From Ptiloglossa arizonensis (Eukaryota > Arthropoda > Insecta > Hymenoptera > Colletidae), in the NCBI RefSeq assembly GCF_051014685.1, contig NW_027478713.1, positions 434,001-498,000 of the forward strand: a stretch of 64,000 nt of DNA. Reading direction: 5' to 3'. Position numbers and translations under genes: made by a program. A model generated the notes under the pieces. That model made no database searches and was not told the DNA's origin. It saw only the letters and a list, made by a program, of their open reading frames with translations. This document shows positions 1 to 64,000 of the stretch, in pieces (the stretch's first letter is position 1; the number at the start of each line of letters is the position of its first letter).

Positions 1-2163
1 ACGCTATACGTTATACGTTATACGTTATACGTTATACGTTATACGTTATACGTCATAAGTTATACGTTATGCGTTATACGTTATACGTTATACGTTATAC
101 GTTATGCGTTATACGTTCTACGATATTCGTTATACGTTATACGTTATTAGTTATACGTTATACGTTATACGTTATACGTCATAGGGTATACGTTATTCGT
201 TATGCGTTATACGTTATACAATATACGTTATACGATATACGTTACACGTTATGCGTTATGCGTTCTTCGTTACACGTTATACGTTATTCGTTATGCGTTA
301 TACGTTATACGTTATACGTTATACGCTATACGTTGTACGTTATACGTTATACGTTATACGTTATACGTTATACGTTATACGTTATACGTTGTACGTTATA
401 CGTTATACGTTATACGTTATACGTTATACGTTATACGTTATACGTTATACGTTATACGTTATACGTTATACGTTATACGTTATACGTCATAGGTTATACG
501 TTATACGTTATGCGTTATACGTTATACATTATACGTTATACGATATACGTTATACGTTATGCGTTATGCGTTCTTCGTTACACGTTATACGTTATTCGGT
601 ATGCGTTATACGTTATACGTTATACGTTATACGTCATAAGTTATACGTTATACGTTATACGTTATGCGTTATACGTTCTACGATATTCGTTATACGTTAT
701 ACGTTATTAGTTATACATTATACGTTATACGTTGTACGTCATAGGTTATACGTTATACGTTATGCGTTATACGTTATACATTATACGTTATACGATATAC
801 GTTATACGTTATGCGTTATGCGTTCTTCGTTACACGTTATACGTTATTCGGTATGCGTTATACGTTATACGTTATGCGTTATGCGTTCTTCGTTACACGT
901 TATACGTTATTCGGTATGCGTTATACGTTATACGTTATACGTTATACGTTATACGTTATACGCTATACGTTATACGTTATACGTTATACGTTATACGTTA
1001 TACGTTATACGTCATAAGTTATACGTTATGCGTTATACGTTATACGTTATACGTTATACGTTATGCGTTATACGTTCTACGATATTCGTTATACGTTATA
1101 CGTTATTAGTTATACGTTATACGTTATACGTTATACGTCATAGGGTATACGTTATACAATATACGTTATACGATATACGTTACACGTTATGCGTTATGCG
1201 TTCTTCCTTACACGTTATACGTTATTCGTTATGCGTTATACGTTATACGTTATACGTTATACGCTATACGTTGTACGTTATACGTTATACGTTATACGTT
1301 ATACGTTATACGTTATACGTTATACGTTGTACGTTATACGTTATACGTTATACGTTATACGTTATACGTTATACGTTATACGTTATACGTTATACGTTAT
1401 ACGTTATACGTTATACGTTATACGTCATAGGTTATACGTTATACGTTATGCGTTATACGTTATACATTATACGTTATACGATATACGTTATACGTTATGC
1501 GTTATGCGTTCTTCGTTACACGTTATACGTTATTCGGTATGCGTTATACGTGATACGTTATACGTTATACGGTATACGTTATACGTTGTACGTTACATGT
1601 TATACGTTATACGTTATACGTTATACGGTACACGTTATACGTTGTACGTTACATGTTATACGTTATACGTTATACGTTATACGATATACGTTATACGTTA
1701 TACGTTATACGTTATACGTTATACGTTATACGTTATACGCTATACGTTACATGTTATACGTTATACACCATACATTATACGTTATACGTTATACGTTATA
1801 CGTTATACGTTATACGTTATACGTTATACGTTATACGTCATAGGTTATACGTTATACGATATACGTTATACGTTATACGTTATACGTTATACGTTATACG
1901 TTATACGTTATACGTTATACGTTATACGTTATACATTATACGTTATACGTTATACGTTATACGTTATACGTTATACGTCATAGGTTATACGTTATACGTT
2001 ATGCGGTATACATTATACATTATACGTTATACGATATACGTTATACGTTATGCGTTATGCGTTCTTCGTTACACGTTATACGTTATTGGGTATGCGTTAT
2101 ACGTTATACGTTATGCGTTATACGTTATACGTTATACGTTATACGTTATACGTTATACGTTAT

Positions 2164-2215
2164 AGGTTATACGTTACACGTTACACGTTATACCTCATAG
2201 GTTACACCTTATACG
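2164..2215 (+). repeat. ACACGTT-ATACCTC-ATAGGTT-ACACCTT module, example
   Basis: Two ACACGTT units followed by ATACCTC, ATAGGTT and ACACCTT give a small inverted repeat (ACCT, CAT, AGGT). The module recurs near 8909, 14668, 15287, 16190, 18227, 25159, 26285, 33734 and 44452. Variants occur near 42759, 46720, 60203 and 63780. In most copies outside the 6.7-kb unit an ATATTTT unit precedes it. Confidence 0.6.
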
Positions 2216-3754
2216 TTATACGTTATACGTTATACGTTATACGTTATAGGTTATACGTCATAGGTTATACGTTATACGTTATACGTTATGCGTTATACGT
2301 TATACGTTATACGTTATACGTTATACGTTATGCGTTATACGTTGTACGATATTCGTTATACGTTATACGTTATTAGTTATACGTTATACGGTATACGTTA
2401 TACGTTATACGTTATGCGTTATACGTTCTACGATATTCGTTATACGTTATACGTTATTAGTTATACGTTATACGTTATACGTTATACGTCATAGGTTATA
2501 CGTTATACGTTATGCGTTATACGTTATACATTATACGTTATATGATATACGTTATACGTTATGCGTTATGCGTTCTTCGTTACACGTTATACGTTATTCG
2601 GTATGCGTTATACGTTATACGTTATACGTTATACGTTATACGTTATACGTTATACGTTATACGTTATACGTTATACGTTATACGTTATACGTTATACGTT
2701 ATACGTTATACGTTATACGTCATAAGTTATACGTTATACGTTATACGTTATACGTTATACGTTATACGTTATGCGTTATACGTTCTACGATATTCGTTAT
2801 ACGTTATACGTTATTAGTTATACGTTATACGTTATACGTTATACGTCATAGGGTATACGTTATACGTTATGCGTTATACGTTATACATTATACGTTATAC
2901 GTTATACGTTATACGTTGTACGTTATACGTTATACGTTATACGTTATACGTTATACGTTATACGTTATACGTTATACGTTATACGTTATACGTTATACGT
3001 TATACGTTATACGTTATACGTCATAGGTTATACGTTATACGTTATGCGTTATACGTTATACATTATACGTTATACGATATACGTTATACGTTATGCGTTA
3101 TGCGTTCTTCGTTACACGTTATACGTTATTCGGTATGCGTTATACGTTGTACGTTATACGTTATACGGTATACGTTATACGTTATACGTTATACGTTATA
3201 CGTTATACGATATACGTTATACGTTATACGTTATACGTTATACGTTATACGTTGTACGTTATACGTTATACGTTATACGTTATACGTTAAACGTTATACG
3301 TTATACGTTATACGTTATACGTTATACGTTATACGTTATACGTTATACGTTATACGTTATACGTTATACGTTCTACGTTATACGTCATAGGTTATACGTT
3401 ATACGTTATGCGTTATACATTATACATTATACGTTATACGATATACGTTATACGTTATGCGTTATGCGTTCTTCGTTACACGTTATACGTTATTCGGTAT
3501 GCGTTATACGTTATACGTTATACGTTATACGGTATACGTTATACGTTATACGTTATACGTTATACGTTATACGATATACGTTATACGTTATACGTTATAC
3601 GTTATACGTTATACGTTGTACGTTATACGTTATACGTTATACGTTATACGTTAAACGTTACACGTTATACGTTATACGTTATACGTTATACGTTATACGT
3701 TATACGTTATACGTTATACGTTATACGTTATACGCTATACGTTACATGTTATAC

Positions 3755-3790
3755 GTTATACGTAGTATGTAATGCGTCATACGTTTTACG
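3755..3790 (+). repeat. GTATGTA-ATGCGTC box, example of a recurring highly diverged module
   Basis: Here the run ATACGTA, GTATGTA, ATGCGTC, ATACGTT, TTACGTT packs several substitutions into adjacent units without changing phase. By eye it recurs with the same order about 44 times, for example at ATGCGTC positions 4574, 5134, 10494, 16797, 20243, 28259, 40298, 48234 and 62116. It is usually preceded by ATACGCT and ACATGTT. Spacing is irregular. It is a useful landmark; any binding role is speculation. Confidence 0.7.
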
Positions 3791-6056
3791 TTATACGTTA
3801 TACGGTATACGTTATACGTTGTACGCTACATGTTATACGTTATACGTTATACGTTATACGGTATACGTTATACGTTGTACGTTACATGTTATACGTTATA
3901 CGTTATACGTTATACGATATACGTTATACGTTATACGTTATACGTTATACGTTATACGTTATACGTTATACGCTATACGTTACATGTTATACGTTATACA
4001 TCATACGTTATACGTTATACGTTATACGTTATACGTTATACGTTATACGTTATACGTTATACGTCATAGGTTATACGTTATACGATATACGTTATACGTT
4101 ATACGTTATACGTTATACGTTATACGTTATACGTTATACGTTATACATTATACGTTATACGTTATACGTTATACGTTATACGTTATACGTCATAGGTTAT
4201 ACGTTATACGTTATGCGGTATACGTTATACATTATACGTTATACGATATACGTAATACGTTATGCGTTATGCGTTCTTCGTTACACGTTATACGTTATTG
4301 GGTATGCGTTATACGTTATACGTTATGCGTTATACGTTATACGTTATACGTTATACGTTATACGTTATACGTTATGCGTTATACGTTGTACGATATTCGT
4401 TATACGTTATACGTTATTAGTTATACGTTATACGGTATACGTTATACGTTGTACGTTACATGTTATACGTTATACGTTATACGTTATACGTTATACGTTA
4501 TACGTTATACGCTATACGTTACATGTTATACGTTATACGCTATACGTTACATGTTATACGTTATACGTAGTATGTAATGCGTCATACGTTTTACGTTATA
4601 CGTTATACGGTATACGTTATACGTTGTACGCTACATGTTATACGTTATACGTTATACGTTATACGGTATACGTTATACGTTGTACGTTACATGTTATACG
4701 TTATACGTTATACGTTATACGATATACGTTATACGTTATACGTTATACGTTATACGTTATGCGTTATACGTTATACATTATACGTTATACGATATACGTT
4801 ATACGTTATGCGTTATGCGTTCTTCGTTACACGTTATACGTTATTCGGTATGCGTTATACGTTATACGTTATACGTTATACGGTATACGTTATACGTTAT
4901 ACGTTATACGTTATACGTTATACGATATACGTTATACGTTATACGTTATACGTTATACGTTATACGTTATACGTTATACGTTGTACGTTATACGTTATAC
5001 GTTATACGTTATACGTTAAACGTTATTCGTTATACGTTATACGTTATACGTTATACGTTATACGTTATACGTTATACGTTATACGTTATACGTTATACGC
5101 TATACGTTACATGTTATACGTTATACGTAGTATGTAATGCGTCATACGTTTTACGTTATACGTTATACGGTATACGTTATACGTTGTACGTTACATGTTA
5201 TACGTTATACGTTATACGTTATACGTTATACGTTATACGTCATAGGTTATACGTTATACGTTATACGTTATACGTTATACGTTATACGTCATACGTTATA
5301 CGTTATACGTTATACGTTATACGTTATACGTTATACGTTATACGTTATACGTTATATGTTTTACGTTATACGTTATACGTTATACGTTATACGTTATACG
5401 TTATACGTTATACGTTAAACGTTATACGTTATACGTTATACGTTATACGTTGTACGCTATACGTTACATGTTATACGTTATACGTAGTATGTAATGCGTC
5501 ATACGTTTTACGTTATTCGTTATACGTTTTTCGTTACAAGTTATACGTTATACGTTATACGTTATACGTCATAGGTTATACGTTATACGTTATACGTTAT
5601 ACGTTATACATTATGCGTTATACGTTTTACGTTATTCGTTATACGTTATACGTTATACGTTATACGTTATACGTTATACGTTATACGTTATACGTTATAC
5701 GTTATACGTTATACGTTATACGTTATACGTTATACGTTATACGTTATACGTTATACGTTGTACGTTATACGTTATAAGTTGTACGTCCTACGATATTCGT
5801 TATACGTTATACGTTATTAGTTATACGTTATACGTTATACGTTATACGTCATAGGGTATACGTTATACGTTATGCGTTATACGTTATACATTATACGTTA
5901 TACGATATACGTTATACGTTATGCGTTATGCGTTCTTCGTTACACGTTATACGTTATTCGTTATGCGTTATACTTTCTTCGTTACACGTTATACGTTATT
6001 CGGTATGCGTTATACGTTATACGTTATACGTTATACGTTATACGTTATACGTTATA

Positions 6057-6060
6057 CGCT
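6057..6060. repeat. Left target-site duplication of island 1 (CGCT)
   Basis: CGCT here is repeated directly after the island at 6314-6317. Including the preceding A gives a possible 5-bp duplication, ACGCT (6056-6060 and 6313-6317). Because the flanks are themselves repeats, the support rests on the phase test: only one copy is needed to rebuild an intact ATACGCT unit. Confidence 0.6.
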
Positions 6061-6124
6061 TTTGGCGGCGCTAAATTAAAGTATGTGAGGAAGGAGAGAA
6101 CGGAGATATAAGGATGTGGGGATA

Positions 6125-6193
6125 AGCGTTTCATCCCGGGCCTGCTAGTGGACTCGTCAGTAAGGCATCCTAGCAGGCCCTGCCTTATACGCC
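6125..6193 (-). ncRNA. Type III hammerhead self-cleaving ribozyme (copy 1)
   Basis: All parts are read on the minus strand. Stem III 3' strand GGCGT is 6193-6189, with the last T at position 16.1. The nucleotide 5' of the scissile bond is A6188 (GTA triplet), so cleavage falls between 6188 and 6187. Stem I is TAAGGCA (6187-6181) with TGCCTTA (6167-6161), seven perfect pairs around a 13-nt loop. The core CTGACGA is 6160-6154. Stem II is GTCC (6153-6150) with GGAT (6136-6133), including one G-U pair next to the core, around a 13-nt loop. GAA is 6132-6130, then A6129 (15.1) starts ACGCT (6129-6125), which pairs with GGCGT. Every invariant core residue of the hammerhead family is present; the variable position 7 is C. 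The open stem is III, a topology known from viroid-like RNAs and plant retrozymes. Activity is inferred, not shown. Confidence 0.9.
6138..6180. repeat. Perfect 11-bp inverted repeat joining ribozyme loops I and II
   Basis: GGGCCTGCTAG at 6138-6148 is the exact reverse complement of CTAGCAGGCCC at 6170-6180, with 21 nt between them. In the ribozyme RNA the two arms sit in loop II and loop I, so the loops could pair with each other. Alternatively they could form one long hairpin that excludes stems I and II. In DNA this is a potential cruciform. The second copy is 12856-12898. Confidence 0.9.
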
Positions 6194-6221
6194 GGGACAT
6201 TGGAAGATCGGTAAGAGGTCG

Positions 6222-6229
6222 TATATATA
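6222..6229 (-). promoter_or_regulatory. TATA-like motif upstream of the ribozyme (copy 1)
   Basis: TATATATA sits inside the GC-richer part of the island. On the minus strand its downstream edge is 35 nt before the predicted cleavage position 6187. A TATA box at that distance would place a transcription start at roughly the first base of the hammerhead. The motif is self-complementary, so direction is inferred from the ribozyme alone. GATCGG occurs on both sides (6206-6211 and 6232-6237). Confidence 0.3.
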
Positions 6230-6313
6230 GCGATCGGAGCAGGTACGGGAACTTGCGGGAAACGGTTGGTGGTGAGTTTCCCTCTGGTGGCAAGCGTGGG
6301 TAGTGCCGCCACA

Positions 6314-6317
6314 CGCT
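6314..6317. repeat. Right target-site duplication of island 1 (CGCT)
   Basis: Partner of 6057-6060. The satellite resumes at 6318 with ATACGTT. The corresponding pair for island 2 is 12775-12778 and 13032-13035. Confidence 0.6.
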
Positions 6318-6360
6318 ATACGTTATACGTTATACGTTATACGTTATACGTTATACGTTA

Positions 6361-8285
6361 TACGTCATAAGTTATACGTTATACGTTATACGTTATGCGT
6401 TATACGTTCTACGATATTCGTTATACGTTATACGTTATTAGTTATACATTATACGTTATACGTTGTACGTCATAGGTTATACGTTATACGTTATGCGTTA
6501 TACGTTATACATTATACGTTATACGATATACGTTATACGTTATGCGTTATGCGTTCTTCGTTACACGTTATACGTTATTCGGTATGCGTTATACGTTATA
6601 CGTTATGCGTTATGCGTTCTTCGTTACACGTTATACGTTATTCGGTATGCGTTATACGTTATACGTTATACGTTATACGTTATACGTTATACGCTATACG
6701 TTATACGTTATACGTTATACGTTATACGTTATACGTTATACGTTATACGTCATAAGTTATACGTTATGCGTTATACGTTATACGTTATACGTTATACGTT
6801 ATGCGTTATACGTTCTACGATATTCGTTATACGTTATACGTTATTAGTTATACGTTATACGTTATACGTTATACGTCATAGGGTATACGTTATTCGTTAT
6901 GCGTTATACGTTATACAATATACGTTATACGATATACGTTACACGTTATGCGTTATGCGTTCTTCGTTACACGTTATACGTTATTCGTTATGCGTTATAC
7001 GTTATACGTTATACGTTATACGCTATACGTTGTACGTTATACGTTATACGTTATACGTTATACGTTATACGTTATACGTTATACGTTGTACGTTATACGT
7101 TATACGTTATACGTTATACGTTATACGTTATACGTTATACGTTATACGTTATACGTTATACGTTATACGTTATACGTTATACGTCATAGGTTATACGTTA
7201 TACGTTATGCGTTATACGTTATACATTATACGTTATACGATATACGTTATACGTTATGCGTTATGCGTTCTTCGTTACACGTTATACGTTATTCGGTATG
7301 CGTTATACGTTATACGTTATACGTTATACGTCATAAGTTATACGTTATACGTTATACGTTATGCGTTATACGTTCTACGATATTCGTTATACGTTATACG
7401 TTATTAGTTATACATTATACGTTATACGTTGTACGTCATAGGTTATACGTTATACGTTATGCGTTATACGTTATACATTATACGTTATACGATATACGTT
7501 ATACGTTATGCGTTATGCGTTCTTCGTTACACGTTATACGTTATTCGGTATGCGTTATACGTTATACGTTATGCGTTATGCGTTCTTCGTTACACGTTAT
7601 ACGTTATTCGGTATGCGTTATACGTTATACGTTATACGTTATACGTTATACGTTATACGCTATACGTTATACGTTATACGTTATACGTTATACGTTATAC
7701 GTTATACGTCATAATTTATACGTTATGCGTTATACGTTATACGTTATACGTTATACGTTATGCGTTATACGTTCTACGATATTCGTTATACGTTATACGT
7801 TATTAGTTATACGTTATACGTTATACGTTATACGTCATAGGGTATACGTTATTCGTTATGCGTTATACGTTATACAATATACGTTATACGATATACGTTA
7901 CACGTTATGCGTTATGCGTTCTTCGTTACACGTTATACGTTATTCGTTATGCGTTATACGTTATACGTTATACGTTATACGCTATACGTTGTACGTTATA
8001 CGTTATACGTTATACGTTATACGTTATACGTTATACGTTATACGTTGTACGTTATACGTTATACGTTATACGTTATACGTTATACGTTATACGTTATACG
8101 TTATACGTTATACGTTATACGTTATACGTTATACGTTATACGTCATAGGTTATACGTTATACGTTATGCGTTATACGTTATACATTATACGTTATACGAT
8201 ATACGTTATACGTTATGCGTTATGCGTTCTTCGTTACACGTTATACGTTATTCGGTATGCGTTATACGTGATACGTTATACGTTA
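6361..8285 (+). repeat. Tandem pair of about 0.96-kb units inside the 6.7-kb unit
   Basis: The module order from the ATACGTC-ATAAGTT pair near 6361 through the CTTCGTT and ATTCGGT units is repeated from about 7327. Anchors lie 966 bp apart at first (6463 and 7429; 6542 and 7508) and 959 bp apart later (6899 and 7858), the difference being one heptamer. 959 is 137 units. The left part-copy has the equivalent pair at about 200 and 1140, while copy 3 has only one unit (13188-13907). Copy number therefore differs between otherwise near-identical 6.7-kb units. Confidence 0.75.
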
Positions 8286-11200
8286 TACGGTATACGTTAT
8301 ACGTTGTACGTTACATGTTATACGTTATACGTTATACGTTATACGGTACACGTTATACGTTGTACGTTACATGTTATACGTTATACGTTATACGTTATAC
8401 GATATACGTTATACGTTATACGTTATACGTTATACGTTATACGTTATACGTTATACGCTATACGTTACATGTTATACGTTATACACCATACATTATACGT
8501 TATACGTTATACGTTATACGTTATACGTTATACGTTATACGTTATACGTTATACGTCATAGGTTATACGTTATACGATATACGTTATACGTTATACGTTA
8601 TACGTTATACGTTATACGTTATACGTTATACGTTATACGTTATACGTTATACATTATACGTTATACGTTATACGTTATACGTTATACGTTATACGTCATA
8701 GGTTATACGTTATACGTTATGCGGTATACATTATACATTATACGTTATACGATATACGTTATACGTTATGCGTTATGCGTTCTTCGTTACACGTTATACG
8801 TTATTGGGTATGCGTTATACGTTATACGTTATGCGTTATACCTTATACGTTATACGTTATACGTTATACGTTATACGTTATAGGTTATACGTTACACGTT
8901 ACACGTTATACCTCATAGGTTACACCTTATACGTTATACGTTATACGTTATACGTTATACGTTATAGGTTATACGTCATAGGTTATACGTTATACGTTAT
9001 ACGTTATGCGTTATACGTTATACGTTATACGTTATACGTTATACGTTATGCGTTATACGTTGTACGATATTCGTTATACGTTATACGTTATTAGTTATAC
9101 GTTATACGGTATACGTTATACGTTATACGTTATGCGTTATACGTTCTACGATATTCGTTATACGTTATACGTTATTAGTTATACGTTATACGTTATACGT
9201 TATACGTTATACGTCATAGGTTATACGTTATACGTTATGCGTTATACGTTATACATTATACGTTATATGATATACGTTATACGTTATGCGTTATGCGTTC
9301 TTCGTTACACGTTATACGTTATTCGGTATGCGTTATACGTTATACGTTATACGTTATACGTTATACGTTATACGTTATACGTTATACGTTATACGTTATA
9401 CGTTATACGTTATACGTTATACGTTATACGTTATACGTCATAAGTTATACGTTATACGTTATACGTTATACGTTATACGTTATACGTTATGCGTTATACG
9501 TTCTACGATATTCGTTATACGTTATACGTTATTAGTTATACGTTATACGTTATACGTTATACGTCATAGGGTATACGTTATACGTTATGCGTTATACGTT
9601 ATACATTATACGTTATACGTTATACGTTATACGTTGTACGTTATACGTTATACGTTATACGTTATACGTTATACGTTATACGTTATACGTTATACGTTAT
9701 ACGTTATACGTTATACGTTATACGTTATACGTTATACGTCATAGGTTATACGTTATACGTTATGCGTTATACGTTATACATTATACGTTATACGATATAC
9801 GTTATACGTTATGCGTTATGCGTTCTTCGTTACACGTTATACGTTATTCGGTATGCGTTATACGTTGTACGTTATACGTTATACGGTATACGTTATACGT
9901 TATACGTTATACGTTATACGTTATACGATATACGTTATACGTTATACGTTATACGTTATACGTTATACGTTGTACGTTATACGTTATACGTTATACGTTA
10001 TACGTTAAACGTTATACGTTATACGTTATACGTTATACGTTATACGTTATACGTTATACGTTATACGTTATACGTTATACGTTATACGTTCTACGTTATA
10101 CGTCATAGGTTATACGTTATACGTTATGCGTTATACATTATACATTATACGTTATACGATATACGTTATACGTTATGCGTTATGCGTTCTTCGTTACACG
10201 TTATACGTTATTCGGTATGCGTTATACGTTATACGTTATACGTTATACGGTATACGTTATACGTTATACGTTATACGTTATACGTTATACGTTATACGAT
10301 ATACGTTATACGTTATACGTTATACGTTATACGTTATACGTTGTACGTTATACGTTATACGTTATACGTTATACGTTAAACGTTATACGTTATACGTTAT
10401 ACGTTATACGTTATACGTTATACGTTATACGTTATACGTTATACGTTATACGTTATACGCTATACGTTACATGTTATACGTTATACGTAGTATGTAATGC
10501 GTCATACGTTTTACGTTATACGTTATACGGTATACGTTATACGTTGTACGCTACATGTTATACGTTATACGTTATACGTTATACGGTATACGTTATACGT
10601 TGTACGTTACATGTTATACGTTATACGTTATACGTTATACGATATACGTTATACGTTATACGTTATACGTTATACGTTATACGTTATACGTTATACGCTA
10701 TACGTTACATGTTATACGTTATACATCATACGTTATACGTTATACGTTATACGTTATACGTTATACGTTATACGTTATACGTTATACGTCATAGGTTATA
10801 CGTTATACGATATACGTTATACGTTATACGTTATACGTTATACGTTATACGTTATACGTTATACGTTATACATTATACGTTATACGTTATACGTTATACG
10901 TTATACGTTATACGTCATAGGTTATACGTTATACGTTATGCGGTATACGTTATACATTATACGTTATACGATATACGTTATACGTTATACGTTATACGTT
11001 GTACGTTATACGTTATACGTTATACGTTATACGTTAAACGTTATTCGTTATACGTTATACGTTATACGTTATACGTTATACGTTATACGTTATACGTTAT
11101 ACGTTATACGTTATACGCTATACGTTACATGTTATACGTTATACGTAGTATGTAATGCGTCATACGTTTTACGTTATACGTTATACGGTATACGTTATAC

Positions 11201-12842
11201 GTTGTACGTTACATGTTATACGTTATACGCTATACGTTACATGTTATACGTTATACGCTATACGTTACATGTTATACGTTATACGTAGTATGTAATGCGT
11301 CATACGTTTTACGTTATACGTTATACGGTATACGTTATACGTTGTACGCTACATGTTATACGTTATACGTTATACGTTATACGGTATACGTTATACGTTG
11401 TACGTTACATGTTATACGTTATACGTTATACGTTATACGATATACGTTATACGTTATACGTTATACGTTATACGTTATGCGTTATACGTTATACATTATA
11501 CGTTATACGATATACGTTATACGTTATGCGTTATGCGTTCTTCGTTACACGTTATACGTTATTCGGTATGCGTTATACGTTATACGTTATACGTTATACG
11601 GTATACGTTATACGTTATACGTTATACGTTATACGTTATACGATATACGTTATACGTTATACGTTATACGTTATACGTTATACGTTATACGTTATACGTT
11701 GTACGTTATACGTTATACGTTATACGTTATACGTTAAACGTTATTCGTTATACGTTATACGTTATACGTTATACGTTATACGTTATACGTTATACGTTAT
11801 ACGTTATACGTTATACGCTATACGTTACATGTTATACGTTATACGTAGTATGTAATGCGTCATACGTTTTACGTTATACGTTATACGGTATACGTTATAC
11901 GTTGTACGTTACATGTTATACGTTATACGTTATACGTTATACGTTATACGTTATACGTCATAGGTTATACGTTATACGTTATACGTTATACGTTATACGT
12001 TATACGTCATACGTTATACGTTATACGTTATACGTTATACGTTATACGTTATACGTTATACGTTATACGTTATATGTTTTACGTTATACGTTATACGTTA
12101 TACGTTATACGTTATACGTTATACGTTATACGTTAAACGTTATACGTTATACGTTATACGTTATACGTTGTACGCTATACGTTACATGTTATACGTTATA
12201 CGTAGTATGTAATGCGTCATACGTTTTACGTTATTCGTTATACGTTTTTCGTTACAAGTTATACGTTATACGTTATACGTTATACGTCATAGGTTATACG
12301 TTATACGTTATACGTTATACGTTATACATTATGCGTTATACGTTTTACGTTATTCGTTATACGTTATACGTTATACGTTATACGTTATACGTTATACGTT
12401 ATACGTTATACGTTATACGTTATACGTTATACGTTATACGTTATACGTTATACGTTATACGTTATACGTTATACGTTGTACGTTATACGTTATAAGTTGT
12501 ACGTCCTACGATATTCGTTATACGTTATACGTTATTAGTTATACGTTATACGTTATACGTTATACGTCATAGGGTATACGTTATACGTTATGCGTTATAC
12601 GTTATACATTATACGTTATACGATATACGTTATACGTTATGCGTTATGCGTTCTTCGTTACACGTTATACGTTATTCGTTATGCGTTATACTTTCTTCGT
12701 TACACGTTATACGTTATTCGGTATGCGTTATACGTTATACGTTATACGTTATACGTTATACGTTATACGTTATACGCTTTTGGCGGCGCTAAATTAAAGT
12801 ATGTGAGGAAGGAGAGAACGGAGATATAAGGATGTGGGGATA

Positions 12843-12911
12843 AGCGTTTCATCCCGGGCCTGCTAGTGGACTCGTCAGTAAGGCATCCTAGCAGGCCCTG
12901 CCTTATACGCC
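12843..12911 (-). ncRNA. Type III hammerhead self-cleaving ribozyme (copy 2)
   Basis: This is an identical copy 6,718 bp downstream. The predicted cleavage is between 12906 and 12905 on the minus strand. The core CTGACGA is at 12878-12872 and the GAA at 12850-12848. Because both copies lie in the same orientation in one array, a minus-strand read-through RNA cut at both sites would release a 6,718-nt satellite RNA with the termini typical of hammerheads (5'-hydroxyl, 2',3'-cyclic phosphate). Confidence 0.9.
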
Positions 12912-12939
12912 GGGACATTGGAAGATCGGTAAGAGGTCG

Positions 12940-12947
12940 TATATATA
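12940..12947 (-). promoter_or_regulatory. TATA-like motif upstream of the ribozyme (copy 2)
   Basis: Same motif and spacing in the duplicated island, 35 nt before position 12905. Confidence 0.3.
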
Positions 12948-14477
12948 GCGATCGGAGCAGGTACGGGAACTTGCGGGAAACGGTTGGTGGTGAGTTTCCC
13001 TCTGGTGGCAAGCGTGGGTAGTGCCGCCACACGCTATACGTTATACGTTATACGTTATACGTTATACGTTATACGTTATACGTTATACGTCATAAGTTAT
13101 ACGTTATACGTTATACGTTATGCGTTATACGTTCTACGATATTCGTTATACGTTATACGTTATTAGTTATACATTATACGTTATACGTTGTACGTCATAG
13201 GTTATACGTTATACGTTATGCGTTATACGTTATACATTATACGTTATACGATATACGTTATACGTTATGCGTTATGCGTTCTTCGTTACACGTTATACGT
13301 TATTCGGTATGCGTTATACGTTATACGTTATGCGTTATGCGTTCTTCGTTACACGTTATACGTTATTCGGTATGCGTTATACGTTATACGTTATACGTTA
13401 TACGTTATACGTTATACGCTATACGTTATACGTTATACGTTATACGTTATACGTTATACGTTATACGTCATAAGTTATACGTTATGCGTTATACGTTATA
13501 CGTTATACGTTATACGTTATGCGTTATACGTTCTACGATATTCGTTATACGTTATACGTTATTAGTTATACGTTATACGTTATACGTTATACGTCATAGG
13601 GTATACGTTATTCGTTATGCGTTATACGTTATACAATATACGTTATACGATATACGTTACACGTTATGCGTTATGCGTTCTTCGTTACACGTTATACGTT
13701 ATTCGTTATGCGTTATACGTTATACGTTATACGTTATACGCTATACGTTGTACGTTATACGTTATACGTTATACGTTATACGTTATACGTTATACGTTAT
13801 ACGTTGTACGTTATACGTTATACGTTATACGTTATACGTTATACGTTATACGTTATACGTTATACGTTATACGTTATACGTTATACGTTATACGTTATAC
13901 GTCATAGGTTATACGTTATACGTTATGCGTTATACGTTATACATTATACGTTATACGATATACGTTATACGTTATGCGTTATGCGTTCTTCGTTACACGT
14001 TATACGTTATTCGGTATGCGTTATACGTGATACGTTATACGTTATACGGTATACGTTATACGTTGTACGTTACATGTTATACGTTATACGTTATACGTTA
14101 TACGGTACACGTTATACGTTGTACGTTACATGTTATACGTTATACGTTATACGTTACACGATATACGTTATACGTTATACGTTATACGTTATACGTTATA
14201 CGTTATACGTTATACGCTATACGTTACATGTTATACGTTATACACCATACATTATACGTTATACGTTATACGTTATACGTTATACGTTATACGTTATACG
14301 TTATACGTTATACGTCATAGGTTATACGTTATACGATATACGTTATACGTTATACGTTATACGTTATACGTTATACGTTATACGTTATACGTTATACGTT
14401 ATACGTTATACATTATACGTTATACGTTATACGTTATACGTTATACGTTATACGTCATAGGTTATACGTTATACGTT

Positions 14478-15490
14478 ATGCGGTATACATTATACATTAT
14501 ACGTTATACGATATACGTTATACGTTATGCGTTATGCGTTCTTCGTTACACGTTATACGTTATTGGGTATGCGTTATACGTTATACGTTATGCGTTATAC
14601 GTTATACGTTATACGTTATACGTTATACGTTATACGTTATAGGTTATACGTTACACGTTACACGTTATACCTCATAGGTTACACCTTATACGTTATACGT
14701 TATACGTTATACGTTATACGTTATAGGTTATACGTCATAGGTTATACGTTATACGTTATACGTTATGCGTTATACGTTATACGTTATACGTTATACGTTA
14801 TACGTTATGCGTTATACGTTGTACGATATTCGTTATACGTTATACGTTATTAGTTATACGTTATACGGTATACGTTATACGTTATACGTTATACGTTATA
14901 CGTTATACGTTATACGTTATACGTTATACGTTATACATTATACGTTATACGTTATACGTTATACGTTATACGTTATACGTCATAGGTTATACGTTATACG
15001 TTATGCGGTATACATTATACATTATACGTTATACGATATACGTTATACGTTATGCGTTATGCGTTCTTCGTTACACGTTATACGTTATTGGGTATGCGTT
15101 ATACGTTATACGTTATGCGTTATACGTTATACGTTATACGTTATACGTTATACGTTATACGTTATACGTTATACGTTATACGTTATACGTTATACGTTAT
15201 ACGTTATACGTTATACGTTATATTTTATTCGTTATACGTTGTACGTTATACGTTGTACGTTATACGTTACACGTTACACGTTATACCTCATAGGTTACAC
15301 CTTATACGTTATACGTTATACGTTATACGTTATACGTTATAGGTTATACGTCATAGGTTATACGTTATACGTTATACGTTATGCGTTATACGTTATACGT
15401 TATACGTTATACGTTATACGTTATGCGTTATACGTTGTACGATATTCGTTATACGTTATACGTTATTAGTTATACGTTATACGGTATACG
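14478..15490 (+). repeat. Short direct duplication (offset 525, then 616 bp) at the edge of the 6.7-kb domain
   Basis: The block starting ATGCGGT at 14478, with two ATACATT units and the ATTGGGT variant, recurs at 15003, an offset of 75 units. The later part, with ACACGTT twice and ATACCTC, recurs at an offset of 616 bp (88 units). The 13 extra heptamers of the second copy include an ATATTTT and an ATTCGTT unit. This marks the transition from the 6.7-kb domain to the mosaic domain. Confidence 0.6.
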
Positions 15491-18400
15491 TTATACGTTG
15501 TACGTTACATGTTATACGTTATACGTTATACGTTATACGTTATACGATATACGTTATGCGTTATACGTTATACGTTATACGTTATACGTTATACGTTATA
15601 CGTTATACGCTATACGTTACATGTTATACGTTATACATTATACGTTATACGTTATACGTTATACGTTATACGTTATACGTTATACGTTATACGTTATACG
15701 TTATACGTCATAGGTTATACGTTATATGTTATACGTTATACGTTATACGTTATACGTTATACGTTATACGTTATACGTTATACGTTATACGTTATACGTC
15801 ATAAGTTATACGTTATACGTTATACGTTATACGTTATACGTTATACGTTATACGTTATGCGTTATACGTTCTACGATATTCGTTATACGTTATACGTTAT
15901 TAGTTATACGTTATACGTTATACGTTATACGTCATAGGGTATACGTTATACGTTATGCGTTATACGTTATACATTATACGTTATACGATATACGTTATAC
16001 GTTATGCGTTATGCGTTCTTCGTTACACGTTATACGTTATTCGTTATACGTTATACGTTATACGTTATACGTTATACGTTATACGTTATACGTTATACGT
16101 TATACGTTATACGTTATATTTTATACGTTATACGTTATACGTTATACGTTGTACGTTATACGTTACACGTTACACGTTATACCTCATAGGTTACACCTTA
16201 TACGTTATACGTTATACGTTATACGTTATACGTTATAGGTTATACGTCATAGGTTATACGTTATACGTTATACGTTATGCGTTATACGTTATACGTTATA
16301 CGTTATACGTTATGCGTTATACGTTGTACGATATTCGTTATACGTTATACGTTATTAGTTATACGTTATACGGTATACGTTATACGTTGTACGTTACATG
16401 TTATACGTTATACGTTATACGTTATACGTTATACGTTATACGTTATACGTTATACGTTATACGTTGTACGTTATACGCTATACGTTACATGTTATACGTT
16501 ATACATTATACGTTATACGTTATACGTTATACGTTATACGTTATACGTTATACGTTATACGTCATAGGTTATACGTTATACGTTATACGTGATACGTTAT
16601 ACGTTATACGTCATACGTTATACGTTATACGTTATACGTTATACGTTATACGTTAAATGTTTTACGTTATACGTTATACGTTATACGTTATACGTTATAC
16701 GTTATACGTTATACGTTATACGTTAAACGTTATACGTTATACGTTATACGTTATACGTTTTACGCTATACGTTACATGTTATACGTTATACGTAGTATGT
16801 AATGCGTCATACGTTTTACGTTATTCGTTATACGTTTTTCGTTACAAGTTATACGTTATACGTTATACGTTATACGTCATAGGTTATACGTTATACGTTA
16901 TACGTTATACGTTATACATTATGCGTTATACATTTTACGTTATTCGTTATACGTTATACGTTATACGTTATACGTTATACGTTATACGTTATACGTTATA
17001 CGTTATACGTTATACGTTATACGTTATACGTTATACGTTATACGTTATACGTTATACGTTATACGTTGTACGTTATACGTTATAAGTTGTACGTTATACG
17101 ATATACGTTATACGTTATTCGTTATACGTACTTCGTTACACTTTATACGTTATACGTTATACGTTATACGTTATACATTATACGTTATACGTTATACGTT
17201 ATACGTTATACGTTATACGTCATAGGTTATACGTTATACGTTATGCGTTATACGTTATACATTATACGTTATACGATATACGTTATACGTTATGCGTTAT
17301 GCGTTCTTCGTTACACGTTATACGTTATTCGGTATACGTTATACGTTATACGTTATACGTTATACGTTATACGTTATACGTTATACGTTATACGTTATAC
17401 GTTATACGTTATACGTTACATGTTATACGTTATACGTAGTATGTAATGCGTCATACGTTTTACGTTATTCGTTATACGTTTTTCGTTACAAGTTATACGT
17501 TATACGTTATACGTTATACGTCATAGGTTATACGTTATACGTTATACGTTATACGTTATACATTATGCGTTATACGTTTTACGTTATTCGTTATACGTTA
17601 TACGTTATACGTTATACGTTATATGTTTTACGTTATACGTTATACGTTATACGTTATACGTTATACGTTATACATTATACGTTATACGTTATACGTTAAA
17701 CGTTATACGTTATACGTTATACGTTATACGTTATACGTTATACGTCATACGTTATACGTTATACGTTATACGTTATACGTTATACGTTATACGTTATACG
17801 TTATACGTTATACGTTGTACGTTATACGTTATAAGTTGTACGTTATACGATATACGTTATACGTTATTCGTTATACGTACTTCGTTACACTTTATACGTT
17901 ATGCGTTATACGTTATACGTTATACGTTATACGTTGTACGTTATACGTTATAAGTTGTACGTTATACGATATACGTTATACGTTATTCGTTATACGTACT
18001 TCGTTACACTTTATACGTTATACGTTATACGTTATACGTTTTACGATATACGACATACGTTATACGTTATACGTTATACGTTATACGTTATACGTTATAC
18101 GTTATACGTTATACGTTATACGTTATACGTTATACGTTATACGTTATACGTTATACGTTATATTTTATACGTTATACGTTATACGTTATACGTTGTACGT
18201 TATACGTTACACGTTACACGTTATACCTCATAGGTTACACCTTATACGTTATACGTTATACGTTATACGTTATACGTTATACGTTATAGGTTATACGTCA
18301 TAGGTTATACGTTATACGTTATACGTTATGCGTTATACGTTATACGTTATACGTTATACGTTATACGTTATACGTTATGCGTTATACGTTGTACGATATT

Positions 18401-20240
18401 CGTTATACGTTATACGTTATTAGTTATACGTTGTACGGTATACGTTATACGTTGTACGTTACATGTTATACGTTATACGTTATACGTTATACGTTATACG
18501 TTATACGTTATACGTTATACGTTATACGTTATACGTTATACGCTATACGTTACATGTTATAGGTTATACATTATACGTTATACGTTATACGTTATACGTT
18601 ATACGTTATACGTTATACGTTATACGTTACACGTCATAGGTTATACGTTATACGTTATACGTTATACGTTATACGTTATACGTCATACGTTATACGTTAT
18701 ACGTTATACGTTATACGTTATACGTTATACGTTATACGTTAAATGTTTTACGTTATACGTTATACGTTATACGTTATACGTTATACGTTATACGTTATAC
18801 GTTAAACGTTATACGTTATATGTTATACGTTATACGTTTTACGCTATACGTTACATGTTATACGTTATACGTAGTATGTAATGCGTCATACGTTTTACGT
18901 TATTCGTTATACGTTTTTCGTTACAAGTTATACGTTATACGTTATACGTTATACGTCATAGGTTATACGTTATACGTTATACGTTATACGTTATACATTA
19001 TGCGTTATACATTTCACGTTATTCGTTATACGTTATACGTTATACGTTATACGTTATACGTTATGCGTTATGCGTTGTACGGTATACGTTATACGTTGTA
19101 CGTTACATGTTATACGTTATACGTTATACGTTATACGATATACGTTATACGTTATACGTTATACGTTATACGTTATACGTTATACGTTATACGCTATACG
19201 TTACATGTTATACGTTATACGTAGTATGTAATGCGTCATACGTTTTACGTTATACGTTATACGGTATGCGTTATACGTTGTACGTTACATGTTATACGTT
19301 ATACGTTATACGTTATACGATATACGTTATACGTTATACGTTATACGCTATACGTTATATGATATACGTTATACATTATGCGTTATGCGTCCTTCGTTAC
19401 ACGTTATACGTTATTCGGTATGCGTTATACGTTATACGTTATTAGTTATACGTTATACGTTATACGTTATACGTTATACGATATACGTTATACGTTATAC
19501 GTTATACGATATACGTTATACGTTATACGTTAAACGTTATGCGTTATACGTTCTACGATATTCGTTATACGTTATACGTTATTAGTTATACGTTATACGT
19601 TATACGTTATACGTTATACATTATACGTTATACGTTATACGTTATATGTTATACGTTATACGTCATAGGTTATACGTTATACGTTATGCGGTATACGTTA
19701 TACGTTATACGTTATACATTATACGTTATACGTTATACGTTATACGTTATACGTTATACGTTATACGTTATGCGTTATACGTTCTACGATATTCGTTATA
19801 CGTTATACGTTATTAGTTATACGTTATACGTTATACGTTATACGTCATAGGTTATACGTTATACGTTATGCGTTATACGTTATACATTATACGTTATATG
19901 ATATACGTTATACATTATGCGTTATGCGTCCTTCGTTACACGTTATACGTTATTCGGTATGCGTTATACGTTATACGTTATTAGTTATACGTTATACGTT
20001 ATACGTTATACGTTATACGATATACGTTATACGTTATACGTTATACGATATACGTTATACGTTATACGTTAAACGTTATGCGTTATACGTTCTACGATAT
20101 TCGTTATACGTTATACGTTATTAGTTATACGTTATACGTTATACGTTATACGTTATACGATATACGTTATACGTTATACGTTATACGTTATACGTTATAC
20201 GTTACACGCTATACGTTACATGTTATACGTTATACGTAGT
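14891..20240 (+). repeat. Mosaic satellite region
   Basis: Only heptamers, and no register break at all: 13036 to 20729 is exactly 1,099 units. Module types not present in the first 15 kb appear here, notably ATACGTA followed by CTTCGTT and ACACTTT (first near 17128) and TTACGAT followed by ATACGAC (near 18040). About 17290-18300 matches about 43525-44460 at offset 26,234. No gene, RNA or unique DNA was seen. Confidence 0.85.
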
Positions 20241-21550
20241 ATGTAATGCGTCATACGTTTTACGTTATACGTTATACGGTATACGTTATACGTTGTACGT
20301 TACATGTTATACGTTATACGTTATACGTTATACGATATACGTTATACGTTATACGTTATACGTTATACGTTATACGTTATACGTTATACGTTATACGCTA
20401 TACGTTACATGTTATACGTTATACATTATACGTTATACGTTATACGTTATACGTTATACGTTATACGTTATACGTTATACGTCATAGGTTATACGTTATA
20501 CGTTATACGTTATACGTTATACGTTATACGTCATACGTTATACGTTATACGTTATACGTTATAAGTTATACGTTATACGTTATACGTTATACGTTATACG
20601 TTATACGTTATACGTTATACGTTATACGTTATATGTTTTACGTTATACGTTATACGTTATACGTTATACGTTATACGTTATACGTTATACGTTATACGTT
20701 ATACGTTAAACGTTATACGTTATACGTTATCGTTATACGTTATACGCTATACGTTACATGTTATACGTTATACGTAGTATGTAATGCGTCATACGTTTTA
20801 CGTTATTCGTTATACGTTTTTCGTTACAAGTTATACGTCATACGTTATACGTTATACGTCATAGGTTATACGTTATACGTTATACGTTATACATTATGCG
20901 TTATACGTTTTACGTTATTCGTTATACGTTATACGTTATACGTTATACGTTATACGTTATACGTTATACGTTATACGTTATACGTTATACGTTATTCGTT
21001 ATACGTTATACGTTATACGTTATACGTTATACGTTATACGTTATACGTTATACGTTATACGTTATACGTTATACGTTATACGTTATACGTTATACGTTAT
21101 ACGTTATACGTTATACGTTATACGTTATACGTTATACGTTATACGTTATACGTTATACGTTATACGTTATACGTTATACGTTATACGTTATGCGGTATAC
21201 GTTATACGTTATACGTTATACGATATACGTTATACGTTATGCATTATGCGTGCTTCGTTACACGTTATACGTTATTCGGTATGCGTTATACGTTATACGT
21301 TGTACGTTATACGTTATATGTTATACGTTATACGTTATACGTTATACGTTACACGTTATACGTTATACGTTATACGTTATTCGTTATACGTTATATTTTA
21401 TACGTTATACGTTGTACGTTATACGTTATAAGTTGTACGTTATACGATATACGTTATACGTTATTCTTTATACGTTATTCGTTACACGTTATAAGTTGTA
21501 CGTTATACGATATACGTTATACGTTATTCTTTATACGTTATTCGTGACAC
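20241..21550 (+). repeat. Higher-order segment shared with 35.8-36.8 and 37.6-38.5 kb
   Basis: The segment starting at the GTATGTA-ATGCGTC box (20243) recurs at 35876 (offset 15,633) and again at 37632 (1,756 further). It contains the hexamer ATCGTT at 20729-20734 in the same context as its relatives. It ends in the ATTCTTT modules, first seen near 21460. Confidence 0.7.
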
Positions 21551-21959
21551 GTTATACGTCATACGTTATACGTTATACGTTTTACGTTATTCGTTATACG
21601 TTATACGTTATACGATATTCGTTATACGTTATACGTTGTACGTTATACGTTATACGTTATACGTTATACGTTATACGTTATACGTTATACGTTATACGCT
21701 ATACGTTACATGTTATACGTTATACATTATACGTTATACGTTATACGTTATACGTTATACGTTATACGTTATACGTTATACGTTTTACGATATACGACAT
21801 ACGTTATACGTTATACGTTATACGTTATACTTTATACGTTATAGGTGTTACGTTATACGTTATACGTTATACGTTATACGTTATACGTTATATTTTATAC
21901 GTTATACGTTATACGTTATACGTTGTACGTTATACGTTACACGTTATACGTTATACGTT

Positions 21960-23450
21960 ATACGTTATACGTTATACGTTATACGTTATACGTTATACGT
22001 TATACGTTATACGTTATACGTTATACGTTATACGTTATACGTTATACGTTATACGTTGTACTTTATACGTTATAAGTTGTACGTTATACGATATACGTTA
22101 TACGTTATTCTTTATACGTTCTTCGTTACACGTTATACGTTATACGTTATACGTTATACGTTTAACGTTATTCGTTATACGTTATACGTTATACTTTATA
22201 CGTTATAGGTGATACGTTATACGTTATACGTTATACGTTATTCGTAATACGTTATACGTGATACGTTATACGTTGTACGTTATACGTTATACGTTATACG
22301 TTATACGCTATACATTAAACGTTATACGTTATACATTACATGTTATACGTTATACGTTATACGTTATACGTCATAGGTTATACGTTATACGTTATACGTT
22401 ATACGTTATACGTTATACTTTACGTTATACGTCATAGGTTATACGTTATACGTTATACGTTATGCGTTATACGTTATACGTTATACGTTATACGTTATGC
22501 GTTATGCGTTGTACGGTATACGTTATACGTTGTACGTTACATGTTATACGTTATACGTTATACGTTATACGATATACGTTATACGTTATACGTTATACGT
22601 TATACGTTATACGTTATACGTTATACGCTATACGTTACATGTTATACGTTATACGTAGTATGTAATGCGTCATACGTTTTACGTTATACGTTATACGGTA
22701 TGCGTTATACGTTGTACGTTACATGTTATACGTTATACGTTATACGTTATACGATATACGTTATACGTTATACGTTATACGTTATACGTTATACGTTATA
22801 CGTCATACGCTATACGTTACATGTTATACGTTATACATTATACGTTATACGCTATACGTTATACGTTATACGTTATACGTTATACGTTATACGTTATACG
22901 TTATACATTATACGTTATACGTTATACGTTATATGTTATACGTTATACGTCATAGGTTATACGTTATACGTTATGCGGTATACGTTATACGTTATACGTT
23001 ATACGTTATACGTTATACGTTATACGTTACACGTTATACGTTATGCGTTATACGTTATACGTTATACGTTATACGTTATACGTTATACGTTATACGTTAT
23101 ACATTATACGTTATACGTTATACGTTATACGTTATACGTTATACGTTATACGTTATACGTTATACGTTATACGCTATACGTTACATGTTATACGTTATAC
23201 ATTATACGTTATACGTTATACGTTATACGTTATACGTTATACGTTATGCGTTATACGTTATACGTTATACGTTATACGTTATACGTTATACGTTATACGT
23301 TATACGTTGTACGTTATACGTTATAGGTTATACGTTATACGTTATACGTTATACGTTATACGTTATACGTCATAAGTTATACGTTATACGTTATACGTTA
23401 TACGTTATACGTTATACTTTATACGTTATACGTTATGCGTTATACGTTCT
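21960..23450 (+). repeat. Copy 1 of a 1.5-kb segment repeated at offset 4,442
   Basis: Anchors at 22212, 22340, 22462 and 22723 recur exactly 4,442 bp downstream. 4,442 is 635 units less 3 bp, explained by one pentamer (22422) and one hexamer (24310) in between. It carries the pentamer ACGTT at 22422-22426. A third related copy lies at about 33.9-35.4 kb. Confidence 0.75.
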
Positions 23451-26399
23451 ACGATATTCGTTATACGTTATACGTTATTAGTTATACGTTATACGTTATA
23501 CGTTATACGTCATAGGTTATACGTTATACGTTGTGCGTTATACGTTATACATTATACGTTATATGATATACGTTATACGTTATGCGTTATGCGTTCTTCG
23601 TTACACGTTATACGTTATTCGGTATACGTTATACGTTATACGTTATTAGTTATACGTTATACGTTATACGTTATACGTTATACGTTATACGTTATACGAT
23701 ATACGTTATACGTTATACGTTATACGATATACGTTATACGTTATACGTTAAACGTTATGCGTTATACGTTCTACGATATTCGTTATACGTTATACGTTAT
23801 TAGTTATACGTTATACGTTATACGTTATACGTTATACGATATACGTTATACGTTATACGTTATACGTTATACGTTATACGTTACACGCTATACGTTACAT
23901 GTTATACGTTATACGTAGTATGTAATGCGTCATACGTTTTACGTTATACGTTATACGGTATACGTTATACGTTGTGCGTTACATGTTATACGTTATACGT
24001 TATACGTTATACGATATACGTTATACGTTATACGTTATACGTTATACGTTATACGTTATACGTTATACGTTATACGCTATACGTTACATGTTATACGTTA
24101 TACATTATACGTTATACGTTATACGTTATACGTTATACGTTATACGTTATACGTTATACGTCATAGGTTATACGTTATACGTTATACGTTATACGTTATA
24201 CGTTATATGTTTTACGTTATACGTTATACGTTATACGTTATACGTTATACGTTATACGTTATACGTTATACGTTATACGTTATACGTTAAACGTTATACG
24301 TTATACGTTATCGTTATACGTTATACGCTATACGTTACATGTTATACGTTATACGTAGTATGTAATGCGTCAGACGTTTTACGTTATTCGTTATACGTTT
24401 TTCGTTACAAGTTATACGTCATACGTTATACGTTATACGTCATAGGTTATACGTTATACGTTATACGTTATACATTATGCGTTATACGTTTTACGTTATT
24501 CGTTATACGTTATACGTTATACGTTATACGTTATACGTTATACGTTACACGTTATACGTTATACGTTATACGTTATTCGTTATACGTTATATTTTATACG
24601 TTATACGTTGTACGTTATACGTTATAAGTTGTACGTTATACGATATACGTTATACGTTATTCTTTATACGTTATTCGTTACACGTTATAAGTTGTACGTT
24701 ATACGATATACGTTATACGTTATTCTTTATACGTTATTCGTGACACGTTATACGTCATACGTTATACGTTATACGTTTTACGTTATTCGTTATACGTTAT
24801 ACGTTATACGATATTCGTTATACGTTATACGTTGTACGTTATACGTTATACGTTATACGTTATACGTTATTCGTTATACGTTATACGTTATACGCTATAC
24901 GTTACATGTTATACGTTATACATTATACGTTATACGTTATACGTTATACGTTATACGTTATACGTTATACGTTATACGTTATACGTTTTACGATATACGA
25001 CATACGTTATACGTTATACGTTATACGTTATACTTTATACGTTATAGGTGTTACGTTATACGTTATACGTTATACGTTATACGTTATACGTTATATTTTA
25101 TACGTTATACGTTATACGTTATACGTTGTACGTTATACGTTACACGTTACACGTTATACCTCATAGGTTACACCTTATACGTTATACGTTATACGTTATA
25201 CGTTATACGTTATACTTTATACGTTATACGTTATACGTTATACGTTATACGTTATACGTTATACGTTATACGTTATACGTTATACGTTATACGTTATACG
25301 TTATACGTTATACGTTATACGTTATACGTTATACGTTATACGTTATACGTTATACGTTATACGTTATACGTTATACGTTGTACTTTATACGTTATAAGTT
25401 GTACGTTATACGATATACGTTATACGTTATTCTTTATACGTTCTTCGTTACACGTTATACGTTATACGTTATACGTTATACGTTTAACGTTATTCGTTAT
25501 ACGTTATACGTTATACTTTATACGTTATAGGTGATACGTTATACGTTATACGTTATACGTTATTCGTAATACGTTATACGTGATACGTTATACGTTGTAC
25601 GTTATACGTTATACGTTATACGTTATACGTTATACGTTACATGTTATACGTTATACGTAGTATGTAATGCGTCATACGTTTTACGTTATTCGTTATACGT
25701 TTTTCGTTACAAGTTATACGTTATACGTTATACGTTATACGTCATAGGTTATACGTTATACGTTATACGTTATACGTTATACGTTGTACGTTATACGTTA
25801 TAAGTTGTACGTTATACGATATACGTTATACGTTATACGTCATAGGTTATACGTTATACGTTATACGTTATACGTTATACGTTGTACGTTATACGTTATA
25901 AGTTGTACGTTATACGATATACGTTATACGTTATTCGTTATACGTACTTCGTTACACTTTATACGTTATGCGTTATACGTTATACGTTATACGTTATACG
26001 TTGTACGTTATACGTTATAAGTTGTACGTTATACGATATACGTTATACGTTATTCGTTATACGTACTTCGTTACACTTTATACGTTATACGTTATACGTT
26101 ATACGTTTTACGATATACGACATACGTTATACGTTATACGTTATACGTTATACTTTATACGTTATAGGTGTTACGTTATACGTTATACGTTATACGTTAT
26201 ACGTTATACGTTATACGTTATATTTTATACGTTATACGTTATACGTTATACGTTGTACGTTATACGTTACACGTTACACGTTATACCTCATAGGTTACAC
26301 CTTATACGTTATACGTTATACGTTATACGTTATACGTTATACTTTATACGTTATACGTTATACGTTATACGTTATACGTTATACGTTATACGTTATACG

Positions 26400-27900
26400 T
26401 TATACGTTATACGTTATACGTTATACGTTATACGTTATACGTTATACGTTATACGTTATACGTTATACGTTATACGTTATACGTTATACGTTATACGTTG
26501 TACTTTATACGTTATAAGTTGTACGTTATACGATATACGTTATACGTTATTCTTTATACGTTCTTCGTTACACGTTATACGTTATACGTTATACGTTATA
26601 CGTTTAACGTTATTCGTTATACGTTATACGTTATACTTTATACGTTATAGGTGATACGTTATACGTTATACGTTATACGTTATTCGTAATACGTTATACG
26701 TGATACGTTATACGTTGTACGTTATACGTTATACGTTATACGTTATACGCTATACATTAAACGTTATACGTTATACATTACATGTTATACGTTATACGTT
26801 ATACGTTATACGTCATAGGTTATACGTTATACGTTATACGTTATACGTTATACGTTATACTTTACGTTATACGTCATAGGTTATACGTTATACGTTATAC
26901 GTTATGCGTTATACGTTATACGTTATACGTTATACGTTATGCGTTATGCGTTGTACGGTATACGTTATACGTTGTACGTTACATGTTATACGTTATACGT
27001 TATACGTTATACGATATACGTTATACGTTATACGTTATACGTTATACGTTATACGTTATACGTTATACGCTATACGTTACATGTTATACGTTATACGTAG
27101 TATGTAATGCGTCATACGTTTTACGTTATACGTTATACGGTATGCGTTATACGTTGTACGTTACATGTTATACGTTATACGTTATACGTTATACGATATA
27201 CGTTATACGTTATACGTTATACGTTATACGTTATACGTTATACGTCATACGCTATACGTTACATGTTATACGTTATACATTATACGTTATACGCTATACG
27301 TTATACGTTATACGTTATACGTTATACGTTATACGTTATACGTTATACATTATACGTTATACGTTATACGTTATATGTTATACGTTATACGTCATAGGTT
27401 ATACGTTATACGTTATGCGGTATACGTTATACGTTATACGTTATACGTTATACGTTATACGTTATACGTTACACGTTATACGTTATGCGTTATACGTTAT
27501 ACGTTATACGTTATACGTTATACGTTATACGTTATACGTTATACATTATACGTTATACGTTATACGTTATACGTTATACGTTATACGTTATACGTTATAC
27601 GTTATACGTTATACGCTATACGTTACATGTTATACGTTATACATTATACGTTATACGTTATACGTTATACGTTATACGTTATACGTTATGCGTTATACGT
27701 TATACGTTATACGTTATACGTTATACGTTATACGTTATACGTTATACGTTGTACGTTATACGTTATAGGTTATACGTTATACGTTATACGTTATACGTTA
27801 TACGTTATACGTCATAAGTTATACGTTATACGTTATACGTTATACGTTATACGTTATACTTTATACGTTATACGTTATGCGTTATACGTTCTACGATATT
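26400..27900 (+). repeat. Copy 2 of the 4,442-offset segment
   Basis: Matches 21960-23450 through the pentamer at 26864-26868. It ends where an extra ATACGTT appears before ATTAGTT near 27915. The piece just before it (about 26.1-26.7 kb) also matches about 25.0-25.57 kb at offset 1,120. Confidence 0.75.
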
Positions 27901-30005
27901 CGTTATACGTTATACGTTATACGTTATTAGTTATACGTTATACGTTATACGTTATACGTCATAGGTTATACGTTATACGTTATGCGTTATACGTTATACG
28001 TTATACGTTATACGTTATACGTTATACGTTATACGTTACACGTTATACGTTATGCGTTATACGTTATACGTTATACGTTATACGTTATACGTTATACGTT
28101 ATACGTTATACATTATACGTTATACGTTATACGTTATACGTTATACGTTATACGTTATACGTTATACGTTATACGATATACGTTATACGTTATACGTTAT
28201 ACGTTATACGTTATACGTTACACGCTATACGTTACATGTTATACGTTATACGTAGTATGTAATGCGTCATACGTTTTACGTTATACGTTATACGGTATAC
28301 GTTATACGTTGTGCGTTACATGTTATACGTTATACGTTATACGTTATACGATATACGTTATACGTTATACGTTATACGTTATACGTTATACGTTATACGT
28401 TATACGTTATACGCTATACGTTACATGTTATACGTTATACATTATACGTTATACGTTATACGTTATACGTTATACGTTATACGTTATACGTTATACGTCA
28501 TAGGTTATACGTTATACGTTATACGTTATACGTTATACGTTATATGTTTTACGTTATACGTTATACGTTATACGTTATACGTTATACGTTATACGTTATA
28601 CGTTATACGTTATACGTTATACGTTATACGTTAAACGTTATACGTTATACGTTATCGTTATACGTTATACGCTATACGTTACATGTTATACGTTATACGT
28701 AGTATGTAATGCGTCATACGTTTTACGTTATACGTTATACGGTATACGTTATACGTTGTGCGTTACATGTTATACGTTATACGTTATACGTTATACGATA
28801 TACGTTATACGTTATACGTTATACGTTATACGTTATACGTTATACGTTATACGTTATACGCTATACGTTACATGTTATACGTTATACATTATACGTTATA
28901 CGTTATACGTTATACGTTATACGTTATACGTTATACGTTATACGTCATAGGTTATACGTTATACGTTATACGTTATACGTTATACGTTATATGTTTTACG
29001 TTATACGTTATACGTTATACGTTATACGTTATACGTTATACGTTATACGTTATACGTTATACGTTATACGTTATACGTTAAACGTTATACGTTATACGTT
29101 ATCGTTATACGTTATACGCTATACGTTACATGTTATACGTTATACGTAGTATGTAATGCGTCATACGTTTTACGTTATTCGTTATACGTTTTTCGTTACA
29201 AGTTATACGTCATACGTTATACGTTATACGTCATAGGTTATACGTTATACGTTATACGTTATACATTATGCGTTATACGTTTTACGTTATTCGTTATACG
29301 TTATACGTTATACGTTATACGTTATACGTTATACGTTATACGTTATACGTTATACGTTATACGTTATGCGTTATACGTTATACGTTATACGTTATACGTT
29401 ATACGTTATACGTTATACGTTATACGTTATACGTTATACGTTATACGTTATACGTTATACGTTATACGTTATACGTTATACGTTATACGTTATACGTTAT
29501 ACGTTATACGTTATACGTTATACGTTATACGTTATACGTTATACGTTATACGTTATACGTTATACGTTATGCGGTATACGTTATACGTTATACGTTATAC
29601 GATATACGTTATACGTTATGCATTATGCGTGCTTCGTTACACGTTATACGTTATTCGGTATGCGTTATACGTTATACGTTATACGTTATACGTTATATGT
29701 TATACGTTATACGTTATACGTTATACGTTACACGTTATACGTTATACGTTATACGTTATTCGTTATACGTTATATTTTATACGTTATACGTTGTACGTTA
29801 TACGTTATAAGTTGTACGTTATACGATATACGTTATACGTTATTCTTTATACGTTATTCGTTACACGTTATAAGTTGTACGTTATACGATATACGTTATA
29901 CGTTATTCTTTATACGTTATTCGTTACACGTTATACGTCATACGTTATACGTTATACGTTTTACGTTATTCGTTATACGTTATACGTTATACGATATTCG
30001 TTATA
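27550..30005 (+). repeat. Copy 1 of a 2.45-kb segment repeated at offset 3,400
   Basis: Anchors 27982, 28052, 28262, 28709, 29268, 29366 and 29569 recur exactly 3,400 bp downstream. 3,400 is 486 units less 2 bp, matching the two hexamers it contains (28654 and 29101). The match ends after an ATACGAT-ATTCGTT pair near 30005, where copy 2 continues with GTACGTT and copy 1 with plain units. Confidence 0.8.
28262..29155 (+). repeat. Tandem pair of 447-bp units
   Basis: Two adjacent copies (28262-28708 and 28709-29155) read alike throughout. 447 is 63 heptamers plus one hexamer (ATCGTT at 28654 and 29101), so the hexamer is a built-in part of the unit. The unit runs from one ATGCGTC box to the next. 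Confidence 0.85.
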
Positions 30006-30949
30006 CGTTATACGTTATACGTTATACGTTATACGTTATACGTTATACGTTATACGTTATACGTTATACGTTATACGTTATACGTTATACGTTATTCGTT
30101 ATACGTTATATTTTATACGTTATACGTTGTACGTTATACGTTATAAGTTGTACGTTATACGATATACGTTATACGTTATTCTTTATACGTTATTCGTTAC
30201 ACGTTATACGTTATACGTTATACGATATACGTTATACGTTATTCTTTATACGTTATTCGTTACACGTTATACGTCATACGTTATACGTTATACGTTTTAC
30301 GTTATTCGTTATACGTTATACGTTATACGATATTCGTTATACGTTATACGTTGTACGTTATACGTTATACGTTATACGTTATACGTTATACGTTATACGT
30401 TATACGTTATACGTTATACGCTATACGTTACATGTTATACGTTATACATTATACGTTATACGTTATACGTTATACGTTATACGTTATACGTTATACGTTA
30501 TACGTCATAGGTTATACGTTATACGTTATACGTTATACGTTATACGTTATACGTCATACGTTATACGTTATACGTTATACGTTATGCGTTATACGTTCTA
30601 CGATATTCGTTATACGTTATACGTTATTAGTTATACGTTATACGTTATACGTTATACGTTATACGATATACGTTATACGTTATACGTTATACGTTATACG
30701 TCATAGGTTATACGTTATACGTTATACGTTATACGTTATACGTTATACGTTATACGATATACGTTATACGTTATACATTAAACGTTATGCGTTATACGTT
30801 CTACGATATTCGTTATACGTTATACGTTATTAGTTATACGTTATACGTTATACGTTATACGTTATACGATATACGTTATACGTTATACGTTATACGTTAT
30901 ACGTTATACGTTATACGTTATACGTTATACGTTATACGTTATACATTAT

Positions 30950-33405
30950 ACGTTATACGTTATACGTTATACGTTATACGTTATACGTTATACGTTATAC
31001 GTTATACGTTATACGCTATACGTTACATGTTATACGTTATACATTATACGTTATACGTTATACGTTATACGTTATACGTTATACGTTATGCGTTATACGT
31101 TATACGTTATACGTTATACGTTATACGTTATACGTTATACGTTATACGTTGTACGTTATACGTTATAGGTTATACGTTATACGTTATACGTTATACGTTA
31201 TACGTTATACGTCATAAGTTATACGTTATACGTTATACGTTATACGTTATACGTTATACTTTATACGTTATACGTTATGCGTTATACGTTCTACGATATT
31301 CGTTATACGTTATACGTTATACGTTATTAGTTATACGTTATACGTTATACGTTATACGTCATAGGTTATACGTTATACGTTATGCGTTATACGTTATACG
31401 TTATACGTTATACGTTATACGTTATACGTTATACGTTACACGTTATACGTTATGCGTTATACGTTATACGTTATACGTTATACGTTATACGTTATACGTT
31501 ATACGTTATACATTATACGTTATACGTTATACGTTATACGTTATACGTTATACGTTATACGTTATACGTTATACGATATACGTTATACGTTATACGTTAT
31601 ACGTTATACGTTATACGTTACACGCTATACGTTACATGTTATACGTTATACGTAGTATGTAATGCGTCATACGTTTTACGTTATACGTTATACGGTATAC
31701 GTTATACGTTGTGCGTTACATGTTATACGTTATACGTTATACGTTATACGATATACGTTATACGTTATACGTTATACGTTATACGTTATACGTTATACGT
31801 TATACGTTATACGCTATACGTTACATGTTATACGTTATACATTATACGTTATACGTTATACGTTATACGTTATACGTTATACGTTATACGTTATACGTCA
31901 TAGGTTATACGTTATACGTTATACGTTATACGTTATACGTTATATGTTTTACGTTATACGTTATACGTTATACGTTATACGTTATACGTTATACGTTATA
32001 CGTTATACGTTATACGTTATACGTTATACGTTAAACGTTATACGTTATACGTTATCGTTATACGTTATACGCTATACGTTACATGTTATACGTTATACGT
32101 AGTATGTAATGCGTCATACGTTTTACGTTATACGTTATACGGTATACGTTATACGTTGTGCGTTACATGTTATACGTTATACGTTATACGTTATACGATA
32201 TACGTTATACGTTATACGTTATACGTTATACGTTATACGTTATACGTTATACGTTATACGCTATACGTTACATGTTATACGTTATACATTATACGTTATA
32301 CGTTATACGTTATACGTTATACGTTATACGTTATACGTTATACGTCATAGGTTATACGTTATACGTTATACGTTATACGTTATACGTTATATGTTTTACG
32401 TTATACGTTATACGTTATACGTTATACGTTATACGTTATACGTTATACGTTATACGTTATACGTTATACGTTATACGTTAAACGTTATACGTTATACGTT
32501 ATCGTTATACGTTATACGCTATACGTTACATGTTATACGTTATACGTAGTATGTAATGCGTCATACGTTTTACGTTATTCGTTATACGTTTTTCGTTACA
32601 AGTTATACGTCATACGTTATACGTTATACGTCATAGGTTATACGTTATACGTTATACGTTATACATTATGCGTTATACGTTTTACGTTATTCGTTATACG
32701 TTATACGTTATACGTTATACGTTATACGTTATACGTTATACGTTATACGTTATACGTTATACGTTATGCGTTATACGTTATACGTTATACGTTATACGTT
32801 ATACGTTATACGTTATACGTTATACGTTATACGTTATACGTTATACGTTATACGTTATACGTTATACGTTATACGTTATACGTTATACGTTATACGTTAT
32901 ACGTTATACGTTATACGTTATACGTTATACGTTATACGTTATACGTTATACGTTATACGTTATACGTTATGCGGTATACGTTATACGTTATACGTTATAC
33001 GATATACGTTATACGTTATGCATTATGCGTGCTTCGTTACACGTTATACGTTATTCGGTATGCGTTATACGTTATACGTTATACGTTATACGTTATATGT
33101 TATACGTTATACGTTATACGTTATACGTTACACGTTATACGTTATACGTTATACGTTATTCGTTATACGTTATATTTTATACGTTATACGTTGTACGTTA
33201 TACGTTATAAGTTGTACGTTATACGATATACGTTATACGTTATTCTTTATACGTTATTCGTTACACGTTATAAGTTGTACGTTATACGATATACGTTATA
33301 CGTTATTCTTTATACGTTATTCGTTACACGTTATACGTCATACGTTATACGTTATACGTTTTACGTTATTCGTTATACGTTATACGTTATACGATATTCG
33401 TTATA
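30950..33405 (+). repeat. Copy 2 of the 3,400-offset segment
   Basis: Appears essentially identical to 27550-30005, including the nested 447-bp pair and hexamers at 32054-32059 and 32501-32506. The 945 bp separating the two copies (about 30005-30950) match about 36.7-37.5 kb at offset 6,680, so that block was inserted or exchanged from elsewhere in the array. Confidence 0.8.
31662..32555 (+). repeat. Tandem pair of 447-bp units (duplicate of 28262-29155)
   Basis: Copies 31662-32108 and 32109-32555, carried along by the 3,400-bp duplication. The pair therefore predates the larger duplication. Confidence 0.85.
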
Positions 33406-33899
33406 CGTTATACGTTGTACGTTATACGTTATACGTTATACGTTATACGTTATACGTTATACGTTATACGTTATACGCTATACGTTACATGTTATACGTT
33501 ATACATTATACGTTATACGTTATACGTTATACGTTATACGTTATACGTTATACGTTATACGTTTTACGATATACGACATACGTTATACGTTATACGTTAT
33601 ACGTTATACTTTATACGTTATAGGTGTTACGTTATACGTTATACGTTATACGTTATACGTTATACGTTATATTTTATACGTTATACGTTATACGTTATAC
33701 GTTGTACGTTATACGTTACACGTTACACGTTATACCTCATAGGTTACACCTTATACGTTATACGTTATACGTTATACGTTATACGTTATACTTTATACGT
33801 TATACGTTATACGTTATACGTTATACGTTATACGTTATACGTTATACGTTATACGTTATACGTTATACGTTATACGTTATACGTTATACGTTATACGTT

Positions 33900-35400
33900 A
33901 TACGTTATACGTTATACGTTATACGTTATACGTTATACGTTATACGTTATACGTTATACGTTATACGTTATACGTTATACGTTATACGTTGTACTTTATA
34001 CGTTATAAGTTGTACGTTATACGATATACGTTATACGTTATTCTTTATACGTTCTTCGTTACACGTTATACGTTATACGTTATACGTTATACGTTTAACG
34101 TTATTCGTTATACGTTATACGTTATACTTTATACGTTATAGGTGATACGTTATACGTTATACGTTATACGTTATTCGTAATACGTTATACGTGATACGTT
34201 ATACGTTGTACGTTATACGTTATACGTTATACGTTATACGCTATACATTAAACGTTATACGTTATACATTACATGTTATACGTTATACGTTATACGTTAT
34301 ACGTCATAGGTTATACGTTATACGTTATACGTTATACGTTATACGTTATACGTTATACGTTATACTTTACGTTATACGTCATAGGTTATACGTTATACGT
34401 TATACGTTATGCGTTATACGTTATACGTTATACGTTATACGTTATGCGTTATGCGTTGTACGGTATACGTTATACGTTGTACGTTACATGTTATACGTTA
34501 TACGTTATACGTTATACGATATACGTTATACGTTATACGTTATACGTTATACGTTATACGTTATACGTTATACGCTATACGTTACATGTTATACGATATA
34601 CGTAGTATGTAATGCGTCATACGTTTTACGTTATACGTTATACGGTATGCGTTATACGTTGTACGTTACATGTTATACGTTATACGTTATACGTTATACG
34701 ATATACGTTATACGTTATACGTTATACGTTATACGTTATACGTTATACGTCATACGCTATACGTTACATGTTATACGTTATACATTATACGTTATACGCT
34801 ATACGTTATACGTTATACGTTATACGTTATACGTTATACGTTATACGTTATACATTATACGTTATACGTTATACGTTATATGTTATACGTTATACGTCAT
34901 AGGTTATACGTTATACGTTATGCGGTATACGTTATACGTTATACGTTATACGTTATACGTTATACGTTATACGTTACACGTTATACGTTATGCGTTATAC
35001 GTTATACGTTATACGTTATACGTTATACGTTATACGTTATACGTTATACATTATACGTTATACGTTATACGTTATACGTTATACGTTATACGTTATACGT
35101 TATACGTTATACGTTATACGTTATACGCTATACGTTACATGTTATACGTTATACATTATACGTTATACGTTATACGTTATACGTTATACGTTATACGTTA
35201 TGCGTTATACGTTATACGTTATACGTTATACGTTATACGTTATACGTTATACGTTATACGTTGTACGTTATACGTTATACGTTATACGTTATACGTTATA
35301 CGTTATACGTTATACGTTATACGTTATACGTTATACGTCATAAGTTATACGTTATACGTTATACGTTATACGTTATACGTTATACTTTATACGTTATACG
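33900..35400 (+). repeat. Copy 3 of the 4,442-offset segment
   Basis: Matches copy 2 at offset 7,491 before its pentamer and 7,505 after (34409, 34612 and 34670 against 26904, 27107 and 27165). Two extra ATACGTT units precede the pentamer at 34369-34373, which accounts for the 14-bp change. Private differences include an ATACGAT near 34591 where copy 2 has ATACGTT. Confidence 0.7.
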
Positions 35401-35679
35401 TTATGCGTTATACGTTCTACGATATTCGTTATACGTTATACGTTATTAGTTATACGTTATACGTTATACGTTATACGTCATAGGTTATACGTTATACGTT
35501 ATGCGTTATACGTTATACATTATACGTTATATGATATACGTTATACGTTATGCGTTATGCGTTCTTCGTTACACGTTATACGTTATTCGGTATGCGTTAT
35601 ACGTTATACGTTATTAGTTATACGTTATACGTTATACGTTATACGTTATACGATATACGTTATACGTTATACGTTATAC

Positions 35680-38526
35680 GATATACGTTATACGTTATAC
35701 GTTAAACGTTATGCGTTATACGTTCTACGATATTCGTTATACGTTATACGTTATTAGTTATACGTTATACGTTATACGTTATACGTTATACGATATACGT
35801 TATACGTTATACGTTATACGTTATACGTTATACGTTACACGCTATACGTTACATGTTATACGTTATACGTAGTATGTAATGCGTCATACGTTTTACGTTA
35901 TACGTTATACGGTATACGTTATACGTTGTACGTTACATGTTATACGTTATACGTTATACGTTATACGATATACGTTATACGTTATACGTTATACGTTATA
36001 CGTTATACGTTATACGTTATACGTTATACGCTATACGTTACATGTTATACGTTATACATTATACGTTATACGTTATACGTTATACGTTATACGTTATACG
36101 TTATACGTTATACGTCATAGGTTATACGTTATACGTTATACGTTATACGTTATCCGTTATACGTCATACGTTATACGTTATACGTTATACGTTATAAGTT
36201 ATACGTTATACGTTATACGTTATACGTTATACGTTATACGTTATACGTTATACGTTATACGTTATATGTTTTACGTTATACGTTATACGTTATACGTTAT
36301 ACGTTATACGTTATACGTTATACGTTATACGTTATACGTTAAACGTTATACGTTATACGTTATCGTTATACGTTATACGCTATACGTTACATGTTATACG
36401 TTATACGTAGTATGTAATGCGTCATACGTTTTACGTTATTCGTTATACGTTTTTCGTTACAAGTTATACGTCATACGTTATACGTTATACGTCATAGGTT
36501 ATACGTTATACGTTATACGTTATACATTATGCGTTATACGTTTTACGTTATTCGTTATACGTTATACGTTATACGTTATACGTTATACGTTATACGTTAT
36601 ACGTTATACGTTATACGTTATACGTTATACGTTATACGTTATACGTTATACGTTATACGTTATACGTTATACGTTATACGTTATACGTTATACGTTATAC
36701 GTTATACGTTATACGTTATACGTTATACGTTATACGTTATACGTTATACGTTATACGTTATACGTTATACGTTATTCGTTATACGTTATATTTTATACGT
36801 TATACGTTGTACGTTATACGTTATAAGTTGTACGTTATACGATATACGTTATACGTTATTCTTTATACGTTATTCGTTACACGTTATACGTTATACGTTA
36901 TACGATATACGTTATACGTTATTCTTTATACGTTATTCGTTACACGTTATACGTCATACGTTATACGTTATACGTTTTACGTTATTCGTTATACGTTATA
37001 CGTTATACGATATTCGTTATACGTTATACGTTGTACGTTATACGTTATACGTTATACGTTATACGTTATACGTTATACGTTATACGTTATACGTTATACG
37101 CTATACGTTACATGTTATACGTTATACATTATACGTTATACGTTATACGTTATACGTTATACGTTATACGTTATACGTTATACGTCATAGGTTATACGTT
37201 ATACGTTATACGTTATACGTTATACGTTATACGTCATACGTTATACGTTATACGTTATACGTTATGCGTTATACGTTCTACGATATTCGTTATACGTTAT
37301 ACGTTATTAGTTATACGTTATACGTTATACGTTATACGTTATACGATATACGTTATACGTTATACGTTATACGTTATACGTCATAGGTTATACGTTATAC
37401 GTTATACGTTATACGTTATACGTTATACGTTATACGATATACGTTATACGTTATACATTAAACGTTATGCGTTATACGTTCTACGATATTCGTTATACGT
37501 TATACGTTATTAGTTATACGTTATACGTTATACGTTATACGTTATACGATATACGTTATACGTTATACGTTATACGTTATACGTTATACGTTACACGCTA
37601 TACGTTACATGTTATACGTTATACGTAGTATGTAATGCGTCATACGTTTTACGTTATACGTTATACGGTATACGTTATACGTTGTACGTTACATGTTATA
37701 CGTTATACGTTATACGTTATACGATATACGTTATACGTTATACGTTATACGTTATACGTTATACGTTATACGTTATACGTTATACGCTATACGTTACATG
37801 TTATACGTTATACATTATACGTTATACGTTATACGTTATACGTTATACGTTATACGTTATACGTTATACGTCATATGTTATACGTTATACGTTATACGTT
37901 ATACGTTATACGTTATACGTCATACGTTATACGTTATACGTTATACGTTATAAGTTATACGTTATACGTTATACGTTATACGTTATACGTTATACGTTAT
38001 ACGTTATACGTAATACGTTATATGTTTTACGTTATACGTTATACGTTATACGTTATACGTTATACGTTATACGTTATACGTTATACGTTATACGTTAAAC
38101 GTTATACGTTATACGTTATCGTTATACGTTATACGCTATACGTTACATGTTATACGTTATACGTAGTATGTAATGCGTCATACGTTTTACGTTATTCGTT
38201 ATACGTTTTTCGTTACAAGTTATACGTCATACGTTATACGTTATACGTCATAGGTTATACGTTATACGTTATACGTTATACATTATGCGTTATACGTTTT
38301 ACGTTATTCGTTATACGTTATACGTTATACGTTATACGTTATACGTTATACGTTATACGTTATACGTTATACGTTATACGTTATACGTTATACGTTATAC
38401 GTTATACGTTATACGTTATACGTTATACGTTATACGTTATACGTTATACGTTATACGTTATACGTTATACGTTATACGTTATACGTTATACGTTATACGT
38501 TATACGTTATACGTTATACGTTATAC
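35680..38526 (+). repeat. Two segments at offset 1,756 bp
   Basis: About 35680-36770 matches about 37436-38526. 1,756 is 251 units less 1 bp, as expected from the single hexamer at 36362-36367 (partner 38118-38123). The copies part where the first runs into ATTCGTT and ATATTTT (36774) and the second into ATAAGTT and ATACCTT (38544). Between them lies the block shared with 30.0-30.9 kb. Confidence 0.75.
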
Positions 38527-38569
38527 GTTATACGTTATACGTTATAAGTTATACCTTATACGTTATGCG

Positions 38570-39600
38570 TTATACGTTGTACGTTATACGTTATACGTTA
38601 TACATTATACGTTATACGTTATACGTTATACATTATACGTTATACGTCATAGGTTATACGTTATACGTTATGCGGTATACGTTATACATTATACGTTATA
38701 CGATATACGTTATACGTTATGCATTATGCGTGCTTCGTTACACGTTATACGTTATTCGGTATGCGTTATACGTTATACGTTATACGTTATACGTTATATG
38801 TTATACGTTATACGTTATACGTTATACGTTACACGTTATACGTTATACGTTATACGTTATTCGTTATACGTTATATTTTATACGTTATACGTTGTACGTT
38901 ATACGTTATAAGTTGTACGTTATACGATATACGTTATACGTTATTCTTTATACGTTATTCGTTACACGTTATAAGTTGTACGTTATACGATATACGTTAT
39001 ACGTTATTCTTTATACGTTATTCGTTACACGTTATACGTCATACGTTATACGTTATACGTTTTACGTTATTCGTTATACGTTATACGTTATGCGATATTC
39101 GTTATACGTTATACGTTGTACGTTATACGTTATACGTTATACGTTATACGTTATACGTTATACGTTATACGTTATACGTTATACGTTATACGTTATACGT
39201 TATACGTTTTAAGTTATACGTTATACGTTATGCGTTATACGTTGTACGTTATACGTTATACGTTATACATTATACGTTATACGTTATACGTTATACATTA
39301 TACGTTATACGTCATAGGTTATACGTTATACGTTATGCGGTATACGTTATACATTATACGTTATACGATATACGTTATACGTTATGCGTTATGCGTGCTT
39401 CGTTACACGTTATACGTTATTCGGTATGCGTTATACGTTATACGTTATACGTTATACGTTATATGTTATACGTTATACGTTATACGTTATACGTTATACG
39501 TTATACGTTATACATTATACGTTATACGTTATTCGTTATACGTTATATTTTATACGTTATACGTTGTACGTTATACGTTATAAGTTGTACGTTATATGAT
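38570..39600 (+). repeat. Segment pair at offset 665 bp
   Basis: The module from GTACGTT near 38576 through ATGCGGT, ATACATT, ATACGAT, the GCTTCG variant and ATTCGGT recurs from about 39241, 95 units later (38719 against 39384). The first copy reads ATGCATT just before the GCTTCG variant where the second reads ATGCGTT. Confidence 0.6.
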
Positions 39601-39699
39601 ATACGTTATACGTTATTCTTTATACGTTATTCGTTACACGTTATAAGTTGTACGTTATACGATATACGTTATACGTTATTCTTTATACGTTATTCGTTA

Positions 39700-42600
39700 C
39701 ACGTTATACGTCATACGTTATACGTTATACGTTTTACGTTATTCGTTATACGTTATACGTTATACGATATTCGTTATACGTTATACGTTGTACGTTATAC
39801 GTTATACGTTATACGTTATACGTTATACGTTATACGTTATACGTTATACGTTATACGTTATACGTTATACGTTATACGTTATACGTCATAGGTTATACGT
39901 TATACGTTATGCGTTATACGTTATACATTATACGTTATACGATATACGTTATACGTTATGCGTTATGCGTTCTTCGTTACACGTTATACGTTATTCGGTA
40001 TGCGTTATACGTTATACGTTATACGTTATACGGTATACGTTATACGTTATACGTTATACGTTATACGTTATACGATATACGTTATACGTTATACGTTATA
40101 CGTTATACGTTATACGTTGTACGTTATACGTTATACGTTATACGTTATACGTTAAACGTTATACGTTATACGTTATACGTTATACGTTATACGTTATACG
40201 TTATACGTTATACGTTATACGTTATACGTTATACGTTATACGTTATACGTTATACGTTATACGCTATACGTTACATGTTATACGTTATACGTAGTATGTA
40301 ATGCGTCATACGTTTTACGTTATACGTTATACGGTATACGTTATACGTTGTACGTTACATGTTATACGTTATACGTTATACGTTATACGGTATACGTTAT
40401 ACGTTGTACGTTACATGTTATACGTTATACGTTATACGTTATACGATATACGTTATACGTTATACGTTATACGTTATACGTTATACGTTATACGTTATAC
40501 GCTATACGTTACATGTTATACGTTATACATCATACGTTATACGTTATACGTTATACGTTATAGGTTATACGTCATAGGTTATACGTTATACGTTATACGT
40601 TATGCGTTATACGTTATACGTTATACGTTATACGTTATGCGTTATACGTTGTACGATATTCGTTATACGTTATACGTTATTAGTTATACGTTATACGGTA
40701 TACGTTATACGTTGTACGTTACATGTTATACGTTATACGTTATACGTTATACGATATACGTTATACGTTATACGTTATACGTTATACGTTATACGTTATA
40801 CGTTATACGTTATACGCTATACGTTACATGTTATACGTTATACATTATACGTTATACGTTATACGTTATACGTTATACGTTATACGTTATACGTTATACG
40901 TCATAGGTTATACGTTATACGTTATACGTTATACGTTATACGTTATACGTCATACGTTATACGTTATACGTTATACGTTATACGTTATACGTTATATGTT
41001 TTACGTTATACGTTATACGTTATACGTTATACGTTATACGTTATACGTTATACGTTAAACGTTATACGTTATACGTTATACGTTATACGAGTTACGCTAT
41101 ACGTTACATGTTATACGTTATACGTAGTATGTAATGCGTCATACGTTTTACGTTATTCGTTATACGTTTTTCGTTACAAGTTATACGTTATACATTATAC
41201 GTTATACGTTATACGTCATAGGTTATACGTTATACGTTATACGTTATACGTTATACATTATGCGTTATACGTTTTACGTTATACGTTATACGTTATACGT
41301 TATACGTTATACGTTATACGTTATACGTTATACGCTATACGTTACATGTTATACGTTATACATTATACGTTATACGTTATACGTTATACGTTATACGTTA
41401 TACGTTATACGTTATACGTCATAGGTTATACGTTATACGTTATACGTTATACGTTATACGTTATACGTCACACGTTATACGTTATACGTTATACGTCATA
41501 CGTTATACGTTATACGTTATACGTTATACGTTATACGTTATACTTTACGTTATACGTCATAGGTTATACGTTATACGTTATACGTTATGCGTTATACGTT
41601 ATACGTTATACGTTATACGTTATGCGTTATACGTTGTACGGTATACGTTATACGTTGTACGTTACATGTTATACGTTATACGTTATACGTTATACGATAT
41701 ACGTTATACGTTATACGTTATACGTTATACGTTATACGTTATACGTTATACGTTATACGCTATACGTTACATGTTATACGTTATACGTAGTATGTAATGC
41801 GTCATACGTTTTACGTTATACGTTATACGGTATACGTTATACGTTGTACGTTACATGTTATACGTTATACGTTATACGTTATACGATATACGTTATACGT
41901 TATACGTTATACGTTATACGTTATACGTTATACGTTATACGCTATACGTTACATGTTATACGTTATACATTATACGTTATACGCTATACGTTATACGTTA
42001 CATGTTATACGTTATACATTATACGTTATACGTTATACGTTATACGTTATACGTTATACGTTATACGTTATACGTTATACGTTATACGTTACACGTTATA
42101 CGTTATGCGTTATACGTTATACGTTATACGTTATACGTTATACGTTATACGTTATACGTTATACGTTATACGTTATACGTTATACGTTATACGTTATACG
42201 TTATACGTTATACGTTATACGTTATACGCTATACGTTACATGTTATACGTTATACATCATACGTTATACGTTATACGTTATACGTTATAGGTTATACGTC
42301 ATAGGTTAAACGTTATACGTTATACGTTATGCGTTATACGTTATACGTTATACGTTATACGTTATACGTTATACGTTGTACGTTATACGTTATACGTTAT
42401 ACGTTATACGTTATACGTTATACGTTATACGTTATACGTCATAAGTTATACGTTATACGTTATACGTTATACGTTATACGTTATACGTTATACTTTATAC
42501 GTTATACGTTATGCGTTATACGTTCTACGATATTCGTTATACGTTATACGTTATTAGTTATACGTTATACGTTATACGTTATACGTCATAGGTTATACGT

Positions 42601-45600
42601 TATACGTTATGCGTTATACGTTATACGTTATACGTTATACGTTATACGTTATACGTTATACGTTATACGTTATACGTTATACGTTATACGTTATATTTTA
42701 TACGTTATACGTTATACGTTATACGTTGTACGTTATACGTTACACGTTACACGTTATACCTCATAGGTTATACCTTATACGTTATACGTTATACGTTATA
42801 CGTTATACGTTATACGTTATACGTCATAGGTTATACGTTATACGTTATACGTTATGCGTTATACGTTATACGTTATACGTTATACGTTATACGTCATACG
42901 TTATACGTTATACGTTATACGTTATACGTTATACGTTATACGTTATACGTTATACGTTATACGTTATATGTTATACGTTATACGTTATACGCTATACGTT
43001 ACATGTTATACGTTATACATTATACGTTATACGTTATACGTTATACGTTATACGTTATACGTTATACGTTATACGTCATAGGTTATACGTTATACGTTAT
43101 ACGTTATACGTTATACGTTATACGTCATACGTTATACGTTATACGTTATACGTTATACGTTATACGTTATACGTTATACGTTAAATGTTTTACGTTATAC
43201 GTTATACGTTATACGTTATACGTTATACGTTATACGTTATACGTTAAACGTTATACGTTATACGTTATACGTTATACGTTTTACGCTATACGTTACATGT
43301 TATACGTTATACGTAGTATGTAATGCGTCATACGTTTTACGTTATTCGTTATACGTTTTTCGTTACAAGTTATACGTTATACGTTATACGTTATACGTCA
43401 TAGGTTATACGTTATACGTTATACGTTATACGTTATACGTTATACGTCATAGGTTATACGTTATACGTTATGCGTTATACGTTATACATTATACGTTATA
43501 CGATATACGTTATACGTTATGCGTTATGCGTTCTTCGTTACACGTTATACGTTATTCGGTATACGTTATACGTTATACGTTATACGTTATACGTTATACG
43601 TTATACGTTATACGTTATACGTTATACGTTATACGTTATACGTTATACGTTACATGTTATACGTTATACGTAGTATGTAATGCGTCATACGTTTTACGTT
43701 ATTCGTTATACGTTTTTCGTTACAAGTTATACGTTATACGTTATACGTTATACGTCATAGGTTATACGTTATACGTTATACGTTATACGTTATACATTAT
43801 GCGTTATACGTTTTACGTTATTCGTTATACGTTATACGTTATACGTTATACGTTATATGTTTTACGTTATACGTTATACGTTATACGTTATACGTTATAC
43901 GTTATACATTATACGTTATACGTTATACGTTAAACGTTATACGTTATACGTTATACGTTATACGTTATACGTTATACGTTATACGTTATACGTTATACGT
44001 TATACGTTATACGTTATACGTTATACGTTATACGTTATACGTTATACGTTGTACGTTATACGTTATAAGTTGTACGTTATACGATATACGTTATACGTTA
44101 TTCGTTATACGTACTTCGTTACACTTTATACGTTATGCGTTATACGTTATACGTTATACGTTATACGTTGTACGTTATACGTTATAAGTTGTACGTTATA
44201 CGATATACGTTATACGTTATTCGTTATACGTACTTCGTTACACTTTATACGTTATACGTTATACGTTATACGTTTTACGATATACGATATACGTTATACG
44301 TTATACGTTATACGTTATACGTTATACTTTATACGTTATAGGTGTTACGTTATACGTTATACGTTATACGTTATACGTTATATTTTATACGTTATACGTT
44401 ATACGTTATACGTTATACGTTGTACGTTATACGTTACACGTTACACGTTATACCTCATAGGTTACACCTTATACGTTATACGTTATACGTTATACGTTAT
44501 ACGTTATACTTTATACGTTATACGTTATACGTTATACGTTATACGTTATACGTTATACGTTATACGTTATACGTTATACGTTATACGTTATACGTTATAC
44601 GTTATACGTTATACGTTATACGTTATACGTTATACGTTATACGTTATACGTTATACGTTATACGTTATACGTTATACGTTATACGTTATACGTTATACGT
44701 TATACGTTATACGTTATACGTTATACGTTATACGTTATACGTTATACGTTATGCGTTATGCGTTGTACGGTATACGATATACGTTGTACATTACATGTTA
44801 TACGTTATACGTTATACGTTATACGATATACGTTATACGTTATACGTTATACGTTATACGTTATACGTTATACGTTATACGCTATACGTTACATGTTATA
44901 CGTTATACGTAGTATGTAATGCGTCATACGTTTTACGTTATACGTTATACGGTATACGTTATACGTTGTACGTTACATGTTATACGTTATACGTTATACG
45001 TTATACGATATACGTTATACGTTATACGTTATACGTTATACGTTATACGTTATACGTTATACGTTATACGCTATACGTTACATGTTATACGTTATACATT
45101 ATACGTTATACGCTATACGTTATACGTTATACGTTATACGTTATACGTTATACGTTATACGTTATACATTATACGTTATACGTTATACGTTATATGTTAT
45201 ACGTTATACGTCATAGGTTATACGTTATACGTTATGCGGTATACGTTATACGTTATACGTTATACGTTATACGTTATACGTTATACGTTACACGTTATAC
45301 GTTATGCGTTATACGTTATACGTTATACGTTATACGTTATACGTTATACGTTATACGTTATACGTTATACGTTATACGTTATACGTTATACGTTATACGT
45401 TATACGTTATACGTTATACGTTATACGTTATACGTTATACGCTATACGTTACATGTTATACGTTATACATTATACGTTATACGTTATACGTTATACGTTA
45501 TGCGTTATACGTTATGCGTTATACGTTATACGTTATACGTTATACGTTATACGTTATACGTTATACGTTATACGTTGTACGTTATACGTTATACGTTATA

Positions 45601-47710
45601 CGTTATACGTTATACGTTATACGTTATACGTTATACGTCATAAGTTATACGTTATACGTTATACGTTATACGTTATACGTTATACTTTATACGTTATACG
45701 TTATGCGTTATACGTTCTACGATATTCGTTATACGTTATACGTTATTAGTTATACGTTATACGTTATACGTTATACGTCATAGGTTATACGTTATACGTT
45801 ATGCGTTATACGTTATACGTTATACATTATACGTTATATGATATACGTTATACGTTATGCGTTATGCGTTCTTCGTTACACGTTATACGTTATTCGGTAT
45901 GCGTTATACGTTATACGTTATTAGTTACACGTTATACGTTATACGTTATACGTTATACGATATACGTTATACGTTATACGTTATACGATATACGTTATAC
46001 GTTATACGTTAAACGTTATGCGTTATACGTTCTACGATATTCGTTATACGTTATACGTTATTAGTTATACGTTATACGTTATACGTTATACATTATACGA
46101 TATACGTTATACGTTATACGTTATACGTTATACGTTATACGTTATACGTTATACGTTATACGTTATACGTTATACGTTATACGTTATACGTTATACGTTA
46201 TACGCTATACGTTACATGTTATACGTTATACATTATACGTTATACGTTATACGTTATACGTTATACGTTATACGTTATGCGTTATACGTTATACGTTATA
46301 CGTTATACGTTATACGTTATACGTTATACGTTATACGTTGTACGTTATACGTTATACGTTATACGTTATACGTTACACGTTATACGTTATACGTTATACG
46401 TCATAAGTTATACGTTATACGTTATACGTTATACGTTATACGTTATACTTTATACGTTATACGTTATGCGTTATACGTTCTACGATATTCGTTATACGTT
46501 ATACGTTATTAGTTATACGTTATACGTTATACGTTATACGTCATAGGTTATACGTTATACGTTATGCGTTATACGTTATACGTTATACGTTATACGTTAT
46601 ACGTTATACGTTATATGTTATACGTTATACGTTATACGTTATACGTTATACGTTATATTTTATACGTTATACGTTATACGTTATACGTTGTACGTTATAC
46701 GTTACACGTTACACGTTATACCTCATAGGTTATACCTTATACGTTATACGTTATACGTTACACGTTATACGTTATACGTTATACGTCATAGGTTATACGT
46801 TATACGTTATACGTTATGCGTTATACGTTATACGTTATACGTTATACGTTATACGTCATACGTTATACGTTATACGTTATACGTTATACGTTATACGTTA
46901 TACGTTATACGTTATATGTTATACGTTATACGTTATACGTTATACGTTATACGTTATACGTTATACGTTATACGTTATACGTTATACGTTATACGTTATA
47001 CGTTATACGTTATACGTTATACGTTATACGTTATACGTTATACGTTATACGTTATACGTTATACGTTATATGTTTTACGTTATACGTTATACGTTATACG
47101 TTATACGTTATACGTTATACGTTATACGTTATACGTTATACGTTATACGTTATACGTTATACGTTATAAGTTATACGTTATACGTTATGCGTTATACGTT
47201 GTACGTTATACGTTATACGTTATACATTATACGTTATACGTTATACGTTATACATTATACGTTATACGTCATAGGTTATACGTTATACGTTATGCGGTAT
47301 ACGTTATACATTATACGTTATACGATATACGTTATACGTTATGCGTTATGCGTGCTTCGTTACACGTTATACGTTATTCGGTATGCGTTATACGTTATAT
47401 GTTATACGTTATACGTTATATGTTATACGTTATACGTTATACGTTATACGTTATACGTTATACGTTATACGTTATACGTTATTCGTTATACGTTATATTT
47501 TATACGTTATACGTTGTACGTTATACGTTATAAGTTGTACGTTATACGATATACGTTATACGTTATTCTTTATACGTTATTCGTTACACGTTATAAGTTG
47601 TACGTTATACGATATACGTTATACGTTATTCTTTATACGTTATTCGTTACACGTTATACGTCATACGTTATACGTTATACGTTTTACGTTATTCGTTATA
47701 CGTTATACGT
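39700..47710 (+). repeat. Mosaic satellite region
   Basis: Heptamers with one pentamer (41547-41551) and no other register break. About 39.7-40.75 kb matches about 61.6-62.57 kb (offsets 21,818-21,846). About 43.5-44.5 kb matches 17.3-18.3 kb. About 45.6-45.8 kb matches 46.4-46.55 kb at 763 bp (109 units). The longest uninterrupted run of perfect ATACGTT that I found, 34 units, is at 44513-44750. No gene or unique DNA was seen. Confidence 0.8.
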
Positions 47711-47714
47711 TATA

Positions 47715-50700
47715 CGATATTCGTTATACGTTATACGTTGTACGTTATACGTTGTACGTTATACGTTATACGTTATACGTTATACGTTATACGTTATACG
47801 TTATACGTTATACGTTATACGTTATACGTTATACGTTATACGTTATACGTCATAGGTTATACGTTATACGTTATACGTTATACGTTATACATTATGCGTT
47901 ATACGATATACGTTATACGTTATGCGTTATGCGTTCTTCGTTACACGTTATACGTTATTCGGTATGCGTTATAAGTTATACGTTATACGTTATACGGTAT
48001 ACGTTATACGTTATACGTTATACGTTATACGTTATACGATATACGTTATACGTTATACGTTATACGTTATACGTTATACGTTGTACGTTATACGTTATAC
48101 GTTATACGTTATACGTTAAACGTTATACGTTATACGTTATACGTTATACGTTATACGTTATACGTTATACGTTATACGTTATACGTTATACGTTATACGC
48201 TATACGTTACATGTTATATGTTATACGTAGTATGTAATGCGTCATACGTTTTACGTTATACGTTATACGGTATACGTTATACGTTGTACGTTACATGTTG
48301 TACGTTATACGTTATACGTTATACGGTATACGTTATACGTTGTACGTTACATGTTATACGTTATACGTTATACGTTATACGATATACGTTATACGTTATA
48401 CGTTATACGTTATACGTTATACGTTATACGTTATACGCTATACGTTACATGTTATACGTTATACATCATACGTTATACGTTATACGTTATACGTTATAGG
48501 TTATACGTCATAGGTTATACGTTATACGTTATACGTTATACGTTATGCGTTATACGTTATACGTTATACGTTATACGTTATGCGTTATACGTTGTACGAT
48601 ATTCGTTATACGTTATACGTTATTAGTTATACGTTATACGGTATACGTTATACGTTGTACGTTACATGTTATACGTTATACGTTATACGTTATACGATAT
48701 ACGTTATACGTTATACGTTATACGTTATACGTTATACGTTATACGTTATACGTTATACGCTATACGTTACATGTTATACGGTATACATTATACGTTATAC
48801 GTTATACGTTATACGTTATACGTTATACGTTATACGTTATACGTCATAGGTTATACGTTATACGTTATACGTTATACGTTATACGTTATACGTCATACGT
48901 TATACGTTATACGTTATACGTTATACGTTATACGTTATACGTTATACGTTATATGTTTTACGTTATACGTTATACGTTATACGTTATACGTTATACGTTA
49001 TACGTTATACGTTAAACGTTATACGTTATACGTTATACGTTATACGTTTTACGCTATACGTTATACGATATACGTTATACGTTATACGTTATACGTTATA
49101 CGTTATACGTTATACGTTATACGTTATACGTTATACGTTATACGTTATACGTTATACGTTATACGTTATACGTTGTACGTTATACGTTATAAGTTGTACG
49201 TTATACGATATACGTTATACGTTATTCGTTATACGTACTTCGTTACACTTTATACGTTATACGTTATACGTTATACGTTATACATTATACGTTATACGTT
49301 ATACGCTATACGTTATACGTTATACGTTATATGTTTTACGTTATACGTTATACGTTATACGTTATACGTTATACGTTATACGTTATACGTTATACGTTAT
49401 ACGTTATACGTTATACGTTATACATTACGTTATACGTCATAGGTTATACGTTATACGTTATACGTTATACGTTATACATTATGCGTTATACGTTTTACGT
49501 TATACGTTATACGTTATACGTTATACGTTATACGTTATACGTTATACGCTATACGTTACATGTTATACGTTATACATTATACGTTATACGTTATACGTTA
49601 TACGTCATAGGTTATACGTTATACGTTATACGTTATACGTTATACGTTATACGTCATACGTTATACGTTATACGTTATACGTTATACGTTATACGTTATA
49701 CGTTATACGTTATATGTTTTACGTTATACGTTATACGTTATACGTTATACGTTATACGTTATACGTTATACGTTATACGTTATACGTTATACGTTATACG
49801 TTATACGTTATACGTTATACTTTACGTTATACGTCATAGGTTATACGTTATACGTTATACGTTATGCGTTATACGTTATACGTTATACGTTATACGTTAT
49901 ACGCTATACGTTACATGTTATACGTTATACATCATACGTTATACGTTATACGTTATACGTTATAGGTTATACGTCATAGGTTATACGTTATACGTTATAC
50001 GTTATACGTTATGCGTTATACGTTATACGTTATACGTTATACGTTATGCGTTATACGTTGTACGATATTCGTTATACGTTATACGTTATTAGTTATACGT
50101 TATACGGTATACGTTATACGTTGTACGTTACATGTTATACGTTATACGTTATACGTTATACGATATACGTTATACGTTATACGTTATACGTTATACGTTA
50201 TACGTTATACGTTATACGTTATACGCTATACGTTACATGTTATACGTTATACATTATACGTTATACGTTATACGTTATACGTTATACGTTATACGTTATA
50301 CGTTATACGTCATAGGTTATACGTTATACGTTATACGTTATACGTTATACGTTATACGTCATACGTTATACGTTATACGTTATACGTTATACGTTATACG
50401 TTATACGTTATACGTTATATGTTTTACGTTATACGTTATACGTTATACGTTATACGTTATACGTTATACGTTATACGTTAAACGTTATACGTTATACGTT
50501 ATACGTTATACGTTTTACGCTATACGTTATACGATATACGTTATACGTTATACGTTATACGTTATACGTTATACGTTATACGTTATACGTTATACGTTAT
50601 ACGTTATACGTTATACGTTATACGTTGTACGTTATACGTTATAAGTTGTACGTTATACGATATACGTTATACGTTATTCGTTATACGTTATACGTTATAC

Positions 50701-53458
50701 GTTATACGCTATACGTTACATGTTATACGTTATACATTATACGTTATACGTTATACGTTATACGTCATAGGTTATACGTTATACGTTATACGTTATACGT
50801 TATACGTTATACGTCATACGTTATACGTTATACGTTATACGTTATACGTTATACGTTATACGTTATACGTTATACGTTATACGTTATATGTTTTACGTTA
50901 TACGTTATACGTTATACGTTATACGTTATACGTTATACGTTATACGTTATACGTTATACGTTATACGTTATACGTTATACGTTATACGTTATACGTTATA
51001 CTTTACGTTATACGTCATAGGTTATACGTTATACGTTATACGTTATGCGTTATACGTTATACGTTATACGTTATACGTTATACGCTATACGTTACATGTT
51101 ATACGTTATACATCATACGTTATACGTTATACGTTATACGTTATAGGTTATACGTCATAGGTTATACGTTATACGTTATACGTTATACGTTATGCGTTAT
51201 ACGTTATACGTTATACGTTATACGTTATGCGTTATACGTTGTACGATATTCGTTATACGTTATACGTTATTAGTTATACGTTATACGGTATACGTTATAC
51301 GTTGTACGTTACATGTTATACGTTATACGTTATACGTTATACGATATACGTTATACGTTATACGTTATACGTTATACGTTATACGTTATACGTTATACGT
51401 TATACGCTATACGTTACATGTTATACGTTATACATTATACGTTATACGTTATACGTTATACGTTATACGTTATACGTTATACGTTATACGTCATAGGTTA
51501 TACGTTATACGTTATACGTTATACGTTATACGTTATACGTCATACGTTATACGTTATACGTTATACGTTATACGTTATACGTTATACGTTATACGTTATA
51601 TGTTTTACGTTATACGTTATACGTTATACGTTATACGTTATACGTTATACGTTATACGTTAAACGTTATACGTTATACGTTATACGTTATACGTTTTACG
51701 CTATACGTTATACGATATACGTTATACGTTATACGTTATACGTTATACGTTATACGTTATACGTTATACGTTATACGTTATACGTTATACGTTATACGTT
51801 ATACGTTGTACGTTATACGTTATAAGTTGTACGTTATACGATATACGTTATACGTTATTCGTTATACGTACTTCGTTACACTTTATACGTTATACGTTAT
51901 ACGTTATACGTTATACATTATACGTTATACGTTATACGTTATACGTTATACGTTATACGTTATACGTTATACGTTATACGTTATACGTTATACTTTACGT
52001 TATACGTCATAGGTTATACGTTATACGTTATACGTTATACGTTATACATTATGCGTTATACGTTTTACGTTATACGTTATACGTTATACGTTATACGTTA
52101 TACGTTATACGTTATACGTTATACGTTATACGCTATACGTTACATGTTATACGTTATACATTATACGTTATACGTTATACGTTATACGTCATAGGTTATA
52201 CGTTATACGTTATACGTTATACGTTATACGTTATACGTCATACGTTATACGTTATACGTTATACGTTATACGTTATACGTTATACGTTATACGTTATATG
52301 TTTTACGTTATACGTTATACGTTATACGTTATACGTTATACGTTATACGTTATACGTTATACGTTATACGTTATACGTTATACGTTATACTTTACGTTAT
52401 ACGTCATAGGTTATACGTTATACGTTATACGTTATGCGTTATACGTTATACGTTATACGTTATACGTTATGCGTTATACGTTGTACGGTATACGTTATAC
52501 GTTGTACGTTACATGTTATACGTTATACGTTATACGTTATACGATATACGTTATACGTTATACGTTATACGTTATACGTTATACGTTATACGTTATACGT
52601 TATACGTTATACGTTATACGTTATACGTTGTACGTTATACGTTATAAGTTGTACGTTATACGATATACGTTATACGTTATTCGTTATACGTACTTCGTTA
52701 CACTTTATACGTTATACGTTATACGTTATACGTTATACATTATACGTTATACGTTATACGCTATACGTTATACGTTATACGTCATAGGTTATACGTTATA
52801 CGTTATGCGGTATACGTTATACATTATACGTTATACGATATACGTTATACGTTATGCGTTATGCGTTCTTCGTTACACGTTATACGTTATTCGGTATGCG
52901 TTATACGTTATACGTTATACGTTATACGTTATACGTTATACGTTATACGTTATACGTTATACATTAAACGTTATACGCTATACGTTACATGTTATACGTT
53001 ATACGTAGTATGTAATGCGTCATACGTTTTACGTTATTCGTTATACGTTGTACGTTATACGTTATACGTTATACGTTATACGTTATACGTTATACTTTAT
53101 ACGTTATACGTTATGCGTTATACGTTCTACGATATTCGTTATACGTTATACGTTATTAGTTATACGTTATACGTTATACGTTATACGTCATAGGTTATAC
53201 GTTATACGTTATGCGTTATACGTTATACATTATACGTTATATGATATACGTTATACGTTATGCGTTATGCGTTCTTCGTTACACGTTATACGTTATTCGG
53301 TATGCGTTATACGTTATACGTTATTAGTTATACGTTATACGTTATACGTTATACGTTATACGTTATACGATATACGTTATACGTTATACGTTATACGTTA
53401 TACGTTATACGATATACGTTATACGTTATACGTTAAACGTTATGCGTTATACGTTCTA
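47715..53458 (+). repeat. Copy 1 of a 5,744-bp tandem higher-order unit
   Basis: Anchors 47738, 47922, 48218, 48545, 49331, 50011 and 50625 recur exactly 5,744 bp later. Adding back 10 bp for the five pentamers in the unit (49427, 49824, 51005, 51997, 52394) gives 5,754, which is 822 heptamers. Inside it a sub-segment recurs at about 48545, 50011 and 51192 (offsets 1,466 and 1,181). Confidence 0.88.
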
Positions 53459-56400
53459 CGATATTCGTTATACGTTATACGTTGTACGTTATACGTTGTA
53501 CGTTATACGTTATACGTTATACGTTATACGTTATACGTTATACGTTATACGTTATACGTTATACGTTATACGTTATACGTTATACGTTATACGTCATAGG
53601 TTATACGTTATACGTTATACGTTATACGTTATACATTATGCGTTATACGATATACGTTATACGTTATGCGTTATGCGTTCTTCGTTACACGTTATACGTT
53701 ATTCGGTATGCGTTATAAGTTATACGTTATACGTTATACGGTATACGTTATACGTTATACGTTATACGTTATACGTTATACGATATACGTTATACGTTAT
53801 ACGTTATACGTTATACGTTATACGTTGTACGTTACACGTTATACGTTATACGTTATACGTTAAACGTTATACGTTATACGTTATACGTTATACGTTATAC
53901 GTTATACGTTATACGTTATACGTTATACGTTATACGTTATACGCTATACGTTACATGTTATATGTTATACGTAGTATGTAATGCGTCATACGTTTTACGT
54001 TATACGTTATACGGTATACGTTATACGTTGTACGTTACATGTTGTACGTTATACGTTATACGTTATACGGTATACGTTATACGTTGTACGTTTCATGTTA
54101 TACGTTATACGTTATACGTTATACGATATACGTTATACGTTATACGTTATACGTTATACGTTATACGTTATACGTTATACGCTATACGTTACATGTTATA
54201 CGTTATACATCATACGTTATACGTTATACGTTATACGTTATAGGTTATACGTCATAGGTTATACGTTATACGTTATACGTTATACGTTATGCGTTATACG
54301 TTATACGTTATACGTTATACGTTATGCGTTATACGTTGTACGATATTCGTTATACGTTATACGTTATTAGTTATACGTTATACGGTATACGTTATACGTT
54401 GTACGTTACATGTTATACGTTATACGTTATACGTTATACGATATACGTTATACGTTATACGTTATACGTTATACGTTATACGTTATACGTTATACGTTAT
54501 ACGCTATACGTTACATGTTATACGGTATACATTATACGTTATACGTTATACGTTATACGTTATACGTTATACGTTATACGTTATACGTCATAGGTTATAC
54601 GTTATACGTTATACGTTATACGTTATACGTTATACGTCATACGTTATACGTTATACGTTATACGTTATACGTTATACGTTATACGTTATACGTTATATGT
54701 TTTACGTTATACGTTATACGTTATACGTTATACGTTATACGTTATACGTTATACGTTAAACGTTATACGTTATACGTTATACGTTATACGTTTTACGCTA
54801 TACGTTATACGATATACGTTATACGTTATACGTTATACGTTATACGTTATACGTTATACGTTATACGTTATACGTTATACGTTATACGTTATACGTTATA
54901 CGTTATACGTTATACGTTGTACGTTATACGTTATAAGTTGTACGTTATACGATATACGTTATACGTTATTCGTTATACGTACTTCGTTACACTTTATACG
55001 TTATACGTTATACGTTATACGTTATACATTATACGTTATACGTTATACGCTATACGTTATACGTTATACGTTATATGTTTTACGTTATACGTTATACGTT
55101 ATACGTTATACGTTATACGTTATACGTTATACGTTATACGTTATACGTTATACGTTATACGTTATACATTACGTTATACGTCATAGGTTATACGTTATAC
55201 GTTATACGTTATACGTTATACATTATGCGTTATACGTTTTACGTTATACGTTATACGTTATACGTTATACGTTATACGTTATACGTTATACGCTATACGT
55301 TACATGTTATACGTTATACATTATACGTTATACGTTATACGTTATACGTCATAGGTTATACGTTATACGTTATACGTTATACGTTATACGTTATACGTCA
55401 TACGTTATACGTTATACGTTATACGTTATACGTTATACGTTATACGTTATACGTTATATGTTTTACGTTATACGTTATACGTTATACGTTATACGTTATA
55501 CGTTATACGTTATACGTTATACGTTATACGTTATACGTTATACGTTATACGTTATACGTTATACTTTACGTTATACGTCATAGGTTATACGTTATACGTT
55601 ATACGTTATGCGTTATACGTTATACGTTATACGTTATACGTTATACGCTATACGTTACATGTTATACGTTATACATCATACGTTATACGTTATACGTTAT
55701 ACGTTATAGGTTATACGTCATAGGTTATACGTTATACGTTATACGTTATACGTTATGCGTTATACGTTATACGTTATACGTTATACGTTATGCGTTATAC
55801 GTTGTACGATATTCGTTATACGTTATACGTTATTAGTTATACGTTATACGGTATACGTTATACGTTGTACGTTACATGTTATACGTTATACGTTATACGT
55901 TATACGATATACGTTATACGTTATACGTTATACGTTATACGTTATACGTTATACGTTATACGTTATACGCTATACGTTACATGTTATACGTTATACATTA
56001 TACGTTATACGTTATACGTTATACGTTATACGTTATACGTTATACGTTATACGTCATAGGTTATACGTTATACGTTATACGTTATACGTTATACGTTATA
56101 CGTCATACGTTATACGTTATACGTTATACGTTATACGTTATACGTTATACGTTATACGTTATATGTTTTACGTTATACGTTATACGTTATACGTTATACG
56201 TTATACGTTATACGTTATACGTTAAACGTTATACGTTATACGTTATACGTTATACGTTTTACGCTATACGTTATACGATATACGTTATACGTTATACGTT
56301 ATACGTTATACGTTATACGTTATACGTTATACGTTATACGTTATACGTTATACGTTATACGTTATACGTTGTACGTTATACGTTATAAGTTGTACGTTAT

Positions 56401-59195
56401 ACGATATACGTTATACGTTATTCGTTATACGTTATACGTTATACGTTATACGCTATACGTTACATGTTATACGTTATACATTATACGTTATACGTTATAC
56501 GTTATACGTCATAGGTTATACGTTATACGTTATACGTTATACGTTATACGTTATACGTCATACGTTATACGTTATACGTTATACGTTATACGTTATACGT
56601 TATACGTTATACGTTATATGTTTTACGTTATACGTTATACGTTATACGTTATACGTTATACGTTATACGTTATACGTTATACGTTATACGTTATACGTTA
56701 TACGTTATACGTTATACGTTATACGTTATACTTTACGTTATACGTCATAGGTTATACGTTATACGTTATACGTTATGCGTTATACGTTATACGTTATACG
56801 TTATACGTTATACGCTATACGTTACATGTTATACGTTATACATCATACGTTATACGTTATACGTTATACGTTATAGGTTATACGTCATAGGTTATACGTT
56901 ATACGTTATACGTTATACGTTATGCGTTATACGTTATACGTTATACGTTATACGTTATGCGTTATACGTTGTACGATATTCGTTATACGTTATACGTTAT
57001 TAGTTATACGTTATACGGTATACGTTATACGTTGTACGTTACATGTTATACGTTATACGTTATACGTTATACGATATACGTTATACGTTATACGTTATAC
57101 GTTATACGTTATACGTTATACGTTATACGTTATACGCTATACGTTACATGTTATACGTTATACATTATACGTTATACGTTATACGTTATACGTTATACGT
57201 TATACGTTATACGTTATACGTCATAGGTTATACGTTATACGTTATACGTTATACGTTATACGTTATACGTCATACGTTATACGTTATACGTTATACGTTA
57301 TACGTTATACGTTATACGTTATACGTTATATGTTTTACGTTATACGTTATACGTTATACGTTATACGTTATACGTTATACGTTATACGTTAAACGTTATA
57401 CGTTATACGTTATACGTTATACGTTTTACGCTATACGTTATACGATATACGTTATACGTTATACGTTATACGTTATACGTTATACGTTATACGTTATACG
57501 TTATACGTTATACGTTATACGTTATACGTTATACGTTGTACGTTATACGTTATAAGTTGTACGTTATACGATATACGTTATACGTTATTCGTTATACGTA
57601 CTTCGTTACACTTTATACGTTATACGTTATACGTTATACGTTATACATTATACGTTATACGTTATACGTTATACGTTATACGTTATACGTTATACGTTAT
57701 ACGTTATACGTTATACGTTATACTTTACGTTATACGTCATAGGTTATACGTTATACGTTATACGTTATACGTTATACATTATGCGTTATACGTTTTACGT
57801 TATACGTTATACGTTATACGTTATACGTTATACGTTATACGTTATACGTTATACGCTATACGTTACATGTTATACGTTATACATTATACGTTATACGTTA
57901 TACGTTATACGTCATAGGTTATACGTTATACGTTATACGTTATACGTTATACGTTATACGTCATACGTTATACGTTATACGTTATACGTTATACGTTATA
58001 CGTTATACGTTATACGTTATATGTTTTACGTTATACGTTATACGTTATACGTTATACGTTATACGTTATACGTTATACGTTATACGTTATACGTTATACG
58101 TTATACGTTATACTTTACGTTATACGTCATAGGTTATACGTTATACGTTATACGTTATGCGTTATACGTTATACGTTATACGTTATACGTTATGCGTTAT
58201 ACGTTGTACGGTATACGTTATACGTTGTACGTTACATGTTATACGTTATACGTTATACGTTATACGATATACGTTATACGTTATACGTTATACGTTATAC
58301 GTTATACGTTATACGTTATACGTTATACGTTATACGTTATACGTTATACGTTGTACGTTATACGTTATAAGTTGTACGTTATACGATATACGTTATACGT
58401 TATTCGTTATACGTACTTCGTTACACTTTATACGTTATACGTTATACGTTATACGTTATACATTATACGTTATACGTTATACGCTATACGTTATACGTTA
58501 TACGTCATAGGTTATACGTTATACGTTATGCGGTATACGTTATACATTATACGTTATACGATATACGTTATACGTTATGCGTTATGCGTTCTTCGTTACA
58601 CGTTATACGTTATTCGGTATGCGTTATACGTTATACGTTATACGTTATACGTTATACGTTATACGTTATACGTTATACGTTATACATTAAACGTTATACG
58701 CTATACGTTACATGTTATACGTTATACGTAGTATGTAATGCGTCATACGTTTTACGTTATTCGTTATACGTTGTACGTTATACGTTATACGTTATACGTT
58801 ATACGTTATACGTTATACTTTATACGTTATACGTTATGCGTTATGCGTTCTACGATATTCGTTATACGTTATACGTTATTAGTTATACGTTATACGTTAT
58901 ACGTTATACGTCATAGGTTATACGTTATACGTTATGCGTTATACGTTATACATTATACGTTATATGATATACGTTATACGTTATGCGTTATGCGTTCTTC
59001 GTTACACGTTATACGTTATTCGGTATGCGTTATACGTTATACGTTATTAGTTATACGTTATACGTTATACGTTATACGTTATACGTTATACGATATACGT
59101 TATACGTTATACGTTATACGTTATACGTTATACGATATACGTTATACGTTATACGTTAAACGTTATGCGTTATACGTTCTACGATATTCGTTATA
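53459..59195 (+). repeat. Copy 2 of the 5.74-kb tandem higher-order unit
   Basis: Directly abuts copy 1. The offset stays at 5,744 to about 56.4 kb, is 5,730 by 56.9 kb and 5,723 by 58.1 kb, so copy 2 has lost two and then one whole heptamers. The paired pentamers are 55171, 55568, 56735, 57727 and 58117. It ends with CTACGAT, ATTCGTT and later ATTAGTT near 59180-59215, whereas copy 1 at the equivalent point jumps to GTACGTT: that is the crossover junction. Confidence 0.88.
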
Positions 59196-62100
59196 CATTA
59201 TACGTTATTAGTTATACGTTATACGTTATACGTTATACGTTATACGATATACGTTATACGTTATACGTTATACGTTATACGTTATACGTTACACGCTATA
59301 CGTTACATGTTATACGTTATACGTAGTATGTAATGCGTCATACGTTTTACGTTATACGTTATACGGTATACGTTATACGTTGTACGTTACATGTTATACG
59401 TTATACGTTATACGTTATACGATATACGTTATACGTTATACGTTATACGTTATACGTTATACGTTATACGTTATACGTTATACGCTATACGTTACATGTT
59501 ATACGTTATACATTATACGTTATACGTTATACGTTATACGTTATACGTTATACGTTATACGTTATACGTCATAGGTTATACGTTATACGTTATACGTTAT
59601 ACGTTATACGTTATAGGTCATACGTTATACGTTATACGTTATACGTTATACGTTATACGTTATATGTTTTACGTTATACGTTATACGTTATACGTTATAC
59701 GTTATACGTTATACGTTATACGTTATACGTTATACGTTATACGTTATACGTTAAACGTTATACGTTATACGTTATACGTTATACGTTATACGCTATACGT
59801 TACATGTTATACGTTATACGTAGTATGTAATGCGTCATACGTTTTACGTTATTCGTTATACGTTTTTCGTTACAAGTTATACGTTATACGTTATACGTTA
59901 TACGTCATAGGTTATACGTTATACGTTATACGTTATACGTTATACATTATGCGTTATACGTTTTACGTTATTCGTTATACGTTATACGTTATACGTTATA
60001 CGTTATACGTTATACTTTATACGTTATACGTTATACGTTATACGTTATACGTTATACGTTATACGTTATACGTTATACGTTATACGTTATACGTTATACG
60101 TTATACGTTATACGTTATACGTTATACGTTATACGTTATATTTTATACGTTATACGTTATACGTTATACGTTGTACGTTATACGTTACACGTTACACGTT
60201 ATACCTCATAGGTTATACCTTATACGTTATACGTTATACGTTATACGTTATACGTTATACGTTATACGTCATAGGTTATACGTTATACGTTATACGTTAT
60301 ACGTTATGCGTTATACGTTATACGTTGTACGTTATACGTTATACGTCATACGTTATACGTTATACTTTATACGTTATACGTTATACGTTATACGTTATAC
60401 GTTATATGTTATACGTTATACGTTATACGTTATACGGTATACGTTATACGTTGTACGTTACATGTTATACGTTATACGTTATACGTTATACGATATACGT
60501 TATACGTTATACGTTATACGTTATACGTTATACGTTATACGTTATACGCTATACGTTACATGTTATACGTTATACATCATACGTTATACGTTATACGTTA
60601 TACGTCATAGGTTATACGTCATAGGTTATACGTTATACGTTATACGTTATGCGTTATACGTTATACGTTATACGTTATACGTTATAAGTTATACGTTATA
60701 CGTTATGCGTTATACGTTGTACGTTATACGTTATACGTTATACATTATACGTTATACGTTATACGTTATACATTATACGTTATACGTCATAGGTTATACG
60801 TTATACGTTATGCGGTATACGTTATACATTATACGTTATACGATATACGTTATACGTTATGCGTTATGCGTGCTTCGTTACACGTTATACGTTATTCGGT
60901 ATGCGTTATACGTTATACGTTATACGTTATACGTTATATGTTATACGTTATACGTTATACGTTATACGTTATACGTTATACGTTATACGTTATACGTTAT
61001 ACGTTATACGCTATACGTTACATGTTATACGTTATACATCATACGTTATACGTTATACGTTATACGTCATAGGTTATACGTCATAGGTTATACGTTATAC
61101 GTTATACGTTATGCGTTATACGTTATACGTTATACGTTATACGTTATAAGTTATACGTTATACGTTATGCGTTATACGTTGTACGTTATACGTTATACGT
61201 TATACATTATACGTTATACGTTATACGTTATACATTATACGTTATACGTCATAGGTTATACGTTATACGTTATGCGGTATACGTTATACATTATACGTTA
61301 TACGATATACGTTATACGTTATGCGTTATGCGTGCTTCGTTACACGTTATACGTTATTCGGTATGCGTTATACGTTATACGTTGTACGTTATACGTTATA
61401 AGTTGTACGTTATACGATATACGTTATACGTTATTCTTTATACGTTATTCGTTACACGTTATAAGTTGTACGTTATACGATATACGTTATACGTTATTCT
61501 TTATACGTTATTCGTTACACGTTATACGTCATACGTCATACGTTATACGTTATACGTTTTACGTTATTCGTTATACGTTATACGTTATACGATATTCGTT
61601 ATACGTTATACGTTGTACGTTATACGTTATACGTTATACGTTATACGTTATACGTTATACGTTATACGTTATACGTTATACGTTATACGTTATACGTTAT
61701 ACGTTATACGTTATACGTTATACGTTATACGTCATAGGTTATACGTTATACGTTATGCGTTATACGTTATACATTATACGTTATACGATATACGTTATAC
61801 GTTATGCGTTATGCGTTCTTCGTTACACGTTATACGTTATTCGGTATGCGTTATACGTTATACGTTATACGTTATACGGTATACGTTATACGTTATACGT
61901 TATACGTTATACGTTATACGATATACGTTATACGTTATACGTTATACGTTATACGTTATACGTTGTACGTTATACGTTATACGTTATACGTTATACGTTA
62001 AACGTCATACGTTATACGTTATACGTTATACGTTATACGTTATACGTTATACGTTATACGTTATACGTTATACGTTATACGCTATACGTTACATGTTATA

Positions 62101-64000
62101 CGTAATACGTAGTATGTAATGCGTCATACGTTTTACGTTATACGTTATACGGTATACGTTATACGTTGTACGTTACATGTTATACGTTATACGTTATACG
62201 TTATACGGTATACGTTATACGTTGTACGTTACATGTTATACGTTATACGTTATACGTTATACGATATACGTTATACGTTATACGTTATACGTTATACGTT
62301 ATACGTTATACGTTATACGTTATACGCTATACGTTACATGTTATACGTTATACATCATACGTTATACGTTATACGTTATACGTTATAGGTTATACGTCAT
62401 AGGTTATACGTTATACGTTATACGTTATGCGTTATACGTTATACGTTATACGTTATACGTTATGCGTTATACGTTGTACGATATTCGTTATACGTTATAC
62501 GTTATTAGTTATACGTTATACGGTATACGTTATACGTTGTACGTTACATGTTATACGTTATACGTTATACGTTATACGATATACGTTATACGTTATACGT
62601 TATACGTTATACGTTATACGTTATACGTTATACGTTATACGTTATACGTTATACGTTATACGTTATACGTTATACGTTATACGTTATACGTTATACGTTA
62701 TACGTTATACGTTGTACGTTATACGTTATACGTTATACGTTATACGTTATACGTTATACGTTTTACGTTATACGTTATACGTTATACGTTATACGTTATA
62801 CGTTATACGTTATACGTTATACGTTATACGTTATACGTTATACGTTATACGTCATAAGTTATACGTTATACGTTATACGTTATACGTTATACGTTATACG
62901 TTATGCGTTATACGTTCTACGATATCCGTTATACGTTATACTTTATTAGTTATACGTTATACGTTATACGTTATACGTCATAGGTTATACGTTATACGTT
63001 ATACGTTATACGTTATACGTTATACGTTATACGTTATACGTTATACGTTATACGTTATACGTTGTACGTTGTACGTTATACGTTATAAGTTGTACGTTAT
63101 ACGATATACGTTGTACGTTATTCTTTATACGTTATTCGTTACACGTTATACGTCATACGTTATACGTTATACGTTTTACGTTATTCGTTATACGTTATAT
63201 GTTATACGATATACGTTATACGTTATACGTTATACGTTATACGTTATACGTTATACGCTATACGTTATACGTTATACGTTATACGTTATACGTTATACGT
63301 TATACGTTATACGTTATACGTTATACATTATACGTTATACGTTATACGTTATACGTTATACGTTATACGTTATACGTCATAGGTTATACGTTATACGTTA
63401 TGCGGTATACGTTATACATTATACGTTATACGATAAACGTTATACGTTATGCGTTATGCGTTCTTCGTTACACGTTATACGTTATTCGGTATGCGTTATA
63501 CGTTATACGTTATACATTATACGTTATACGTTATACGTTATACGTTATACGTTATACGTTATACGTTATACGTTATACGTTATACGTTATACGTTATACG
63601 TTATACGTTATACGTTATACGTTATACGTTATACGTTATACGTTATACGTTATACGTTATACGTTATACGTTATACGTTATACGTTATACGTTATACGTT
63701 ATACGTTATATTTTATACGTTATACGTTATACGTTATACGTTATACGTTATACGTTATACGTTACACGTTACACGTTATACCTCATAAGTTATACGTTAT
63801 ACGTTATACGTTATACGTTATACGTTATACGTTATACGTTTTACGTTATACGTTATACGTTATACGTTATACGTTATACGTTATACGTTATACGTTATAC
63901 GTTATACGCTATACGTCATAAGTTATACGTTATACGTTATACGTTATACGTTATACGTTATACGTCATACGTTATGCGTTATACGTTCTACGATATTCGT
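59196..64000 (+). repeat. Mosaic satellite region to window end
   Basis: Only heptamers and no register break: 58122 to 63995 is exactly 839 units. It contains a 462-bp tandem pair (about 60546-61007 and 61008-61380; 66 units) and the segment shared with 39.7-40.75 kb. It ends within a CTACGAT-ATTCGTT module. The longest stop-free frame in the window, 904 codons (59391-62105), lies here and is a repeat artefact. Confidence 0.85.
60546..61380 (+). repeat. 462-bp tandem pair
   Basis: The ATACGCT, ACATGTT, ATACATC module at about 60546 recurs at 61008, and the GCTTCG variant at about 60869 recurs at about 61331. The second unit is cut short where GTACGTT-ATAAGTT modules begin at about 61381. 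Confidence 0.65.

Follow-up and report, generated by a model that had tools for sequence, protein, structure and literature searches.

The ribozyme-bearing island in the stretch of DNA that we analysed (64,000 nucleotides, contig C343:434001-498000; hereafter the window) is very probably the solo long terminal repeat (LTR) of a retrozyme-type LTR retrotransposon that is small and non-coding, and for which we propose a route of movement through transcription, self-cleavage and a circular RNA. A hammerhead is present in both LTRs of this non-coding element, whose anatomy, insertion with a target site duplication (TSD), dispersal, copies with identical LTRs, solo LTRs and conserved ribozyme can be read directly from its copies in the genome (998,670,959 bases searched in 2016 contigs).

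A complete type III hammerhead ribozyme

The first-pass annotation had placed a complete type III hammerhead with its parts in the correct order on the minus strand, and this reading is confirmed in every part at 6193-6125. The invariant core (CUGANGA, GAA, the A15.1-U16.1 pair and an NUH cleavage triplet) is entirely present, the three stems are there with the lengths that had been claimed for them (seven pairs in stem I, four in stem II, four to five in stem III), and the open stem III gives the type III topology (Table 1). The statement that this was the only structured RNA candidate in 64 kb was off by one, as an identical copy lies at 12911-12843.

Table 1. Features of the window (positions are those of the whole stretch)
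Feature	Position	Strand	Evidence and remarks
Type III hammerhead ribozyme	6125..6193	(-)	descriptor, Rfam alignment and fold; predicted cut between 6188 and 6187
Stem III, 5' strand	6189..6193	(-)	partner 6125-6129; 4 Watson-Crick pairs and one G-U
GUA triplet	A17 at 6188	(-)	
Stem I, 5' strand	6181..6187	(-)	partner 6161-6167; 7 pairs
Loop I segment GGGCCUGCUAG	6170..6180	(-)	11 nt complementary to loop II
Stem I, 3' strand	6161..6167	(-)	partner 6181-6187
CUGACGA catalytic core	6154..6160	(-)	
Stem II, 5' strand	6150..6153	(-)	partner 6133-6136; 4 pairs, the first G-U
Loop II segment CUAGCAGGCCC	6138..6148	(-)	11 nt complementary to loop I
Stem II, 3' strand	6133..6136	(-)	partner 6150-6153
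GAA, then A15.1	6130..6132	(-)	
Stem III, 3' strand	6125..6129	(-)	partner 6189-6193
Second hammerhead, identical to the first	12843..12911	(-)	descriptor and self-comparison of the window
Solo LTR of the retrozyme, 253 bp, 5'-TGTGGCGGC...GCCGCCAAA-3'	6061..6313	(-)	TSD analysis and LTR pairs elsewhere in the genome
TSD CGCT (AGCG on the minus strand), 3' side of the LTR	6057..6060		TSD analysis
TSD CGCT, 5' side of the LTR	6314..6317		TSD analysis
Candidate TATA box TATATATA	6222..6229	(-)	inferred from sequence; LTR positions 85-92, ~30-35 nt upstream of the ribozyme
Second, identical solo LTR	12779..13031	(-)	self-comparison; carried by the 6718-bp satellite duplication
CGTTATA heptamer satellite hosting both solo LTRs	1..64000	(+)	TRF: one array, 88% matches

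Two descriptors were used to gauge chance expectation. The first (type III, a GAAA-containing core, each of the three stems with 4 pairs or more) has only two matches in the window, both on the minus strand (6187.. and 12905..), and none in 96.5 Mb of Markov sequence modelled on the island. The second (GAA, stem I of at least 5 pairs) found 3 matches in 4.164 Gb of composition-matched random sequence, which corresponds to about 4e-7 expected in the island on both strands. A chance origin of the hammerhead motif is excluded for practical purposes.

The Rfam model for type III hammerheads (RF00008, Hammerhead_3), the check that the first-pass annotation had proposed, scores 6193-6125 at only 22.8 bits (E 0.016 in a 401-base search), under its curated gathering score of 48.5, so that the annotation's own refuting test, a score below threshold, formally goes against it. 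No Rfam family reaches its gathering score anywhere in the 64-kb window; RF00008 reported nothing over the whole genome (68 of 95,232 first-look candidates scored), and two diverged copies (L086 and L087) are absent from its list even at E 0.5. The Rfam alignment presents both ribozyme loops as long insertions relative to the model, and it is to these that we attribute the low score; the gathering cut-off is a curator's threshold and no structural feature.

The ribozyme resides in the LTRs of a short non-coding element

When the island was compared with its own genome, 40 matches were scored among 1182 candidates; they are 98-100% identical to it, and many lie about 760 bp apart. The 30 loci that we examined are the best of these matches and, with the window added, account for all 40. 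At 27 of the 30 loci two directly repeated LTRs begin 755-769 bp from each other, and the remaining three (L056, L058, L065) hold one LTR each. Full copies are 1007-1024 bp long and run in the order LTR (253 bp), primer-binding site (PBS), non-coding centre of about 508 bp, polypurine tract (PPT) and second LTR. The centre measures 505-516 bp in 25 copies (531 and 538 bp in L044 and L048, where the first LTR is cut short) and is 91-100% identical to that of L036; one reading frame that runs through it and on into the 3' LTR was without a match in Pfam. The PPT precedes the second LTR in all 27 copies, as GGCAAGGGGGTTA in 26 of them and as GGCAAGAGGGTTA in L044. The PBS, (A)GTGGTGACCCCGTC, follows the first LTR in all 25 copies in which this site is displayed; in L044 and L048 the first-LTR alignment ends before it.

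LTR elements prime from sites of this kind. Over 11 nt, after which the match stops, the PBS TGGTGACCCCG is complementary to the 3' end, with CCA added, of a tRNA-Trp-like stretch ending in CACGTCGGGGTCA (C4:4777367-4777410); this stretch is the single genome match to a pattern written from an animal tRNA-Trp, 3' end included.

An exact 4-bp TSD encloses 22 of the 27 LTR pairs, and one pair (L042) has a 5-bp match. The other four pairs without an exact TSD (L045, L048, L057, L059) carry a PPT ahead of their first LTR or a PBS behind their last one, and hence are parts of tandem units. Such tandem LTR-centre-LTR-centre units are reported for plant retrozymes as well and are expected from copying round a circle. 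In 11 of the 27 pairs the two LTRs are identical to each other.

Drawn from the island alone, the initial reading had been a MITE-like DNA transposon with short terminal inverted repeats and an incidental hammerhead, and the inverted ends of the island (16 nt, 81% complementary) together with the 4-bp duplication speak for it. The LTR-centre-LTR architecture refutes this reading: direct repeats surround a centre with PBS and PPT, mostly within one TSD, at 27 of 30 loci, and the inverted ends are the short ones usual for LTRs. We therefore regard a MITE as very improbable.

Solo LTRs in the heptamer satellite

Apart from the heptamer, only two stretches of at least 12 bases occur in the window (6066-6306 and 12784-13024). 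The two LTR copies at these places show 0 differences over 290 bp and lie inside a 6718-bp repeat of the array. The first is also free of differences from L065 (C343:433368) across the LTR and its flanks (377 bp upstream, 699 bp downstream), and in our reading of these alignments the two window copies and L065 would represent one insertion that became solo by LTR-LTR recombination and was multiplied with the satellite. Another single LTR, that of L056 on contig C566, shares the TSD word. The LTR itself departs at 2 of 253 positions, but the flanks, in an ungapped comparison, do so at 84 of 700 and at 98 of 699.

The surroundings of the 27 LTR pairs are mixed. Heptamer DNA flanks eight of them on both sides (L036, L043, L046, L047, L049, L060, L061, L063) and three on one side (L045, L057, L059), while 16 are flanked by other DNA. 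The satellite is one landing place of the element and lies outside the element itself. The first-pass annotation had seen an apparently undescribed element in a heptamer satellite; the satellite location stands, but the element also occurs outside it, and "undescribed" gives way to our assignment of the island as the solo LTR of an LTR retrozyme of about 1 kb.

The satellite has a higher-order structure, with the 6718-bp repeat extending over roughly the first 19 kb; after 20.7 kb the heptamer phase shifts repeatedly, and further periods are seen near 5744-5759 and 3400 bp. Exact arrays (at least 4 units) of the same heptamer also occur as 27 stretches in bacterial and archaeal contigs of several phyla (L001-L027), nine of them in one Dysgonamonadaceae bin. 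A short-word BLAST of the island against these 27 stretches returned only 12-17-base matches (E at least 1.7). In viral contigs, three patterns taken from the island and a fourth of the heptamer had 0 matches; no relatives of the island were found in the phage collection, and the plasmid collection yielded one record only, with a 30-base match (E 0.8).

Copy number and conservation of the ribozyme

A pattern that covers the core and stem II only, CTGANGAGTCCN{6,24}GGAYGAAAC, has 691 matches (362 + 329) genome-wide, and its reversed control has 0. Among the first 100 of the 691, 60 make 30 pairs at distances of 759-773 bp and 40 are single; the single ones could represent solo LTRs as well as copies whose partner has decayed.

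The 27 pairs comprise 54 LTRs, and the 52 full-length ones among them were compared with each other, the cut-short ones in L044 and L048 being excluded. The ribozyme stretch is identical in 50 of these 52, and the other two differ solely beyond stem III. No column varies among the 69 of the ribozyme, whereas 40 of the 252 columns of the LTR do (hypergeometric P 7e-7; this value overstates the case, since the copies share descent and were chosen as the best matches to the query). Thirty-three of the variable columns lie at LTR positions 192-244, just downstream of the ribozyme, and only 7 of 120 upstream of it, so that the excess conservation of the ribozyme over the upstream part is modest. 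The identity of the ribozyme as a type III hammerhead is backed by its structure, by the chance controls and by the absence of variable columns in the 52 best-matching LTR copies.

LTR positions 192-244 correspond to 6122-6070 in the window, the variation being concentrated between the ribozyme and the 3' end of the LTR. Four LTR pairs (L047, L059, L064, L052) differ internally at 12-17 positions, with the ribozyme identical; template switching is a possible cause of these differences. A single diverged hammerhead (L086, G000:C1:14327740-14327900) resembles the family within the ribozyme only. It was considered as a second family and set aside as a singleton, since the other 39 scored matches reach at most residues 40-125 of its 161, which is the ribozyme; it is perhaps the relic of an older retrozyme family.

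Complementarity between loops I and II

The two ribozyme loops are perfectly complementary over 11 nt (6180-6170 with 6148-6138), a feature absent from the first-pass annotation, which might be either a kissing pair or a competing hairpin. Judged from the sequence, a loop-loop helix is likely, and the loops probably dock through part of this complementarity. The same 11 nt also allow an inactive form, an 11-bp hairpin of the two loop segments, which according to the folding model is the minimum-energy fold (-30.3 kcal/mol, as against -13.4 for the nested hammerhead). The loop-loop duplex alone is worth -25.6 before the penalty for closing the loops, so that, by our own estimate, little energy plausibly separates the docked hammerhead from the hairpin, the programs leaving the pseudoknot unscored. 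In our judgement, 11 consecutive pairs within two 13-nt loops are sterically difficult, and part of the complementarity may therefore serve the hairpin. A loop pseudoknot is predicted for about 40% of hammerheads and accelerates the tested ones with 5-6 pairs in the account of Perreault et al. (PMC3088659), and the ribozyme of plant retrozyme RNAs is described as being predicted in a blocked conformation as well (PMC4918200).

Covariation was assessed in a non-random alignment of 16 rows, namely the window copy and 15 departures from it (ten places and five more) picked from the pattern listings. In this alignment 90.8% of cells are paired, compared with 34-43% in slid versions. Three pairs have changed on both sides: two in stem III, both in L086, and one in the loop-loop helix, in L098. 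Of 500 shuffles, 13 reach the observed percentage of paired cells; the double-change counts are reached by 63 and 79, the pair types by 18 and the covariation score by 14. The covariation, including that of the loop-loop helix, is hence weak and suggestive. Loop-loop pairing is often broken in diverged copies (L091, L095, L098), and in L091 and L095 it is largely lost, with a longest run of 4. In L086, the most diverged copy, stem III reads UGUGU/ACACA instead of the GGCGU/ACGCU of the family and the cleavage site is GUC; in a register set by eye that differs from that of the program, its loop-loop helix has one U-A pair replaced by C-G and two mismatches.

These data bear on the idea that the hammerhead is a relic or is held inactive, the 11-bp loop hairpin being the conserved entity and cleavage having no role. 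This would agree with the hairpin as the minimum-energy fold and with the low Rfam score. Yet the core and stems I, II and III are invariant in 52 of 52 LTRs (best matches), which exceeds what a hairpin needs, and the diverged L086 has retained the whole core, together with a stem III built from other pairs, but has two mismatches in stem I. On balance, we consider an inactive hammerhead unlikely.

Proposed route of transposition

By analogy with plant retrozymes we infer the RNA steps of its movement, that is, transcription, cleavage, circle formation and reverse transcription. Transcription would start in the 5' LTR just upstream of the ribozyme; the candidate TATA box would place the start a few bases before the ribozyme, which begins at LTR position 121. 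Cleavage by the two hammerheads would then release monomers of about 762 nt that carry 5'-OH and cyclic-phosphate termini, and these would be ligated into circles. With tRNA-Trp as primer, a reverse transcriptase from an autonomous LTR retrotransposon might copy round the circles, and the cDNA might be integrated with a 4-bp duplication. In the window, LTR-LTR recombination would have left a solo LTR, which amplification of the satellite would have copied every 6.7 kb. For plant retrozymes, the circles and the LTR promoter are reported as demonstrated and the later steps as proposed (PMC4918200, PMC12029980, PMC7761336).

Circular monomers of 4 of the 27 copies were folded. Each is more stable than its 30 shuffles (z -2.4 to -4.8) and has 57-58% of its bases paired, compared with 53-55% in the shuffles; this fraction is lower than the more than 70% quoted for retrozyme-like RNAs (PMC4918200).

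Relationship to known hammerhead-bearing and short LTR elements

The LTR retrozymes of plants, as described by Cervera et al. (2016; PMC4918200) and for NbRZ1 (PMC12029980), share with the present element a type III hammerhead in each LTR, a non-coding centre between PBS and PPT, a 4-bp TSD and solo LTRs. The spacing of cleavage sites, 697-776 in the Jatropha retrozymes (PMC4918200) and about 762 here, is similar, and so is the placement of the LTR promoter upstream of the ribozyme: the mapped start of NbRZ1 is at LTR position 116 (PMC12029980), and our candidate TATA box occupies positions 85-92. The differences lie in the details. Plant retrozymes are described with LTRs of 300-400 bp (253 bp here) and with loops of 6-8 and 4 nt that make non-Watson-Crick contacts (PMC7936874), whereas the loops of the present ribozyme have 13 nt and an 11-nt complementarity. 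Their PBS is of the tRNA-Met type; that of our element fits tRNA-Trp, so that we do not place it in the plant retrozyme lineage. The hosts are plants in the one case and probably an insect in the other, and the likeness is one of plan.

In Hymenoptera, TRIMs (PbTRIM of Pogonomyrmex, PMC3532108) and Helenus (PMC10886601) likewise are short and non-coding and have PBS, PPT, a 4-bp TSD and solo LTRs. The general definition of a TRIM (short and non-coding, under about 1 kb, with PBS, PPT and TSD) applies to our element, whose 1007-1024 bp lie at the upper limit. Some hymenopteran families of Helenus are reported to use tRNA-Trp, as here (PMC10886601), while PbTRIM has a tRNA-Leu PBS, and the word hammerhead is absent from the main text of its description (PMC3532108). 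The LTRs of Helenus are described as tRNA-derived (PMC10886601), whereas no tRNA or 5S match was obtained in L036 and L037 up to E 0.5; membership in Helenus or Ajax (TRIMp3) was rejected for this lack of tRNA- or 5S-derived LTR sequence.

Pseudoknotted type III hammerheads have been described from HDV-like RNAs of toad and termite, from Drosophila pseudoobscura and other flies and from satCYDV-RPV (PMC7936874), and have in common with ours the topology, Watson-Crick complementarity between loops I and II, and occurrence in insect genomes. In that description their helices are longer, the loop consensus of the HDV-like set is GCCR with YGGC, and the termite genomic motifs appear as isolated ones for which no LTR element is described, whereas here 11 complementary nt lie in terminal loops of a ribozyme within an LTR. 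That HDV-like RNAs of toad and termite, and termite and dipteran genomes, carry such ribozymes (PMC7936874) could suggest that the island is the captured DNA copy of a circular, viroid-like or HDV-like RNA agent. The descriptor finds the hammerhead on one strand only, the one reading frame of the centre that was compared with Pfam is without a match, and an LTR retrotransposon is indicated by the ends and the duplications; we accordingly give a captured RNA agent very little credence. A common origin of this ribozyme and those of HDV-like agents is possible.

In animals, hammerheads are reported to be common in Penelope-like elements and tandem repeats (PMC7229834, PMC7761336). Metazoan non-LTR retrozymes resemble our element in being animal, non-coding and hammerhead-bearing, with a proposed movement through circular RNA, but are described as type I, in tandem units of 150-450 bp, and as having no LTR, PBS, PPT or 4-bp TSD (PMC7229834). 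All four of the latter features are present here, next to a type III ribozyme. Membership in the Penelope-like or metazoan non-LTR elements is contradicted by this anatomy, and a Penelope-like or satellite-type hammerhead element of the animal sort is scarcely credible as an explanation; the LTR retrozyme remains our preferred assignment.

Host genome

Twenty 10-kb samples of the genome have a GC content of 38.9% and a CpG observed/expected ratio of 1.69; a ratio of this kind is typical of Hymenoptera. A mariner transposase from one of the samples (L078:42-977) shares 98% identity, over 96% of its length, with a protein annotated in the colletid bee Ptiloglossa arizonensis; many proteins of the pseudoscorpion Cordylochernes reach up to 97%. 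The organisms named among the 120 best of its 6206 matches are all arthropods (Ptiloglossa arizonensis, Cordylochernes, a beetle, an ant and a termite). Mariners jump between species, and these identities suggest a recent horizontal transfer. We therefore assign the host to the arthropods with good confidence and regard a bee as its most likely, though conjectural, identity. Long reading frames with a repetitive, mirror-like composition occur in L078, L084 and L051 and would point to large minisatellite arrays.

Implications

In the papers that we cite, LTR retrozymes with type III hammerheads are assigned to plants and non-LTR retrozymes with type I hammerheads to animals (PMC7229834, PMC7761336), and insects with type III elements are mentioned as "in preparation" (PMC7761336). 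Among the matches listed, none of the titles and abstract openings of open-access papers on hammerheads or retrozymes presents an animal LTR retrozyme; we claim no priority. We float, as a tentative possibility that we would not call probable, the wider notion that an animal lineage has LTR retrozymes of its own, with hundreds of type III hammerheads maintained in a tRNA-Trp-primed LTR element of insects, through a second, independent invention of the plant scheme or old transfer, and that these could be a source of the pseudoknotted type III hammerheads of insect HDV-like agents. In the same tentative spirit, the 11-nt complementarity might act as a switch, in which docked loops would cut the nascent transcript and the hairpin would protect the circle.

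At the level of annotation, a hammerhead family that has hundreds of pattern matches in one genome escapes the Rfam cut-off for type III. An insect LTR retrozyme with recent activity would break the line drawn between LTR retrozymes in plants and non-LTR retrozymes in animals, and would provide a second case, now in animals, for testing the circular-RNA route of LTR transposition. It would also bear on the question of where the HDV-like agents of insects got their ribozymes.
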